A DNA stretch of 64,000 bases from Geomonas subterranea (lineage in GTDB: Bacteria; Desulfobacterota; Desulfuromonadia; Geobacterales; Geobacteraceae). A program made the translations under genes and the position numbers. Under the pieces are notes generated by a model that was not told the origin of the DNA, ran no database searches, and saw nothing but the letters and a program-made list of their open reading frames with translations. The stretch lies in contig NZ_CP077683.1 in assembly GCF_019063845.1 (NCBI RefSeq), positions 3,526,501-3,590,500 on the forward strand, written 5' to 3'. This document shows positions 1 through 64,000 of the stretch, one piece after another; position 1 is the stretch's first letter, and every line of letters starts with the position of its first letter.

Positions 1-1130
1 GTCACGAGAAGGTGACCCCCAACATCGTCAAGGATTTCCTGTCCGGCGAGATGGGCAAAAGCGGCAGCGTCGACTGCTCCAGCTGCCACGGCACCGCCCA
101 CCAGAGCGCCAAAGACGTCGCCAAGGTGAGCATGCCGACCGAGAAGACCTGCAAGGAATGCCACACGAAGCAGCACGACCAGTACGCCTCCGGGAAGCAC
201 GCAGTAGCCTGGGTGGCTATGGACGCCATGCCGACCAACAAGATCCAGCCCCACGCCTACATCCAGGGCATGAAGGGTTGCGGCGGCTGCCACAAGGTCG
301 GCATCCGCGACGACAAGTCCCGCGCCGAAGGGCAGTACGGCTCCCCCTGCAACTCCTGCCACACCCGCCACAAGTTCAGCAAGGCCGAGGCCAAGAAGCC
401 GGAAGCGTGCCGCACCTGCCACATGGGCTTCGATCACCCGCAGTGGGAGATGTGGTCCAACTCCAAGCACGGCTCCATCTACCAGATGGAGGGTGACACC
501 GGCCGCGCTCCCACCTGCCAGACCTGCCACATGGGCGACGGCGACCACAACGTGATGACCTCCTGGGGCTTCCTCGCCCTGCGCCTCCCGGAAGAGGATG
601 CGGAGTGGATGGGTTACCGCGCCACCATCCTCAAAGGGCTGGGCGTGCTCGACCCGGCAGGCAAGCCGACCGGCCGCCTGGAACTGGTCAAAGCCGGCAA
701 GGTGGCGCGCCTCACCAAGGAAGAGTGGCAGGCGTCCCGCGACAAGATGGTCGGCATCTGCAGCAAGTGCCACAGCGCGACCTACGCCAAGACGCAGCTT
801 GGCAACGCCGACCAGATGATCAAAGAGGCGGACAAACTGATGGCCGAGGCGATCACCATCGTTGCCGACCTCTACGAGAAGGGTGTCATCAAACCGCAGA
901 AGGGTCAGCCGGCCTATCCGGACCTGCTCACCTTCTACGACACCAGGACTCCGATCGAGCAGACCCTGTACGTGATGTTCCTGGAGCACCGCATGCGTGC
1001 CTTCCAGGGGGCGTTCCACATGAACCCCGACTACGTCACCTGGTACGGTCTGGCCGAGTTGCAGAAGGACCTGGTTGATATCAAGGCCGAGGCGGCCTCG
1101 ATGATCCGCGAGTCCGGCCACAAGAAGTAA
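1..1130 (+). CDS. Octahaem hydroxylamine-oxidoreductase-type cytochrome c, 5' end missing
   Basis: The reading frame is open from the left edge (residues HEKV precede the GTG at 12), so the N-terminus lies outside the window. The visible 375 residues hold seven CxxCH haem-binding motifs (CSSCH, CKECH, CGGCH, CNSCH, CRTCH, CQTCH, CSKCH); one more upstream would give the eight of the HAO family. After the last haem comes a helical domain ending in FHMNPDYVTWYG, a stretch resembling the C-terminal signature of HAO-like cytochromes. Family members oxidise hydroxylamine or hydrazine, or reduce nitrite and hydroxylamine; which applies depends on a cross-linking tyrosine that I cannot assign with certainty. 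A periplasmic location is expected for a c-type cytochrome, but the signal peptide is not in view. A strong terminator follows at once, so this is the last gene of its transcript. Confidence 0.85.
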   Translation, partial: HEKVTPNIVKDFLSGEMGKSGSVDCSSCHGTAHQSAKDVAKVSMPTEKTCKECHTKQHDQYASGKHAVAWVAMDAMPTNKIQPHAYIQGMKGCGGCHKVGIRDDKSRAEGQYGSPCNSCHTRHKFSKAEAKKPEACRTCHMGFDHPQWEMWSNSKHGSIYQMEGDTGRAPTCQTCHMGDGDHNVMTSWGFLALRLPEEDAEWMGYRATILKGLGVLDPAGKPTGRLELVKAGKVARLTKEEWQASRDKMVGICSKCHSATYAKTQLGNADQMIKEADKLMAEAITIVADLYEKGVIKPQKGQPAYPDLLTFYDTRTPIEQTLYVMFLEHRMRAFQGAFHMNPDYVTWYGLAELQKDLVDIKAEAASMIRESGHKK

Positions 1131-1158
1131 GCACAGCCGCTGAACACGCAGTCCCCGC

Positions 1159-1192
1159 AGCGGGGCGTCACCTGACGCCCCGCTGTTTTTTT
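1159..1192 (+). terminator. Rho-independent terminator after the octahaem cytochrome
   Basis: A perfect 12-bp stem (AGCGGGGCGTCA with its complement at 1173-1184) is followed by G and seven T residues. Confidence 0.93.
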
Positions 1193-1341
1193 GTAGCCAG
1201 GCCCGTTGGCCACCCGGCAGCCCATATTGCCACGTCAATCAGTCGGAAATTTCGAAGGCATCACCGGGAAAAGTCACATTGCATACGTTGATATGGGCGT
1301 TACACTCACTGGGGTTCCCTATCAAAATGCGGAGGTGACTT

Positions 1342-1761
1342 ATGGTGAAGAAGCTTTTACTGGCGATCGCGATTCTTTCTCTCACCTGCGCCTGTGCGGT
1401 GCCGCGCGCGAAGCAGGATTCCAATCCCGCTTACAGCACCCACCAGTTCACCAATCACGAACTCGACATCTCCTGGAAAGCGGAAAGCACCGACAAGGGC
1501 GTTCGCATCGACGGGACCCTCAGGAACGTGCGGCCGGATCTCCCCTACACCTCGCTGCAGTTGACGGCAAAACTCCTGGATGAAAGCGGCAAGGAGATCG
1601 GGAAGGGGACTAAGAACGTCGACGGACGCTTCACCGGGAGCGAACCGTTCACCATCGACATCCCGATGGTCCGGCTGGAAACCGTCAAGCGGGTCAATTT
1701 CTCGTACTCTTACGGCACGACGGAAGATTTTCACCGCGACGACTTCACCAGCGTGCCCTAA
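1342..1761 (+). CDS. Small secreted lipoprotein, FxLYD-like
   Basis: 139 residues. The N-terminus MVKKLLLAIAILSLTCAC is a lipoprotein-type signal with two candidate lipid-accepting cysteines (16 and 18). The rest looks like a single beta-sandwich: a segment about the net change between states (SWKAESTDKGVRIDGTLRNV), a central LTAKLLDESGKEIGKG strand pair, and a C-terminal RVNFSYSYG strand, as in FxLYD-type domains. No catalytic motif is visible. The start is fixed by GGAGGTG at 1331-1337. The gene stands alone, bounded by the cytochrome terminator and by a bidirectional hairpin at 1794-1824. Function is unknown; attachment to the cell envelope is the only supported statement. Confidence 0.75.
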   Translation: MVKKLLLAIAILSLTCACAVPRAKQDSNPAYSTHQFTNHELDISWKAESTDKGVRIDGTLRNVRPDLPYTSLQLTAKLLDESGKEIGKGTKNVDGRFTGSEPFTIDIPMVRLETVKRVNFSYSYGTTEDFHRDDFTSVP

Positions 1762-1793
1762 CGCTCATCGACCGGAACCGTTTGCCCAAAACG

Positions 1794-1824
1794 AAGGCCC
1801 TTGGCGACAGCCAAGGGCCTTTTC
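1794..1824. terminator. Bidirectional hairpin between convergent genes
   Basis: AAGGCCCTTGGC (1794-1805) pairs perfectly with 1810-1821 around a GACA loop, with short T-rich flanks on both strands. It sits between the plus-strand lipoprotein and the minus-strand 49-residue gene. Confidence 0.8.
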
Positions 1825-1848
1825 ATATCCGCAGTTCTTCGACGCTCC

Positions 1849-1998
1849 CTAGCGGGGCTTGTCGCGTCTCCAGCCGCGCCACTCGCCGTGGCGCAACGCC
1901 TTGAAGGAACCGATCAGCACTTCCGCGGGAATCACCAAAAGCCAGATGGTCAGGATGACCGCTATGATGATCAGGAGCACGAGCAGTATCGTTTTCAT
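1849..1998 (-). CDS. 49-residue single-span membrane peptide
   Basis: A short open frame too small for usual length cut-offs. It begins MKTILLVLLIIIAVILTIWL and continues LLVIPAEVLIG, giving one strongly hydrophobic segment of about 22-27 residues, then a basic cytoplasmic-type tail (SFKALRHGEWRGWRRDKPR). A consensus AGGAGG lies six bases before the ATG (plus-strand 2005-2010), and a bidirectional terminator follows the stop, so it has all the parts of a real gene. The tail carries seven arginine or lysine residues in its last 17. I do not recognise a family. It is divergent from ppc, with about 170 bp between them. Confidence 0.65.
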   Translation of the reverse strand: MKTILLVLLIIIAVILTIWLLVIPAEVLIGSFKALRHGEWRGWRRDKPR

Positions 1999-2171
1999 AA
2001 TAATCCTCCTTTGCCTCCCTTAATAAGACCTTACCATAAGGGTCTTCACATGAACAAGCCGCGCCTTCCGCTCCGCCATTCCCAGGGGCGCATTCTACGG
2101 TATCATTCATCTCTGGCGCTCCGCCCGATACCCGCTCCCCGCGCAGGGGACTGCATTAACGAGGTGCCGTC

Positions 2172-4910
2172 ATGCCCGCTAGCGACACGGCAATACCGGA
2201 GAAACTGCAGCGCGACCTGGACTACCTGATGGAGTGCCTGGCCGAGATGTTCAACGGCCTTGGCGAGTCGCAGATCGCGGCCTGCCTTCCGAAGTCGGGG
2301 TCGGTGACGCCGTCGGAAGATTGCAAGTTCGTGAGGGCCTGGTCGATAGCCTTCCAGCTCCTCAGCATGGCGGAGGAGAACTTCGCGGTGCAGACGCGGC
2401 GGGGGGTGGAGACGGGCCAGGGGCTGGTGGCCGAGCCGGGCCTTTGGGGGCGCGTGCTGGAAAAGCTGAACCGCGGCGGGGTGCCTCAGGAAGAGATCGC
2501 CGACCTTTTGGGCCAGATCAGGGTGGAGCCGGTCCTCACCGCCCACCCGACGGAGGCGAAGCGGGCCTCTGTCCTCAGGCACTTGCGCGAGCTTTACCTC
2601 CTGCTGGTGAAGCGCGAGAACACGGTCTGGACCCCGCTGGAGCGGGAAGAGATCCGCGAGGAGATCGTGGCCATGCTGGAGCGGCTGTGGCGGACCGGCG
2701 AGATTCACCTGGAGAAGCCGCAGGTCCTGAACGAGCTCGCCACCATCATCTACCACCTGCGCGAGATCTTTCCGCAGGTGATCCCGATCCTGGACAAGAG
2801 GATCTGCCACGCATGGCGCGAGGCGGGTCTCACGAGGCCCCTCTCGCCGCTCACCGACCGCCTCCCGCGCGTCTCCTTCAGCACCTGGGTCGGGGGGGAC
2901 CGCGACGGGCACCCGCTGGTCACCCCCGAGGTCACCGCCGCCACCCTGAGGGAACTCAGGCTGAACGCGTTGCTGCTGATCCACGGCCAGCTTACCACCC
3001 TCGGCAGCAGGCTCAGTATCTCACGCCTGCTGCTCCCCCCGCCCCCCGAGCTCTCCAGGCGCCTGCAGGTACTCGCCGCGCCCACCGGGGCTCTGGGCGC
3101 CGAGGCGCTCCGTCGCAACCCCGAGGAGCCCTGGCGGCAGCTGGTGAACCTGATGAAGGCGAAACTGCCGGTTGACGTTACCGGACAGGAGGAGACCCTC
3201 TGCGGCGACTCCGGTTCCCGTTACTGCCGGGCTGCGGAGCTCGAGGAGGACCTGCGCCTGCTCCGGGACACCCTGGTGGCAACCGGCGCGACCCGGCTGG
3301 CCCTCGCCGACGTGGTGCCGGTGCTGCGCAGCGTGGAGGTGTTCGGCTTCCACCTGGCCTCCCTCGACATACGGCAGAACAGCGCCTTTCACGACAAGGC
3401 GGTGGAGCAGCTCATGTCCGCGGCGGGAGTGGAGCAGCAGGGCTTTTCCCAGTGGCGGGAACCGGAGCGCCTCGCCTTCCTCAACCGTGAACTCGCCTCG
3501 CCGCGCCCCTTCCTCCTCCCCGACGCGCAGCCCGGGCGGGAGGCGCAAAGCGTCATCGGCTGCTACCGCGTGCTGGCGGCCCAGATCCAGAGCTACGGCC
3601 CGGAGTCGCTGGGGGCCCTGATCGTCAGCATGACCCGCTCGGCTTCCGACCTCCTGGTGGTCTACCTCCTGGCACGCGAGGCGGGGCTCATGGTGACTAC
3701 GGAACAGGGGCTGGCCTGCCTCCTTCCCGTGGTCCCCCTCTTTGAGACCATCGAGGACCTGGACCAGAGCGCCCGGATCCTCGAAGAGTTCCTGGGGCAT
3801 CCCATGACCCGCCGCACCCAGGCGCGCCTTTGCGGCGTGCATCCGGTGCAGCAGGTGATGGTCGGCTACAGCGACAGCAACAAGGACGGCGGGATCATGG
3901 CGAGCCTGTGGGGGCTCTACCGCGCCCAGGAGGCGATGCTGGCGGTCGCGCGGCGCCAGGGTGTCCGCCTGCGCTTCTTCCACGGCAGGGGGGGGACCAT
4001 CAGCCGCGGCGCCGGCCCCACCAGCCGGTTCCTGCGCGGGCTCCCCGAGGGGTCGGCGTCAGGCGACCTGCGCCTGACCGAGCAGGGGGAGGTCATCTCG
4101 CAGAAGTACTCCAACCCGCTGAACGCGGCCTACCACCTGGAACTCCTGCTCGCAGGGACCGCCGGCGTCAGCATCCCCCAGCGCGGCGGGCCCGGCCCGG
4201 GGCACCCGCTGGAACCGGTGATGGACCGGCTGGCGCAGCGAAGCCGCCTGGCCTACCAGCGGCTATTGGCGAGCGAGGGGTTCGTCACCTTTTTCCGTCA
4301 GGCCACCCCCATCGACGTCATCGAATCAAGCAGCATAGGCTCCCGCCCCGCGCGCCGCACGGCGCAGCCGAGCCTGGGCGACCTCCGGGCCATCCCGTGG
4401 GTCTTCAGCTGGAGCCAGGCCCGCTACTTCCTCTCCGGCTGGTACGGCATCGGCTTCGCGCTGGAAGAACTCATGAGAGAAGATGCCGCCACCTTCGGCG
4501 AACTGGTGCGCAACTGTCAGAGCTGGACCGTGCTGCACTACATCATCAGCAACGCCGCCACCAGCGTCGCCAGCGCCAATGTCGCCATCATGCGCAGCTA
4601 TGCCGGGCTGGTACACGACGAAGCCATCCGGGAGCCGATCTTCACCGCCATCAGCGAAGAGTACCTGCGCACCGTGAGCATGCTCGAAGAGATCTATGGC
4701 GGCTCCCTGGCCGAGCGGCGCGCCGCCGTGCACAGCTCGCTGGCGCGGCGCGAGGACGCGCTCAAGGTGCTGCACGAGCGCCAGATCGCCCTGCTGCATC
4801 AATGGCGCCAGGACGCCGGGCGGCACGACACGGCGATGTCGGGAGGGCTCTTGTTCCGGCTTCTTGAAACCGTCAACGCCATAGCCGCCGGGCTTGGCAC
4901 CACTGGCTGA
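2172..4910 (+). CDS. ppc: Phosphoenolpyruvate carboxylase
   Basis: 912 residues, slightly longer than the ~880 usual for bacteria. It carboxylates PEP with bicarbonate to oxaloacetate and phosphate in the cytoplasm, an anaplerotic feed to the TCA cycle. Diagnostic motifs are present in order: VLTAHPTEAKR with the catalytic histidine, VGGDRDGHP, the GYSDSNKDGG lysine motif, and FHGRGGTISRG with the essential histidine and arginines. The protein ends GTTG, matching the conserved C-terminal PEPC tail (usually NTG). The start ATG has GAGGTG nearby at about 2160. Monocistronic by spacing: nothing on the same strand within 230 bp after the stop, which holds no gene. Confidence 0.96.
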   Translation: MPASDTAIPEKLQRDLDYLMECLAEMFNGLGESQIAACLPKSGSVTPSEDCKFVRAWSIAFQLLSMAEENFAVQTRRGVETGQGLVAEPGLWGRVLEKLNRGGVPQEEIADLLGQIRVEPVLTAHPTEAKRASVLRHLRELYLLLVKRENTVWTPLEREEIREEIVAMLERLWRTGEIHLEKPQVLNELATIIYHLREIFPQVIPILDKRICHAWREAGLTRPLSPLTDRLPRVSFSTWVGGDRDGHPLVTPEVTAATLRELRLNALLLIHGQLTTLGSRLSISRLLLPPPPELSRRLQVLAAPTGALGAEALRRNPEEPWRQLVNLMKAKLPVDVTGQEETLCGDSGSRYCRAAELEEDLRLLRDTLVATGATRLALADVVPVLRSVEVFGFHLASLDIRQNSAFHDKAVEQLMSAAGVEQQGFSQWREPERLAFLNRELASPRPFLLPDAQPGREAQSVIGCYRVLAAQIQSYGPESLGALIVSMTRSASDLLVVYLLAREAGLMVTTEQGLACLLPVVPLFETIEDLDQSARILEEFLGHPMTRRTQARLCGVHPVQQVMVGYSDSNKDGGIMASLWGLYRAQEAMLAVARRQGVRLRFFHGRGGTISRGAGPTSRFLRGLPEGSASGDLRLTEQGEVISQKYSNPLNAAYHLELLLAGTAGVSIPQRGGPGPGHPLEPVMDRLAQRSRLAYQRLLASEGFVTFFRQATPIDVIESSSIGSRPARRTAQPSLGDLRAIPWVFSWSQARYFLSGWYGIGFALEELMREDAATFGELVRNCQSWTVLHYIISNAATSVASANVAIMRSYAGLVHDEAIREPIFTAISEEYLRTVSMLEEIYGGSLAERRAAVHSSLARREDALKVLHERQIALLHQWRQDAGRHDTAMSGGLLFRLLETVNAIAAGLGTTG

Positions 4911-5141
4911 CCACGAGAAGTTCCCTGTGCGGCACCTTCCCCCCTACCCCCTTCCGCCAGGGGAGCGGAGCTATCGCGCAAGCCGTAGGGTAATCCGCAA
5001 CGCCCTCTCCATTTATTCCTCCTGAAATTGCCAAGGGTCCTTTCTTAAGAAATCCCGGCTCGCGCCGAAAAGCCCCGTAAGTCGCGCGGAAATATCCAGT
5101 CTCCCGGGACGGAGTTTTACGCGTGACCAAGGAGCCTTGCC

Positions 5142-7565
5142 ATGACCATCAAGTCGAAGTTGATCCTCAACGCCGGCATCGTACTGCTGGCCGTTGCAGC
5201 CGTTTCCGCCGCGAGCTTCCTCAGCATGAATTCGATCAGGGGCAAACTCTCCTACCTCACCGAGAAAAGCACACCGTTCCAACTGCGCACCATGGAGTTC
5301 CAGCGGGCGCTGCAGGGTGCGACCGCCGACCTGGTCAAGGTTGCGGCTGCCCACAACGAGGCCGAGTTCGCGGCGGCGAAACAAGAGGCGGAGAAGTCGC
5401 TGGCCGAGGTGCGCGGCGCGCAGGAGAAGCTGGAAGCCATATCCGGTGAGAAACTGGAAGCCTCCGCCGAGTTCGGTGACATCGCCCGGGAGCTCTACGC
5501 CACCATGACCGCGCGGCTCGCTTCCCAGCGGGAATCGGCCCAGGCACATGCGCTCATACTGCAAAAAGGGCAGGAGGCGGGTACCCGGCTCCAGGACCTG
5601 GAGGCCAAGGTGAGCCTCTTGCAGCGTTCCAGTTCGTCGGCCTACGCCACGGCCAACGACGAGGCCGACAAGACATCCAAGAACATCGCCAGCATCGAGA
5701 CGCTGAAGGTCTCCCTCAAGGAGCTGAGGTTCCTTCTCTACGACATGCAGCGGGCGCCCGAGAAGAAGCAGACCTTCAGCCAGTACGCGAGCACCATGAA
5801 GAAGGTGCAGCAAAACAGCAACATCCGGCACAACAACCGGATCGGCGGCCAGTTCACCGCGTTCAGCGCGAAGGCGGACCTGCTCGCGAAGACTTTAGCT
5901 GAAGGAGGGGACCCGCGCCGGGGCGAAGCGCAGCTCAAGGAGGCGCTCGAGGCGTTGAGCGAGGTGGACGACGAGATCGAGGATGAGGTGGACAAGGCCC
6001 AGCTGCTGGTGGGGAGGATCTCGGGGAAGCTCCCCGGCTACCTCTCGCGGGCCAACGCCGCCGTCAACGTCCTCTCCATCAACACGGAGCTCGTGTCCCT
6101 GGGGAAATCGCTCGAAGGTCTGTCGGGGCGCTTTTTCTTCGCCAACACCCCCGGCGAGCTCGACGCGGTCGCCGCCGAGTTCAACCGGCGCTACGACAGG
6201 CTGGGTCAGGTGGAGAAATCCGTGGCGGCGCAGCTCAAAGCCGCCGGGGCCCAAGGAGAGCTGCGCATCCTGGGTGGCGTGAGCGCCTCCCTGGCCGGCA
6301 TCCGCTCCACGGTTTTCGCGCAAGACGGCATCATGGTCAAGCTGCGCCAGAAGATGCAGTTGGAGGAAAAAGCCAACAAGGGGGCGGCGCGGTTGCGGGA
6401 AGTGGTGGCGAAGCAGGCCGAAATGGGGAAACGGACCGTATCCGCGGCGCAGGAGGGGCAGGAGCAGGCGATCGGGACCGTGAACCGGACCATACGCTTC
6501 AGCATGATCCTGATCCTGGTGATTGCCGTCGGCACGGGGCTGCTGGGGAACGTGGTGGGCATCTGGATCTTCCGGAGCATATCCCGTCCCATCGCGCAGT
6601 TGACCGACCTGGCGGAGCGGGCGGCGGAAGGGAATCTGGCCGTCACCATCGCCGCGGACAGAAAGGACGAGGTGGGACGGGTTCAGCTTGCCATGTCGCG
6701 CATGCTGGCCAGCCTCAGGGACGTGGTCGGCAGGATCGGGGATGCCACCTGCACCCTCGCCAGCAGTTCCGAGCAGATGGCGGCCACGGCCGGCGTTCTT
6801 GAGGACGGAGCGGCGCGCCAGGCGCACCGGGTGGAGCAATCGGCGCTCTCCATGTCGCAGATGACGGCCACCACGGTGGACATGGCCCAGAACGCGTCGG
6901 CAACGGCCAGCGCCGCGGACACCATGAAGGAGATAGCGCTCGCGGGGAAACAGGCGATGCAGCAGACGGCCGAACAGCTGCAGAGCTTCGCCCATACCTT
7001 TGCCGAAACCGCAGGGATGGTGGAGCAGTTGAGCGGGCAGTCGGCACAGATCTGCGAGATCGGGGTCCTGATCCGCGACATCGCCGACCAGACCAACCTC
7101 CTGGCGCTCAATGCCGCCATCGAGGCCGCCCGTGCCGGGGAACAGGGGAGGGGATTCGCGGTGGTCGCCGACAACGTGAGGGAACTGGCAGAGCGGACCG
7201 CGGCGGCCACCGCCGAGATCGACCACACCGTGAAGGCGATGCAGGAAAGCGTGAACCGCTCGGTGCGCAAGATGAGCGAGGAACGGTCCTCGGTCGACAC
7301 CATCATGAGCCGGGTTCAGGGCACGGAGGAGGCGATCGACCGGATGGCAACCTACGTGGCCCAGGTGCACGACATGGTGCGGCGCATCGCCGTCGCCACC
7401 GAAGAGCAGTCGGCGACCAGCGCTGCGGTGGGGGAAAATGTGGAGGAGATCGCGGGACTGACCCGCGAACTGCGCGCCGCCTGCAGCGGCATCCGGGAAT
7501 CCTCGGACGGACTTTCCCGCCTGGCCGGAGATCTGAAGGGGATGGTGGAGTGGTTCCGGGTCTGA
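5142..7565 (+). CDS. Methyl-accepting chemotaxis protein with large periplasmic helical domain
   Basis: 807 residues. Transmembrane helix 1 is at about residues 7-27, followed by a ~420-residue, alpha-helical, Ala/Glu/Lys-rich sensing region, unusually large for a chemoreceptor. Helix 2 is at about 452-475 ([20 protein letters not shown]), then a HAMP domain to about 530. The cytoplasmic signalling hairpin has the canonical tip [20 protein letters not shown] and [18 protein letters not shown] near residues 645-690, which binds CheA and CheW. No cache or PAS fold is obvious in the sensor part, so the ligand cannot be guessed. AAGGAG precedes the ATG. No che genes are adjacent, so it is an orphan receptor. 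The gene ends at a strong terminator. Confidence 0.93.
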
Positions 7566-7590
7566 CCTGGACCGCGCGCCAGACAAAGCG

Positions 7591-7625
7591 AAGGCCCCCT
7601 TGCTGATGCCAGGGGGCCTTTTGCA
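7591..7625 (+). terminator. Terminator after the chemoreceptor
   Basis: AAGGCCCCCT (7591-7600) pairs with AGGGGGCCTT (7611-7620), followed by TT. Confidence 0.85.
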
Positions 7626-7640
7626 TTACTGCTGGTTGGG

Positions 7641-7680
7641 GAAAAAAATCCCCGGGGAGGAGGACCAGCACCTCCTCCCC
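7641..7680 (-). terminator. Terminator of the multicopper oxidase operon
   Basis: On the minus strand GGGGAGGAGG (7671-7680 complement) pairs with 7654-7663, and the run of seven T residues (AAAAAAA on plus at 7642-7648) follows a short spacer. It lies just after the oxidase stop codon. Confidence 0.8.
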
Positions 7681-7697
7681 AGGCAGGACGGCTGATG

Positions 7698-10600
7698 CTA
7701 CGGGTTGGTGGTGATGGGGAACGGAGCGGCGTTCACCCATCCGGAGGAAACGATGGTGCCGTTGTTGGACCTGATCCGGTACCAGTAGTTGGTGTTCCGG
7801 GCGAGCCCGGTCTGGGTCAGGGTGGTCACCCCGGCATTGACGGTGACGCTGTTCAGGTTCTTGGTGAAGCCAGAGTCAGTGGCTCTCTGGATGGTGAAGC
7901 CTGTTTCGTTGCTGGAGAGATCCTGCCAATTCAGGACTACGCTCCTGCTGTTGCCGGTGTTCGGTCCGCTGACGGCGGTGAAGCTCCCCGGGGCCGCCGG
8001 CTGTGCCGGAAGCAGGATGGTCGGGGAAACCGCGTAGCCGGAGAGGCCGGCGACGTTGACCGCCGCGACACGGTAGGCGTAAGTGGCATCGGCCGCCGAG
8101 AGGGTCAGGTTGTCGGTGTAGCTCACGCTGCCGGTGTTGCTGCGGGCCGGGAGCGCGGCGATCTGGACGAAGGCGCCGCCGTTCACGGAACGCTCGAGCA
8201 CGAAGCCGGTCTCGGTGATGGCGTTGTCGGTGAAGGTGATGGTGACCTTCGGTCCGGCAACCAGGGTTGCGGTCAGGTTGGTCGGGTCAGCCGGCACGGT
8301 GCCGGTAAGAAGCGGTGCGGAAACCGACTTCACAGTCAGGCTCGGCATCTGGCCGCCGTACCCGACGGTGTTCTGCGCCACTACCTGGTACTTCGCGACC
8401 ACGTTGGGGTTGTAGACCGCCGGGTCCTGCAGCGTTTTGACGCCGGTGGTGTTGGCCTGGTCCAGCGGAGAGGCGATGGTGCCAACGTTGGTCCAGGTGG
8501 TGCCGTTGGTGGTCTTTTGCACCACGAACGAGGTCTCGGTGATGGAGTTGTCGTTCCAGGTCAGGGTGAGCCGTGCCTTGTTGCCGGAGCCTGTAGTGGT
8601 GAAGGCGAGGCCGTCAGCCTGCTTCGGCGGCAGGGCCAGGGAGACCGGACGCATCATGTCCATCTCCTCGTGGCTCAGGATGTGGCAATGCCATACGTAT
8701 TCCCAACCGAAGTTGACCAGCTGGTTGATGATCGGGTTGGTCGGGTTGCCGGAGACGTCTGTGGGCTCGAACATCGCGGTGGAGCCGGCCGGCATCATCG
8801 GGTTGAGGAGCCTTACGCTGTTCGGGATCTCGAACGGCAGCGTCGGAACGATCGGCCTCAGGGCTACGATGGTGTCCTCGAGCGGGCTGATGCGCACGGT
8901 GTCTTTCCAGCCCAGTTCGTTGGCGTCCGGCGGGATGATGATGTTGTCCCAGGTCACGCGGTTGAGCACCTGCACGTCGTAGAGGTGGAAGTGGATCGGG
9001 TGGGTATCCACGCCGTTATGGGTGATCTTCCAGATCTGGGTTCCGTCCTGGGTCGAGATCGGGGTGACGTTCACGTCCCCCTTGGGCAGGTTGGTGCCGT
9101 CGATCAGCTCTGTGGCCGGGTTGACGTACGGGTAGAGGATCACGTTCTGTGCGCCCGGGGCGGCCGGAACTGCCTCGAGACCCATGTTGGCGGTCATCCT
9201 GCCGAACTCGTCGAAGGCAACCGCGTTCATCTCGTCATGCAGTGCTTTGGGCTGCAGCGGGATCTGGAGCTTGGTGGCCGGGCCGAGCAGCGTGTTGAAG
9301 CCGAACAGGTCGCCGCCCTGATCAGAGATGCGGGCGAAGCCGTCGCAAGAATGGTTGGTGCTGCCAGGTGCGTTGCACCAGCTGGCGGCCGGGAAAGTGG
9401 TGCCGTAGGCCGTGTTGTAGGCGGCCTGCCCCACGATGATGGGGTGCTGACCGGACTCGAAGACACCGGAGCCGTCGGCTTGGTGCGCGAACGCTGTCTG
9501 CAGCGCGGCCAGGTCGAAGGGGGCCGGGGTAACCGTCGGGTCGGGAAGCGGGTTGACCCTGATCTGCATCACGGTCCTGGTATTCGGGCCGTAACCGGGG
9601 ATTACGCCGGGAGCGCCGACCGGAGAGAGGTCGGGGGAGCCGGTGTAGTAGTCGTAGCTCGCCACGCGGGCCGGGTAGGCCGCCGGGGCGTCGTTGTACA
9701 GGATCAGCGTCTGCCCTGCGTATTTGGAGAAGTCGACGATCACGTCGGCCCTCTCGGCCGGTGCCAGCGCCAGGGAGTGCTGGTCCACGTTACCCACGTC
9801 GAACCTGGTGGGATCGGTGATCCAGGTGATGGGCTGCGGCGGGATTACCGCCGGTGCCGGGAGGAAGCCACCCTCGCTGCCGATCTGGATCCAGTCCGGA
9901 CCTTTCGGGGAGAGGTTGGTGTCCGGGGTCGGGAATACGTTCGGGTCGAGTTGTGCCGCTGCCAGTTCGGCTGCCTTGAAGGCGACCTCGGTGCCGCCGA
10001 TCGGGTTGCCGTCGGCATTGAGGGAGGCGCTGGCGGTGTTGGCGTCGGCGACGTACATGTGCAGGTTGAAGAAGCGGTCGTTGGCGGCGTTCAGGATGCG
10101 CAGGCGGTACGCCTTCGGATCAACCGTGGTGTACGGGTAGACCGTGCCGTTGACCACCGGAGTGTCGTTGAACTGCTCCATCCCGACGGAGATGTTCGGA
10201 GTCCCCGGGATCAGCTCAGGCTCGCAGAACGGGTCGGTCTGGTACTGCCAGGTGGCCGGATCGTTCAGGTTGCAGGCAACCGGCAGCGGCGTGGTGAAGG
10301 CGGTCGCCGGGTCCATGTTGTAACGCGGGTTCTTGATCGGCGGGTACATCGGCTTTGCCGGGGGCCAGAACCAGGGGCCGTACATCCAGCGGCCGAAGGC
10401 GCTCATGCCGCTCGGGTCGCTCGGGTTCTGCGCCGGCATGTAGACGTGGTGGTACCAGAGGTTGCCGAAACCGCCCCAGCGGTCGGCGTCCCAGGTCGGG
10501 TCCTGGTCGTAGAGCTGGCCGGTGCGGGCAACCTTGTCACCCTGCGGCACGAAGGTACGGTCCTGGACGATGAGCGGGATGGTGCTGTCCGGCCCGGGGA

Positions 10601-11630
10601 TGAGCCCCTTGGTGAGCAGCGCCTGTTCGGTCTGGTCCTGGATGATGTAGCCGGCAGCCTCGCCCGCGTAGACGTTGAGACGGGTGATGCCCCAGGAATG
10701 GTCGTGGTAGAACATGAGACGCGCGCTCTGCTGGTTGGTGTAGAAGAAGGTCATGGCACCCGGGCCCGGATCGGGCATGTCGGGGACGTTCTTCACGCTG
10801 ACGCCTGCGGGCCACGGGGTCATCTCATCCTTCGGAGTGGTCCACTGGTGCGGCGTACCGTCGCTGATCCAGGGGGTCACGCCGCCATGGAGGTGCAGAG
10901 TTGCCCTGTTGTCCTTGAAGCACATGTCGGATTTCGGATTGGCGGTGCACAGCGGGTTGCGCACGGTGTCGGTGACCGCGCCGGAGTCGGTGGGGGAAAC
11001 CATCGACATCGGCCCCATGCCGGAACCCATCATGGTCGCGTCAACGGGGAGGAACAGGTCGCCACCTGCGTCTTTGGGCAGCAGGTTGCGGAACAGGATC
11101 CTTACCGGACGGTCCTTCTGCGCCACGATGACGGGTCCGAGGTAGTTGGGGGGGGTCACGCCGGTGTAGCCGGCGATGGAAACCGTGCTGCCGTCAACCA
11201 GGGCGTTGGAGAGGGGTACCTGCTGGCCGGGGACCACGGTGGTGGAGAGCTGCACGTAGCCGCGCAGCAGGGTCGGCGGCAGGTCGGAATGCATCTTCTG
11301 GCGGTACTGCACCACGCCGATTTCGTAGTAGTCGGCGTCAGGATAGGTGGTGGTGTCGGCGACCGCTACCGGGAGGTACTGGCCCAGGTCGTTGGCATTC
11401 GCCTCGCCTAACCCCGGCAGGCGGTTCACGAACTTCTTGATGCCGCCGGAAGCAGCGCCGGTGACCGGGTCGACCGTCGGCAGCGGGCTCAGCGCCCAGT
11501 TGGGAGCCGGTCCGAAATAATGAGGGACTTTCGTTTCATCGATGGCCTGTGCCGGTGGGGGAGCCAGTCCCCACAGCGTGATCACCAGCGTCGCCAGGCA
11601 CGCTACCAATGTCGTTCTCAGCCTGTCCAT
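7698..11630 (-). CDS. Secreted multicopper oxidase with C-terminal fibronectin type III domains (OmpB-like)
   Basis: 1310 residues from the ATG at 11630, chosen because AAGGAGGAAGTT lies directly upstream; an in-frame ATG at 11654 has no such site. A signal peptide ends LAPPPAQA. All four copper-ligand motifs of a multicopper oxidase are present: HLHGG (~residue 244), YHDHSWG (~307), HPIHFH (~877) and HCHILSHEEMDMM (~985). From about residue 1030 to the end are three fibronectin type III-like repeats (LTLTWNDNSITETSFVV, VTITFTDNAITETGFVL, VVLNWQDLSSNETGFTI). Size, order and fusion resemble OmpB of Geobacter sulfurreducens, an outer-surface copper protein needed for insoluble Fe(III) reduction; this homology is from memory, not a search. 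Substrate could also be Mn(II). Second gene of an operon, 42 bp after the small basic protein gene. Confidence 0.88.
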   Translation of the reverse strand: MDRLRTTLVACLATLVITLWGLAPPPAQAIDETKVPHYFGPAPNWALSPLPTVDPVTGAASGGIKKFVNRLPGLGEANANDLGQYLPVAVADTTTYPDADYYEIGVVQYRQKMHSDLPPTLLRGYVQLSTTVVPGQQVPLSNALVDGSTVSIAGYTGVTPPNYLGPVIVAQKDRPVRILFRNLLPKDAGGDLFLPVDATMMGSGMGPMSMVSPTDSGAVTDTVRNPLCTANPKSDMCFKDNRATLHLHGGVTPWISDGTPHQWTTPKDEMTPWPAGVSVKNVPDMPDPGPGAMTFFYTNQQSARLMFYHDHSWGITRLNVYAGEAAGYIIQDQTEQALLTKGLIPGPDSTIPLIVQDRTFVPQGDKVARTGQLYDQDPTWDADRWGGFGNLWYHHVYMPAQNPSDPSGMSAFGRWMYGPWFWPPAKPMYPPIKNPRYNMDPATAFTTPLPVACNLNDPATWQYQTDPFCEPELIPGTPNISVGMEQFNDTPVVNGTVYPYTTVDPKAYRLRILNAANDRFFNLHMYVADANTASASLNADGNPIGGTEVAFKAAELAAAQLDPNVFPTPDTNLSPKGPDWIQIGSEGGFLPAPAVIPPQPITWITDPTRFDVGNVDQHSLALAPAERADVIVDFSKYAGQTLILYNDAPAAYPARVASYDYYTGSPDLSPVGAPGVIPGYGPNTRTVMQIRVNPLPDPTVTPAPFDLAALQTAFAHQADGSGVFESGQHPIIVGQAAYNTAYGTTFPAASWCNAPGSTNHSCDGFARISDQGGDLFGFNTLLGPATKLQIPLQPKALHDEMNAVAFDEFGRMTANMGLEAVPAAPGAQNVILYPYVNPATELIDGTNLPKGDVNVTPISTQDGTQIWKITHNGVDTHPIHFHLYDVQVLNRVTWDNIIIPPDANELGWKDTVRISPLEDTIVALRPIVPTLPFEIPNSVRLLNPMMPAGSTAMFEPTDVSGNPTNPIINQLVNFGWEYVWHCHILSHEEMDMMRPVSLALPPKQADGLAFTTTGSGNKARLTLTWNDNSITETSFVVQKTTNGTTWTNVGTIASPLDQANTTGVKTLQDPAVYNPNVVAKYQVVAQNTVGYGGQMPSLTVKSVSAPLLTGTVPADPTNLTATLVAGPKVTITFTDNAITETGFVLERSVNGGAFVQIAALPARSNTGSVSYTDNLTLSAADATYAYRVAAVNVAGLSGYAVSPTILLPAQPAAPGSFTAVSGPNTGNSRSVVLNWQDLSSNETGFTIQRATDSGFTKNLNSVTVNAGVTTLTQTGLARNTNYWYRIRSNNGTIVSSGWVNAAPFPITTNP

Positions 11631-11672
11631 AACTTCCTCCTTTTTACATATCAAGGTCGTTTCTTTGCTGGT

Positions 11673-11891
11673 TTACTTCTTCATCGCCTGCTGTCTCTTC
11701 GCGTGTCCTCTTTTTTCCAATTCCTGCATCTTCTTGCTTCGTTCCATCTTGGCCTGCGCTACCTTCTTGGCATTCTGGATTCCCTTTGCCGTCTTGGGAG
11801 CCGCGCCCTTCCCGGCCGGAGCTGCATTCGCGGCTACCGCCAGCGAAAGGGATAGTATCAGTCCCACTGTCATCGTTATTAATCGCCTCAT
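11673..11891 (-). CDS. Small basic secreted protein upstream of the multicopper oxidase
   Basis: 72 residues: a clear signal peptide (MRRLITMTVGLILSLSLAVAANA, cleavage after ANA) followed by a ~49-residue mature part very rich in Lys and Ala, with TAKGIQNAKKVAQAKMERSK and a Lys/Gln/Met-rich end. No cysteine or histidine cluster suggests metal binding apart from several methionines. A GGAGG site (plus 11900-11904) sets the ATG. It sits 42 bp before the oxidase gene with no terminator between, so they are very likely co-transcribed and the protein may help export or anchor the oxidase. The function is inferred only from position. Confidence 0.75.
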   Translation of the reverse strand: MRRLITMTVGLILSLSLAVAANAAPAGKGAAPKTAKGIQNAKKVAQAKMERSKKMQELEKRGHAKRQQAMKK

Positions 11892-12422
11892 AACCGTTTC
11901 CTCCTTTGCGCCCTGTAGTTGTCATGTCACCGTTTCGATCACAGTTTCAGTCCCTTTTTGGCTGAACCAATGCCCAAGTAATTACAGGGACCGTGCCACA
12001 ATGGCGAAAAATTTTTTATTCATAAATATCAGGCTGTTACAGGCAGAGGAACGTGCGGAGCGTGGCAGCGACGGCTGTCGCGAATAGAAGGTGCCGCCGC
12101 AGGCGCAGCGGGGGTAAATCCGCTCCAGCCATAGATCCGCACCCCCCGTATACGCTTTGTGACAAGTGGATGTTTTTTTGCACCCCTTCGTGAAGTTAAT
12201 CTCAGGGTGGGGATGAGCTTCTCACCTGGGCATGTCCCGGGGGAGAGAGATGGCTGTCTCAGGGTTTTCGAAATGGTAATTGTTTCTTCTTCACTTTGGG
12301 GCCAGAGGATATTACTATGGGCGCGATAAGTGCTCGTGATCATTTCCAGTTGGCGGCGAACGGCACTCATGCGTGCGGTGCCCAACGAAGCGGGCAGCTA
12401 CATTCATTACGGAGGAGGGAAC
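11892..12422. other. Divergent intergenic region, 531 bp
   Basis: This separates the minus-strand oxidase operon from the plus-strand lipoprotein. It holds the weak sigma-54-like site at 11982-11998, an A/T-rich tract around 12008-12030, and at 12411-12420 the GGAGGAGG ribosome site of the lipoprotein. No convincing small gene, RNA gene or riboswitch was found in the rest. Confidence 0.5.
11982..11998 (-). promoter_or_regulatory. Weak sigma-54-like promoter for the multicopper oxidase operon
   Basis: The minus strand reads TGGCACGGTCCCTGTAA: a perfect -24 element (TGGCACG) with the -12 dinucleotide at the right spacing, but GT where GC is expected. It lies about 90 bp before the first gene of the operon. 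Confidence 0.35.
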
Positions 12423-13028
12423 ATGAAGAAGAAGTTAGTAGTACTGGGGTTGGCGGCTATCGCTGTGATGGGTATTAGCGGGTGCGCCATTACGACAGAC
12501 ACCATAGCGGTGAACTACCAGCCCCAGACCGGGGTGACCCCCCTGCAGGGCGCCCAGTCGGTGGTGGTGGACGTTAAGGTAAAGGACAACCGGCTCATCC
12601 AGGACAAGGTCAGTTGCAAGAAGAACGGTTTCGGCATGGAAATGGCGCGCATCATAACCGCCGAGGACGTGAACATTACGTTCAAGAAGGCTCTGGAGCA
12701 GGAGCTGAAGGCACGCGGCTTCGCCATCGGCCCCGAGGCCCTGGTCACCGTGGACGCCGAGCTGAACAAGTTCTACAGCGACTTCAAGATGGGCTTCGTT
12801 TCCGTCGACGCCCTCGCCGAGTGCAGCCTCGGCGTCACGGTTAAAGGCAAGAAAGGGAACCTGCTCTTCTCCCGCCAGTACATGACCGAGGGAGCCGAGC
12901 GCAACGGCATGATCGCCGGTGGTGACAATGCGCGGCTCGCCCTGGAGCAGGCCCTCGCCCAGGGGATGCAGAAACTCTTCGCCGATCCCGCCTTCATCGC
13001 GGCGTTATTGGACGCCTCCAAAAGCTGA
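12423..13028 (+). CDS. YajG-type lipoprotein
   Basis: 201 residues from the ATG at 12423, which follows GGAGGAGGGAAC; an in-frame upstream ATG lacks a ribosome site and would bury the signal peptide. The N-terminus MKKKLVVLGLAAIAVMGISGC ends in a good lipobox with Cys21. The mature part has the YajG-like pattern: an early QSVVVDVKVKDNR strand, a helix around NITFKKALEQELKARGFAIG, then LVTVDAELNKFYSDF and a final helix with LALEQALAQGMQKLFADP. Such proteins are outer-membrane lipoproteins of unknown function. Alone in its transcript, followed by a GC-rich hairpin. Confidence 0.78.
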   Translation: MKKKLVVLGLAAIAVMGISGCAITTDTIAVNYQPQTGVTPLQGAQSVVVDVKVKDNRLIQDKVSCKKNGFGMEMARIITAEDVNITFKKALEQELKARGFAIGPEALVTVDAELNKFYSDFKMGFVSVDALAECSLGVTVKGKKGNLLFSRQYMTEGAERNGMIAGGDNARLALEQALAQGMQKLFADPAFIAALLDASKS

Positions 13029-13037
13029 TCACCCTCC

Positions 13038-13076
13038 CCGGCTCCGCCTTTCTCACCAACCTGGGCGGAGCCGGGT
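13038..13076 (+). terminator. Hairpin after the YajG-type gene, weak terminator
   Basis: CCCGGCTCCGCC (13038-13049) pairs perfectly with 13065-13076; the following bases (TATCTCTC) are only moderately T-rich. Confidence 0.5.
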
Positions 13077-13135
13077 ATCTCTCCCCTCCCTATACGCACC
13101 TCCCTCACATTCCCTTCCCATCACAAGATGTGTCA

Positions 13136-13163
13136 TTGACTTGTCCCTGAAATGTTGTATCTG
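13136..13163 (+). promoter_or_regulatory. Possible sigma-70 promoter for the hydrolase
   Basis: TTGACT at 13136-13141 is a good -35; 16 bases later TATCTG is a poor -10. It is about 75 bp before the start codon. Confidence 0.3.
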
Positions 13164-13238
13164 AACAGCTTGCGCAGGATCCGGCCGCCGGAGAACCGCT
13201 GTCCGCCACCGTCAGGGTGCGGAAGCCAAGGAGGTACG

Positions 13239-14078
13239 ATGAGCTACATCACCGTGGGGAAGGAGAACTCCAGCAGTATCGATCTGTATTACGAGGATCT
13301 GGGTGAAGGACAGCCGGTGGTGCTGATCCACGGCTGGCCGCTCAGCGGGAGGTCCTGGGAGAGGCAGGTCCCATCCCTGCTGGAAGCGGGATACCGGGTG
13401 GTGACCTATGACCGGCGCGGCTTCGGCCAGTCGGGCAGGCCCTCCAGCGGCTACGACTACGACACGCTGGCCGCCGATCTCAACGCGCTCTTGAACGCGC
13501 TCGACCTGCGCGACGCGGTACTGGTGGGATTTTCAATGGGAGGTGGCGAGGTGGCGCGCTACCTGGGTCGCTACGGGTCGGAGCGGATCCGGAAGGCGGT
13601 GTTCATGGCGGCGGTGACGCCGTTTCTGCTGAAGATGCCGGATAACCCCGCGGGGGTGGAAGGGGAGGTATTCCAGGGTATCCGGCAGGGGATCAGGAGC
13701 GACCGGCTCTCCTTTTTGACCAGCTTTCTCGGCAACTTCTACAACGTGTACGCCTTCGGGGGGAAAAAGGTGAGCGAAGAGGCGCTGCGTCTTAGCTGGA
13801 ACATAGCGGCGCAGGCCTCCCCCATCGCGACGCTCTCCTGCGTGGACTCCTGGCTTACCGATTTCCGGGAGGACCTGTTGAGCATCAAGATCCCGACCCT
13901 GGTCATCCATGGCGACGACGACCGGATCCTCCCCTTCGCGGCCACCGGGAGTCGCACCCATGAAGCGCTGCAGGGAAGCCGTCTCATCGTGGTCGCGGGC
14001 GCGCCGCACGGCCTGAACTGGACCCATGCCGAAGAGGTGAACGACGGTTTGATCGATTTCTTGCAGGAAGCGCTATAA
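13239..14078 (+). CDS. Alpha/beta hydrolase of the cofactor-free haloperoxidase/perhydrolase type
   Basis: 279 residues from the ATG at 13239, which follows AAGGAGG at 13228-13234. The fold signature is complete: oxyanion segment VVLIHGWPLSGRSWE, nucleophile elbow GFSMGGGEVARY with catalytic serine, acid in HGDDDRILP, and histidine in AGAPHGLNWTH. GFSMGGGE with YDRRGFGQS is typical of the bacterial non-haem chloroperoxidase and aryl-esterase group. Substrate cannot be predicted; the halogenating activity named for the family is usually a side reaction. Cytoplasmic, no signal peptide. Followed by a repeat cluster, not by a partner gene. Confidence 0.85.
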   Translation: MSYITVGKENSSSIDLYYEDLGEGQPVVLIHGWPLSGRSWERQVPSLLEAGYRVVTYDRRGFGQSGRPSSGYDYDTLAADLNALLNALDLRDAVLVGFSMGGGEVARYLGRYGSERIRKAVFMAAVTPFLLKMPDNPAGVEGEVFQGIRQGIRSDRLSFLTSFLGNFYNVYAFGGKKVSEEALRLSWNIAAQASPIATLSCVDSWLTDFREDLLSIKIPTLVIHGDDDRILPFAATGSRTHEALQGSRLIVVAGAPHGLNWTHAEEVNDGLIDFLQEAL

Positions 14079-14089
14079 ACACAAAAACA

Positions 14090-14280
14090 AAACCATTGGC
14101 CACGGAGAAAATCTGAGGAAATCTGAGAGAGGCAAAAACAATCTTCTGGTTTAAACCAAAAGCTTTGCCTGGTTGCTTTTCTCAGACGTCCTCAGGAGTT
14201 CTCCCTGCCAGTGGTTTTGTTGTTTAAGTCTTTTTGTTTTTCTCGGAAGTTCTCAGATTTCCTCCGTGGCTAATGGTTCT
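14090..14280. repeat. Three-block inverted repeat element, copy A
   Basis: Three related ~45-bp blocks. Block 1 (14090-14136) reads forward from AACCATTGGCCACGGAGA with ATCTGAGGAAATCTGAGA. Blocks 2 (14165-14218) and 3 (14228-14280) read in reverse, ending CTGCCAGTGGTTTT and CCTCCGTGGCTAATGGTTCT. Block 3 overlaps the 3' end of the aminotransferase gene and supplies its stop codon at 14270-14272. Confidence 0.85.
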
Positions 14281-15454
14281 GGTTTTCAGTTTTGAACTCC
14301 CTGAACCGCTGCACCGCCTCGGGTATCGTTTCCTCCCTGATGTTCCCGAAGGCGAGCCTAAGATACCCCTCCAGCCCCGGCCCGAACACCTCGCCGGGGA
14401 GAAGCAGCATTCCCGACTCCTCGACCAGCCGCTTCGCCACCTCCCGGCCGCTCCTCCCCGCACAGGGGTGCGCGACCCAGCCGAAAAAGGGACCGCTCGC
14501 CACCAGCCGGAACGGGTTCCCCGGCTTCGCCATCTCGCCCCGGAACACCTCGTGGCGCCGCTCCATCATGACCCGGTTCTCCGCCACCCACCCGGAAAGG
14601 TGGTCGAAGCCGTACTGCACCGCGTGCTGGGTGACCCGGGGCTGACAGACCGCCATGGTGTCCTGGGCCTTCAGGGCGTGCCCGATGAACCTCTCCGAGG
14701 CGGCCAGCATCCCGGCCCGGTACCCGGTGAGCGCGAAGGTCTTGCCGAAGGAGGCGATATGGACGAAGTGGTCCCCCCAGGAGGGATCCCGGAACAGCCC
14801 GTGAGGCCGCACGCCGCCGGTGATGAAGCTGTTGTAGGTCTCGTCCAGCACCAGCGCCACGTTGCGCCGGCGGGCCAGTTCGTGGAGCTCCTGCACGGTT
14901 TCGGGGGGGATCACCGCTCCGGTGGGGTTACTGGGGGTGACGAGGAGGATGGCGCGGGTCTTCGCGGTGACGAGACCGGCGATGGCGGCGACGTCGGGGA
15001 GGCCGCCGGTCGACTCGTCAAAGGGGGCGAAAACGGCGCGTATCCCCAGGGCGGCGAGCGCCATGGGGTGGTCGAAGTAGGCCGGCAGTTGCACGATGAC
15101 CTCGTCGCCGGCGCGGCACAGCGTCACCATGGCGAGCCACAGCGCCTGGCTGGCGCCGATGGTGAGGCAGATCTGGGATGGTTCGATGCGGGCGTCGTAG
15201 AGCTTTCTGTAGCCGCGGCAGACCGCCTCGCGCACCTCGGGGAGCCCCTCGTCGATGCTGTAGCGGGAGGTGAGCGGGTCGCGCATCACCTGCGCCAGGT
15301 GGTCGATCAGCTCCGGCGGGGGCGGGTAATCCGGGATCGCCTGGCAGAGGTCGATCAGCGAGAGCTTGGGATTGGCGGCCGCCAGCCATCCCTTGACCTC
15401 CGAGATCGGCGGCGGGTGGACCCCCTCTATCAGTTCAGACACCGGAAACTTCAT
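14270..15454 (-). CDS. PLP-dependent class I/II aminotransferase
   Basis: 394 residues, fold type I. Visible motifs: the SNPTG loop, then LVLDETYNSF with the aspartate that pairs with the PLP ring nitrogen, and ASFGKTFALTGYRAG with the lysine that forms the Schiff base; a late arginine in FRLAFGNI-type context (LRLAFGNIREE) binds the substrate carboxylate. AAGGAGGG precedes the ATG. Substrate is unclear; sequence style is that of aspartate/tyrosine-like aminotransferases. The last residues (ENQNH) and the stop codon are encoded by the repeat element that overlaps its 3' end, so the natural C-terminus may have been altered. Repeat copies lie on both sides, and the neighbour pilT is unrelated. 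Confidence 0.85.
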   Translation of the reverse strand: MKFPVSELIEGVHPPPISEVKGWLAAANPKLSLIDLCQAIPDYPPPPELIDHLAQVMRDPLTSRYSIDEGLPEVREAVCRGYRKLYDARIEPSQICLTIGASQALWLAMVTLCRAGDEVIVQLPAYFDHPMALAALGIRAVFAPFDESTGGLPDVAAIAGLVTAKTRAILLVTPSNPTGAVIPPETVQELHELARRRNVALVLDETYNSFITGGVRPHGLFRDPSWGDHFVHIASFGKTFALTGYRAGMLAASERFIGHALKAQDTMAVCQPRVTQHAVQYGFDHLSGWVAENRVMMERRHEVFRGEMAKPGNPFRLVASGPFFGWVAHPCAGRSGREVAKRLVEESGMLLLPGEVFGPGLEGYLRLAFGNIREETIPEAVQRFREFKTENQNH

Positions 15455-15477
15455 CCTCTTCCCTCCTTGAAACCTAA

Positions 15478-15699
15478 AAAACCATTGGCCACGGAGAAAA
15501 TCTGAGGAAATCCGAGAGAGGCAAAAGACAAGGCTTCGGGTTTAAAACCTAAAGCTTTGTCTCTTTCTTTTCAGATGGTCCCAGAAGTTCTCCTGCCAAT
15601 GGTTTTCAGTTCAGTCTTGCGGTTTTCTCCGAAATTCTCAGATTTTCTCCGTACCTGCGCGCTGTAGCGCTACGGTCCGCAAGCGTGGCCAATGGTTTC
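15478..15699. repeat. Three-block inverted repeat element, copy B
   Basis: Same architecture as the copy at 14090-14280: forward block from AACCATTGGCCACGGAGA (15479 on), reverse block ending CTCCTGCCAATGGTTTT (to 15605), and a third reverse block ending GTGGCCAATGGTTT (to 15698). In the third block a ~33-bp segment (about 15652-15684, containing GCGCTGTAGCGC) interrupts CTCCG / GTGGCC. Confidence 0.85.
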
Positions 15700-15711
15700 G
15701 CCTTTCCGTTC

Positions 15712-16785
15712 TCAGTGCTCCTGCGGCTGGGAGGTGAGGTACTGCTCGAACTGCCGCTTGTCCTGGCAGCAGCGGTACGCCTCTTCCGGCGACACCTTCT
15801 TGGTCTTCAACAGATCCAGGATGTGCTGATCCATGAGCTGCATGCCGTCCTTCCTCCCTGTCTGCATGATGGACGGGATCTGGAAGGTCTTACCCTCGCG
15901 GATCAGGTTGCCGATGGCGGGGTTCCAGACCATGATCTCCTGCGCCGCGGCGCGCCCCTTGCCGTCCGCGGTCTTCAGGAGCTGCTGGCAGACCACCCCC
16001 TTGAGCGACTCGGAGAGGATGGCGCGCACCTGCTCCTGGGCGTCCTTGGGGAAGACGTCGATGATGCGGTCCACGGTCTTCGCGGCCGAACTCGTGTGCA
16101 GGGTGCCGAAGACCAGGTGACCGGTCTCGGCGGCGCTCATGGCGAGGCTGATGGTCTCCAGGTCGCGCATCTCACCCACCAGGATGACGTCCGGGTCCTC
16201 CCTCAACGCCGCCCTGAGGGCGCTCGCGAAGCTCTCCGAGTGCTCCCCGATCTGGCGCTGGTTGAAGAGCGACATCTTGTTCTCGTGGATGAACTCGAGC
16301 GGGTCCTCGAGGGTGAGGATGTGCTCGCGCCGCGTGCTGTTGATCAGGTCGATCATGGCGGCCAGCGTGGTCGATTTGCCGCTCCCGGTGGGGCCGGTGA
16401 CCAGCACCATCCCCTTCCTGAGCCTGGTCATGTTGCGGATCCCCTCGGGAAGGCCCAGGTCGTCCGCGGAGAGGATCTTGCTCGGGATGATGCGGAACAC
16501 CGCCGCGATGCCGCGGTGCTGCATCATGTAGTTGCCGCGGAAACGGGCCAGCCCCGGCACCGAGTAGGCGAAGTCGAGGTCGTGCTTCTCCTCGAAGTAC
16601 TCGCGCTGCTTGGGGGTCAGTATCTCGTACAGAATCGCCTTCAGTTCCTCGTGCGAGAGGGTCTTGAAGTTCTGGCGCTCCATCTCGCCGCGCAAACGGA
16701 AGATCGGCGGGGAACCCGCGGAAAGGTGCAAATCGGAAGCACCGGCGTCGTTTAGCAGCTTGAACAGCGCATCAATCCTTGCCAT
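15712..16785 (-). CDS. pilT: Type IV pilus retraction ATPase PilT
   Basis: 357 residues, normal PilT length. It is the hexameric cytoplasmic ATPase that depolymerises pilin for twitching motility. Motifs in order: N-terminal PAS-like domain with SDLHLSAGSPPIFRLRGE, Walker A GPTGSGKST, Asp box TLEDPLEF, Walker B EDPDVILVGEMRD, His box TGHLVFGTLHT, and the PilT-specific GNLIREGKTFQIPSIMQTG (the AIRNLIRE-type loop). GGAGAG precedes the ATG. It starts 12 bp after the pilB-like gene and is probably co-transcribed with it. The pilus structural genes are not in this window. Confidence 0.96.
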   Translation of the reverse strand: MARIDALFKLLNDAGASDLHLSAGSPPIFRLRGEMERQNFKTLSHEELKAILYEILTPKQREYFEEKHDLDFAYSVPGLARFRGNYMMQHRGIAAVFRIIPSKILSADDLGLPEGIRNMTRLRKGMVLVTGPTGSGKSTTLAAMIDLINSTRREHILTLEDPLEFIHENKMSLFNQRQIGEHSESFASALRAALREDPDVILVGEMRDLETISLAMSAAETGHLVFGTLHTSSAAKTVDRIIDVFPKDAQEQVRAILSESLKGVVCQQLLKTADGKGRAAAQEIMVWNPAIGNLIREGKTFQIPSIMQTGRKDGMQLMDQHILDLLKTKKVSPEEAYRCCQDKRQFEQYLTSQPQEH

Positions 16786-16797
16786 GTCTTCTCTCCG

Positions 16798-18456
16798 TCA
16801 CAATATTATTGAAGCGACGTACTCGCCGGGGGCGATCTCGCCCCGCTCCAGGAGCTCCGCTCCCTCCTCCGCGATGCCGCGGAAGCCGGTGTCCCTCAGG
16901 TAGCGGACCACTTCGTCGCTATTACGGATCATCTCCAGGGCCTCCAGGAGGTCCTGGTCGAACCGGATCACGTCCAGGAGGTACTTCTTGCCGCGGTAGC
17001 CGGTCTGGTCGCAGGCCGGGCAGCCGGTGGGGCGGTAATACCCGCGGTCGCCGGCGGCCAGCCTGAGCGCCGCCAGTTCCTCGGGCGCCGGGGTGTAGCG
17101 CTCCTTGCACTCGGGGCACAAAAGCAGCGCGCAGCGGCTGGAAACCACCCCCCTGATGTGGGTCGGAATCAGGAAGTTCTTCTGGATCAGGTAAATGAGC
17201 TGCTTCAGCACCTCCGTCTTGCTCGCCAGCGACATCCCCGCCACCACAAGCTTGCCGCGCATGACCGCCTTGCTTGCCGCGATGAAGGTGGGGAGGTCGG
17301 TCACGTCCTCGATCACCAGGGTGTCCGGGTCGTGCTCGAGGGCCGTCCCGATGACCGCGGCGCTGTCGTCCACGCTGCAGCGGACGCTGGAAAGACGGGG
17401 GAAGCGGGTTCTGCCGCGCCCGAGCCGCTCACCGACCAGGAGCACGGTGCGGCCGGCATGATCGCAGGAATCGAGGAAGAGGTCGACGAGCCGGCTGCGC
17501 TCCTCGGCCGAACGCCCGGCGAAGAGGATCAGCCCCTCCTTAGCGGCGGTCAGGGTCCCAAGGTCGTCGCGCTGGCGCGGCGTGAGCCCCAGGTCGTCCA
17601 TGGTGTTCAGCTGGGGCGCGACGGCGTGCAGCCTGAGGGTCACGTAGTCGCCGCCGTCGCCAGCCATCAGGAGCGCCTGGAAGGGGATCTTCTTCCCCTG
17701 CCAGAGGAATTTCAGTATCCCGCTGGCCGCCCCCTCTCCCCCGGCGGGAAGATTGGCGAGGCGACGGATGCGCTCGGTCAGCCGGGCGTAGTGGGTGATG
17801 GCGATCCGGCCCATTTCGGCGCTCTTGTGGCCGCTGCGCGCCAGCACGCGCACCTGGTCCCCCATGGGCTGCAGGGCGATGCCGGTGAATTTCTTCTGCA
17901 CCACGCGCAGGAGCAGGTGGTTGAGGAGCGTGGCGCCGGTAAGGTCGGCGTTGGCCGCGGCGAGGACGTTGGCGCTGAAGTGCCCGGAGGAAAAGCCGAG
18001 TTCCGGCTGGGTGACGTCCGGCCCGTACAGGGTCTCGTGCATCTCCCGGATCTCGCGGATCAGCCCCACCGAGATGTTGATGTGGCAACCGGAGACGCGG
18101 GAAAGCTCCTCGATGGCCTCCTTGTTGAGCGGGTCGGCTATCGCCACCGAGAGCTCGCTGCCGGTGAGGACCACGGGGCAGAGGCTGTGGCGCCTGGCGA
18201 GGTCCCCCGGAACCTTCTCCACGGCGGCGGGGTCGATGTTTTCCTTCTTGAGCCGTACGTAGGGGATGTTCAGCTGGTTGGCGAGCGCCCAGTCGATGTC
18301 TTCCTGGGTGACCACCCCCATCCGGACCAGCGCCTCGCCGACCCGGCATCCCGAGACCTTCTGCGCCTCGAGGGCGGCCCTCAACTCATGTTCGGTGATG
18401 ATCTGGGATTTGAAGAGTACCTCACCGATGGACCCTTCCTTGACAAGCCCGTTCAT
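16798..18456 (-). CDS. PilB/GspE-family protein with degenerate ATPase motifs
   Basis: 552 residues. An MshEN-type N-terminal domain is well kept (IGEVLFKSQIITEHELRAAL, then CRVGEALVRMGVVTQEDIDWALANQLNIPYV); such domains bind c-di-GMP. The C-terminal half aligns with PilB/GspE and retains the zinc tetracysteine region (CPECK at ~445 and GCPACDQTGYRGKKYL). The nucleotide site does not survive: where GPTGSGKTT is expected (~residue 310) it has FAGRSAEERSRL, and Walker B is DPDTLVIEDVTD in place of DPDIILVGEIRD. It is therefore likely a non-hydrolysing paralogue, perhaps a c-di-GMP-responsive partner of the pilus motor. GGAGG lies before the ATG. pilT follows 12 bp downstream. Confidence 0.82.
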   Translation of the reverse strand: MNGLVKEGSIGEVLFKSQIITEHELRAALEAQKVSGCRVGEALVRMGVVTQEDIDWALANQLNIPYVRLKKENIDPAAVEKVPGDLARRHSLCPVVLTGSELSVAIADPLNKEAIEELSRVSGCHINISVGLIREIREMHETLYGPDVTQPELGFSSGHFSANVLAAANADLTGATLLNHLLLRVVQKKFTGIALQPMGDQVRVLARSGHKSAEMGRIAITHYARLTERIRRLANLPAGGEGAASGILKFLWQGKKIPFQALLMAGDGGDYVTLRLHAVAPQLNTMDDLGLTPRQRDDLGTLTAAKEGLILFAGRSAEERSRLVDLFLDSCDHAGRTVLLVGERLGRGRTRFPRLSSVRCSVDDSAAVIGTALEHDPDTLVIEDVTDLPTFIAASKAVMRGKLVVAGMSLASKTEVLKQLIYLIQKNFLIPTHIRGVVSSRCALLLCPECKERYTPAPEELAALRLAAGDRGYYRPTGCPACDQTGYRGKKYLLDVIRFDQDLLEALEMIRNSDEVVRYLRDTGFRGIAEEGAELLERGEIAPGEYVASIIL

Positions 18457-18521
18457 TGCATAACCTCCAGGATGCTGCAGATGGCGGTGCCAGGGGGAAA
18501 TGTACCCGAAAACAAATCAAT

Positions 18522-18708
18522 AGGCAATTGACAATGGAGCGGACAAATCAATTGACAATTGAGAATGGACAATTGACAATGGCCCGGACTCAGTCCTCAA
18601 CGCAGATCCCTTCCCGCTTATCTGTCAGCCGCGTTGCAAGTCACTGCCATCATTACAGATAAAGAACACACGTTGTCAATTGGCAATTCTGAATTGTCAA
18701 TTGAATAA
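18522..18708. repeat. CAATTGACAATT inverted repeat cluster
   Basis: Several copies of CAATTGACAATGG / ATTGACAATTGAGAATGGAC (18525-18582) face reversed copies (TTGTCAATTGGCAATTCTGA at 18674-18693, then ATTGTCAATTGAAT). This AT-rich element is unlike its GC-rich surroundings and occupies most of the intergenic space in front of the PP-loop gene. Confidence 0.8.
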
Positions 18709-18717
18709 GGAGTTTGC

Positions 18718-19722
18718 ATGCAAAGAAAAGCCATCGCCCTGCTTTCGGGCGGACTTGATTCTACCCTCGCCGTGAAGGTGCTCCTGGAACAGGGGATCGC
18801 CGTCGAGGCGCTCAACTTCACCTCCCCGTTTTGCACCTGCACCGGCAAGAACGCCGGCTGCAAGTCGGAGGCGGTACGGGTGGCCGAGGAATTCAAGATC
18901 CCCATCAAGGTGATGCACAAGGGCGCCGACTACCTGGAGATCATCAGGAACCCCAAGCACGGCCACGGCAAGGGGATGAACCCCTGCGTGGACTGCCGCA
19001 TCTACCTGCTGCGAAAGGCCAAGGAGTACATGGAGCAATCGGGCGCCGACTTCGTCATCACCGGCGAGGTGCTGGGGCAGCGTCCCATGAGCCAGCGCCG
19101 CGACACCCTGCGCATCATCGAGAGGGAGAGCGGGCTCGAGGGGCTCCTTTTGCGCCCGCTCTCGGCCAAGCACTTCAACCCCACCATCCCCGAGCAGCAG
19201 GGTTGGGTGGACCGCGAAAAACTCCTCTCCATCTCGGGGCGCTCCCGCAAGGAGCAGTTCGATCTGGCCGAGGAGCTGGACGTGAAGAACTACCCCTGCC
19301 CGGCCGGCGGCTGCCTGTTGACCGAGCTCTCCTTCGTCGGCAAGATCCGCGACGTCTTCGACCACTCGGACGAGCTGAACCTCAGGGACTTCAGGCTACT
19401 GAAGCTCGGCAGGCACTTCAGGATCGGCCGGCGCACCAAGGTGATCGTGGGGAGAAACGAGTCTGAAAACGAACTCCTGGAGCGGGCCATCCAGCCCGGT
19501 GAGGCGGCCCTGCGCTGGAAGGACGGCAAGAGCCCCCTGGCTGCCCTCATGGGGGAAAGCTCGCCGGAGCTCCTGGAGCGCGCCGCGCAGATCCTTTTGC
19601 GCTACACCAAGGCGGAGCCGGGGGCGGCGGCGACCATCGCCGTGACCTGCGGCGACACCGGGACCGAGTTCGGCACCACCAACTCCATGGACGAGGCGGC
19701 CGTGGAGAGCGTCCGGCTCTAG
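18718..19722 (+). CDS. PP-loop ATPase of the tRNA thiolation (MnmA/ThiI-like) type with NFACT-R-like C-terminus
   Basis: 334 residues. N-terminal PP-loop SGGLDST binds ATP and adenylates a substrate, as in tRNA thiouridylases. Cysteine motifs CTCTGKNAGC, NPCVDCR and CPAGGC are spaced like those of thiolases that hold an iron-sulfur cluster or carry persulfide. The C-terminal region (LNLRDFRLLKLGRHFRIG, TKVIVGRNESENE) resembles the NFACT-R/DUF814 RNA-binding fold. Together these point to tRNA 4- or 2-thiouridine formation, but the exact site cannot be told. AAGGAG precedes the ATG. The stop overlaps the convergent diguanylate cyclase stop in a shared CTAG at 19719-19722. Confidence 0.78.
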   Translation: MQRKAIALLSGGLDSTLAVKVLLEQGIAVEALNFTSPFCTCTGKNAGCKSEAVRVAEEFKIPIKVMHKGADYLEIIRNPKHGHGKGMNPCVDCRIYLLRKAKEYMEQSGADFVITGEVLGQRPMSQRRDTLRIIERESGLEGLLLRPLSAKHFNPTIPEQQGWVDREKLLSISGRSRKEQFDLAEELDVKNYPCPAGGCLLTELSFVGKIRDVFDHSDELNLRDFRLLKLGRHFRIGRRTKVIVGRNESENELLERAIQPGEAALRWKDGKSPLAALMGESSPELLERAAQILLRYTKAEPGAAATIAVTCGDTGTEFGTTNSMDEAAVESVRL

Positions 19723-22145
19723 ACGCCGCAGCAGGCTCCCTGCTCCGACTGGCTGATCCGGTACACGTTCTTCCCCTCCTGCTTGGCGCGGTACATGGCG
19801 CCGTCCGCGCAGCGCACGATGTCATCCAGGTTCTCGCTGCAGCTTGGATAGATGCAGATCCCGATACTCACACCGACACCTGCCTCCGCCCCTTCCACCT
19901 GGAAGGGGCGGTTGAAGGCCTCCAGTATCCTCTCCGCCACCACCGACGCGTCCTGCCGCTCCGCCATCTTGGTCAGGATGATGGTGAACTCGTCCCCCCC
20001 CATGCGCGCCACCATGTCGCAGGCGCGCACGCAGTCTTTCAGCCGCTGCCCCGCTTCCATGAGCACCGCGTCCCCCGCCGCATGGCCGAAACGGTCGTTG
20101 ATCTCCTTGAAGCAGTCCAGGTCGAGGTACATGAGCGCCATCGGGTGGCGGTAGCGCCTGGCCTCCGAGAGCGCGTGCGTCAGCCGGTCGAAGAAGAGCA
20201 CCCGGTTCGGGAGCGAGGTGAGCGAATCGTAGTGGGCCAGGGTCTCCAGCCGCGCCTTGGCCAGCTTGCGCTCCGTGATGTCACGGAAGATCACCTGCAG
20301 CGCCCGCTCGCCGCGGTAGACGAAGGGCCCCACCCCCAGCTCCACCTCGATGCTGGTCCGGTCGTTGCGCAAGAGCCGTTCCTCGATCCAGGGTGCGCTG
20401 CTCTCCCCCTGCTCCGCGTAGGCCGCCTGCTCCAGGAACAGCTCCGCCGAATCCCTCTCGATGAACTCCAGCATTTCCCGTCCCATGAGCTGGTCCGGCG
20501 ACTGGCACCCCAGCAATTCGCTGCCGGCGGGGTTGATGAAGACGAAGCGACGCCCGACCAGGATGGCGATGCCGTCCAGCGACAGCTCCACCAGGCGCCG
20601 GAAGCGTTCCTCGCTCTCTCCGATGGCCGCCACCATGTTGGTGAGGCGCTCTTCGGTCTTCGCCTTTACGGTCACGTCCTGCAGGGTCTCTATGGCGGCC
20701 ACCACGTTTCCCTCGCCGTCCCTGACCGGGGCCGCGTCGAAACAGAGGTAGCGCTGCTTCCCCTTGAGCGTGTACCACGCCTCGGCGCGCAGCCCCTTGG
20801 GGATCAACTCCGAGTCCGCGTAGCAGTCGTACAGGTCCGCCATCTCCTGCAGCGTGCCGTCCACCACGACGTCGGCCAGCACCCGGCGCTTTTCCGGGTA
20901 GAAGGCGCGCCACGCCTCCGCCTTTCCCACCAGGCTCTCGGCGGTGATGCCGGTCAGCTCCTCGATCGCCTTGTTCCAGATGATGACCCGGTGCCCGGCG
21001 TCGATCACGAAGCAGGGGAGCGCGCAGTGCTGCAGCAGTTGCACGGCGAAGCTCTTCTCCCGTTCCAGCAGGCGCCGCTGGCTGGAAAGCTCCAGCATCA
21101 TCGTGTTGAAGGCCCGCACCAGCTCGCCGATCTCGTCCTGGCTTGGCAGCGGCATCGGTTCGAAGGAGGCCCCCTCACCCATGCTGCGCACCCTCGCCGC
21201 GAAGGTGAGAAGCGGCGTGGTCAGGCGGCCGGCGAAGATCCAGACGAAGAGCAGGGCGACGGGAAGGAGCGCGCAAAGGCTGTACAGCACCAGCGTGCGG
21301 GCCCGGTAGATCGGCTCGTACGCCTCCGAGAGCGGACGCTCCGCCGCGAGGATCCACCTGGTGGAATTGAGCTTCTTGAAGGAATAGATGCCGGGTACGC
21401 CGGAGGGGCCGGTCATCTCCCCGCTTCCCTCGTAGCCGCCGATGACCCGGTCCAGCAGCTCGATCGTTCCCTGGGGGGGGAGCGGGATGGCGAGCCGGTC
21501 CCGGTTCGGGTGCACGATCATGTGCCGCTGGTCGTTGAAGAGAAAGAAGTTGCCGCCGTCGCCGACCTTGAGGCGCCCCACCCGGCTCAGGAAGTTTTCC
21601 TCCGCGAGCTCCACCCTCCCCCCCAGCACGCCGATCAGTTTGCCGTCGAAGCCCAGTACCGGAGCGGTGAAGACCACGAGGAGTCTCCCCCGCGCCGAGA
21701 TCAGCGGCTCGGATATGTACGGTTTCCCGGAGCCGATCGTGCGGGTGATGTATTCGCGGCTGGAGAAATCCTTGCCGATGAAGAGGGACTGGCCGGGGGC
21801 GGAAGCGAGCAGGATCCCCTTGGGGGAATAGAACCCGGTACCGTCACTGAAGACCTGGTGCAGGTCGAGGCGGGAGTCGAGAAAGTGCTGCAGGCGCTGT
21901 GGATCGGCCGCGAGGGAGGGGGGGATGCTCAAAGCCACCGCGACCAGTTCCCGCTGCGCCGAGGCGATGCGGTCGTCCAGGTCCGAGGCCATGGCGCTGA
22001 CCACAGAATACTGGCGGCTGGCGATGCTGGCCTTGAACTCCTTGATGAAGAACATGAGACCGAGTCCGGCGACTCCGGTGCTCACTATTCCGATCACGAG
22101 AAAGACCACCAGCGCCAGTTTTATTTTCAGGCTGAACCTGGGCAT
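19719..22145 (-). CDS. Membrane diguanylate cyclase: Cache-HAMP-PAS-PAS-GGDEF
   Basis: 808 residues. Membrane helix 1 at ~8-32, a periplasmic double-Cache-type sensor to ~280 (SREYITRTIGSGKPYISEPL is typical), helix 2 at ~287-307, HAMP to ~360, a PAS domain at ~375-490, a second at ~515-625, then GGDEF. The active-site motif is intact (RMGGDEFTIIL, ~residue 712), and RACD five residues before it is a canonical RxxD product-inhibition site. It makes c-di-GMP from two GTP. It starts 12 bp after the frameshifted REC-HD-GYP gene, so one transcript would carry both the making and the breaking enzyme. No strong ribosome site; coupling to the upstream stop is likely. Confidence 0.92.
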   Translation of the reverse strand: MPRFSLKIKLALVVFLVIGIVSTGVAGLGLMFFIKEFKASIASRQYSVVSAMASDLDDRIASAQRELVAVALSIPPSLAADPQRLQHFLDSRLDLHQVFSDGTGFYSPKGILLASAPGQSLFIGKDFSSREYITRTIGSGKPYISEPLISARGRLLVVFTAPVLGFDGKLIGVLGGRVELAEENFLSRVGRLKVGDGGNFFLFNDQRHMIVHPNRDRLAIPLPPQGTIELLDRVIGGYEGSGEMTGPSGVPGIYSFKKLNSTRWILAAERPLSEAYEPIYRARTLVLYSLCALLPVALLFVWIFAGRLTTPLLTFAARVRSMGEGASFEPMPLPSQDEIGELVRAFNTMMLELSSQRRLLEREKSFAVQLLQHCALPCFVIDAGHRVIIWNKAIEELTGITAESLVGKAEAWRAFYPEKRRVLADVVVDGTLQEMADLYDCYADSELIPKGLRAEAWYTLKGKQRYLCFDAAPVRDGEGNVVAAIETLQDVTVKAKTEERLTNMVAAIGESEERFRRLVELSLDGIAILVGRRFVFINPAGSELLGCQSPDQLMGREMLEFIERDSAELFLEQAAYAEQGESSAPWIEERLLRNDRTSIEVELGVGPFVYRGERALQVIFRDITERKLAKARLETLAHYDSLTSLPNRVLFFDRLTHALSEARRYRHPMALMYLDLDCFKEINDRFGHAAGDAVLMEAGQRLKDCVRACDMVARMGGDEFTIILTKMAERQDASVVAERILEAFNRPFQVEGAEAGVGVSIGICIYPSCSENLDDIVRCADGAMYRAKQEGKNVYRISQSEQGACCGV

Positions 22146-22157
22146 CGCTTGTCGGTG

Positions 22158-23230
22158 TTAGTCGTTGTGGGTGGCGTAGATGGTCTCGAAATCGGTGGCC
22201 ACCGCCTGGAATGCCTCCAAAACCCGTGGGTCGAAATGATGGGGCATGGTCCTGCCATCCCCCTTGGTGATGATCTCCAGGGTCCTCTCATGATCCAGCG
22301 CGGGTTTGTAGACCCGCTTGCTTCTCAGGGCGTCGTACTGGTCCACCAGCATGACGATGCGCCCTTCCATGGGGTCGCCTCCCCCACCAGCCCTCGAGGG
22401 TATCCGCCGCCGTCCCAGCGCTCATGATGCGTGTTGGCGATGGACGCCGCCATCTGCAGCACCAGGTGGTTGGAACCGGCGAGGATCTTCCCCCCGATGG
22501 TGGTGTGGCTCTTCATGATGCCGAATTCCTCCGCTGTGAGCGGCCCCGCCTTCAGGAGGATGGCGTCGGGGATGCCGATCTTGCCGACGTCGTGCATCGG
22601 CGAGGCCATGGCGATGCCGTCTACGAACTCGCGCGACATGCCGAGCTGCTCGGCCAGCCGCTTGGCGTAGAGGCCGATGCGGGAGATGTGCTTGCCGGTA
22701 TCCTCGTCCCTCAACTCGGCCGCGGCGGTCAGCCTCTCGATGGTCTCCCGGCTCATGCTGCGCATCTGCACCAGCGCCTCGCCCAGCTCCCGGGTCCGGT
22801 CCAGCACCTGGCGCTCCAGTTCCGCCTTGTAGTTCTTCTCCACCAGCAAAAGCCTCTGGTAGTTGATCCCCTTTTCCACCGCATAGATCAGGTAGGGTGT
22901 CTTGAAAGGCTTGATGATGAAGTCGAAGGCCCCCTTCTTGATGGCCGACACCGCCATCTCCAGTTCCGCGTACGCCGTCATCAGGATGACGGGGATGTCG
23001 CGGTCGAACTCGTGGATCTGCTCCAAAAGCTCGATGCCGGACATCTGCGGCATGTTCACATCGGTGAGAACCACGTCAGGAGGTGACTGGCGCAAGACCT
23101 CCAGGGCATCCATGCCGTTTGAGAAAGGATGCACCTCGAAGCCGCTCACAGAGAGGAGCAACGCCACGCTTTCCAAGACATAAGGGTCGTCGTCCACGAG
23201 GATGACGCGGCCAGATATGGCTGTTTCCAT
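22158..23230 (-). pseudogene. Response regulator REC-HD-GYP phosphodiesterase, frameshifted
   Basis: Two overlapping frames together encode one protein. Frame one (from ATG 23230, GGAG upstream) has a REC domain with phospho-aspartate in PDVVLTDVNMPQM and TAY...KPF, a coiled linker, and most of HD-GYP: MHDVGKIGIPD and [20 protein letters not shown]. It then shifts to a short nonsense tail. Frame two resumes with [23 protein letters not shown], exactly what should follow, and runs to 22158. One base is missing near the run of four G residues at 22371-22374. This is either a sequencing error or a real mutation that removes the last ~70 residues. HD-GYP proteins hydrolyse c-di-GMP; the gene precedes the diguanylate cyclase. 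Confidence 0.88.
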
Positions 23231-23350
23231 CACACTTCTCCAGTAGCTTGGGACGTTGATTCGTCTTCTAAGTAGGTTTCGGCAGATTTAATGGGAACTT
23301 GAGGGGGAGAATTTTAAGATAAGTCTAAGCAGGGTGGTGGGAAAGGGTTG

Positions 23351-23386
23351 GCGGTGGGAGCGGTGGGAGCGGTGGGAGCGGTGGGG
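23351..23386. repeat. Four copies of a 9-bp tandem repeat
   Basis: GCGGTGGGA occurs three times exactly, then GCGGTGGGG. It lies in the 237-bp gap between mtgA and the REC-HD-GYP gene, which has no gene. Confidence 0.85.
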
Positions 23387-23427
23387 GGATGGAGTCGGAT
23401 GGGGTTGGAGGAATTCATGGGGAAGCC

Positions 23428-23464
23428 GGGGCGGCTCCCTCCCCGGAGGGGGAGGGGTAACCGC
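23428..23464. repeat. GC-rich palindromic repeat, short form
   Basis: GGCTCCCTCCCCGGAGGGGGAGGGGTAACC: a CCCTCCCC / GGGGGAGGG palindrome of the dispersed intergenic family, directly after the mtgA stop codon. Confidence 0.65.
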
Positions 23465-23470
23465 CGGCGG

Positions 23471-24439
23471 CTATGGGTTTTGTTGCGAGGGGGCCCCTTC
23501 CTTCGCCGGGGCCGTCTCCTGCGGCTTCTCCGGCGCAGGCTCGGTAACGCCCGGGGCCTGCTCGGCCGGTGCACCGGCGGGCTCGACCGCCCCCTTCTCC
23601 GGCTCCGGGGTAAGCCCTTGCGGGACGGTCGCGCTGGTGCGGTTGGCCATGACCTCGACCTGCTTGATGCTCTCGTCGACCTTCCTCTGCATCCGTCCGA
23701 TGTTGGGCATCTCCGCCAGCGCCGCCTGGTACTCGCCGGAGGAGAGCACCCCCTTGTTGGCCAGAAGCCTCAGGATCATGTTGGAACGCTTGAGCACCTT
23801 GTCCAGGTTCTTGTACGGGTTGTAAGCGACGCGCGGCCCCGGGAGCATGGCGGCCAGGAAGGCGCATTCGCGCGGGGTGAGCGCGGCCGGGGACTTGCCG
23901 AAGTAGTAGCGCGCTCCGTGACCGATGCCATGCACCATGGGGCCCAGCTCGATCACGTTCAGGTAGAGCTCGATGATGCGCCCCTTGGTGAGCTCCTGCT
24001 CCATCCGCTTGGCCAGGTAGAGCTCCTTCGCCTTGCGGGTCAGCGTCTTCTCCCGTGACAGGAACAGGTTCTTGGCCACCTGCTGGGTGATGGTGGAGGC
24101 GCCGCGGGCGAAACTCTGCTTCTCCAGGTCGTACCTGATCGCCTCCTTGATCGCCTTCACGTCGATCCCCTCGTGCTTGTAGAAGGAAGCGTCCTCAGCG
24201 AGGATCACCGCCCACTTCATCTCGGAAGGGATCTGCGAGAGGGGCGCCCAGTAACGGTTCTTGGGGCCGACCACCAGCGGGTGGTAATTCCCCTGCCAGT
24301 CCTTGACCTGGATGGTCATGTTGGTCTTCTTGTCCTTGAGCGCGGTGACCGGCGGCAGGAAAAAGAGCGAGACGACGACATAGACGGCGTACACGGCGCA
24401 GAGAGCGGCGCCCCAGAGGAGGTATTTCTTCCATTTCAT
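23471..24439 (-). CDS. mtgA: Monofunctional peptidoglycan glycosyltransferase
   Basis: 322 residues. One N-terminal membrane helix (~5-28), then a single GT51 domain with no penicillin-binding part: EDASFYKHEG with the catalytic glutamate, GASTITQQVAKNLFLS, KELYLAKRMEQELTKGRIIELYLN, and GARYYFGKSP. It polymerises lipid II into glycan strands at the outer face of the inner membrane. After residue ~245 comes a Pro/Glu/Ala-rich tail of about 45 residues (PEPEKGAVEPAGAPAEQAP), which is longer than usual. AAGGAA lies before the ATG. A GC-rich repeat separates it from pdxA, and a palindromic repeat abuts its stop. Confidence 0.92.
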   Translation of the reverse strand: MKWKKYLLWGAALCAVYAVYVVVSLFFLPPVTALKDKKTNMTIQVKDWQGNYHPLVVGPKNRYWAPLSQIPSEMKWAVILAEDASFYKHEGIDVKAIKEAIRYDLEKQSFARGASTITQQVAKNLFLSREKTLTRKAKELYLAKRMEQELTKGRIIELYLNVIELGPMVHGIGHGARYYFGKSPAALTPRECAFLAAMLPGPRVAYNPYKNLDKVLKRSNMILRLLANKGVLSSGEYQAALAEMPNIGRMQRKVDESIKQVEVMANRTSATVPQGLTPEPEKGAVEPAGAPAEQAPGVTEPAPEKPQETAPAKEGAPSQQNP

Positions 24440-24490
24440 GATCGAGCAGTTTCCTTTGTTGAGCAGATAGGACCTTCTGCCTGGTGGTCC

Positions 24491-24592
24491 AAGATCCCCT
24501 CTCCCTATGGGAGAGGGTCAGGGTGAGGGGGAAGCCAGCTAATCCCCTCACCCGCCCTTCGGGCACCCTCTCCCGGAGGGAGAGGGATCTTG
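24491..24592. repeat. Large GC-rich inverted repeat overlapping the pdxA 3' end
   Basis: The left arm from AAGATCCCCTCTCCC (24491-24530) mirrors the right arm ending GGGAGAGGGATCTT (24544-24592). The right arm carries the standard family core CCTCACCCGCCCTTCGGGCA. It encodes the last ~15 residues and stop codon of pdxA. Confidence 0.88.
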
Positions 24593-25600
24593 TGGCCCAG
24601 CATGCGTGACCGCTTGCGCCATCTGCGCGGCCATGACAAGGGCGGCCTTCATGCTGGCGGGACTGGCCTTGCCGGTCCCGGCCAAGTCGTAGGCGGTGCC
24701 GTGGTCCACCGAGGTGCGGATGATGGGGAGGCCGAGGGTGACGTTCACCCCGTCGTCGAAGTGCAAGAGCTTGAGCGGGATGAGCCCCTGGTCGTGGTAC
24801 ATGCAGACCACGGCGTCGTACCCTCCCTGCGCGGCGAAGTGGAACAGGGTGTCGGCGGAGAGCGGTCCCACCGCGTCTATCCCCTCTTCCCGCGCCGCGG
24901 CCACCGCCGGGGCGATGATGCGAGTCTCCTCGTCGCCGAACATCCCCCCCTCGCCGCAGTGCGGATTGAGCGCCAGCACGGCCAGGCGCGGCGTCTTGCA
25001 GAACCAGCGGGAGAGCGAGTCGTGGGTGATCCTGATGGTGGAGAGAACCCGGTCGAAGGTCACCAGTTCGGGAACGCGGGAAAGTGCCTCGTGGATGGTG
25101 ACCAGGGTGACCCTGAGCCGGTCGCCGGCCAGCATCATCACCACCTCGTGCCCGCCGGTCAGCTCCGCCAGGAGTTCGGTGTGCCCCGGGAACTGGTGTC
25201 CGGCGCTGTTCAGCGACTCCTTGTTGATGGGGGCGGTGGCCATGGCCGCCACCGTGCCGTCCATGCAGAGGCCCGCCGCCGTGCAGATGTAGCGGTAGCA
25301 GGCATCGCCCCCGGCGGGGGTGGGGCGGCCGTAGAGCATCTGGTCGGGCTGGAGGGCGGAGAGTTCGCGCAGGTAGATGGTTCCCGGTGCCGGGTCCACC
25401 GGGGGGACCAGGTCGGGGGCCGAGACGATGGAGAGCTGCGCACCCGCCACGGCTATGCCGCGCTCGATGGCGACGCGGTCGCCCAAGACGAGCGGCCGGC
25501 AGATCCCAGTGACGGCGGGATCGGCCAGAGCGGCGGCGATGATCTCCGGTCCGATGCCGGAAGGATCGCCCATGGTGACGGCGATGATCGGTTTTTCCAA
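24548..25600 (-). CDS. pdxA: 4-hydroxythreonine-4-phosphate dehydrogenase
   Basis: 350 residues. It oxidises 4-phosphohydroxy-L-threonine with NAD in the DXP-dependent pyridoxal phosphate pathway; cytoplasmic dimer with a bound divalent metal. Family motifs: N-terminal VTMGDPSGIGPEI, TAPINKE, the metal-binding histidines in HTELLAELT, LNPHCGEGG and MYHDQGLIPLKL, and the C-terminal LPIIRTSVDHGTAYDLAGTG. The start is TTG at 25600 (AAAGGAG upstream); no ATG fits. Normal length is ~330; the extra C-terminal residues PQDPSPSGRGCPKGG are translated from the inverted repeat that has entered the 3' end. Confidence 0.93.
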   Translation of the reverse strand: MEKPIIAVTMGDPSGIGPEIIAAALADPAVTGICRPLVLGDRVAIERGIAVAGAQLSIVSAPDLVPPVDPAPGTIYLRELSALQPDQMLYGRPTPAGGDACYRYICTAAGLCMDGTVAAMATAPINKESLNSAGHQFPGHTELLAELTGGHEVVMMLAGDRLRVTLVTIHEALSRVPELVTFDRVLSTIRITHDSLSRWFCKTPRLAVLALNPHCGEGGMFGDEETRIIAPAVAAAREEGIDAVGPLSADTLFHFAAQGGYDAVVCMYHDQGLIPLKLLHFDDGVNVTLGLPIIRTSVDHGTAYDLAGTGKASPASMKAALVMAAQMAQAVTHAGPQDPSPSGRGCPKGG

Positions 25601-25629
25601 ATCGTTCTCCTTTCACGGCGGCGGGCAGG

Positions 25630-25790
25630 CAGGGGCAACGCCCTCACCCGGCCTTCGGCCACCCTCTCCCGGAGGGCGAGGGTAAACAAACGCAGCCACC
25701 CACTTTCTCCAAGTGCGCCGCCCCCCGCCGTCCCTGCGCACCGTCCACCCCCTCGCCCTCCGGGAGAGGGGCAGGGGTGAGGGAAGCCAG
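25630..25790. repeat. Pair of GC-rich palindromic repeats upstream of pdxA
   Basis: GCCCTCACCCGGCCTTCGGC with CCCTCTCCCGGAGGGCGAGGG (25640-25682) and, 60 bp away, CCCTCGCCCTCCGGGAGAGG with GGCAGGGGTGAGGGAAGCC (25749-25790). They are facing copies of the same family. Confidence 0.82.
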
Positions 25791-25807
25791 GCGTGACTGA
25801 AGCCGCA

Positions 25808-25839
25808 CAAAAGAATAGGGGCTGATGGAGCCCCTATTC
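25808..25839 (-). terminator. Terminator of the glycine-zipper lipoprotein gene
   Basis: GAATAGGGGCT (25813-25823) pairs perfectly with 25829-25839; on the minus strand TTTT follows the stem. Confidence 0.78.
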
Positions 25840-25851
25840 GCGTTTGAAGCA

Positions 25852-25889
25852 AGGGGGACAGGCACCTGGCGGAGCCAGTCCCTTTCAGC
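25852..25889. repeat. GGGGACAGGCACC-type inverted repeat
   Basis: GGGGGACAGGCACCTGGCGG and AGCCAGTCCCTTT form an imperfect palindrome. Related sequences occur at 30764-30826 and 54098-54238. Confidence 0.65.
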
Positions 25890-26624
25890 CTACTTGCGCA
25901 CGTTGAGCGGCAGGATCAGCTTCTGCACCTGGCCGGTCTCCTTCTCGCGCCACTGCAGCCGCAGCTCCTTTGCGCTCGGGGCCTCGCCCGGGAAGAAGAT
26001 GAAGCCGTTGGAGAGGCTGTCGGCCGGGATGGGCTTACCCTCCAACCCCTTGCTCCTCAGGTCGTCCGAGATACGGTTCTCGCGGTCGTTGGAGGTCCCC
26101 TCCTGGGTGCCGCCGATGATGGCGCCGCCTGCCGCGCCGAGTGCGGCACCCTTGCCGAGCGACCCTGCCACGCTCCTGCCGGAAACGATGCCCAAGGCCG
26201 CACCAAGGACCGTGCCTGCCGCTGCCCCGAGCACGGCCCCCTTGCCAGCCCCCTTCCCGAAGAAGGAGGCGAACTGGGTCGAGCTCTCCAGCCGGTCGAA
26301 AGCCACCTTGTTGGTGACCAGCGGCCAGTAATTCCCCGCCTCGTCAACCAGGAACGTCTGCCCCCCCATGAGCTCGAGCGTCTTGCCGCTCTTGTTGTCC
26401 ATGACCAGCATGACCGGCAGCAACCCCGCTCCCTTGATGTCGAAACCAAAGGCCTTCTCCGCCGCGTCGGAGGTCGCGTACGCCTCACCCCCCAGCGACA
26501 CGCCGGACTGCTCCAGGTGGTTCTGGTACGCCTCGGGCGGCCGGAAAGAGACGTACTGGCTCTTGTAGTGAGTGCATCCGGAGAACAGCATCATGGCTAT
26601 CATGAAGACGGCTAGTTTTCTCAT
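25890..26624 (-). CDS. Glycine-zipper lipoprotein
   Basis: 244 residues. Signal MRKLAVFMIAMMLFSGC with the lipid-accepting Cys17. The central ~55 residues are a run of small residues (GKGAGKGAVLGAAAGTVLGA, SLGKGAALGAAGGAIIGG), a glycine zipper that can pack as a membrane hairpin. It is flanked by beta-rich segments, including MLVMDNKSGKTLEL and FIFFPGEAP. Such proteins are usually outer-membrane lipoproteins of unknown function. GGAGAC precedes the ATG; a terminator follows. It lies 53 bp after pcrA on the same strand and may be cotranscribed with it. Confidence 0.78.
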   Translation of the reverse strand: MRKLAVFMIAMMLFSGCTHYKSQYVSFRPPEAYQNHLEQSGVSLGGEAYATSDAAEKAFGFDIKGAGLLPVMLVMDNKSGKTLELMGGQTFLVDEAGNYWPLVTNKVAFDRLESSTQFASFFGKGAGKGAVLGAAAGTVLGAALGIVSGRSVAGSLGKGAALGAAGGAIIGGTQEGTSNDRENRISDDLRSKGLEGKPIPADSLSNGFIFFPGEAPSAKELRLQWREKETGQVQKLILPLNVRK

Positions 26625-26677
26625 GGTTGTCTCCTTGTCATTCTCATTAGTGACGCACGTTAACTATATCCCGGTTT

Positions 26678-28882
26678 TCACGCCCGCTCAAGGCCGGCAA
26701 AGCGCACCAGGAGCTTCTTGGGCCCTCCCAGGGAGTTGAACCAGACGATCACCTTCTGGTTGTCGCCCTCCCCCTCGATCTTCCTGATGGTGCCCGGCCC
26801 GAACTGGGCGTGGCGCACCTTCATCCCTACCCGGATGCCGTCGTCCTCGTCGTCCGGTACCATGCGCACCTCGTTGTCCTCGAACTCCGGCTCGATCTCG
26901 TCCTCGAAGAGGGAGGCGAGGTTGTGCGAGGAGGAAGAAAAGTCGCGGGGCTCGGGGCGCTGCCAGAGGTCGCCGCTGTCCAGCAGCTCCCTTGGGATGT
27001 CGGCGATGAAACGGGCCGGCGCGTTCATCTGTTCCTGCCCGAAGATGTGGCGCCGGCGCACGTTCAGAAGGAACAGGCGCTTCTTGGCACGGGTCATCCC
27101 CACGTAGCAGAGCCTTCTTTCCTCCTCCATCTGCTCGGGGTTCTCCAGGGCGCGCACGTGGGGGAATAGCTTCTCCTCCATGCCGATCATGAAGACCAGC
27201 TGGAATTCCAGCCCCTTGGCCGAGTGGAGGGTCATCAGCGTGGCGGAGGACTTCTTTCCCTCCCCCTCGTGCTCCAGGTCGGAGACCAGCGCGACCCGTT
27301 CCAGGAAATCGGCCAGCCCGTGCTCGCCCGGCATGCTTTCGTAGGTCTGCATGGCGGTCACCAACTCCTGGAGGTTGTCGATCCGTTCCTGGGCCTCGTC
27401 GGTCCGCTGCATCTTCAGGCGGGCATAATACCCCGAATCGTTGATGACGGCGGCGGTGAGCTCGGATAACGGGAGCTTCTCGCTCAGGGTCTTGTACCCC
27501 TCCAGCTCGTTGACGAAGGCGGCCACCTTGCCGCGCGCGGCGGCGGGGAGGAGCGGCCCATAGGCGCCTTCCAGCATCGCGTCGTAGAAAGGGAGCCCCT
27601 TCTCGTTGGCGAAGTCGGTGATTTTCTGCACCGTGGTGTTGCCGATACCGCGCGGCGGCGTGTTGATGATCCTCTTCACCGCGACGTCGTCGGAAGGGTT
27701 GTCCAGCACCTTCAGGTAGGCGAGGATGTCCTTTATCTCGAGCCTCGCGTAGAAGCGCACTCCTCCGACCATGTGGTGCGCGATCTGCGCCCCCACCAGG
27801 GCCTCCTCGATTACGCGGGACTGCGCGTTGGTACGGTAGAAGACCGCCACCTCGGAGAGGTCGCCCCCCTCGGCGAGGAAGCGTTCGATCTCGCGGCAGA
27901 CGGTGCGCCCCTCCTCCCACTCGTTGGGGAGGGTGCGGTACACGATGCGCTCACCTTCGGGGTTGTCGGTCCACAGACGCTTGGGCTTTCTCCCCCTGTT
28001 CTTCTGCACCACGTGCCAGGCGCCGTCCAGGATGGTCTTGGTGGAGCGGTAATTCTGCTCCAGCTTGACCACCTTGACCCCGGGGAAATCCTTCTCGAAT
28101 TCCAGGATGTTGCGGATGTCGGCGCCGCGCCAGCCGTAGATGGACTGGTCGTCGTCACCAACGACGCAGAGATTCTGCCGGGCGCCGGCCAGAAGCTGCA
28201 CCAGGCGGTACTGCACCGGGTTGGTGTCCTGGTACTCGTCCACCAGTATCCAGCGCCAGCGCTGCAGGTACTTGTCCAGCACCTCCGGGTGCTCCTCGAA
28301 GAGCTGCACGGTGAGAAGGAGCAGGTCGCCGAAGTCGGCCGCGTTGCAGCGCTTCAGGCGCTCCTGGTAGCAGCGGTAGGCCCGGGCCAGGGTCGCCTGA
28401 TAGGGGGAATCGGCGGGAACGTCGAAGGGGCTCATCCCCTGGTTCTTGAATTCGTCGATCGCGCTTCCCAAGAGCTTCACCGGGTAGCGCTTCTCGTCGA
28501 GGTTCAACTCGGCGGCGCAGTCCTTTAAAAGGCGTTCGCAGTCCTTGTCGTCGTAGATGGCGAAGTTGGAGTCGTAGCCGAGGCTCTTGATGTCGCTTCT
28601 CAGGATCCGTGCGCAGGTGGAGTGAAAGGTGGAGACCAGGGGAGTCTCCCCTTCACCCAGCATGTGCTGGATGCGCTCGCGCATCTCTCCGGCGGCCTTG
28701 TTGGTGAAGGTGACGGCCAGGATCTGCCAGGGGGGGACGCCCCGCTCGTGGATGAGGTGGGCGATGCGGTGTACGATGACGCGCGTCTTGCCGGAGCCGG
28801 CGCCGGCGAGGACCAGCATAGGTCCCTCTCCGTGCAGCACCGCCTCCTGCTGGGGAGGATTCAGATTGTGGAGCAGTTTCAT
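26678..28882 (-). CDS. uvrD: UvrD/PcrA-type superfamily 1 DNA helicase
   Basis: 734 residues. 3'-5' ATP-dependent helicase for excision repair and removal of blocked recombination intermediates. Motifs: Q motif LNPPQQEAV, Walker A AGAGSGKTRVIVHRI, Ia LAVTFTNKAAGEM, II ILVDEYQDTN, III VGDDDQSIYGWRGAD, IV QNYRST, V TLMTLHSAKGLEFQLVF, VI RLCYVGMTRAKKRL. The end (VRHAQFGPGTIRKIEGEGDN) is the Tudor-like domain typical of PcrA that contacts RNA polymerase. AAGGAA precedes the ATG. Whether it should be called pcrA or uvrD is a naming matter. Confidence 0.95.
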   Translation of the reverse strand: MKLLHNLNPPQQEAVLHGEGPMLVLAGAGSGKTRVIVHRIAHLIHERGVPPWQILAVTFTNKAAGEMRERIQHMLGEGETPLVSTFHSTCARILRSDIKSLGYDSNFAIYDDKDCERLLKDCAAELNLDEKRYPVKLLGSAIDEFKNQGMSPFDVPADSPYQATLARAYRCYQERLKRCNAADFGDLLLLTVQLFEEHPEVLDKYLQRWRWILVDEYQDTNPVQYRLVQLLAGARQNLCVVGDDDQSIYGWRGADIRNILEFEKDFPGVKVVKLEQNYRSTKTILDGAWHVVQKNRGRKPKRLWTDNPEGERIVYRTLPNEWEEGRTVCREIERFLAEGGDLSEVAVFYRTNAQSRVIEEALVGAQIAHHMVGGVRFYARLEIKDILAYLKVLDNPSDDVAVKRIINTPPRGIGNTTVQKITDFANEKGLPFYDAMLEGAYGPLLPAAARGKVAAFVNELEGYKTLSEKLPLSELTAAVINDSGYYARLKMQRTDEAQERIDNLQELVTAMQTYESMPGEHGLADFLERVALVSDLEHEGEGKKSSATLMTLHSAKGLEFQLVFMIGMEEKLFPHVRALENPEQMEEERRLCYVGMTRAKKRLFLLNVRRRHIFGQEQMNAPARFIADIPRELLDSGDLWQRPEPRDFSSSSHNLASLFEDEIEPEFEDNEVRMVPDDEDDGIRVGMKVRHAQFGPGTIRKIEGEGDNQKVIVWFNSLGGPKKLLVRFAGLERA

Positions 28883-28976
28883 GATTTTCCTTAAGGCCTG
28901 CCGGGGCTTAGGCGCCGCGAAGTGCCGAGCGCCTATTTATACCACTTAGCCCAATCGAGGTCAAAAGGGAATGTCG

Positions 28977-29654
28977 CTACAGCCTTTCCAGCGCATGAGC
29001 CAGCGCGGAACGGAGCTGTTTGGGCAACAGGGCGAACTTGAGCCCAAGCCCCTTGGGGCGCACGGGAGAGCTGTCGCCGGACCAGATCACCTTGCACGGG
29101 GAATCGATTAACGTACCGTCGGGAAGGGTGAAGGAGAGGTTGACCACGTTGCCGGCCCGGGCGGAGAGACCGGTGATCACGTAGGTGCCGTCCACCCCGA
29201 GGTCGTGCAGCGTGCAGGAGGCCGTCTCGCCGTTGTGCTGCAGAGTTCCGGCGAGATTGCAGGGAACGCGCTTTTCGCGCCGGTCGATGCCGGGTATGAA
29301 CTCGCGGGCGATCTCCAGGAAACGGTCACGGCCGGCGGGCTTGGTGAGGAAATAGTTGCAACCGGCGGCAAGACAGTCGTCCTTGTCCTGCGGCACCGAG
29401 GTGGAGGAGATGATCACCACCGGAAGAGCGGAATGGTCCGGATGGGAACGGATGGCCCGGCAGCACGCCGCCCCGTCCATGTTGGGCATCTGCAGGTCCA
29501 TGAAGACCAGGGACGGCTTCTCCCTCTTGACCACCTCGAAAGCCTCGACACCGTCGCGCGCCGTTACGATTTTCACATCGGTATGTTTGAAAAAGTCCTT
29601 CTCGATCTCAAGAAACATCTGCAGATCGTCTACGAGCAGTATCGTTGGTTGCAA
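28977..29654 (-). CDS. Response regulator with C-terminal PilZ domain
   Basis: 225 residues from a TTG at 29654, chosen because GGAGG (plus 29659-29663) is just upstream and the REC domain begins at once (QPTILLVDDLQMFLEI). The receiver has DD near the start, the phospho-aspartate in PSLVFMDLQMPNMDG, and a C-terminal lysine (FLTKPAG). The second half is PilZ-like: RREKR supplies the RxxxR c-di-GMP motif, but the partner motif reads DLGVDG with Gly where Ser is usual. It may link phosphorelay and c-di-GMP signals. An inverted repeat GAATAT-AGG-ATATTC lies at 29684-29698, 30 bp upstream. No kinase is adjacent. Confidence 0.85.
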   Translation of the reverse strand: MQPTILLVDDLQMFLEIEKDFFKHTDVKIVTARDGVEAFEVVKREKPSLVFMDLQMPNMDGAACCRAIRSHPDHSALPVVIISSTSVPQDKDDCLAAGCNYFLTKPAGRDRFLEIAREFIPGIDRREKRVPCNLAGTLQHNGETASCTLHDLGVDGTYVITGLSARAGNVVNLSFTLPDGTLIDSPCKVIWSGDSSPVRPKGLGLKFALLPKQLRSALAHALERL

Positions 29655-29683
29655 AGCGCCTCCATTCGGAAAATTCAAACTTT

Positions 29684-29698
29684 GAATATAGGATATTC
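29684..29698. promoter_or_regulatory. Short perfect palindrome ahead of the REC-PilZ gene
   Basis: GAATATAGGATATTC: 6-bp arms and a 3-base centre, located 30 bp before the TTG start. It could be an operator or overlap the promoter. Confidence 0.35.
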
Positions 29699-29780
29699 GG
29701 CATAAAATACGCCCCGGGATGGAGCTAGTCAAGCCACTGGTTGCCCTCAAACTCTTCGGCAGGTTATGGCCGAAACTGAA

Positions 29781-29806
29781 AGGGCCGCACATTGCTGTGC
29801 GGCCCT
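29781..29806 (-). terminator. Hairpin after cooC
   Basis: AGGGCCGCAC (29781-29790) pairs with 29797-29806; the minus-strand tail TTCAGTTT is moderately T-rich. It lies 22 bp beyond the cooC stop and likely ends the coo transcript. Confidence 0.7.
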
Positions 29807-29828
29807 TGCCTTTCCACTGTTAATTGAG

Positions 29829-30722
29829 TTAGTTGGACCGCCTGGCGAGAATGCGGTCCTTGATCTCTCGCACCTCCCTGAGCGCCTGGACGCTCAAACG
29901 GTCCGGCGCGCAGTTCTCGCGGTCCGCCCGCCGCACCTCCTCGCAGAAGGAGATGGTCCCGAGCAGCTGCGGCGCGGGGATTTCAGCCTCGATCAGCCGC
30001 CGGTCCTCGTCGTCGCGCACCTTGCTCCCCACCACGAAGACCTCCTCGATGCCCAGGTCGGCGGCCAGCCGCGTAATCTGGCGGGCGGTCTGCAGACTGC
30101 GCTGCCCCGGTTCCACAACGACCACCAGGGCGTCCACCGATTCGGCCGTGCGGCGTCCCAGGTGCTCGAGCCCGGCCTCCATGTCCATGACCACCACCTC
30201 GTCCCGTTCCAGGAGGAGGTGTCCCATCAGACGTTTCACCAGGGTACTTTCCGGGCAGGCGCAGCCGCTCCCCCCCTGCTCCAGGGTTCCCATCCAGAGG
30301 AAACGGACGCCGTCGTGCTCCAGGCAGAACTGCTCCGGCAGGTCGCAGACCTTGGGGTTCAGCTTGAAGAAGGAGCCGTAGCCGCCGCTCGCGCCGGTGC
30401 GTTCCTCCGCGAGTTCCTTCATGCGCGCCACCGGTTGCAGCTTTGCGGCCCGCTCGGCCGGGATCCCCAGCGCCGCAGCGAGATTGGCGTCCGGGTCGGC
30501 GTCCACGGCCAGCACCCTGGCGCCGTCGCTTGCGAAGGCACGGCAGAGGAGGCTCGCGAAGGTGGTCTTGCCCACCCCCCCCTTGCCGGTGATGGCGATC
30601 TTCAGCCCCGGGCCGCGCTGGGGCACGGCGTGGAGGTGGTGATGGCTGTGACTATGGTCGTGATGGTGATCATGGTCGTGGTCATGGTCGTGGTCATGGT
30701 CGTGGTTGTGATGGTCGCACAC
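29829..30722 (-). CDS. cooC: CooC-type nickel-insertion ATPase with histidine-rich N-terminus
   Basis: 297 residues, from a GTG start at 30722 (AAGGAG ten bases before). The first 31 residues contain 17 histidines, mostly alternating with aspartate, as in HypB or CooJ nickel stores. Then follows a MinD/CooC-type ATPase: KIAITGKGGVGKTT (deviant Walker A with signature lysine), LAVDADPDANL, the CxC nickel/dimer motif GSGCACPES, and VVMDMEAGLEHLGRR. CooC drives nickel insertion into the C-cluster of CO dehydrogenase. Here a storage tail that is a separate protein (CooJ) in Rhodospirillum rubrum seems fused on. It lies 149 bp after cooS, with a palindromic repeat between. Confidence 0.9.
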   Translation of the reverse strand: MCDHHNHDHDHDHDHDHDHHHDHSHSHHHLHAVPQRGPGLKIAITGKGGVGKTTFASLLCRAFASDGARVLAVDADPDANLAAALGIPAERAAKLQPVARMKELAEERTGASGGYGSFFKLNPKVCDLPEQFCLEHDGVRFLWMGTLEQGGSGCACPESTLVKRLMGHLLLERDEVVVMDMEAGLEHLGRRTAESVDALVVVVEPGQRSLQTARQITRLAADLGIEEVFVVGSKVRDDEDRRLIEAEIPAPQLLGTISFCEEVRRADRENCAPDRLSVQALREVREIKDRILARRSN

Positions 30723-30763
30723 TGTTCGTACTCCTTCTCTCGTTCCAACAGGCTGTGTGGCGG

Positions 30764-30827
30764 AAAAAGGGGACAGGCTACTTTTTGGGGAGAACGTCTC
30801 GGTGAAAAAGCAGCCTGTCCCCTTTTA
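30764..30827. repeat. AAAAAGGGGACAGGCT inverted repeat between cooS and cooC
   Basis: AAAAAGGGGACAGGCT (30764-30779) faces AGCCTGTCCCCTTTT (30812-30826), with smaller CTTTTTGGGG and GTGAAAAAGC segments between. It resembles the REP-like elements mobilised by RAYT transposases elsewhere; no such transposase is in the window. Confidence 0.82.
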
Positions 30828-30871
30828 TTCAGCCTCCCCCTCCGCGGGGAGGAGTTGTACTCCTCACGCTG

Positions 30872-32779
30872 CTAAATCCCCAATCCCTTCCTGCGCTCCT
30901 CGATCACCTCCAGGAGTTTGTCCGCCGCGAGGTTCGGGTCGAGTTCCACAAGGAAGTAGCCACCCAGCAGATCCTTGGCGGTCTGGGTCAGGAGCTCGGT
31001 AACCTTGGCCGAACCGGTGACCTGCGGCATGGTGCCCAAGTGGGTCGGGATGCCGAGCGCCACGCTCCAGGTGCCGATGGCGACCGCCTTTTCCGACATC
31101 GCCTCGGGCGCCGAGGCGACCAACGGGAGCTGGTCGAGGTCCACGCCGAGCTTGTCGGCGACGGCCACCGCCACCTGGACGGCGCGGCTGTTGTCCACGC
31201 AGGATCCCATGTGCAGCACCAAGGGGAGCGGCCCGTTCAGCCCGGCCGAGGTGCCGATTGCGGTCATGACCGCCTTGAGGGAATCCCCGGCGTACTCCAG
31301 CGTCGCCTCCTGGGTCATGAGACCGTGCTTGGCGAAGGCCCCGGCGCCGCAGCCGGTGGCGAGCATGAGCACGTTGTTGGCGGCGAGCTTCTTGGCCATG
31401 GTGACGAAGCTGCTGTCCTGCGCCACCTGGGTCGAGTTGCAGCCGGCGAAGAGGGCGATGCCGCGGATGTTGCCGTTGGCGATGTTCTCGATCAGCGGCT
31501 GGAGCGGGTCTTCGGCGTTCAAGGTCGCCAGTGCCCCCACCACGGACTCGACGCCGAAGCCGACGATGGCGGTCTGCTTGAAGTCCGGGATGTTGACCCG
31601 GCGCGGGTCGCGGCGCTTGTAGGCCTCGATGGCGGTCGCGACAATGCGGCGCGCGTTCTCCAGTGCTGTTTCCTCCCTGAATTCCACGTGGGTGGCACCG
31701 GGGATCTTGTTCTCCGCCATGGTGGTTATCACGGCGGTGTGGAAGCAGGCGCCGATCTCGCTCACCGAGGGCATGATGCACTGTACGTCAACCACCATGG
31801 CGTCGACCGCGCCGGTGACCAGCGCGAGCTCCTGCGAGAGGTAGTTGGCCGCCAGCGGGATGCCGTGGCGCACCATGACCTCGTTACCGGTGCAGCAGAT
31901 ACCGACGATGTTGATCCCGTCCTTGGCCCCGGCCTTCCTGGCCTCCTCGTCCATCTGACCCGCGACCTCGCAGACCACCTCGCTCAAAAGCGGATTGTGG
32001 CCGTGCACCGCGATGTTCACCGCATCCGGCTTGATGACGCCAAGGTTCGCTGCCGTCACCACCGGGCTCGGCGTCCCGAAGAGGACGTCGGAAAGCTCGG
32101 TTGCGAGGCACATGCCGTCAAAGTCGGCAAGCGCGCCCTTGATGCCGCCGAGGATCAGGTTGACCGGATCGGCGTCGCACCCGACCAGGGTGCGCCCCAT
32201 GATCTGGGTGATCACGGCGTCGATGTTGTGCGGCACGACGTGCAGGGCCTGCAGGCGCTCCAGGCGCTTTTTCGTCAGGCTCGCCTCCACCCAGTTGCAG
32301 GGGGCGTCGTGGTCCTGATTCTGGAAATCCTCCAGGGTAGCCTTGGCTACCGCGGCGGCGATGGCCGGGATGTCCTCTCCTTCGGTGCAGATGCCGAGTT
32401 TCGCCGCAACCGCACGCAGCTTGGCCTCGTCGCGAATCTGGTAGGCGGGGAGCCTCCCCTCCGCCACCCCCTGCAGGGCGAGCGCCACGTGGCGGCCGTG
32501 CTCGGAGTGACCCGCAGCGCCGGCCGCGATCATGCGGATCACGTTCCTGGCCACGATGGTATCGGCGTCGGCGCCGCAGATGCCGCGCTGGGGGCCGTCC
32601 CCGAACGGATCGATGCGGCAGGGGCCTTTCCAGCAGATGCGGCAGCAGACGCCTAACTGGCCGAAGCCGCACTGCGGCTGCATGGCGCGGTGGCGGTCCC
32701 AAACGGTGGAAATCCCTTCTTTCTTGGCGATGGGCAGCAGGGTCGCCGCGGACGGATCGGTGCTGAGCTTCATGGTCAT
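30872..32779 (-). CDS. cooS: Anaerobic Ni-Fe carbon monoxide dehydrogenase, catalytic subunit
   Basis: 635 residues, the usual length. It interconverts CO + H2O and CO2 + 2H+ + 2e-. The N-terminal cysteines of the D and B clusters are present (CGFGQLGVCCRICWKGPCR, then GICGAD). C-cluster ligands are all there: HGHNPLLSE (His), VGICCTGNE, DVQCIMPS, FAGCNSTQ, ATGCGAGAF and HMGSCVDNSR. No ACS-type domain, so this is the monofunctional CooS type paired with CooF. The ATG at 32779 is fixed by its ATGA overlap with the cooF stop; a second ATG two codons later is possible. Cytoplasmic or membrane-associated through CooF. Confidence 0.97.
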   Translation of the reverse strand: MTMKLSTDPSAATLLPIAKKEGISTVWDRHRAMQPQCGFGQLGVCCRICWKGPCRIDPFGDGPQRGICGADADTIVARNVIRMIAAGAAGHSEHGRHVALALQGVAEGRLPAYQIRDEAKLRAVAAKLGICTEGEDIPAIAAAVAKATLEDFQNQDHDAPCNWVEASLTKKRLERLQALHVVPHNIDAVITQIMGRTLVGCDADPVNLILGGIKGALADFDGMCLATELSDVLFGTPSPVVTAANLGVIKPDAVNIAVHGHNPLLSEVVCEVAGQMDEEARKAGAKDGINIVGICCTGNEVMVRHGIPLAANYLSQELALVTGAVDAMVVDVQCIMPSVSEIGACFHTAVITTMAENKIPGATHVEFREETALENARRIVATAIEAYKRRDPRRVNIPDFKQTAIVGFGVESVVGALATLNAEDPLQPLIENIANGNIRGIALFAGCNSTQVAQDSSFVTMAKKLAANNVLMLATGCGAGAFAKHGLMTQEATLEYAGDSLKAVMTAIGTSAGLNGPLPLVLHMGSCVDNSRAVQVAVAVADKLGVDLDQLPLVASAPEAMSEKAVAIGTWSVALGIPTHLGTMPQVTGSAKVTELLTQTAKDLLGGYFLVELDPNLAADKLLEVIEERRKGLGI

Positions 32780-33342
32780 ATCCTTGCCTTCCTTGATTTG
32801 AGATGTTGGAGGGATTGGGCCAGTTCGGCGGCCCTCGCCTCGATCAGGGTCTGACGGTACTCTTCCAGGTCCACGAGCGAGAGCGCCTTGGTGGGGCACC
32901 CCTCGACGCAGGCGGGGACGTCGCGCCCGGTGCCGGCGCAGAGGTCGCACTTGCGCGCGATGCCACCGTTGGTGCGGCAGCTTTCCGGATCGCCCCCCTC
33001 GTGCTTCACGCTGATGGCGCCGAAGGGGCAGACCATGACGCAGACCTTGCACCCCACGCAGTTCTTCTCGCGCACCCCGACCTGGCCGCTCTCCTGCAGC
33101 ATGGCGCCGGTGGGGCAGGCCGCCGCGCAGGGCGCGTCCTCGCACTGGCGGCACTGAACCGGCATCATCACACCGCCGGCCGCCACCACGCGGTTGCGCG
33201 GCCTCAGTGTCAGCCCCGAGAGCGCCGCCTGGTGCAGCCCCGTCCCGGAATGGGCCACCGCACAGGCCAGCTCGCAGCCGTGACAGCCGAGACAGCGCTC
33301 AGGATCGGCAAATACGATGGCATTTTCACGTTGTCGCTTCAT
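32776..33342 (-). CDS. cooF: CooF-type ferredoxin, electron-transfer partner of CooS
   Basis: 188 residues with four four-cysteine groups, enough for four [4Fe-4S] clusters: CLGCHGCELAC, CRQCEDAPCAAAC, CVGCKVCVMVC, and the CDLC / ACVEGC pair. CooF carries electrons from CooS to the hydrogenase or another acceptor. GGAG lies eight bases before the ATG. It ends ATGA, overlapping the cooS start, which fixes the two as a translationally coupled pair. Between it and hypA are 375 bp of repeats, so cooF-cooS may have its own promoter or may depend on readthrough. Similar proteins (HycB, DmsB) have the same motif order, but adjacency to cooS decides the call. Confidence 0.93.
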   Translation of the reverse strand: MKRQRENAIVFADPERCLGCHGCELACAVAHSGTGLHQAALSGLTLRPRNRVVAAGGVMMPVQCRQCEDAPCAAACPTGAMLQESGQVGVREKNCVGCKVCVMVCPFGAISVKHEGGDPESCRTNGGIARKCDLCAGTGRDVPACVEGCPTKALSLVDLEEYRQTLIEARAAELAQSLQHLKSRKARI

Positions 33343-33398
33343 TGTGGTCTCCTTTGCATGTCAATCCTTACGCATCTTTTGCTACCTACGTCCACATC

Positions 33399-33710
33399 CC
33401 CTCTCCCCCGGGAGGGCCAGGGTGAGGGCGTTGCCATGACAAGATGACTGCAGCCGGCAAGCCCCTCACCCGCCCTTCGGGCACCCTCTCCCAGAGGGAG
33501 AGGGAAGGAACACCAGAGGGAGGGCTCCATCTCCAAACAAGTTGCCGCTGCGTCCCCTCTCTCAAAGGGAGAGGGAACACCAGAGAAAGGGCGCCCCATC
33601 TCCACACAAGTTGCCGCTACGTCCCCGCCCCCGGAGGGGGAGGGACAGGGAGGGGGCTGCCTCATGCTTCCCCCCCCCCATCCTCCCCCTCCGGGGGGAG
33701 GGGCGCCAAG
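33399..33710. repeat. Cluster of GC-rich palindromic repeats between hypA and cooF
   Basis: Five palindrome cores in 312 bp: CCCCTCTCCCCCGGGAGGG (33399 on), CCCTCACCCGCCCTTCGGGC with CTCTCCCAGAGGGAGAGG (33462-33504), CCCTCTCTCAAAGGGAGAGG (33555-33574), CCCCGCCCCCGGAGGGGGAG (33623 on) and CCTCCCCCTCCGGGGGGAGG (33682 on). A ~66-bp direct repeat lies within, starting GGAACACCAGAG at 33508 and again at 33574 and each containing CAAGTTGCCGCT. It fills most of the 375-bp gap, which holds no gene. Confidence 0.88.
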
Positions 33711-33717
33711 CTGCCAC

Positions 33718-34107
33718 TTATCGCTGACAGTCAGTCGCTTTGCGGCATGTGCCGCTAGCCGGGTTACAGATTGCCTCCAGGCTCTCCACATAAAGTTCCC
33801 TGCCGCCCGTCATCTCGACGTCGCCTCCGGTGCAGCGGGGGCAGATAAAGCGGTAATTCTCGATCCTGAAGCGCTCTCCGCAGCCCCGGCAGCGCCCCGT
33901 GAGCGGCACCTCCTCGATCTCCAGTCTGGCCCCCTCGGCCACGGTCCCCTCAGCCACTACCTCGAAACAGGCGGCAAGGGTCATCGGCTCCACCGCAGCC
34001 AGCGCCCCCACCTTCAGGCGCACCGCCGAGATGGACTCGATCCCCCGCGCCGCCACCTGCTCGTTGATGATCTCGAAAAGCCCGGTCACCAGTGTTATCT
34101 CGTGCAT
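33718..34107 (-). CDS. hypA: Hydrogenase nickel-incorporation protein HypA
   Basis: 129 residues from the ATG at 34107. It begins MHEITLV, whose His2 is the nickel-binding residue of HypA, and has the zinc site CRGCGERFRIENYRFICPRC (two CxxC pairs). It delivers nickel, with HypB, to the [NiFe] centre of hydrogenase large subunits. Length is about ten residues above usual, with a C-terminal extension after LESIEA-type sequence (YVESLEAICNPASGTCRKAT). It starts 8 bp after the cooH stop, so it belongs to the hydrogenase operon and probably serves CooH. The His-rich CooC nearby could take over part of the HypB storage role. Confidence 0.95.
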   Translation of the reverse strand: MHEITLVTGLFEIINEQVAARGIESISAVRLKVGALAAVEPMTLAACFEVVAEGTVAEGARLEIEEVPLTGRCRGCGERFRIENYRFICPRCTGGDVEMTGGRELYVESLEAICNPASGTCRKATDCQR

Positions 34108-34115
34108 GGCGTCTC

Positions 34116-35198
34116 CTAGCGGTCCGTGCAGGCGATGCAGGGATCGATGCTGTTCACGATGAGCGGAATGTTGGCGACCGGCTCCCCTTTCAGCATCACC
34201 TTGAGGGCGTCCCAATTCATGTAGGAGGGGACGCGCCACTTGAGACGCACCGGGAAGTCCGAACCGTCGGTCCTCAGGTAGTACATGAGCTCGCCGCGCG
34301 GCGCCTCCGACTTCGCAATCGCCTCGCCGGCGGGGATCTCCGGGAGGGTGTCGGCGTACAGCGGCCCCGCTGGGAGTTGCGCCAGGCACTGCTCTATGAG
34401 CGACACCGACTGCCGCGCCTCGGCAAGCCGCACCAGGTTGCGCGCCCGGACGTCCCCCGCCGTTTGAGTCGCCACTTCGAATTCGAGGCGGTCGTAGGCG
34501 CCGTAGGGGCTTTTCCTGCGCACGTCGTATCCGATGCCGCAGGCCCTGGCCACCGGCCCCACCACCGCGCACTCGACGGCGGCCTCGCGCGGCAGCACCC
34601 CTACCCAGGCCATGCTCGCCATGAGCGCCGGGTTGTTGCCGAACTGCAGGTAGAGCTCGTCCAGCGGTTTTTTCATCTCCTCCATCGCCCTCGCCAGGTA
34701 GGTTGCCGCCTCCGGGGTGAGGTCGTAGCGCACGCCGCCGATCACGTTCGCAGCCAGGTCCATGCGGTTGCCGTAGATCGCCTCCTTGGCGCGCTGCATG
34801 ATCTCGCGGATCTCCATGACGCGGCGGAACAGCGCGGTCTCGCCTATCGCGTTGGCCTGCACCGCGCAGCAGAAAAGGTGCGAGGCGATGCGCTTGATCT
34901 CGTCGGCCACGGCGCGCAGGTACTCGGCCCGCGGCGGGATCACGATCCCCGCCACCTCCTCCACCGCCGCGCAGAAGGTGCTCGGATGGCTGTTGGAGCA
35001 AAGCGAGCAGAGCCGCTCCAGGAGGGTTATGTTCTGGTACAGGTTGCGGCGCATCACCAGGTGCTCCATCCCGCGGTGCACCTGTCCCGGCAGGACGTCC
35101 AGATCGGCCACCCGGTCCCCCTCCAGCCTGACCCGGAAGTACATCGGCTCCTCGAGGGCCAACTGGTGAGCACTCAACTTGATTACCCTGGTGTTCAT
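34116..35198 (-). CDS. cooH: Energy-converting [NiFe] hydrogenase large subunit, CooH type
   Basis: 360 residues. Both cysteine pairs that hold the NiFe centre are present: ERLCSLCSNSH near the N-terminus and IDPCIACTDR at the extreme C-terminus. The protein stops right after the second pair, so there is no cleavable tail; CooH is likewise unprocessed. It aligns with the 49-kDa (NuoD) family: MYFRVRLEGDRV, HRGMEHLV, and YLRTDGSDFPVRLKWRVPSY. It reduces protons with electrons from CO, normally coupled to ion pumping through membrane partners that are not in this window. The ATG at 35198 overlaps the cooU stop as ATGA. Confidence 0.93.
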   Translation of the reverse strand: MNTRVIKLSAHQLALEEPMYFRVRLEGDRVADLDVLPGQVHRGMEHLVMRRNLYQNITLLERLCSLCSNSHPSTFCAAVEEVAGIVIPPRAEYLRAVADEIKRIASHLFCCAVQANAIGETALFRRVMEIREIMQRAKEAIYGNRMDLAANVIGGVRYDLTPEAATYLARAMEEMKKPLDELYLQFGNNPALMASMAWVGVLPREAAVECAVVGPVARACGIGYDVRRKSPYGAYDRLEFEVATQTAGDVRARNLVRLAEARQSVSLIEQCLAQLPAGPLYADTLPEIPAGEAIAKSEAPRGELMYYLRTDGSDFPVRLKWRVPSYMNWDALKVMLKGEPVANIPLIVNSIDPCIACTDR

Positions 35199-35836
35199 GC
35201 ATCCTCCCGTTCGCCAAGCACCCTGTCCCAAAGCGCCTTGCCGGTTGCCGCGTTGCTGAACGTGGAATACGGGACCAGGCGCTCGAAGGGTGCGTGGGTA
35301 ATGGTGTGATCGAGGAACAGGCGCCGCGGATCGGGGTGCCCCACCACCTGGACGTCGTAGAGTTCCATCAGCTCCCGCTCCTGCCAGTCGCAGTTGCGAA
35401 AGATTGGGGTGAGGGAGGGAATTCGCGCCCACTCCAGCGGGAGTGTGACGGTGAGGGTGAGGGTGGCGCCGTCCAGGTCGAAGTGGTAGGCGATCTCGCG
35501 CCCGCCCTTCTCCTGGGACCGTTCCGGCAGATACGGCGTCACCATGGCCAGGCGCCCCTCTAACTCCGCGATGGCACGGGCCGCCGGGAGCAGCGCTTCC
35601 CCGGAAGGGAGGCGGCACCAGCCGGTCAGTACCCCCTTGCGGTCCCGGCGCCATGTCACCGTGGTTTCCTCCCCCGCCGCCAAGGCCAGTGCGGAGGCGA
35701 CGCCAGCTACGACGCCGGTCACGTCCGGTGTTCCGCCACCTTCAAAACCATCCCTCATCCGACCTTCAGGCGCCCTCTCGCGGCGGGAGAGGGGAGCGGT
35801 CGGCGTATCGCCTGTCTCGTTGGTGCAATCGTTCAT
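35195..35836 (-). CDS. cooU: Hydrogenase NuoC-like subunit CooU with an in-frame repeat near its N-terminus
   Basis: 213 residues. The C-terminal two thirds are a 30-kDa (NuoC/EchD) domain: FRNCDWQERELMELYDVQVV and GHPDPRRLFLD are diagnostic. The start at 35836 is fixed by an ATGA overlap with the cooX stop. Residues ~14-34 (TAPLSRRERAPEGRMRDGFE) are not native: they translate a copy of the GC-rich palindromic element at 35755-35797, kept in frame. Native sequence resumes with DVTGVVAGVASALALAAG. The first 13 residues may also be remnants. The stop overlaps the cooH start. The subunit bridges the large and small hydrogenase subunits and needs no cofactor. Confidence 0.88.
   Translation of the reverse strand: MNDCTNETGDTPTAPLSRRERAPEGRMRDGFEGGGTPDVTGVVAGVASALALAAGEETTVTWRRDRKGVLTGWCRLPSGEALLPAARAIAELEGRLAMVTPYLPERSQEKGGREIAYHFDLDGATLTLTVTLPLEWARIPSLTPIFRNCDWQERELMELYDVQVVGHPDPRRLFLDHTITHAPFERLVPYSTFSNAATGKALWDRVLGEREDA
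35755..35797. repeat. GC-rich palindromic repeat inside cooU coding sequence
   Basis: CCCTCATCCGACCTTCAGGC followed by GCCCTCTCGCGGCGGGAGAGGGGA: the same core as the intergenic family, here translated in frame as part of CooU. Confidence 0.85.
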
Positions 35837-36231
35837 CTTACCGGTGCTCCTATGCTCATCCGCCGCCGGCAGGCCGGGCAGAGGGTTGTCAGCTTTTCGA
35901 TTTCGGGAGTGGGGCGGCGGAAGGCCGCGTGCAGGAGTTGGGGGGCCGCCGGGATGATGGGGTCGCCGCAGCCGGAGCAGGGTGCGTATGGTACCTCGCC
36001 CCGCTCGACCTGGGCGAAAGCGTCGACGGCCCGGTGGTCGAGGCGCCAGTCGCCCGTGACGGAAAGGGCCCCGGTGGGGCAGTAGTGGCTGCACAGGCCG
36101 CAAAATACGCAGCTGTTGTGCCAGAGGGTCAGGCGGGCGCCCCGCTCCCCCTCCTCGAAACGGATCGCCCCGGCGGCGCAGACGTGCCGGCACATGCGGC
36201 AGTCCACGCAGGCGCCAGGATCGAAGCTCAG
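35833..36231 (-). CDS. cooX: Hydrogenase polyferredoxin subunit CooX, probable CTG start
   Basis: 132 residues if it starts at CTG 36231. Cysteine groups CVDCRMCRHVC and CVFCGLCSHYC are two [4Fe-4S] ferredoxin sites; later APCSGCG and LCPACRRR form two further CxxC pairs, possibly zinc or rubredoxin-like. No ATG precedes the first cysteine: the frame meets TAA 11 codons upstream of the GTG at 36207, and using that GTG would lose the first cluster cysteine. CTG at 36231 overlaps the cooL TGA as CTGA, parallel to the ATGA overlaps of the other genes, so translational reinitiation there is the likely start. The protein relays electrons between CooF/CooS and the hydrogenase. Confidence 0.85.
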   Translation of the reverse strand: MSFDPGACVDCRMCRHVCAAGAIRFEEGERGARLTLWHNSCVFCGLCSHYCPTGALSVTGDWRLDHRAVDAFAQVERGEVPYAPCSGCGDPIIPAAPQLLHAAFRRPTPEIEKLTTLCPACRRRMSIGAPVR

Positions 36232-36734
36232 CCTCCCCGGGCGGGGAAATTATCGGTGATGGGGCACTTCCGGTCACCCGGCTCCCCGCCCCGCTCCCCC
36301 CCGCCGCGGCGGGCCCGGAGGATCTCCAAGGCCCGGGCGATCCCGGCCAGCAGGGCCTGGGGGCGCGGCGGGCAACCGGGCACGTTCACGTCCACCGGCA
36401 GGTGGCGCTCAAGCGGGCCGTCCACCGCGTAGCTGTCGCGGAAGACACCGCCTGACACCGGGCAGACCCCGACGGCGACGGTGACCTTGTCCTGCGGCGT
36501 CTCCGCGTAAAGGCGCAGCACCTCGTCCTTGGCGCGGACGGTGAGCGGGCCGGTGATGAGGAGGATGTCCCCCTCGTGCGCCGAGCCGGTGTAGCTGCAC
36601 CCCAGTTGCTCCACGTCGAATTCCGTCACCGCCGAGGTCACCGCCAGTTCGACGTCGCAGCCGTTACAGGACCCGGTGTTGATGCGGAACAACCGCACCG
36701 GCTCCGCTGCCGTTTCTTCTACCTCGATGTGCAT
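36228..36734 (-). CDS. cooL: Hydrogenase small (NuoB-like) subunit CooL
   Basis: 168 residues from the ATG at 36734; longer open sequence upstream is repeat DNA and has no ribosome site. Proximal [4Fe-4S] ligands are visible: TGSCNGCDVEL, VGVCPVSGG and PGCPPRPQAL, the NuoB/EchC pattern. It receives electrons from CooX and passes them to the NiFe site in CooH. The C-terminus has an Arg/Gly-rich tail (RARRGGGERGGEPGDRK) of low complexity. First gene of the cooLXUH-hypA operon, behind a ~700-bp leader with a candidate CooA operator at 36802-36817. Confidence 0.92.
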   Translation of the reverse strand: MHIEVEETAAEPVRLFRINTGSCNGCDVELAVTSAVTEFDVEQLGCSYTGSAHEGDILLITGPLTVRAKDEVLRLYAETPQDKVTVAVGVCPVSGGVFRDSYAVDGPLERHLPVDVNVPGCPPRPQALLAGIARALEILRARRGGGERGGEPGDRKCPITDNFPARGG

Positions 36735-36789
36735 CGCCCTCTCCCGTTGATGACAAATTGCAGCCATGGGCGGCAATGTAGGCGAAAAA

Positions 36790-37231
36790 GCGGCCGCGGT
36801 CTGTCGGACAGCCGACAGTTCGTAGTTTTTCTTCGCCAAATAAGTTTGTCCCCCAGTCCCTCTCCCTCTGGGAGAGGGTGCCCGTAGGGCGGGTGAGGGA
36901 CACGCCACGAAGGGGGCTCATGGACGGGCGCGCCGCCTCTTTCCCTCACCCCAGCCCTCTCCCAGAGGGAGAGGGAGTAGGAGTGGGAGAGATAGTGGGG
37001 GGGAGGGAGATTCGTGTGGGAGGTGGGAGCGCGGCCGCGGTCTATCGGACAGCCGCAATGCGTTGTTTTTTCCTCGCCGCAAATGTCCTTCCCCCAGTCC
37101 CTCTCCCTCTGGGAGAGGGTGCCCGCAGGGCGGGTGAGGGATACGCCACGAAGAGGGCTCATGGACGGGCGCGCCGCCTCTTTCCCTCACCCCTCTCCCT
37201 CACCCCGGCCCTCTCCCAGAGGGAGAGGGAG
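36790..37231. repeat. Imperfect ~241-bp tandem duplication in the cooL leader
   Basis: Copy 1 (36790-36976) and copy 2 (37031-37231) both begin GCGGCCGCGGTCT and continue with the operator-like palindrome, a T-rich stretch, CCCCCAGTCCCTCTCCCTCT, CGCCACGAAG, GGGCTCATGGACGGGCGCGC and a second GC-rich palindrome. In copy 2 the operator half-sites are degraded (TATCGGACAGCCGCAA). Much of each copy is GC-rich palindromic repeat. Confidence 0.88.
36802..36817. promoter_or_regulatory. Candidate CooA/CRP-family operator before cooL
   Basis: TGTCGGACAGCCGACA is an inverted repeat, TGTCG-N6-CGACA, close to the known CooA consensus TGTCA-N6-(C/T)GACA. It is 68 bp upstream of the cooL start codon. Confidence 0.6.
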
Positions 37232-37263
37232 ATAAAAAAGGGGAGTGTGGACCGGTTCAGCTT

Positions 37264-37364
37264 ACGTGGGAACTACGTGGGAACTACGTGGGAACTACGT
37301 GGGAACTACGTGGGAACTACGTGGGAACTGCATGGGAAACTGCATGGGAAACTGCGTGGGAACT
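37264..37364. repeat. 11-bp minisatellite downstream of the cooA-like gene
   Basis: Six exact tandem copies of ACGTGGGAACT (37264-37329) followed by variant units GCATGGGAAACT (twice) and GCGTGGGAACT. All six copies lie between cooA and the cooL leader and do not belong to a gene. Confidence 0.93.
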
Positions 37365-37434
37365 GTGGGTGGGCGTTTGTCTGCGGAGAGATCTGCAGGA
37401 AATTGAGGCGAAGACAGCGCCAGAAGTGGAGCGA

Positions 37435-38094
37435 TCAGGAAAATTCCTTCATCTCCTTGAAGGCATCCAGTTCCTTGATGAGCAGGGTCTTGCGGTCGAT
37501 CTTCACCAGCAGGCCGGCCTTGATGAAGTCGTTGATGATCTGGGAGATGGTCTGACGGGTGGTGCCGACCAGGAGGGCGATGTCCTCGGTGCCGAGGCCT
37601 AACTGCACCACGGTCCCTTGCGGGGTCACCTGCCCCCGATCGGCCGCGGCGCCGAGGAGAAAGTCCACCAGGCGCAGACGGACGTCCTTGAAGGCGAGCC
37701 CCTCGATGGTCTGGATGGAATTCCGCAACAGCTCGCCGAGGACCTTCACCATGGTGAGCGAAAGCTCGGGACGACGGGCCAACGCCTGCCGGAACGTCGC
37801 GGTGCTGCAGACCAGGATCTCGGTCCCCTCCAGGGCTTGAACGAAGGCGGGTGTATGGGTGCTGAAGACGTCGCCTTTCTCCAGGAGCGCCAGGGTGAAT
37901 TCCTTGTCCTCATAGGCGAGGTAGATGCGGAGCCGGCCGCTTCGCACCACGAAGACCAGGTTCTTCTCCTCGAAGGGTGAGTAGACAAGCGTCTTCCTGG
38001 CGTAATGGCGCGCCGTGAAGTTGGTCTGAAAGTCGGAGTCGGCGTGAAAAAGCGAGAGGAGGTCCGCGTCGGAAAGCTTCATCTTGTTCGGCAT
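37435..38094 (-). CDS. cooA: CooA-like CO-sensing transcription regulator (CRP/FNR family)
   Basis: 219 residues from ATG 38094 (GGGAG seven bases upstream). A cyclic-nucleotide-type effector domain (VFVVRSGRLRIYLAYEDKEF), a long C-helix (LTMVKVLGELLRNSIQTIEG), and a winged HTH (LLVGTTRQTISQIINDFIKA). Compared from memory with Rhodospirillum rubrum CooA, Pro2 is present (MPNK versus MPPR) and His80 in FSTH aligns with haem ligand His77; Cys75 is replaced by Ser78, as in some other CooA proteins that lack it. The HTH GTTRQTISQ parallels GSSRQTTST of CooA. FNR-type cysteines are missing. It lies on the same strand upstream of the coo genes and probably activates them when CO binds haem. Confidence 0.8.
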   Translation of the reverse strand: MPNKMKLSDADLLSLFHADSDFQTNFTARHYARKTLVYSPFEEKNLVFVVRSGRLRIYLAYEDKEFTLALLEKGDVFSTHTPAFVQALEGTEILVCSTATFRQALARRPELSLTMVKVLGELLRNSIQTIEGLAFKDVRLRLVDFLLGAAADRGQVTPQGTVVQLGLGTEDIALLVGTTRQTISQIINDFIKAGLLVKIDRKTLLIKELDAFKEMKEFS

Positions 38095-38451
38095 AACTGG
38101 CTCCCTTGTCGCATTGGGTACCGCCGCATTATGCAGCAGCGCCCCCAAAAAAGGCAAGGCGGCAACGGCTAATCCCCGTATACATTGAGCAGTTACAACG
38201 ACAGGCAGCCGTCACGGCCGGTACCGCCCTGCTCACCCGCAGCCAAAGACTGAAGTAAAAACGGGTATCTGCCGATGTAGGATAAAGACGTACTCCAAAA
38301 TAAGCCGGGTCCTTATATAAGGACTCACCCTGATTTGCTACTTTAGTGGTCGTTTTGGGTCGGACGCGGTGAGCAGTGCCAATGCCGGATTCCCTGTAAG
38401 ACTTCAGCACCGGATCCACACTCGCTTGGCCGCCACTGGAGACAGTATTTC
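38095..38451. other. Divergent intergenic region between cooA and the MASE1 kinase
   Basis: 357 bp without a gene. It contains the perfect palindrome at 38309-38324 and must hold promoters for cooA (minus) and the kinase (plus); no convincing -35/-10 pair or TGTCG-N6-CGACA operator was seen for cooA. Confidence 0.5.
38309..38324. promoter_or_regulatory. Perfect 16-bp AT-centred palindrome
   Basis: GTCCTTATATAAGGAC has two exact 8-bp arms; GGGT and ACCC lie a few bases beyond on either side. It is 128 bp before the hybrid kinase start and 215 bp before the cooA-like start, and looks like a dimeric repressor site. Confidence 0.45.
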
Positions 38452-41400
38452 ATGGCATCTACGGCTGTACAGCAGCAGCTTATGGCAGGCGGAGGGTCCC
38501 GTTGCGTCGCTGGGGTCGCCCTGGCCTACGCGATTCTCGGGGCGCTGGGACTTGGTCTCGCCATCCCCCCCGGCTACGCCAGCCCGGTTTTCCCCGCTGC
38601 CGGGCTTGCCCTGGCCGCCGCCCTCCACTTCGGCAAATGCGCCCTTCCCGGCGTCTGGCTCGGCTCCCTGGCCCTCAACCTCGTCACACCCTGGTATCAC
38701 GGCAAGCTCGACTGGAGCGCCGCCGTTGTGGCCCTGCTGGTCGCCACCGGCGCCATGCTGCAGGCCCTTGGAGGTACCGTCGCGGTAAACCGGGCTATGG
38801 GGGAGAGATGGCGCAGCCTGGAGACCGAGCGGGACATCGTCACCTTCCTTGTCGCGGCCGGTCCCCTCGCCTGCCTCGTCTCCGCGACAACTGGAACCGC
38901 CGCCCTCTACCTCGCCGGCATGGTCCAGTCCGGCGGCCTCGCCTTCTCGTGGTGGAACTGGTGGAGCGGCGACACGCTGGGCGTGGTGATCTTCGCGCCA
39001 CTCACGCTCATTTTCCTGCTCAGGCAGTCCCCCTGGCGGGAGCGCCTCGTGACCGTCGCGATCCCCATGGCGATCACCCTGATCCTGGTCATCGCCGCCT
39101 ACCTCGGCATCGCCCGCTGGGAGCAGAAGCAGCAGGTGGCCCAGTTAGCCGACCACGGCAAGAAGCTCACCCAGTTGCTCGACCGTCGCCTGGTGGCGCA
39201 CCAGGAGGCGCTCGCCGCGCTGCGTCGCGTCATCGAGGTGAACCCGGAGATGACTTTCGGCCAGTTCGAGTATTTCACCCGGATCACGCTGCAGGACCAC
39301 AAGGACATCTTCGGTCTGAGCTTCAACCACTTCGTGCCCCACGCCGCCCGTCACGCCTTCGAGCGCTCCATGGTCTCCAAATCCCCCACGGGCAGCTTCG
39401 CCATCACCGAACGAAACCGGAACGGGGAACTGGTTGCCGCAGGGGACCGCCCGCATTACGTCTGCGTCGGGTACATCGCCCCCATCAAGGGAAACCTCCC
39501 CGCCATCGGCTTCGACATCAACTCCGAGCCGATCCGCCGCAGCGCCATCGACGCGGCCCGCAGAACCTTCAGGCCCGCGGTCACGGCCCCCATCCAACTG
39601 GTCCAGGAACAGCGGAAACGGGTCGGGGTGCTGCTGCTGCATCCCGCCTTCAGAAACCCCGAACTGAGGGATGCGCGGGGGGACGGCTCCCTTTTCGGGT
39701 TCGCCGTTGCCGTCATCAAGGTCGACGAGATGGTCCGGATCGCGATGCAGGACCAGCTACCGGCGGGGCTCGTGCTCCGGGTCAGCGACCCTGCGGCGGC
39801 AGGCGCCAGGCGCATCCTGTTCCAGTCCGACGGCGCCCGGACCGAACCGCTCCCCCCCCAGGGGTGGCACACCACGCTTTCCATCGCCGACCGTCTCTGG
39901 AGAGTCGACCTTCTACCCACCCAGGAGTACCTGCGCCAGCAGCGCTCCTGGATGGCCTGGGGCATAGGGGTCCTCGGCCTGCTCTTCGCCGCGCTGCTGC
40001 AGGTGATGATGCTGGCGATGTCGGGCCGCAACTCGGTCATCCAGCGCACGGTCTCCGAGCAGACCAAGGCCCTCATGAAGGCCAAGGAAGACGCGGACGC
40101 CGCCAACCAGGCCAAGAGCGCCTTCCTGGCCAACGTGAGCCACGAGGTCCGCACGCCGATGAACGCCATCATCGGTGTCGCCTACCTGATGCGCAAGGAC
40201 GCCAGCGGTCGGCAGCGGCAGCAGCTGTGCAAGATCGACCGGGCCGCCCGGCACCTTTTGGAGGTCATCAACGACGTGCTCGACTTCTCCAAGATCGATG
40301 CCAGGAAGATGACGCTTCAGCCCACCGTGTTCGGCGTCCCCTCGGTGATCGAAACGGTCCACGCCCTTTTTGCCGATCGCATCTCCGCCAAGGGACTCGA
40401 TTTCTTCGTGGATATCGCCCAGGTCCCCCGCAGGGTGCACGGGGACGACCTGAAGTTGGAGCAGATCCTGCTGAACCTCGTCAGCAACGCCCTGAAGTTC
40501 ACCGAACACGGTCGCATCGAACTGCGCGGGGAAACGATCCGCCGTGACGGGGAGACCGTCTGGCTGCGTTTCAGCGTCGCGGACACCGGGATCGGCATCC
40601 CCGCTGACAAGCTGGACCGGGTCTTCGAGCCTTTCGAGCAGGGGGACGGCTCCACGACACGCCGCTACGGCGGAACCGGCCTCGGACTCGCCATCTGTCG
40701 CAGCCTGGCGGAGCTCATGGGGGGGAGCATACGGATAGAGAGCACCCCCGGCGAGGGGAGCACCTTCAGCTTCGAGGCGCCGTTCCGGGCGGTTGAAGAG
40801 AGCGAGTACACCGGCCGGAGCGTGGCCACGGCAGCCGCCCGGGCCGGGAACGGTGACGCCGACGCGCGCCTTGCAGCGCATGCGGGACAACGGGTGCTCC
40901 TCGCCGAGGACAACCCGTTGAACCAGGAGGTCCTGGTCGATTTGCTGCAGCACGTAGGCCTGGCCGCGGAGGTGGCGCCGGATGGCCGCCAGACCCTGGA
41001 GCTTGCGGGGCGGCAGCGGTACGACCTGGTGCTGCTCGACCTGCAGATGCCGGTGATGGGAGGCATCGAGGCGGCGCGGGAGCTCCGCCGGCTCCCCGGG
41101 TATGGCGAGGTGCCCCTCATCGCTCTCACCGCCAACGCCTACGATGAGGACGTTGCCGCCTGCCTCGCCGCCGGAATGAACGCCCACCTGAGCAAGCCGG
41201 TTGATCCCGGACAGCTGTACGCCGCGCTGCTGCGGTGGCTCCCCACGCCTTCGGGGACCGCCTCGACGCCGCCAGGGGGGAGGCAGGCAGATACCATGGA
41301 CCACGGGCTGGAGCAGCTTACCCGCATTCCCGGGCTCGACTTCGCCGCCGGGCTGCGCACCTTCAGCGGGAACCAACTCCGCTTCAAGGAGCTCCTGCAG

Positions 41401-41922
41401 CGGTTCGTGACCAACCATGCGACCGACCCGCAGGAGATCAGGGAAGCCCTGGTGCAGGACGACCTCGCGGCGGCCCGGCATCTCGCCCACAGCCTCAAGG
41501 GGACGGCGGGGGCCCTCGGGCTGGTCCGCATCCAGGCGGCGGCCGAAAAGTGCGAAAACGGACTGAAGGGGTCGCAGCCGAAGCAGGTGCTGGAGCGGCT
41601 GTGCCAGGACCTGCAGGCGCTGCTTGACGAAGTCGTCCCCATGCTTGGGCAGGTACTCTCGAGTGCCACGGGGAGCGCCACTGCCGTCACCCTTCCCAAA
41701 CTGCACGCCGGGCTGCAGGAACTGCACGCCCTGCTGGCCGAAGACGATATCGAAGCGGTCAGATGCTTCAAAAGCCTCAACGAGGCGCTGGCGCTGGCAA
41801 CCAGGGGGAAAAGCCGGGAACTGGAGAGGTGCGTGGAGTCCTTCTCCTTCGACCAGGCCCGGGTGGAACTGGAGATCCTCATGGAAATGCTGGCGGTGCC
41901 ACGCCCGGTGCAGGGCAAGTGA
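38452..41922 (+). CDS. Hybrid histidine kinase MASE1-CHASE-HisKA-HATPase-REC-HPt
   Basis: 1156 residues. The N-terminus is a multi-span MASE1-type membrane sensor (to ~215), then a periplasmic CHASE domain (~225-430, with [20 protein letters not shown] and [18 protein letters not shown]) and a last membrane helix near 505-525. The cytoplasmic part has HisKA ([18 protein letters not shown], His ~563), HATPase ([34 protein letters not shown]), a receiver ([12 protein letters not shown], phospho-Asp ~862 in [11 protein letters not shown]), and an HPt domain ([13 protein letters not shown], His ~1012). It is a full phosphorelay in one chain. CHASE domains sense small extracellular ligands. GGAGAC lies before the ATG; a kinase gene follows 16 bp downstream. 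Confidence 0.92.
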
Positions 41923-41938
41923 AGCAGAGGAGGGGCAG

Positions 41939-43084
41939 ATGAACGGCAACAAGAAACGCGCGACGGTGCTGGTCGTGGATGACACCCCCGACAACCTGGT
42001 CTGCATCGGCGATCTGCTGAAGGACGAGTACCACGTGCGCGTCGCCAACAACGGCGCCAAGGCGCTGCAGATCGCGCAGCAGGCGCCCCCTCCCGACGTG
42101 ATCCTCCTCGACGTGATGATGCCGGGGATGGACGGCTACGAGGTCTGTCACAGGCTGAAGTCCGCCCCCGCCACCCGCGACATCCCCGTCATTTTCCTCA
42201 CCGCCAAATCCGACCTGGAAAGCGAGCGCCACGGTCTTGAACTGGGCGCCGTCGATTACATAACGAAGCCGCTCAGCCCTCCCATCGTACTGGCCAGGGT
42301 AAAAACGCACCTGAACCTGAAGCTGGCCGCCAATATCATACGCGACCGCAACGAGGCGCTGGAGCAGGAGGTGGCCGAGCGGACCCGTGACCTGCAGGAC
42401 ACCAACACGCAGTTGCGCCGGCTCGCCGCCCGCCTGGAGACGGCGGTGGAAACCGAGCGCACCGGCATCGCCCGGGAACTGCACGACGAACTGGGGCAGC
42501 TGCTCACGGCACTCAAGATCGACTTGGCCTGGCTGGAAAAGCGCTGTCCGCAGGAGGACGAGAAGGTTATCGCCAAGGTGGAGTCAATGGATGCCGTGCT
42601 CGATCTCACCATCGGCACGGTGAAGCGCCTGGTAAGGGGGCTGCGCCCGAGGATGCTGGACGAGTTCGGCCTGGTCGCCGCCATCGAGGCCCAGCTGGCG
42701 GACTGCCGCGACAGGCACATCCAGTGCCGTCTGGAGGCGCCGCGCCGGGACGTCGAGATCGACAAGGAGCGCCAGATCTCCCTCTTCAGGATCTTCCAGG
42801 AAAGCATGACCAACGTGATGCGCCACGCAGAGGCGACCCAGGTGGACGTCCTCCTCGACCTGAACGAAGAACGCGCCCTGCTGCAGGTTCAGGACAACGG
42901 GCGGGGGATCGCACCCGGGGCCGCGACCGGCCAATCGCTGGGGCTGGTGGGAATGGAGGAGCGTGCCCGCCGCTGGGGCGGGAGCTTCGAAGTCACCGGC
43001 ACCCCCGGAGCCGGTACCACCATCCGGGCTACCATCCCGCTGCGGGATAAAACGGCTCCCCCCGTCCCGCCGGAACCGGCATAA
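41939..43084 (+). CDS. Receiver plus NarX/DesK-type histidine kinase
   Basis: 381 residues from the ATG at 41939 (GAGGAGG upstream). A receiver ([14 protein letters not shown], phospho-Asp in [18 protein letters not shown]) occupies ~9-125. A short coiled coil leads to HisKA_3 ([20 protein letters not shown], His ~181) and an HATPase_c ([25 protein letters not shown]). This class phosphorylates NarL-type regulators; none is adjacent. Sixteen bp separate it from the hybrid kinase upstream, so they share a transcript and the HPt of that kinase may feed this receiver. Confidence 0.9.
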
Positions 43085-43337
43085 CCCGCTGCGGGGCTCC
43101 TCTACACCCGCGGATTCCCCCACCCCAAGGGTCTGCCACCCCCACCGGCACGCGCAGATTACCTCTTTCATGGCCCCGCCCCCCTTCTCACGGTGACGAC
43201 GGTGTTCATCGTCTCGTGAAAGTCAGATGGACCATAGCCATTTTTGCCGTAGCGGTGCGGCGTCAGGTCGATCCGGGTTGCCCCCTTCACCTTTCTTGTT
43301 AATATTCTCCAATGTGTTTTCCGCGCGGGGGCGATTC

Positions 43338-45065
<1,728 letters not shown>

Positions 45066-45142
45066 GAGTCCCGCAGCTGTTCCCCCGCACCCTCCCACCC
45101 ACGTTCCAGTTGCCATCGTTGCCACTGTCCGAGGGCCCTCCA

Positions 45143-45661
45143 TCAGGGGGTGACCTGGTCGACGAACCTCCCTCTGTATTTAGCCGCGCCCAGGCAGCGC
45201 TCGAACACGAACTGGCAGATCCTGGTCCCGGGATACAGCGCCAGGGTCTTGTGTCCCAGGTTCACGATTTCCAGCACCTGCTGGTTGGAGATGCCCGGCT
45301 GCATGAATCCCGCCGTAACGTGGACCGCAAGCCCGAAGCGGGCGAAGCGGCTGCGCCCTTCCAGCCACCCCGCCATCGTGTCGGCGAGGGTGATGCGTTC
45401 CCTGGTGATGCCGAGAATCATCTCGCAGGGGGCTATGGTTATGAATTCTCCGTCCGCCACCGACACGGCTTCCGTGACGTCGGCGAAATCTGAGTCGTTG
45501 TGTACGTGGCAGACCCCGGTCTCTTTCTTGAAGATCCTGAATTCGTTGCCCAAGGTCAGATCGACCGATCCGGGGCCGATCTGAGATTGCTCCAGCGGAT
45601 CTATGCCTATTTCACCGCGAGCGATGGCATCCTTTATTTCCTTTCCCACCAGAATGGACAT
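45143..45661 (-). CDS. dcd: dCTP deaminase
   Basis: 172 residues, slightly shorter than the E. coli enzyme. Trimeric dUTPase-like fold: GPGSVDLTLGNEFRIF, EGRSRFARFGLAVHVTAGF with the catalytic residues, and QPGISNQQVLEI. It makes dUTP from dCTP for thymidylate synthesis; a bifunctional dCTP-to-dUMP form cannot be excluded. AGGTGGAG precedes the ATG. It stands alone on the minus strand, converging with the REC hybrid kinase, whose stop is 77 bp away. Confidence 0.9.
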   Translation of the reverse strand: MSILVGKEIKDAIARGEIGIDPLEQSQIGPGSVDLTLGNEFRIFKKETGVCHVHNDSDFADVTEAVSVADGEFITIAPCEMILGITRERITLADTMAGWLEGRSRFARFGLAVHVTAGFMQPGISNQQVLEIVNLGHKTLALYPGTRICQFVFERCLGAAKYRGRFVDQVTP

Positions 45662-45795
45662 GTCTCCACCTCGCTGTGCCTTGAGATTTCGGGCGCTGCT
45701 TCACCGCCCGCCCGTATAGTGTACTAGGTTAGTTGATTGGCGTGCGTTTATTTGTTATGGCTTGGCCCGGTTGACCCAGTGGGGGGGCAAAATGT

Positions 45796-45831
45796 GAAGA
45801 CCCCGGTGGCCTTTCGGCTGCCGGGGTCTTC
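45796..45831. terminator. Bidirectional hairpin downstream of glmS
   Basis: GAAGACCCCGG (45796-45806) pairs with CCGGGGTCTTC (45821-45831), with CTTTCGG in the loop. On the minus strand CACATTTTG follows. Confidence 0.8.
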
Positions 45832-45879
45832 TCTTCTGAGCGATATGATTTCTAAGGTTGGACTGGATGCGACTCCGGT

Positions 45880-47709
45880 CTACTCGACGGTGACGCTCTT
45901 GGCCAGGTTGCGGGGCTGGTCGACGTCGGTCCCTTTCAGCACGGCAACGTGATAGGCCAGTAGCTGCATCGGGATGGAGATGATGATCGGCATGACTTCC
46001 TCGCCGTCCTCCGGGATCTCCAGCGCGACCTCCACCTTGTCGGCGACCTCGGCGTCACCCTTGGAGCAGACCGCGATGACGCGGCCACCGCGGGCGATGA
46101 CTTCTTCCATGTTGGAGAAGACCTTCTCGTAGTTCGCCCCCTTGGGCACCAGCACCACGACCGGCATGTGCTCGTCGATCAGCGCGATGGGGCCGTGCTT
46201 CATCTCCCCTGCGGCGTACCCTTCGGCGTGAATGTAGGAGATCTCCTTCAGCTTCAGCGCGCCTTCCAGGGCGATGGGGTAGTTCATGCCACGGCCGAGG
46301 TAGAGGAAGTCGCGGGCGGTCAGGTAGTTCCTCGCCACCTTCTCCACCTGCTCGTTCAGTTTCAAGGCCTCTTCCATCAGGGCCGGAACGCGGACGATGG
46401 CGGAGATCAGCTTCCTCCCCTGCTCCTGGTCCATCTTCCCGCGGGAGCGCCCCAGGCGGATGGTGAACAGGTAGAGTGCGATCAGCTGCGTCACGAAGGC
46501 CTTGGTGGAGGCGACGCCGATCTCGGGGCCGGCGTGGGTGTAGATGACGCCGTCGGCCTCACGGGCGATGGAGGAGTCGACGACGTTGCAGATGGCGACG
46601 CACTTGCCGCCGCGGCGCCTGGACTCGCGCATGGCGGCGAGGGTGTCCGCGGTCTCGCCGGACTGCGAGATGAGCATCACCAGGGTGTTCGCGTCGATGA
46701 CCGGGTTGCGGTAGCGGAACTCCGAGGCGATATCGACCTCCACCGGGACGCGGCAGTGCTCCTCGATCAGGAACTTGCCCACCAGCGCCGCGTGCCACGA
46801 GGTGCCGCAGGCGATGATGCAGATCCGGTTGATCCCCTGCAGGTCTGCGTCGCTGAGCGCCAGGTCTTCGAGGTAGACGTCCCCCTGCTCCTCGCGCAGC
46901 CGGCCGGCGATGGTGTCGCGGACGGCGCGGGGCTGCTCGAAGATTTCCTTGAGCATGAAGTGCTTGTAGCCACCCTTCTCGGCCATGTGGGCGGACCAGT
47001 CGATGTGGCGCGGGATCTTCTCGAGCGGGGTGCCGTCCACCGTGCTGAAGCTGGCCGCGCCCCCCTTGAAGACCACCATCTCGCCATCCTCCATGAAGAT
47101 CATGGAGCGGGTATGGGACAGGATGGCCGGGATGTCGGAGGCGACGTAGAATTCACCCTCGCCAAGGCCCACCACCATCGGGGAGCCGAGTTTCGCGGCG
47201 ATCATCAGGTCGGGATCGTCCTCGCTCACGATGCAGACGGCGTAGGCCCCCTTGAGCAGCGCCAGGGCCTCGCGCACGGCCTGCTCGAAGCAGCCGCAGC
47301 CCTTCAGGCGCTGGTCGATCAGGTGCGAGATGACCTCCGTGTCGGTCTCGCTCTTGAAGACGTGCCCCTGCGCCTTCAACTCCTCGCGCAGCTGCAGGTA
47401 GTTCTCGATGATGCCGTTGTGCACCACGACGATGGGGCCCGCCTGGTGCGGGTGCGCGTTGATCTCGGAGGGGCGGCCGTGGGTGGCCCAGCGGGTGTGA
47501 CCGATGCCGACCGTCCCCTTCACCGGACTCACCGCCAGAAGCTTCTCCAGGTTGGAAAGCTTCCCTTCGCTGCGCCTGATGCTCGCCTTGCCATCGCTGA
47601 TGGTGCAGATGCCGGCCGAATCGTAACCCCGGTATTCGAGCCTTCTCAGCCCTTCAATGATGATGGAGGTGGCTTCCTGCCGCCCGGTGAATCCAACGAT
47701 ACCGCACAT
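45880..47709 (-). CDS. glmS: Glutamine-fructose-6-phosphate aminotransferase (isomerising)
   Basis: 609 residues, standard length. N-terminal glutaminase domain starts MCGIVGFTG, so Cys2 is the Ntn nucleophile after Met removal; GHTRWATHG and NGIIENY are present. Two SIS domains follow ([42 protein letters not shown]) and the protein ends AKSVTVE as in all GlmS. It makes glucosamine-6-phosphate for peptidoglycan and LPS. It lies 88 bp after glmU on the same strand, so the two precursor enzymes are likely co-expressed. No glmS ribozyme is seen upstream, as expected outside Firmicutes. Confidence 0.97.
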
Positions 47710-47797
47710 GTATGACTCCGTTTCGTCTATCTGTTAATTAATAATTTGGGCAGGCCCAAGACGTTACAGGATAGCATCTTGGCCGGATCCGCAACAG

Positions 47798-49171
47798 TTA
47801 TTTTTTCCTGAGGGTCCACCCTTCCTTGTTCACCTGCGGCGAGCGGGCGATGGCCAGGGAGTCGGCGGGGACGTCCTTGGTGACCGTGGTGCCCGCCGCG
47901 ATCAGGGAGTTCTTCCCGACCGTGACCGGGGCCACCAGCTGCACGTCGCTCCCCACGAAGACCCCGTCCTCGATGACGGTCTTGTGCTTGTTGACGCCGT
48001 CGTAGTTGCAGGTGATGGTGCCGCAGCCGATGTTGACGTCGCGCCCTATGGTCGCGTCGCCGAGATAGGTGAGATGCGAGGCCTTGGACCCCTCCCCCAT
48101 GAACGCCTTCTTGGTCTCGACGAAGTTGCCGATCTTCACCTGCGCCGAGAGCTCGGTGCCGGGGCGCAGGTGCGCCATCGGGCCGATGGCGGCCTCCGGG
48201 CCGACCTTGGAATCCTCCAGCACGCTCCCCGCCTTGACCACGACGTCATCGGCAATCCGGCACCCCTCGATCAGGGTGTTCTGGCCGATCTTGCAGCGTT
48301 CGCCGATGACGGTGTTCCCCTTGATGACGGCGCCCGGGTAGACCACGCTGTCGCGCCCGATCTTCACCCCATGGTCGATGTAGACCGCGCCGGGGTCGAT
48401 GATGGTGACGCCGGAGAGCATCAGCTCCCGGTTAATGCGCCGCCTGAGCACCGCCGCCGCCTCTGCCATCTGGACGCGGTCGTTGACGCCGGAGATCTCG
48501 AGAGGATCGCTCACCTGGAAGCTGCGGCAGGCGAGCCCACGGGCGTTGGCCTGGCGCACCACGTCGGTCAGGTAGTATTCCTTCTGGGCGTTGTCGTTGT
48601 CGAGCTTGTCCACCGCCTCGGCGAGGAAGGCGCGGTCGACGCAGTACACGCCGGCGTTCACCTCGCGGATCAGGCGCTCGGCCTCGCTCGCGTCCTTCTG
48701 CTCGGTGATGGCGACCACCTTTCCGTCCGCGTCCTTGACGATCCGGCCGTAGCCGAAGGGGTTGTCCAGGGTCGCGGTCATGACGGTGACGCAGGCACCG
48801 CTTTGCCCGTGGGCGGCGAGCATGTCGCGCAGGCTGTCAGCGGTGAGCAGCGGCGTGTCGCCGCAGAGGATCAGCACGGTTTCGGCATCGCTGTCGATCC
48901 CGGGCATGGCGCAGCGGACCGCGTGCCCGGTGCCGAGCTGCTCGGCCTGCAGCGCGAACCCCACCTCGGGGCGGCCGCCGAAGAAGTCACGTACCTTCTC
49001 CTGCTGGTGCCCCACCACCAGGACGCAACGCTCGACTCCCGCGGCGAAGGCTGCGGCAACGGACCAATCTATCATGGGGGAGCCGGCCACCGGGTGCATC
49101 ACCTTGACCAAGCCGGATTTCATCCTGGTTCCCATGCCGGCTGCTAGCACTATTGCGGATATCTTCTTCAT
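47798..49171 (-). CDS. glmU: Bifunctional UDP-N-acetylglucosamine pyrophosphorylase / glucosamine-1-phosphate acetyltransferase
   Basis: 457 residues. The N-terminal uridylyltransferase half has VLAAGMGTRMKS and the CGDTPLL metal site; the C-terminal half is a left-handed beta helix of hexapeptides (IGRDSVVYPGAVIKGNTVIG) with the acetyltransferase loop GSKASHLTYLGD and GTITCNYDGVNKHKTVIED. It makes UDP-GlcNAc from GlcN-1-P, acetyl-CoA and UTP. GGGAGAC precedes the ATG, and a plausible sigma-70 promoter is at 49205-49233. Followed by glmS. Confidence 0.97.
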   Translation of the reverse strand: MKKISAIVLAAGMGTRMKSGLVKVMHPVAGSPMIDWSVAAAFAAGVERCVLVVGHQQEKVRDFFGGRPEVGFALQAEQLGTGHAVRCAMPGIDSDAETVLILCGDTPLLTADSLRDMLAAHGQSGACVTVMTATLDNPFGYGRIVKDADGKVVAITEQKDASEAERLIREVNAGVYCVDRAFLAEAVDKLDNDNAQKEYYLTDVVRQANARGLACRSFQVSDPLEISGVNDRVQMAEAAAVLRRRINRELMLSGVTIIDPGAVYIDHGVKIGRDSVVYPGAVIKGNTVIGERCKIGQNTLIEGCRIADDVVVKAGSVLEDSKVGPEAAIGPMAHLRPGTELSAQVKIGNFVETKKAFMGEGSKASHLTYLGDATIGRDVNIGCGTITCNYDGVNKHKTVIEDGVFVGSDVQLVAPVTVGKNSLIAAGTTVTKDVPADSLAIARSPQVNKEGWTLRKK

Positions 49172-49204
49172 CGTAGTCTCCCTCGCCTCTTAGCAAATTG
49201 TTCT

Positions 49205-49233
49205 TTTTTAACAATAATGCCTGATGAGGTCAA
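49205..49233 (-). promoter_or_regulatory. Probable sigma-70 promoter for glmU-glmS
   Basis: On the minus strand TTGACC (49228-49233), 17 bp, then TAAAAA (49205-49210), ending 34 bp before the start codon. Confidence 0.5.
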
Positions 49234-49278
49234 GCTGTTTCACTCCCGGTTTCCGCGCGCCCCGGGTGCTTTTTATCG

Positions 49279-49307
49279 TTTACTAAACCGAGACTTATCG
49301 CTATAGT
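49279..49307 (+). promoter_or_regulatory. Possible sigma-70 promoter for the 49325 gene pair
   Basis: TTTACT (49279-49284), 17 bp, TATAGT (49302-49307). The predicted start of transcription would be only about 11 bases before the ATG, leaving a very short leader with GGTGGAGG. Confidence 0.4.
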
Positions 49308-49324
49308 CCTGCGGTGGAGGTTTC

Positions 49325-49882
49325 ATGGGTGTCGCCGAGGACATAGCCAAGCTGGAGCTTGACCTGCGTGAGCTTGTCATCAAGTACGAGCAGTACTTCT
49401 TCGGAATCGAGAAGAGGGAACCGCTGCGCCTGCTCGACAGCGTGGAGCGCGCGGTGCGACGCTACCAGAACGTCAGCATCCCGAACACCAGCCAGAGGTT
49501 CAAGTATGACTCCCTGGTAGCCACCCTGAGCGTGCACAAGCAGAAGTGGACCCGTACCAACCGCCTGATCGAGGAGGGGAAGTTTCAACGGGACCGCTTC
49601 CGCATGTCTTTGCACCAGGCGGAATCGGCCGCCAAAGGGGACAAAACCAAAGCCCCGCCCCCTCCCCATGACAACCAGATAGACACGGTCTTCCAGCAGT
49701 ACCTCAACGCGCGCCTGGCCTGCAATCTCCCGGTGGACAACATCAGCAGGGAGAAGGTGGCCGAGGCGATCAACCGGCAAAAACCGGTCCTGATGCAGAA
49801 ATACGGTTGCCGCGACGTCGACTTCGTCGTGGTGATCGAGAGTGGCAAGCCCACCCTGAAGGCCCGCCCCAAGAATTCATGA
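49325..49882 (+). CDS. Conserved coiled-coil protein (MXAN_5187 C-terminal-like)
   Basis: 185 residues, no signal or membrane segment. The first ~100 residues are helical and charged (IAKLELDLRELVIKYEQYFFGI, LLDSVERAVRRYQ, WTRTNRLIEEGKFQRDRFRM). A Lys/Pro linker (KAPPPPHD) follows, then a second small domain with FQQYLNARLACN, REKVAEAINRQKPVLMQKYG and VDFVVVIESGKPTLKA. The pattern matches what I recall of a family named for the C-terminus of MXAN_5187; no function is established. GGTGGAGG lies before the ATG. Its stop overlaps the start of the radical SAM gene (ATGA, 49879-49882), so the products probably work together. Confidence 0.7.
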   Translation: MGVAEDIAKLELDLRELVIKYEQYFFGIEKREPLRLLDSVERAVRRYQNVSIPNTSQRFKYDSLVATLSVHKQKWTRTNRLIEEGKFQRDRFRMSLHQAESAAKGDKTKAPPPPHDNQIDTVFQQYLNARLACNLPVDNISREKVAEAINRQKPVLMQKYGCRDVDFVVVIESGKPTLKARPKNS

Positions 49883-51738
49883 AAATAACCCTGGTCGCCA
49901 TTCACCCCCACCCTTCCCCGCAAGCGGTGCCGCTGGCCTGCGCGTTCCTGCAGGAGGCACTCCTGTCGGACCATGCCCTGCACGGGAAGGTCCACACCGG
50001 GATAGCCGAGTTCTTCCTCCACGACGACGCCGCGCGCTGCGCACGGGATATCGCCGCACGCGCCCCCGACCTGGTCGCCTTCTCGGTCTACGTCTGGAGC
50101 CGCGACCACGCCGTGGCCGTGGCGAGGGAACTCCGCTCCCTGCTCCCCGGCCTCATTCTGTGCGCCGGCGGCGCCGAACCGACCGCCAACCCGGCGGGGC
50201 TTCTGGACGAGGGGGTCTTCGATTTCCTGGTGCGGGGCGAGGGGGAAGCCCCGTTGGTGCAGGCGGTGCGGCTGCTTCGCGCCGGCGGGAACCCGGCTGG
50301 CGTGCCGGGGATCGTCGTCCCGGGCGGCGCCGCTGCGGCGATGCCTCCCCCGCTGGAGCTCGACACGGTCCCCTCCCCCTACCTGTCCGGCCGGCTCGAC
50401 CCGGCCATCCCCGGAGGGGCCCTGTGGCAGCTCTCGCGCGGCTGCGACTTCGCCTGCTCCTTCTGCTTCGACCACAAGGGGAGCGGAGGGGTGCGCCGCT
50501 TCTCCATGGACCGGATCGAGGCGGAACTGCGCCTCTTCGCGCGGCTCAAGGTCCCCCAGGTCTTCGTGCTCGACTCGACCTTCAACAAGGACGTCAAGAG
50601 GGCCAAGGCGATCCTGCGCCTGATCGGCAAGGTGGCCCCGCACGTCCACTTTCACTTCGAGGTGCGCAGCGAGTTCATCGATCCGGAGATGGCGGATCTC
50701 TTCGCCTCGATCACCTGCTCGCTGCAGATCGGCCTGCAAAGCTCCGACGCCGCCGTGCTGCGGGGTGTGGGGCGCGGCTTCGACCGCGACGACTTCGAGC
50801 ACCGCGCGTTCCTTTTGAATCAAAGCGGCGCCATCTTCGGCTTCGACCTGATCTTCGGGCTCCCGGGGGACACCCCGGAGCTGTTCCGGTCGTCGCTCGA
50901 TTTCGCCCTCTCGCTCTACCCGAACCACCTGGACATCTTCCCGCTGGCGGTGCTCCCCGGAACGCGGCTCTACGGCAAGGCGCAGGCGCTCGGACTCGAG
51001 CACCTGGACGCCCCCCCCTACACCGTCCTCGCCACCCCCGGCTATACCGCCGGAGAGTTGGCGCAGGCCGGGAGGCTCGCCTCCGCCTGCGACGTCTTTT
51101 ACAGCCGGGGGAAGGCGGTCGCCTGGTTCAACTCCGTGGTCACCGCCCTCAAACTCACCCCGAGCGCCTTTCTCACCTCCTTCGCCTCCTTTCTGGGCGA
51201 GCGGGCGGAGGCCGAGATCCTCGAGGAGGAGATATGGGGACTGCAGAGGGCCTTTCTGGAAAGGATCTTCAAGGAAAGAAAGAAGGGGAAGCTCCTCCCG
51301 CTAGCCCTCGACCTCGCGGACTACCATCACCACTACGCCGCTGCACTCATGGCCACCCCGCCGGCGCCCCCCTCGCAGAAGCAGCTGCGTAAGCTCGACC
51401 CGCTGCGGCAGCCGCTGGCGCTCTCCGCCAGCACCACCCTGGCGCGTTTCAACTACGAGGTGCTCGAGATCCTGGACGCCGGCGAGCCGGACCTGGCCGA
51501 GTTCAGCGCCTGCTTCAACCCGACCGGCTCCTGTGCCGTCATCTACCCCGCGCACGGCGAGGTCTGCACCGAATCGGTCTCCACCCCCTACTTCGAACTG
51601 CTGGGCGCGCTGGACGGGAAGGCCGGCGCCTGGGCGCTCTGCCCGGGCATTCCGCTTTCCGAAACGGAGGCCCGCGAGTTCCTGGAATTCGCCCTGGCCG
51701 AAGGGATCGTCGTGGTGGCGGGGCCGGCTCAGGTTTAA
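49879..51738 (+). CDS. B12-binding radical SAM protein with DUF4080-type C-terminus
   Basis: 619 residues from ATG 49879, fixed by the ATGA overlap. An N-terminal Rossmann-type cobalamin-binding domain (~1-140: MKITLVAIHPHPSPQAVPLA, LVAFSVYVWSRDHA, LILCAGGAEPTANP) is followed by radical SAM: SRGCDFACSFCFDHKG gives CxxxCxxC for the [4Fe-4S] cluster that cleaves S-adenosylmethionine. The barrel runs to ~390 (LDSTFNKDVKRAKAIL, IGLQSSDAAVLRGVGRGFD). The C-terminal ~200 residues match the DUF4080 type that often follows. The substrate is unknown; many relatives methylate or modify carbon centres. GC-rich, with no sign of transfer. Confidence 0.88.
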   Translation: MKITLVAIHPHPSPQAVPLACAFLQEALLSDHALHGKVHTGIAEFFLHDDAARCARDIAARAPDLVAFSVYVWSRDHAVAVARELRSLLPGLILCAGGAEPTANPAGLLDEGVFDFLVRGEGEAPLVQAVRLLRAGGNPAGVPGIVVPGGAAAAMPPPLELDTVPSPYLSGRLDPAIPGGALWQLSRGCDFACSFCFDHKGSGGVRRFSMDRIEAELRLFARLKVPQVFVLDSTFNKDVKRAKAILRLIGKVAPHVHFHFEVRSEFIDPEMADLFASITCSLQIGLQSSDAAVLRGVGRGFDRDDFEHRAFLLNQSGAIFGFDLIFGLPGDTPELFRSSLDFALSLYPNHLDIFPLAVLPGTRLYGKAQALGLEHLDAPPYTVLATPGYTAGELAQAGRLASACDVFYSRGKAVAWFNSVVTALKLTPSAFLTSFASFLGERAEAEILEEEIWGLQRAFLERIFKERKKGKLLPLALDLADYHHHYAAALMATPPAPPSQKQLRKLDPLRQPLALSASTTLARFNYEVLEILDAGEPDLAEFSACFNPTGSCAVIYPAHGEVCTESVSTPYFELLGALDGKAGAWALCPGIPLSETEAREFLEFALAEGIVVVAGPAQV

Positions 51739-52129
51739 TGGGATCTTTTTACTCTTATTAGGCGTCACCCTCCCGGCACGCCGGCGTCATCCCGTATACG
51801 CAATATTTATATTCAATCCAAACTCATTGAAACCGCACTTAGTTGTGAAATCCTCATCAAACATCGCACACCCCTCTATCTAATCTCCAGTTCAGATCAT
51901 GACGTAACAGGTATTTACAGCTCTATCGTTAGACAAACCACACTCAACCCTCTCCAGTCACTCGCCAGATAGAGAAGCGGGCAAAAGCGTGCCGATAAAG
52001 TTGTATCCTGCTTATTAATTGACGCTTTTTCAGTTGATTTATGAAGCCGCGCGTATTAAAGTAGGCGCCGTTGCGAGCGCCCCAATAGATTAAAGCGTTC
52101 TAAAACGATCCTAAATACAGGAGATTACA
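51739..52129. other. AT-rich leader of the CbcL-like gene, 391 bp
   Basis: Clearly less GC-rich than its neighbours. It holds promoter-like words such as TTGACG (52020) with TATGAA 15 bp later, and TATTAA at 52055, but no pair of consensus quality. No open frame or repeat was found. The final CAGGAGATTACA is the ribosome site. This is the only stretch of its kind in the right half of the window. Confidence 0.45.
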
Positions 52130-53980
52130 ATGGTTCAAGTCTTCACACGCCTCATCCCGCTGCTACTGCTCCTAGCATTAGCCCGGCCCGGTTTCGCCGC
52201 ACAGGGCCTGGCCATCGACCCGGCAACCTGCCTGGGCTGCCACGGCAACAAGATTTCCGCCGAGCTGATGGCCAACTCCGTGCACGGCAAAAACGGCTGC
52301 ACCAGCTGCCACATCGAGATCGTCGAACTCTCCAAGCACATGAAGGGTGAGATCAAGGTGGGCAAAGTCCAGTGCGTTCGCTGCCACAAAAAGGAAGCGG
52401 CCGAGCACGCCAAGAGTATCCACAGCGAGAAGGGCATCGGGTGCGCACAGTGCCACACCGACATGCACAGCCACACCTACTGGAACAAGGACAAGCGTAG
52501 GGTCCTCGTCAAGTGCACCCAGTGCCACAAGGACGAGCGCGGCTTCACCCAGTCGGTACACGGCAAAGGCGTACTCGCCGGGAACCAGGATTCGGCAGCT
52601 TGCAACGACTGCCACAACCTGCACGAGATCAAGGCGCTGGGCGATCCGAACTCCCACTCCAACCGCGAGTTCCACACCAAGGTCTGCCTCCGCTGCCACG
52701 CCGACCAGAAGCTGGTCGAGCGCAACCACATCTCCGAAGTCGCCGTCAAGAGCTACATGGAGAGCTACCACGGCAAGAACTACCGTCTGGGCTACCCGGA
52801 GAAGGTCGCCGGCTGCGCCGACTGCCACACCGCACATGCGATCCTGCCGTCCAAGGATCCCAAGTCCTCCGTCAACCCGGCCAACCTGGTCCAGACCTGC
52901 TCCAAGTGCCACAGCAAGGGGAGCATGCTCTTCACCAAGTTCTACGCTCACGGCGAGCACAACGACCGCGAGAAGTATCCCATCCTGTTCTACACCTTCA
53001 TCGCGATGACCGGCCTGCTGGTCGGCACCTTCACCGTGTTCTGGATTCACACCCTGCTCTGGATGATCCGCGGCTTCGTGGAGAACCGTGAGAAGGCAGC
53101 GGCTCTCGAAGAGGGCATCATCCTGCACCACGTACCCGACGGGCACAAGCAGTACCGCCGCTTCAGAAGGGTCCACGTGTTCATGCACCTGCTGGTCATC
53201 ATCAGCTTCCTCGGCCTCTCCTTGACCGGTCTGCCGCTGAAGTTCAGCGACCAGATCTGGGCCAAGTTCCTCATGGATCTCTACGGCGGGGCGCCGAACG
53301 CCGGCCTCTTCCACAGGGTCTGCGCCGGCATCACCTTCGTCTACTTCTCCATGGCCCTGTTCATGAGCGTCCACTTCCTCTTCATCAGGAAGGACATCAA
53401 GGGCAACCCGCTGCAGAGACTGTTCGGACCTGACTCCCTCTGCCCGAACCTGCGCGACATCAGCGACGTGATCGGCATGGTCCGCTGGTTCTTCTTCAAA
53501 GGGCCGAAGCCGGCCTTCGAGAGATGGACCTACTGGGAGAAATTCGACTTCATCGCGGTCTTCTGGGGTATGTTCGCCATCGGCGGATCGGGCCTGATGC
53601 TCTGGTTCCCCGAGTTCTTCGGCATGTTCCTCCCGGGCTGGGCCTTCAACGTGGCCACCATCGTCCATTCGGACGAGGCGCTCCTGGCGACCGGCTTCAT
53701 CTTCTCGGTTCACTTCTTCAACACCCACGGGCGTCCGGAGAAGTTCCCGATGGACTTCGTCATCTTCAACGGCCAGATGTCCAAGCACGAGTTCGTGGAA
53801 GAGCGTGGCGACCAGTGGGCCCGCTACGAGAAGGACGGCATCACCGAGAAGTTCGCAGCCAAGAAGTCTTCCGGCATCTTCTACGACTTCTGCCTGAAGA
53901 CCTTCGGCTTCACCGCGCTGTTCATCGGCATCACCCTGCTGATGCTGATGATCTACGCCTTCATGCACCCGCACCACTAA
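52130..53980 (+). CDS. cbcL: Nine-haem cytochrome c / cytochrome b fusion, CbcL-like inner-membrane quinol oxidoreductase
   Basis: 616 residues. A signal peptide (to PGFAAQ) is followed by nine CxxCH motifs (CLGCH, CTSCH, CVRCH, CAQCH, CTQCH, CNDCH, CLRCH, CADCH, CSKCH) in a ~260-residue periplasmic domain. From residue ~285 there are about six membrane helices with histidines placed like those of a formate-dehydrogenase/hydrogenase type diheme cytochrome b (HVFMHLLVIISFLGLSLTG, LFHRVCAGITFVYFSMALFM, ATGFIFSVHFFNTH). Nine c-haems plus a b-type module is the make-up of CbcL of Geobacter sulfurreducens, used for respiration of low-potential acceptors; the name is given on architecture, not a search. 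It passes menaquinol electrons to periplasmic cytochromes. Monocistronic. Confidence 0.85.
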   Translation: MVQVFTRLIPLLLLLALARPGFAAQGLAIDPATCLGCHGNKISAELMANSVHGKNGCTSCHIEIVELSKHMKGEIKVGKVQCVRCHKKEAAEHAKSIHSEKGIGCAQCHTDMHSHTYWNKDKRRVLVKCTQCHKDERGFTQSVHGKGVLAGNQDSAACNDCHNLHEIKALGDPNSHSNREFHTKVCLRCHADQKLVERNHISEVAVKSYMESYHGKNYRLGYPEKVAGCADCHTAHAILPSKDPKSSVNPANLVQTCSKCHSKGSMLFTKFYAHGEHNDREKYPILFYTFIAMTGLLVGTFTVFWIHTLLWMIRGFVENREKAAALEEGIILHHVPDGHKQYRRFRRVHVFMHLLVIISFLGLSLTGLPLKFSDQIWAKFLMDLYGGAPNAGLFHRVCAGITFVYFSMALFMSVHFLFIRKDIKGNPLQRLFGPDSLCPNLRDISDVIGMVRWFFFKGPKPAFERWTYWEKFDFIAVFWGMFAIGGSGLMLWFPEFFGMFLPGWAFNVATIVHSDEALLATGFIFSVHFFNTHGRPEKFPMDFVIFNGQMSKHEFVEERGDQWARYEKDGITEKFAAKKSSGIFYDFCLKTFGFTALFIGITLLMLMIYAFMHPHH

Positions 53981-54003
53981 GCGGCTGCTGAACCAGCAAT
54001 GAG

Positions 54004-54038
54004 AAAAGGGGCCTCCCATCCGGGAGGCCCCTTTTTTT
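54004..54038 (+). terminator. Strong terminator after the CbcL-like gene
   Basis: AAAAGGGGCCTCCC (54004-54017) pairs with GGGAGGCCCCTTTT, loop ATCC, and the T-run continues to 54038. Confidence 0.95.
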
Positions 54039-54097
54039 GTTGGCTCTATGAGCGAATCGTTATGCGGACGTCTCCGGAGCGGGAGGGCGTGCGACAG

Positions 54098-54240
54098 AAG
54101 GGACTGGCTCCGTCAGGTGCCAGTCCCTCTAGCGGAACGAACCTTTCAGCTCAGCCACCTTCAGAAACCCTAGGGGTACAGGCACCTGGCGGACAAGCAC
54201 TAAGGGGACAGGCAAGCACTAAGGGGACAGTCCCCTCCTT
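54098..54240. repeat. GGGGACAGGCACC-type repeat cluster
   Basis: GGGACTGGCTCCGTCAGGTG / CCAGTCCC (54100-54127), TACAGGCACCTGGCGG (54177-54192), then AAGCACTAAGGGGACAG twice (54196 and 54214, an 18-bp direct repeat) and AGTCCCCTCC. The short words match those at 25852-25889. Confidence 0.75.
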
Positions 54241-54265
54241 CGGCGAAGGCGCTAAGGCGGGAAAC

Positions 54266-54376
54266 TCCCCCTCCCCTTGCGGGAGGGGGTCAGGGGGTGG
54301 GGGAAGGTGCGGTCTGCGCCACGGTCACTCCCGGGGGAGCGCCCTCACCCCGGCCCTCTCCCAGGGGGAGAGGGAG
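54266..54376. repeat. GC-rich palindromic repeats beside priA
   Basis: CCCCCTCCCCTTGCGGGAGG (54267 on) with GGGTCAGGGGGTGGGG, and GCCCTCACCCCGGCCCTCTC with CCAGGGGGAGAGGG (54341-54374). The block ends seven bases before the priA stop codon. Confidence 0.82.
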
Positions 54377-54380
54377 CACG

Positions 54381-56639
54381 TCACAGCATGTCCACCGGGT
54401 CCACGTCGATGGTGAGGCGCACCGTGGAGGGGTGGCCGAAGCCGCCACGGAAGTGGAACAGGAGCCGGTGCAGGTCGGCGCGCTCCACCCCCTTCAGGAG
54501 GATCTGCCAGCGGAAGCGGCCGCGCACCTTCCCCAGCGGCGCCGTGACCGGCCCGAGCACTTCCACCCTGAGCCGCGCCTCGCGCTTGATCCTGCGCAAA
54601 AGCCCGGCAGCCTCCTCCGCCGCACGTTCCCCCTGAGCCGCCGCCACCGCCGAGAAGGTGAGCGCCGCCAGGTGCGCGAAGGGGGGATACCCCACCTCCT
54701 CCCGGAAAGCGATCTCCTCGCGGTAGAACCCGAGGTAGTCGTGCGCCACCGCGTGGGTGAGCGCGTAGTGCTCGGGGGCGAGCGTCTGCACCAGCACCCT
54801 CCCCGGCTTGTCGCCGCGCCCGGCGCGCCCCATCACCTGGGTCACCAGCTGAAAGGTGCGCTCGGCGCTGCGAAAATCGGGGAGGTTCAACGAGGCGTCC
54901 GCGGAGAGTACCCCGACCAGGGTGACCCCCGGGAAGTCGTGCCCCTTGGCGATCATCTGGGTGCCGATCAGGATGTCGACCGTCCCCTCCTCCAGTTCCT
55001 TCAGGACCCGGGCGTGCCCCCCCTTTCCCCGGGTGGAGTCCCGGTCCATGCGCGCGACGCGCGCGTCCGGAAAGAGCTTCTGCACCTGGTCCTCGACCCG
55101 CTCCGTGCCGCGCCCCAGGAGGGTGATGGCGCCGCTTTGGCAGTCGGGGCAGGTGCTCGGCGGGAGCATGGTGAAGTCGCAGTAGTGGCAGACGTGCTTT
55201 CCCTTGATGCGGTGATAGGTGAGGGTGACCGCGCAGTTGGGGCAGCGCAGCACGTGACCGCAGGTCTCGCAGACGAGATAGGTGGCGAAGCCGCGCCGGT
55301 TCAAGAAGAGCAGGGTCTGACCGCCGGCGTCCAGGTTCTCCCCCAGCGCCTCGATAAGTTCGGGGAGAAAGATCTCCCCCTTGTGGTTGCGCGCGTCCAG
55401 CATCCGCGTTTGCGGCATGGGGAGGTCGCGCACGCGGTCCGGGAGGCTCAGGTAGCCGAGCCGCCCCGTCTGGGCGGCGTGGTAGCTCGTGACCAGCGGC
55501 GTGGCGGACCCCAGGAGCACCACGGCCCTGCCCAGCTTGCCGCGCACCAGCGCCAGGTCGCGCGCGTTGTAGCGCACCCCCTCGGACTGCTTGTAGCTCC
55601 CCTCGTGCTCCTCGTCGACCACGATCACCCCGATCCCCTCCAACGGCGCGAAGAGGGCCGAGCGGGCCCCGATCACGATGGACGCCTCGCCGCGCCGGAT
55701 GCGGCGCCATTCGTCGAAGCGCTCGCCGTCGGAAAGGCCGGAGTGCAGCACGGCGATGCCGCAGTCGAAGCGGCGCTTGAAGCGCCCCACCAGCTGCGGG
55801 GTGAGGGCGATCTCCGGGACCAGCACCAGCGCACTCCTGCCGGCGCCAAGGGCCACGGCGATGGACTGCAGGTAGACCTCGGTCTTGCCGCTGCCGGTGA
55901 CGCCGTGCAGCAGAAAGGGGGAGAACTCCCCGGTTTCGAGGGCGGCCGAGACTTTGGCCAGCGCCTCCGCCTGGGCGGGGTTCAGCTGAAGGGGGCCGTC
56001 GTGGCCGTACTCCCTGGCCTTGAAGGGATCGCGGTACACCTCGCGCTGGGAGAGGCGCGCGGCGCCCAGTTCCACCAGGCGCCCCAACTGCGCCGTGCAG
56101 GGGCCGAAGCGCTCCCTGAGCTGCGGGCCGGAACACTCCCCCACGTCCAGCAGGTATTCGAGGATCTCGAGCCCCTTCCCCCGGGGGCGAACCGTGCAGT
56201 CCGGCACCGCCGTGTAGAGCCGCTCGGTGCGCACGCTCTTCCCTCCGGCCAGGTACTCCTTGAGGACCGGGGTGCCGTCCTCCGACTGCTCGCAGCGGTA
56301 GCGGCTCACCAGGTTGATCCCGGCGGGGAGCGCCATCTTGATCACCTCGCCCAGCGGGTGCAGGTAATAGCCGGCGATCCAGCGGTAGAACTCCAGCTCG
56401 GCCGGCGTGAACAGCGGCTCCTCGTCGAGGATCTCGAGCACTTCCTTGAGGTCCCCGGCGCCGGGCGCGTCGGCGTCCCCCAGCAGGTACCCGGTGACCT
56501 TGCGCCGTCCGAACGGGACCAGGACGCGCTTGCCGGGGGCGGCGAGCGGGGACAGGCGCCCGGGCACGAGGTAGTGGAAGCTTCCCTCCAGTGGGAGCGG
56601 GATGGCGACCTCTACGATGTGCTGGCTGGTTGTCTGCAT
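54381..56639 (-). CDS. priA: Primosomal protein N' (replication restart helicase PriA)
   Basis: 752 residues. It reloads DnaB at stalled forks. The 3'-end-binding domain is N-terminal (VEVAIPLPLEGSFHYLVPG). The SF2 helicase core has Walker A HGVTGSGKTEVYL, DEEH box VVDEEHEGSYKQ, GSATPLV, the Cys-rich zinc insertion (CETCGHVLRCPNC, CHYCDFTMLPPSTCPDCQ), IGTQMIAKGHDFPGVTLVG and QVMGRAGRG. No strong ribosome site is seen before the ATG at 56639; a GGAGGAG lies ~20 bases up, in a repeat. GC-rich palindromes sit on both sides. Confidence 0.96.
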   Translation of the reverse strand: MQTTSQHIVEVAIPLPLEGSFHYLVPGRLSPLAAPGKRVLVPFGRRKVTGYLLGDADAPGAGDLKEVLEILDEEPLFTPAELEFYRWIAGYYLHPLGEVIKMALPAGINLVSRYRCEQSEDGTPVLKEYLAGGKSVRTERLYTAVPDCTVRPRGKGLEILEYLLDVGECSGPQLRERFGPCTAQLGRLVELGAARLSQREVYRDPFKAREYGHDGPLQLNPAQAEALAKVSAALETGEFSPFLLHGVTGSGKTEVYLQSIAVALGAGRSALVLVPEIALTPQLVGRFKRRFDCGIAVLHSGLSDGERFDEWRRIRRGEASIVIGARSALFAPLEGIGVIVVDEEHEGSYKQSEGVRYNARDLALVRGKLGRAVVLLGSATPLVTSYHAAQTGRLGYLSLPDRVRDLPMPQTRMLDARNHKGEIFLPELIEALGENLDAGGQTLLFLNRRGFATYLVCETCGHVLRCPNCAVTLTYHRIKGKHVCHYCDFTMLPPSTCPDCQSGAITLLGRGTERVEDQVQKLFPDARVARMDRDSTRGKGGHARVLKELEEGTVDILIGTQMIAKGHDFPGVTLVGVLSADASLNLPDFRSAERTFQLVTQVMGRAGRGDKPGRVLVQTLAPEHYALTHAVAHDYLGFYREEIAFREEVGYPPFAHLAALTFSAVAAAQGERAAEEAAGLLRRIKREARLRVEVLGPVTAPLGKVRGRFRWQILLKGVERADLHRLLFHFRGGFGHPSTVRLTIDVDPVDML

Positions 56640-56654
56640 GGGATCGGGGTTGGT

Positions 56655-56760
56655 ACTCCTCCCCCCGGAGGGGGGAGGTTGGGAGGGGGGGAAGAAGGGT
56701 GGATCAGGACGCTGAGTGCCCCCTCCCTGTCCCTCCCCTTCCGGGGGCGGGAACGCTGCG
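56655..56760. repeat. GC-rich palindromic repeats between priA and the flavodiiron gene
   Basis: CTCCTCCCCCCGGAGGGGGGAGG (56656-56678 region, perfect arms) and CCCCTCCCTGTCCCTCCCCTTCCGGGGGCGGG (56719-56750). They belong to the same family as those at 33623 and 23428. Confidence 0.75.
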
Positions 56761-56799
56761 GGAGAGTTCTGCCTGCTGCCGCGTCCTGAGATGACCCTT

Positions 56800-57987
56800 C
56801 TACTTTTTGAGGACTTCTTCGGCCACGGCGCGCCCCAGCGCCTCGCACTCGGCGAGGATCTCGGGCTTGGGCATGAAGGGAGCGCGGATCAGCGGCGCCG
56901 GGAGCTTGAAGTTCATGCTCTTGAGCCTCTCCTCGGCCATGCGGCAGGCCTCGCCGGACCAGCCGTAGCTGCCGAAGACCCCGCCGATGTTCCCCTTGAG
57001 GCTCACGGTGGAAAGGTAGGCGAGGACGTCCCACATCGGCTTCGGGATATCGCGGTTGATGGTCGGCGTGCCGAAGATGAGGCCGTCGCACTCCTCCATC
57101 AGGTCGCGGATGTCGGCTACGGAGGCGTGGTTTATGTGGCACAGCGTGACGTGGACGCCGGCGTCGCCGGCCCCCTTGGCCACGGCCTCGGCCATCTGCT
57201 CGGTGTTGCCGTGCGGGGAGATGTAGAAGATGGCGACGCGGCGGCCGGCGGCCTTGGGCTGGGACCACTTCTGGTACAGCTCCACCGCCTTCCTTGCGTC
57301 GCTTCTGTACACGGGTCCGTGGCTCGGGCAGAGCATCTTGAGCTCGATGCCGTCGAGCTTCGCCACCGCCTGCAGGATGCGCTCCTTGAAGGGACGCATG
57401 ATGCAGTCGAAGTAGAAGCGGGTCTCGCCCGAGAAGTCGGGGCACTCGTCGGCGAAGAGCCCTTCCGGGGAGTAGTGCGAGCCGAAGGCGTCGCAGGAGA
57501 AAAGGGCCTGGTCCTCTTCCAGCAGGGTGAACATGGTGTCCGGCCAGTGCAGAAACGGTGCGGCGATGAAGCTCAGGGTGCGCCCGCCGAGGTCGATACG
57601 GTCGTTGTCCTTCACGATGCGCGACTCGAAGGGGGCGTGGATCTGGTTTCCGAGGAAGGTGCGTGCGGCCTGGCTTGAGACGACCGTCGCCTTCGGGCAG
57701 TGTTTCAGAAGCTGGGAGAGGGACCCGGAGTGGTCCGGCTCGGAGTGGTTCACCACGATGTAGTCGACGTTGGCCGGATCGGTGATGGAGCGGATCTTCT
57801 CGAGAAACTCGTCGAAACGCTTGGCCTTGACCGTGTCGATGATGGCGATGTGGGACTCGCCCTGCACCAGGTAGGAGTTGTAGGTAGTACCGTACTGGGT
57901 GGGAAAGAGGTCGTCGAAGACGGTGAGGCTGGGATCCTTGACACCGATCCAGTGGAGACCCTTTCCAAGTTCAACTGCTGCGGACAT
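56800..57987 (-). CDS. Flavodiiron protein (FprA/A-type flavoprotein)
   Basis: 395 residues. A metallo-beta-lactamase-like diiron domain (~30-250) carries the HxExDH ligand set in NHSEPDHSGSL, plus HWPDTMF and CDAFGSHYSP and CPSHGP. A flavodoxin domain (~250-395) has the FMN loop SPHGNTEQMA and GTPTINRD, GSYGWSGEA. Such enzymes reduce O2 to water or NO to N2O and protect anaerobes; which is preferred cannot be told. The electron donor (rubredoxin) is not adjacent. GGGGGTAGCAG precedes the ATG weakly. Confidence 0.94.
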   Translation of the reverse strand: MSAAVELGKGLHWIGVKDPSLTVFDDLFPTQYGTTYNSYLVQGESHIAIIDTVKAKRFDEFLEKIRSITDPANVDYIVVNHSEPDHSGSLSQLLKHCPKATVVSSQAARTFLGNQIHAPFESRIVKDNDRIDLGGRTLSFIAAPFLHWPDTMFTLLEEDQALFSCDAFGSHYSPEGLFADECPDFSGETRFYFDCIMRPFKERILQAVAKLDGIELKMLCPSHGPVYRSDARKAVELYQKWSQPKAAGRRVAIFYISPHGNTEQMAEAVAKGAGDAGVHVTLCHINHASVADIRDLMEECDGLIFGTPTINRDIPKPMWDVLAYLSTVSLKGNIGGVFGSYGWSGEACRMAEERLKSMNFKLPAPLIRAPFMPKPEILAECEALGRAVAEEVLKK

Positions 57988-58129
57988 CTGCTACCCCCTT
58001 CGTATCTCTCATGTCTGCCGTTAGCCGGCGGCGCTCAGTCGCAAGCGGCCCCCGCGGCGGGACGCCGGGGGGCCGTGTATACACAGGTGCAAACGATACC
58101 AAAACCAACGACTTAAAGCAAGGAAAAGG

Positions 58130-59476
58130 CTAGTTTCCCGCGCCGCCCCTGCCGCGACGGTACTCGACCACCGGCTGCGCGTCGCGCCGGCCGGGGCCGC
58201 TTCCCTGGCCCGGACGGGCGCTTTGCCCGGGGCGTCCCCCCTGGGCGGGACGCCCCTTGGGAGCGAAGCCCTTCTTGCGCGGATCGAAGCCGGGGCGCCC
58301 CTTGCGGGCGCCGGGGCCGGAGTTGTTCCTTCTCAGGGGACGGGTCGGCTCGAGCCCCTCGATGACGTGCTGGGGGAGCGGTTTCCCGGTCAGGCGCTCG
58401 ATGCGGTCGAGGTAGGCGACCTCGTTCATGGAGCAGAACGAGATGGCGATGCCGGTGGCGCCGGCGCGGCCGGTGCGGCCGATGCGGTGCACGTAGTCCT
58501 CGGCGAACTTGGGCAGGTCGAAGTTGATCACGTGGCTGATGCCGGAGACGTCCAGGCCGCGGGCGGCGACGTCGGTGGCGACCAGAAGGCGCACCTTGCC
58601 GCGGCGCATGTTGGTGATGGTCTTGTTGCGCGCCCCCTGCGACATGTCGCCGTGCAGCGCGGCGGCCGCGTGACCCTGCGAGTAGAGTTCGAAGGCGAGC
58701 TGGTCGGCGTCCCTCTTGGTCGCCGAGAAGATGATCGCCTTGGTGACGCTCGCGTCGGAGACCAGGTGCTGCAGCAGGCGGTTCTTGTGGCGCATGTCAT
58801 CTGTGACATGCAGGCGCTGCTCGATCTGGAGGTTGGTGACCTGCGTCACGTCCACCGCGACCCGGACCGGATCCTTCAGGAGGCGCTGGGCGAGTTTCGC
58901 CATGGCGTCATCCATGGTGGCGGTGAAGAGCAGGGTCTGGCGCTCGGTCGGCGCCGCGGCCGCGATGCGGTCCACGTCCTCGGAGAAGCCCATGTCGAGC
59001 ATGCGGTCCGCCTCGTCGAGAACCAGCATCTCCAGGCGGGAGAAGTTGATGGAGCGGCGGTCCAGGTGGTCGATCAGGCGCCCCGGGGTGGCCACGATGA
59101 TGTCGACCGGGCTGGAGAGGAGCATCATCTGGTCGCGGTAGGGCATCCCCCCAAGGATGGAACCGCAGCGCACCCTCATGAACTTGCCGTAGGTCCGGAC
59201 CGCGTCGACGACCTGGATCGCCAGTTCGCGGGTCGGCGTCAGCACCAGGATGCGCGGCCCCTTGCCGCGTACCTGCGACGGGACCAGGAGGCGCTCCAGC
59301 GCCGGGAGGACGAAGGAGGCGGTCTTGCCGGTGCCGGTCTGGGCGCTGCCGATGAGGTCGCGGCCGGAGAGCGCCAGCGGGATGGACTCGGCCTGGATCG
59401 GGGTCGGCTCGGTATAGCCGCAGGCGCTGATTGCTTTGAGGAGAGGGGCGGAGAGATTCAATGATTCAAAAGACAT
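58130..59476 (-). CDS. rhlE: DEAD-box RNA helicase, RhlE type
   Basis: 448 residues. Motifs: Q motif TPIQAESIPLAL, Walker A SAQTGTGKTASF, PTRELAIQ, GG, TPGRLID, VLDEADRMLDMG, SAT-equivalent TATMDD, ARGLDVSGISHVINFD, HRIGRTGRAG. The last ~75 residues are basic and Gly/Arg/Pro-rich (NNSGPGARKGRPGFDPRKKG, RPGQSARPGQGSGPGRR), an RNA-binding tail. AAAGGA precedes the ATG. It helps ribosome assembly and RNA turnover. A hyphenated palindrome GCGACAA-CGA-TTGTCGC lies 122 bp upstream. Confidence 0.94.
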   Translation of the reverse strand: MSFESLNLSAPLLKAISACGYTEPTPIQAESIPLALSGRDLIGSAQTGTGKTASFVLPALERLLVPSQVRGKGPRILVLTPTRELAIQVVDAVRTYGKFMRVRCGSILGGMPYRDQMMLLSSPVDIIVATPGRLIDHLDRRSINFSRLEMLVLDEADRMLDMGFSEDVDRIAAAAPTERQTLLFTATMDDAMAKLAQRLLKDPVRVAVDVTQVTNLQIEQRLHVTDDMRHKNRLLQHLVSDASVTKAIIFSATKRDADQLAFELYSQGHAAAALHGDMSQGARNKTITNMRRGKVRLLVATDVAARGLDVSGISHVINFDLPKFAEDYVHRIGRTGRAGATGIAISFCSMNEVAYLDRIERLTGKPLPQHVIEGLEPTRPLRRNNSGPGARKGRPGFDPRKKGFAPKGRPAQGGRPGQSARPGQGSGPGRRDAQPVVEYRRGRGGAGN

Positions 59477-59597
59477 GCGTTTCCTTTACGTACCCTCACG
59501 ACAAAGCATGACCACGCTGCGATCCCGGGAATCCCCACGGGACGAAGGCGGCTGCTGCGCCGGAAGGCGGTGAAATGTGGGGCGTGCCAAACCCGCC

Positions 59598-59614
59598 GCG
59601 ACAACGATTGTCGC
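59598..59614. promoter_or_regulatory. Palindrome upstream of rhlE
   Basis: GCGACAACGATTGTCGC: 7-bp perfect arms with CGA between, 122 bp before the start codon. Confidence 0.35.
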
Positions 59615-59841
59615 AGGCTTAGCTGAATATTTCTCGGCAACACGCCATTATGACCGGCAAACCATACATCGTTGCCAACCAATTAGCTGCTGCCGCATTT
59701 CTCGTGGGGATTAACCTGAATGCGAGGGGTTGGATCGATGGGAGGGGTATAACCCCGGTGGAACTGATGTCAGTCAGGCGAACAGCTTTACTACATGCGC
59801 CCGACAAAGGCAAGTTTTTCTTTTACCGTATACGTTTACAA

Positions 59842-59872
59842 GAGAAAACCCCGCTTTGGGGGCGGGGTTCTC
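59842..59872 (-). terminator. Terminator of the HU gene
   Basis: On the minus strand GAGAACCCCGC pairs with GCGGGGTTTTCTC (two extra T residues bulge), followed by TTGT. It lies ~60 bp after the stop. Confidence 0.75.
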
Positions 59873-59930
59873 ATGCGTGCCGGAGACGTAGCAACAGTCG
59901 TGGAGGGGCACGTCGCTGGCTGGTCCGGGA

Positions 59931-60215
59931 CTACTTCTTCTTGGCAGCGATGGCGTCCTTCAGGGCCTTGCCCGGGCGGAACTTGGGCACCTTGGCTTCG
60001 GCGATCTTGATCTCCTTGCCGGTCTGCGGGTTCCTGCCGGTACGGGCCTGGCGGCTGGAAACCTCGAAGCTGCCGAAACCTACCAGGGTTACCCTGTCGC
60101 CCTTCTTCAGCGCACCGCTCACGGTGGAGATGAATGCACCGACGGCCTTCTCGGCTGCGGCCTTGGGGATGTTTGCGGACTTCGCCACTGCTTCGACCAG
60201 TTCTGCTTTAGTCAT
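59931..60215 (-). CDS. hup: HU-family nucleoid DNA-binding protein
   Basis: 94 residues. [20 protein letters not shown] is the helical dimer part, [28 protein letters not shown] the beta-arm with the conserved GFGSFxxxxRxxRxGRNPxTG signature, and [13 protein letters not shown] the C-terminal helix. It bends DNA as a dimer. AGGAGG-type site (AAGGAGGG) lies before the ATG, and a good promoter is at 60250-60277. A terminator follows, so it is transcribed alone. IHF was considered; the sequence is HU-like. Confidence 0.96.
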
Positions 60216-60249
60216 GTGAGACCCTCCTTGGCTGGATTAAATTAACGCC

Positions 60250-60277
60250 ACTATAATCATATATTCGTAACTTGCAA
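60250..60277 (-). promoter_or_regulatory. Sigma-70 promoter of the HU gene
   Basis: Minus strand TTGCAA (60272-60277), 16-bp AT-rich spacer, TATAGT (60250-60255), about 35 bp before the start codon. Confidence 0.65.
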
Positions 60278-60433
60278 GGGTTTTTTTGATCCGGCTGCCA
60301 TTTTCCCCGCGTCAGGAGCGGTTCTAGCCCATTTTTAACGCCTCGATCCGCTCCTGGCAAGGGTTTACGCCGGCGGGTTCCGGCGGGCCAAACAACCGTC
60401 CCCGCCGCAGAAAAACCTTCTGAAACCGGGCTG

Positions 60434-62923
60434 TTACGGCGTAGAAGCCGCCTCGGGCGCCGGGTCCGAGCCGTAGCTGGTCGGCTCGGTCCCCGAGACG
60501 AAGCATTCCTGCACCGCACCCGGGGTCCCTTCCTTGGCCAGGTGCCCGTTGCGCGGGTCGATGAGGGCGAAGGTGACGTTGCCCGGGGTGGGGAACGATT
60601 TCACCGGGACCCCGGCCAGGGCGCGCTGCATGAACTCGGTCCAGATAGGGGCGGCCGCCTGCCCGCCGGAACCGCCGGAACCGAGACTGCGCTCCTGGTC
60701 GTACCCGACCCAGACCCCGGCCACCAGTTGCGGCACGTATCCCACGAACCAGGCGTCCTTCATGTCGTTGGTGGTGCCGGTCTTGCCCGCCACCGGACGC
60801 CCCAGGGCGCGTGCCCTGCCGCCGGTACCGCTGGAGACGACGCTTTCCATCAGGTTGGTCATGATGAAGGCGGTCTCGGGGGGGATCACCGGGACCACGC
60901 CACCGCTCGCCTCGGAGAGCACCGGCTGCCCCGGCTGCGGAACCGCCGGCGGGGCAGCCCCCTCCTCACCGTCCCCTTCCGCAGGCGCATCCGCCGCAGC
61001 GCTCGACATCTTGCCGAAGACCGGCACCTTCGGCTCCTGCACCTCTTCCAGCACGTTGCCGTCGCGGTCGAGCACCTTGGTGACGAAGTAGGGGGTGGTG
61101 CGGTAGCCGCCCGAGGCGAACACCGCGTAGGCGCTGGTGAGCTCCATGGGGGTGACGCTGGAGGAGCCCAGGGCAAGCGTCAGGTTGCTGGCCAGGGGGG
61201 AGGTGATGCCGAGCTTCTTGGCGTAGTCGATGGCGGTACCCACGCCGATCTTTTCCAGGATCTTGACGCTGACCACGTTGATGGAGTTGGTAAGCGCCTC
61301 GCGCATGGTGACGGGGCCGCGGTAGACGTTGTCGTAGTTCTTCGGCTTCCAGGCCTTGTCGCCGCCGCTTTCGTACTCCACCTGGGAGTCGTCGATGATG
61401 CTCGCCGTGGTCATGCCGTGCTCGAGGGCCGCCGCGTAGATGACCGGCTTGAAGGCGGAGCCCGGATTCCTCTTGGCCTGCATGGCGCGGTTGAACTGGC
61501 TCTTCTTGTAGTCGTACCCGCCGACCATGGCCCGCACCCCGCCGGTCATCGGGTCGATGGCGATCAGCGCCGCCTGCGCCTCGGGGACCTGGTCCAGGGC
61601 GAAGACCGCACCGGCGCGGTTCTTGTCCGGCTCCTTCACCTGCAGCTCGAGCACCGCGCCCAGGCCTATGGCCCTTTTCGCCTGCGGCTTTCCGTAGCTG
61701 TTGACGAGTTCCACCTTGCCGGCCCACTCCATGTTTTTCTTGGGGAGCGTCCCGGTGCGGTCACCAACCCGGACCGTCAGCTCGCGTTTCGCCGGATCTA
61801 CCCCGGTCACCACGCCCTGGTAGACCGCTCCCTGCTTCAGGGAGAGTTCGTCGATGTCGTCCTCGACCTTCTTGCAGAAGGGCTCCACCTCGGTCTCGGC
61901 GAGGTACCTGGCTGCGCCGCGGAACCCCTGGCGCTTGTCCACCGCCTTGAGACCGTTGACCACGGAGTCGTAGGCCCCCCTCTGCATCTCGGCGTTCATG
62001 GTGGTGTAGATCTTGAGGCCGTCCTTGTAGAGGCGCTCCTCGCCGTACTTCTCGACCAGCTGCTGCCTCACCTGCTCGAGGAAATACGCCGACTGCTCCG
62101 CGTTCACCTTCTTCAGGGGCTGGATCACGATGGGGGTCGCCTTGGCGTACTCCGCCTCGGCCTGCGTGATGTACCCTTCCTTCACCATCCGCTCCAGGAC
62201 GTACCCCTGGCGCTCCTTGGCCCGCTCCAGGTGCTTGATGGGAGAGTAGCTGTTGGGGGCCTTGGGGAGACCGGCCAGCATCGCCATCTCGGCCAGGTTC
62301 AGCTTGTCGACCTCCTTGCCGAAGTAGGTCTCCGCCGCCAGCTGCACGCCGTAGGCACCGGCACCGAGGTAGATCTGGTTCAGGTAGATGTAGAGGATCT
62401 CGTCCTTGGTGAGCCGCTCCTCCATCCTCTTGGCCAGGATCGCCTCCTTGAGCTTCCTGGAGAACTTCTTCTCCGGGGTGAGCAGCATGGACTTGGCCAC
62501 CTGCTGCGTGATGGTGGAAGCCCCCTCCTTCTTGCGCATCGAGATCAGGTTCTTCACCGCGGCGCGGGCGATCCCCAGGTAGTCGATCCCCTTGTGCTGG
62601 TAAAAGTTGGAGTCCTCGGCGGACACGAAGGCCTGGATCAGCCGCTTGGGCATCTTGTCCACCGGCACCACGGTGCGCCGCTCGAGGTAGAACTCGCCGA
62701 CCAGGGTGCCGTCCTGGCCGTAGACCTGCGAGAGGATCGGGGGGCGGTAGTCGGCGAGACGGTCCACCTTGGGGAGCGCGCCCAGGAGGTAGAAGAAATA
62801 CCCCAGGAAGGCGAACAGCATGACGGTTGCGCCACCGGTGGCGCCCCAGAGCAGGTACTTGAGGGTTGGCGATTTCTTCAACCTGCGCTGCGGCTGTCGC
62901 GGCTGCGCCTTGTAAGTTTCCAT
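60434..62923 (-). CDS. Penicillin-binding protein 1A, bifunctional peptidoglycan synthase
   Basis: 829 residues from ATG 62923 (METYKAQPRQPQRR), placed just before the basic segment and single membrane helix (LLWGATGGATVMLFAFLGYFF). A GTG at 63061 would add 46 residues of doubtful character. Glycosyltransferase GT51: EDSNFYQHKGIDY, GASTITQQVAKSML, KRMEERLTKDEILYIYLNQ. An OB-like insert, then transpeptidase: PGSAFKPVIYAAALE (SxxK serine), SINVV (SxN), GKTGTTNDMKDAWFVGY (KTG). Between ~690 and 720 is a low-complexity acidic/Pro stretch (PAEGDGEEGAAPPAVPQPGQ). The product builds and cross-links glycan strands. Confidence 0.95.
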   Translation of the reverse strand: METYKAQPRQPQRRLKKSPTLKYLLWGATGGATVMLFAFLGYFFYLLGALPKVDRLADYRPPILSQVYGQDGTLVGEFYLERRTVVPVDKMPKRLIQAFVSAEDSNFYQHKGIDYLGIARAAVKNLISMRKKEGASTITQQVAKSMLLTPEKKFSRKLKEAILAKRMEERLTKDEILYIYLNQIYLGAGAYGVQLAAETYFGKEVDKLNLAEMAMLAGLPKAPNSYSPIKHLERAKERQGYVLERMVKEGYITQAEAEYAKATPIVIQPLKKVNAEQSAYFLEQVRQQLVEKYGEERLYKDGLKIYTTMNAEMQRGAYDSVVNGLKAVDKRQGFRGAARYLAETEVEPFCKKVEDDIDELSLKQGAVYQGVVTGVDPAKRELTVRVGDRTGTLPKKNMEWAGKVELVNSYGKPQAKRAIGLGAVLELQVKEPDKNRAGAVFALDQVPEAQAALIAIDPMTGGVRAMVGGYDYKKSQFNRAMQAKRNPGSAFKPVIYAAALEHGMTTASIIDDSQVEYESGGDKAWKPKNYDNVYRGPVTMREALTNSINVVSVKILEKIGVGTAIDYAKKLGITSPLASNLTLALGSSSVTPMELTSAYAVFASGGYRTTPYFVTKVLDRDGNVLEEVQEPKVPVFGKMSSAAADAPAEGDGEEGAAPPAVPQPGQPVLSEASGGVVPVIPPETAFIMTNLMESVVSSGTGGRARALGRPVAGKTGTTNDMKDAWFVGYVPQLVAGVWVGYDQERSLGSGGSGGQAAAPIWTEFMQRALAGVPVKSFPTPGNVTFALIDPRNGHLAKEGTPGAVQECFVSGTEPTSYGSDPAPEAASTP

Positions 62924-63332
62924 GTCGAGAGGATCTCCGATCGGGATAGATGCGTGCGCTGGATCAGACCCGGCGTACCCGGAAGGCCGGTGGTCGGGGA
63001 GGCGGGAAGCTCCTTTGCCCCCTGCGGCAAGGGTAGAGCTGGACGGGAATCTGCGGTGCACCTCATTGATGCCGCGCCCGGGATCCGGGCGCCAAGACGG
63101 AGATTATCCCAGATCGTCCTTGCAATTCAAGGTTATTATGCTCCCCTCGCGCCGCGCCCCCCCTCGCGGGGACCGGCGCCGGCACCTCCTGGCCGCGGGG
63201 TCGCCCCCCCTCCACTCCCCTCCCGGAACCCCCTTATCCCTTTATAATGTATACACATTCTCTTATTGGGCCAAAAAATGCTATGATCCTCCCGCTGTAC
63301 CATCCCCGGACCCGGAGCCCGACCCTAGAGAG
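62924..63332. other. Divergent intergenic region PBP1A / CitG-type gene
   Basis: 409 bp. The PBP1A-proximal part is open in the PBP1A frame but looks non-coding. Around 63240-63290 the DNA becomes AT-rich (TTTATAATGTATACACATTC, then TATGAT at 63282 as a possible -10 for the plus-strand gene, without a recognisable -35). No gene or repeat was identified. Confidence 0.45.
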
Positions 63333-64000
63333 ATGACCAGCCACCTTCCCAAACTTGCGCAAGACCTGGCGCGCGGAGCCTTCATGGAGCTCTACCTGAC
63401 CCCGAAACCGGGGCTCGTGGATCTCTGCGACTGCGGCGCCCACCCCGACCTCTCCGTCCCCCGCCTGGAGGCCTCGCTGAAGATCGTCTCCCTGTACCTC
63501 ATGGACCTCTGCGACGCGGTCCTTTCCGGCGAGGACCTGGCGGCCCGGGTGCGCCTGGGGGTCGCGGCCGAACGCGCGGTGCAGCGTGCCGTCGGCACCA
63601 GCTGCCACAAGGGGTACATCTTCCTGGGGGGGCTGGTCCTCTGCGCCAGCGCCTGCGCCCCCGGCCGCAACGAGGCGAGCCTGCGCGCCTCCATCGAGAC
63701 GCTCGCACGGCTCTTCTTCGAGCACAGCGATCCCGGGGCGGCGCAGCGGGTACGCAACCGCTTCCAGGGGGGTGGTATCCGCGAGGAGGCGTTGGCGGGG
63801 CTCCCGAGCCTCTTCGACGAGGCGCTTCCGGTGTACCGGCGCGAGCTGGCCAACGGCGGCAACCGCGGCAGCGCCGTCTTCGCCATGATGGGAAGGCTGA
63901 TGCAGACCGTCGAGGACAGCACCACCCTGCGCAGCGGCGGCCGCAGCGGACTGAAGACGGTGCGCGAGGACGGCCGGCTGCTGGAGCGCATGGTCGCGCA
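63333..64000 (+). CDS. Triphosphoribosyl-dephospho-CoA synthase (CitG/MdcB-like), 3' end missing
   Basis: The frame starts at ATG 63333 and is open to the window edge (222 codons). LTPKPGLVDLCDCGAHPDLS matches the KPGLVD-x-NGAHxDM signature and GTSCHKGYIFLGGLVL the NTHKGxIFxLGL signature of this family. GGNRGSAVFAMMGRLM lies later. The family makes the prosthetic-group precursor for citrate lyase or malonate decarboxylase, or acts in other adenine-nucleotide chemistry. No lyase gene is visible, so the partner must be outside the window. The asparagine of NTH is Ser-Cys here (TSCHKG), a departure from consensus. Ribosome site is weak (AGAG). Confidence 0.72.
   Translation, partial: MTSHLPKLAQDLARGAFMELYLTPKPGLVDLCDCGAHPDLSVPRLEASLKIVSLYLMDLCDAVLSGEDLAARVRLGVAAERAVQRAVGTSCHKGYIFLGGLVLCASACAPGRNEASLRASIETLARLFFEHSDPGAAQRVRNRFQGGGIREEALAGLPSLFDEALPVYRRELANGGNRGSAVFAMMGRLMQTVEDSTTLRSGGRSGLKTVREDGRLLERMVA

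Follow-up and report, generated by a model that had tools for sequence, protein, structure and literature searches.

The DNA analysed here, a 64-kb stretch from Geomonas subterranea (the window), carries a gene of the CRP/FNR superfamily 700 bp upstream of a carbon monoxide dehydrogenase (CODH) locus on the same strand, which raises the question of what this regulator senses and which genes it controls. A preliminary description had read the gene as CooA, the haem-based CO sensor, rather than a generic CRP, pointing to a CooA-like helix-turn-helix, a histidine in an FSTH motif at the haem-ligand place, the absence of the FNR cysteines and the adjacent CODH locus. The open reading frame is where it was described, on the minus strand, which had not been given, and each of these points is borne out below. 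We are highly confident that the encoded protein is CooA, a homodimer that senses CO through haem b and activates cooLXUH-hypA-cooFSC from TGTCGGCTGTCCGACA, and the gene very probably switches on this adjoining CO-oxidising cluster. The features of the gene and its protein are as follows.

37435–38094, minus strand: cooA, encoding a 219-aa haem CO sensor of the CRP/FNR superfamily (CooA); ATG at 38094, stop at 37435; assigned by similarity, tree and AF2 model
38101–38106, minus strand: Shine-Dalgarno-like AGGGAG ahead of the ATG that gives Pro2; read from sequence
38089–38091, minus strand: codon of Pro2, whose N-terminal amine is predicted to be the distal ligand of the haem in trans, from CooA structures (PMC12937710, available text)
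37855–37863, minus strand: codons 78–80 (Ser-Thr-His), with Ser78 at the place of Rhodospirillum rubrum Cys75 and His80 at that of haem ligand His77; from alignment
37519–37590, minus strand: helix-turn-helix, residues about 169–192, with recognition stretch TTRQTISQIINDF; PF13545 at 43.8 bits (cut-off 27) and DSSP of the model

Identity of the regulator

Searched with phmmer against PDB sequences, the protein scores 231.9 bits (E 4.7e-68) against CooA-1 of Carboxydothermus hydrogenoformans and 114 bits (6.5e-32) against R. rubrum CooA. The best non-CooA match is NtcA at 62.7 bits, followed at a distance by CRP (1i6x, 39.9) and an FNR-type regulator (27.4); with CooA scoring so far above NtcA, CRP and FNR, the likeness is not due to chance. 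No HcpR- or DNR-named chain occurs among the 55 PDB sequences matched by phmmer (E up to 0.01). The five best structural matches of the AF2 model are all CooA chains. Placement in a tree against non-haem CRP/FNR regulators, which the preliminary description had put forward as a check, gives the same answer: a 100/100 branch splits 52 CooA-like rows from 17 CRP/FNR outgroup rows and the window protein falls on the CooA side, in a sample from which HcpR- and DNR-named rows are absent and to which RcoM could not be aligned. Full-length CooA orthologues in named Geomonas species are 65–94% identical to the window protein.

The generic cNMP_binding and HTH_Crp_2 domains of Pfam both score above cut-off and models of CRP and FNR match weakly, as would be the case for a regulator binding cAMP or another nucleotide in the manner of CRP, or an FNR-type Fe-S protein, that merely resembles CooA. 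This reading is extremely improbable. All nine NCBIfam matches (NtcA, CRP, FtrB, FNR, FixK and others) fall far below cut-off, the best reaching 54.7 of 244.95 bits, with the CRP model at 49.9 of 266 and the FNR model at 30.8 of 228. The cAMP-binding phosphate cassette GEL...RSA of Escherichia coli CRP is deleted or unmatched, the sole cysteine is Cys96, the N-terminal Fe-S cysteines of FNR being absent, and the tree puts the protein outside the CRP/FNR rows. CRP, FNR and NtcA identities were rejected on these sub-cut-off scores, the alignment and the tree. An RcoM identity was likewise rejected, as Pfam finds cNMP_binding and the helix-turn-helix in the protein and neither PAS nor LytTR. Judged by sequence, the window gene is an orthologue of the solved CooA proteins and not a generic CRP/FNR regulator.

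Retained residues in both halves of the protein are consistent with this assignment. The helix-turn-helix carries an RQT..S recognition stretch as in R. rubrum CooA, and its residues R180, Q181 and S184 are invariant (28/28 aligned rows). Within the sensor half, L119 and G120 are invariant and L123 is found in 90% or more of aligned rows; the window protein retains all three, which we take to match the C-helix pocket of R. rubrum CooA. Haem content and CO binding of the window protein are predicted from these likenesses.

Predicted haem ligands and the N-terminus

In the alignment the place of FSTH is taken by FCTH in Carboxydothermus CooA-1 and by FCMH in Rhodospirillum CooA, and His80 is present in 52/52 CooA-like rows, the search patterns used to gather the named loci having excluded the His80 stretch. 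E. coli FNR also has a histidine in this alignment column, but without the loop deletion described next. Haem binding needs the absence of the loop matching CRP residues 72–82, according to the available text of PMC12937710. In the window protein the stretch after position 78 is shorter by 8 residues than in E. coli CRP, by 6 than in FNR and by 7 than in the other 15 outgroup rows, so that the CooA-type deletion is seen against all 17.

The preliminary description had also counted Pro2 among the marks of CooA. The residue is indeed present, but its use as a diagnostic was rejected: close relatives carry His2, and over the 49 CooA-like rows with a readable start residue 2 is Pro in 22, Lys in 16, Ser in 4, His in 3, Arg in 3 and Asp in 1 (starts set by our own rule, with two PDB segments and one cut gene excluded). 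Nor does the AF2 model support Pro2 as a ligand, because residues 1–10, which include it, have pLDDT below 50. In sequence, MPNKMKL reads as an N-terminal extension with a removable Met, its ATG having a Shine-Dalgarno-like site, and AGGAG/GGAGG-type sites lie at the same place in many cooA orthologues. The CooA proteins of Geomonas edaphica (L021) and G. oryzae (L022), whose genes start at 10001 behind a good Shine-Dalgarno site, begin MHKKMKL instead of MPNKMKL. By the usual rule of Met removal the first Met should stay before His2, and the N-terminal ligand of these two proteins would therefore be altered.

The replacement of the redox-switch Cys75 by Ser78, which the preliminary description had pointed out, is real but in no way peculiar, as 44/52 rows lack Cys at this position. 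Ser is the commonest residue at position 78 (32 of the 52 rows), ahead of Cys (8), Ala (6), Val (4) and Thr (2); thinning to under 90% identity leaves 37 rows, with 21 Ser, 7 Cys, 4 Ala, 4 Val and 1 Thr. The rows with Cys are the R. rubrum chain and four alphaproteobacteria, two rows from Carboxydothermus and one distant row (L104). With just 8 of 52 rows carrying it, Cys75 is a minority trait among the gathered rows and not a family-wide one. The further claim that ferric ligation must differ from that of Rhodospirillum softens accordingly into a likely difference, common to most of the rows, since most lack the cysteine. In Carboxydothermus CooA the haem ligands are Ala2 and His82, and they stay the same when the redox state changes (PMC6955866, available text).

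The probable coo operon and its predicted operator

The nine genes cooA, cooL, cooX, cooU, cooH, hypA, cooF, cooS and cooC form a same-strand run (38094 to 29829). Those downstream of cooA are listed here with the predicted regulatory elements ahead of them.

36802–36817, palindrome with no strand assigned: predicted CooA operator TGTCGGCTGTCCGACA in the cooL leader; from sequence, place and conservation
36775–36780, minus strand: predicted −10 hexamer TACATT; sequence prediction
36228–36734, minus strand: cooL, small subunit of the hydrogenase, NuoB-like; opens the target operon
35833–36207, minus strand: cooX, ferredoxin-like; its true start may lie upstream of 36207
35195–35836, minus strand: cooU, with a Complex1_30kDa domain (PF00329, 62.1 bits, cut-off 22.5)
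34116–35198, minus strand: cooH, NiFe-hydrogenase large-subunit-like, with CSLC and DPCIAC motifs read from sequence
33718–34107, minus strand: hypA (TIGR00100, 94.9 bits, cut-off 88.1)
32776–33342, minus strand: cooF, ferredoxin-like electron carrier
30872–32779, minus strand: cooS, catalytic subunit of the Ni-CODH (TIGR01702, 781.8 bits against a cut-off of 478)
29829–30722, minus strand: cooC, P-loop nickel-insertion ATPase, assigned by likeness and place, with no NCBIfam model over cut-off

Apart from cooS, no gene of the 4.99 Mb genome passes the Ni-CODH cut-off. Between hypA and cooF the window has a gap of 375 bp, whereas in G. edaphica the matched stretches of the two genes are about 12 bp apart; the short gap in that species, together with the absence of a second exact operator from the 64-kb window, argues for one operon, and cooL to cooC are likely to be transcribed as such. 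In Geomonas silvestris, G. limicola and the MAG SKS3 cooA instead follows cooC, with which it could be co-transcribed.

The genome has a single perfect copy of the pattern TGTCGGCNNNCCGACA, at 36802–36817. Across the 14 Geobacterales/Desulfuromonadales loci that have a cooL leader (the window and 13 named or MAG loci), this operator type lies ahead of cooL in every one, exact in 13 and with one mismatch in Pelotalea. A TAnnnT hexamer lies 29.5 bp from the operator centre in 13/14 of these loci and 30.5 bp from it in Desulfuromonas BM515, so that the operator would be centred 41.5 or 42.5 bp ahead of the predicted start site (−41.5 or −42.5), which in the window falls at about 36768. In the wider set of 38 loci (the window and all 37 gathered loci), where near-copies among Geomonas and among Desulfobulbia inflate the counts, an exact TGTCRN6YGACA site is found in 30 against 1 for the reversed pattern. 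TAnnnT stands at +29.5 on one strand for 27/32 sites, any other offset between 15.5 and 59.5 being used by three or fewer, and the +29.5 spacing recurs in Bacillota and Spirochaetota loci. Eight of the 38 have no exact loose site (L024, L025, L034, L036 and the four alphaproteobacteria L051–L054).

Counts alone stay at background. The loose pattern occurs at 6 sites per strand of the genome, as does the reversed control (6); TGTCGGCNNNCCGACA with up to 2 mismatches gives 39 and 33 genome-wide matches against 59 and 52 for the control; and one-mismatch matches in the window number 3 against 5.75 in shuffles. The consensus was consequently rejected as evidence by count, and the case for the operator is made by its exact match, its position and its conservation, which together point to a CooA-type operator before the coo genes. 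Promoter activity at the cooL leader is predicted from the same elements. As regards autoregulation, the 400 bp before cooA in the 14 loci hold no site with fewer than 2 mismatches, and 2-mismatch matches occur in 5/14 (L019, L020, L024, L026, L033). Immediately ahead of cooA an exact loose site does occur in Salidesulfovibrio (L040), which is not one of the 14. The cooL leader of the window also contains a duplicated segment (36790–36952 and 37031–37193, spacing 241 bp, matched blocks 91% and 96% identical), with a degenerate operator in the distal copy (plus strand, TATCGGACAGCCGCAA), and a tandem 11-bp repeat (TACGTGGGAAC) lies at 37252–37374 between cooA and cooL.

In the model that these features make most likely, haem b of the CooA dimer would be ligated by His80 of one chain and the Pro2 amine of the opposite chain, in the ferric and the ferrous state alike, a ligand scheme carried over by analogy from relatives. 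The redox-linked thiolate swap would be absent because position 78 is Ser. Binding of CO to the reduced haem would displace the Pro2 amine and free the DNA-binding domains, upon which the active dimer would bind the operator, centred at about −41.5, and recruit RNA polymerase in a class II manner for transcription of cooLXUH-hypA-cooFSC.

Distribution of CooA and the fate of its target operon

CooA and CooH agree in all of 24 genomes (that of the window, 18 of its genus and 5 of its family), both being present in 15 and neither in 9, at E up to 1e-20 for CooA and 1e-80 for CooH; one of the 15 cooA copies is cut by a contig end, and the CooH comparison left out 15 further genomes, all without CooA. 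Of 395 genomes drawn from the phylum, 11, the window's among them, have a match at E up to 1e-25. CooS lies within a flank of up to 10 kb in 31/37 gathered loci, those without a full CooS being L023, whose contig ends in cooF, L029, L037, L039, L041 and L043. One genome (G066) has a tandem pair of CooA-like genes, L101 and L108, with 44% and 42% identity to the window protein.

This pairing of regulator and hydrogenase bears on whether the signal is CO at all. Other haem proteins of the CRP/FNR superfamily respond to other signals, PgRsp and HcpR being described in available literature text, and the ligand is not readable from sequence, so that a haem protein of CooA descent could in principle sense NO, O2 or redox state. 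We consider this quite improbable given that the target operon encodes a CODH and a hydrogenase, that all 15 regulator-bearing genomes of the 24 searched have CooH, that the nearest characterised relative, CooA-1, is a CO sensor and that C-helix residues L119, G120 and L123 are retained. Control of the operon by another CO sensor, with this CooA a relic or acting elsewhere, finds a precedent in older papers that assign CO control in Geobacter to RcoM: in their available text, Geobacter spp. are said not to harbour CooA (PMC4257681) and G. sulfurreducens to have only RcoM (PMC4703632). A search of the window genome for the LytTR domain found none and so leaves no RcoM candidate; with cooA retained in every cooH-bearing genome of the 24 and the operator type standing ahead of cooL, control by RcoM or another sensor is very improbable. 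CooA thus remains the preferred regulator of the operon. A 2026 survey counts Geobacter among the genera in which Ni-CODH/ECH is accompanied by CooA, RcoM or CorQR, its available part not saying by which of the three (PMC13077300).

Outside the Geobacterales some CooA homologues stand without a full CODH operon. The Desulfuromonadales MAG locus L029 has one at 4426–5190 with a CooA-type palindrome just downstream, and no coo gene was found on its 8.2 kb contig. In two Spirochaetota, a Kiritimatiellota and a Verrucomicrobiota genome, a CooA homologue lies tail-to-tail with a 172–223 aa CODH-like protein, encoded as follows.

L037, 7372–7887, minus strand: short CODH-domain gene
L039, 10643–11281, minus strand: short CODH-domain gene
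L041, 10694–11287, minus strand: short CODH-domain gene
L043, 4266–4934, minus strand: short CODH-domain gene

These small proteins resemble the C-terminal Rossmann part of Ni-CODH: a four-sequence profile matches 36 PDB sequences, all CODH (best E 6e-24), and Pfam Prismane is above cut-off in 2/3 scanned. A Ni-CODH over cut-off is found in 0/4 of these genomes, whose assembly completeness is not given. In 4/4 the small gene is preceded by a palindrome of the CooA type, with TAnnnT at +29.5 in 3/4. Of three cysteines in the aligned region, which we take to be those of the C-cluster, two are kept in L043 and none in L039, L041 or L037. To judge from these sequences, the CO sensor seems to have persisted after loss of the enzyme and to control a CODH-derived protein without catalytic function; available open-access literature yielded no report of CooA beside a short CODH-domain gene.

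The Geobacterales operon itself appears to lack a membrane arm. Two Carboxydocella (L032) frames between operator and cooL, assigned as CooM and CooK by place and likeness, served as probes against 23 sequences. Neither matches in any of 14/14 Geobacterales/Desulfuromonadales loci (the window with its operon at 29829–36734, L018–L024, L026–L028, L030, L031 and L033; 64 kb searched in the window and 4.2–20.7 kb in each of the others). Among nine Bacillota/alphaproteobacterial loci both are found in six (L032 itself, L034, L035, L051, L052, L054), CooK only in L053, at a contig edge, and neither in L036 and L044. The CooK family (PF00146) has three matches in the window genome, of which two, at 435.9 and 415.1 bits, presumably belong to complex I; the third lies in a separate Hyf-like cluster that has L and H subunits too. 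With CooM and CooK unmatched at the locus and PF00146 found only elsewhere, the CooA-controlled operon would have no membrane arm of its own. The Geobacterales CO sensor, its operator standing directly ahead of cooL, may then drive a CODH-hydrogenase operon stripped of its proton-pumping arm and induce a non-pumping CO-oxidising complex, a tentative reading to which we give slightly less than an even chance. No report of missing CooM/CooK or of CooA in Geomonas was found in available open-access literature.

Of the solved proteins, CooA-1 (PDB 2FMY, 2HKX) is 51.9% identical to the window CooA over shared columns and resembles it in its His ligand motif (His82 in CooA-1), length, N-terminal extension and helix-turn-helix, but has Cys (FCTH) in place of Ser78 and, by the available text, Ala2 in place of Pro2; the window target operon also differs in lacking cooM and cooK. 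R. rubrum CooA (PDB 1FT9), at 34.8%, shares the fold, Pro2, the His77 equivalent and the RQT..S stretch, whereas its Cys75 has no counterpart in the window protein, in which a thiolate redox switch is not expected. The R. rubrum operator is also a TGTC-type palindrome, and the window cooL operator agrees with the Desulfovibrio/R. rubrum consensus TGTCGGCNNGCCGACA but for one specified base (PMC545781, available text). In the same 2004 study, as far as its available text goes, CooA was found among the deltaproteobacteria then sequenced only in Desulfovibrio, where it was predicted (PMC545781), while the window CooA lies in Geobacterales. RcoM of Geobacter sulfurreducens, with PAS and LytTR domains (PMC4703632, available text), is an unrelated protein that presumably does a like job, CO-dependent control of a CODH operon, in contrast to the window genome, which has no LytTR.

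Our results provide a concrete CooA, a predicted operator and a promoter geometry for the Geomonas group, and correct the picture for the Geobacterales. The textbook Cys75 is the less common state among the gathered rows, and the natural N-terminal variants Pro2, Ser2, His2 and Lys2 offer material on which N-terminal ligands CooA tolerates. If the loss of the membrane arm is true, the operon products might serve, for example, to remove CO, to pass electrons on elsewhere or to dock in trans onto a different complex, in contrast to the energy-conserving CO respiration under CooA control in other organisms.
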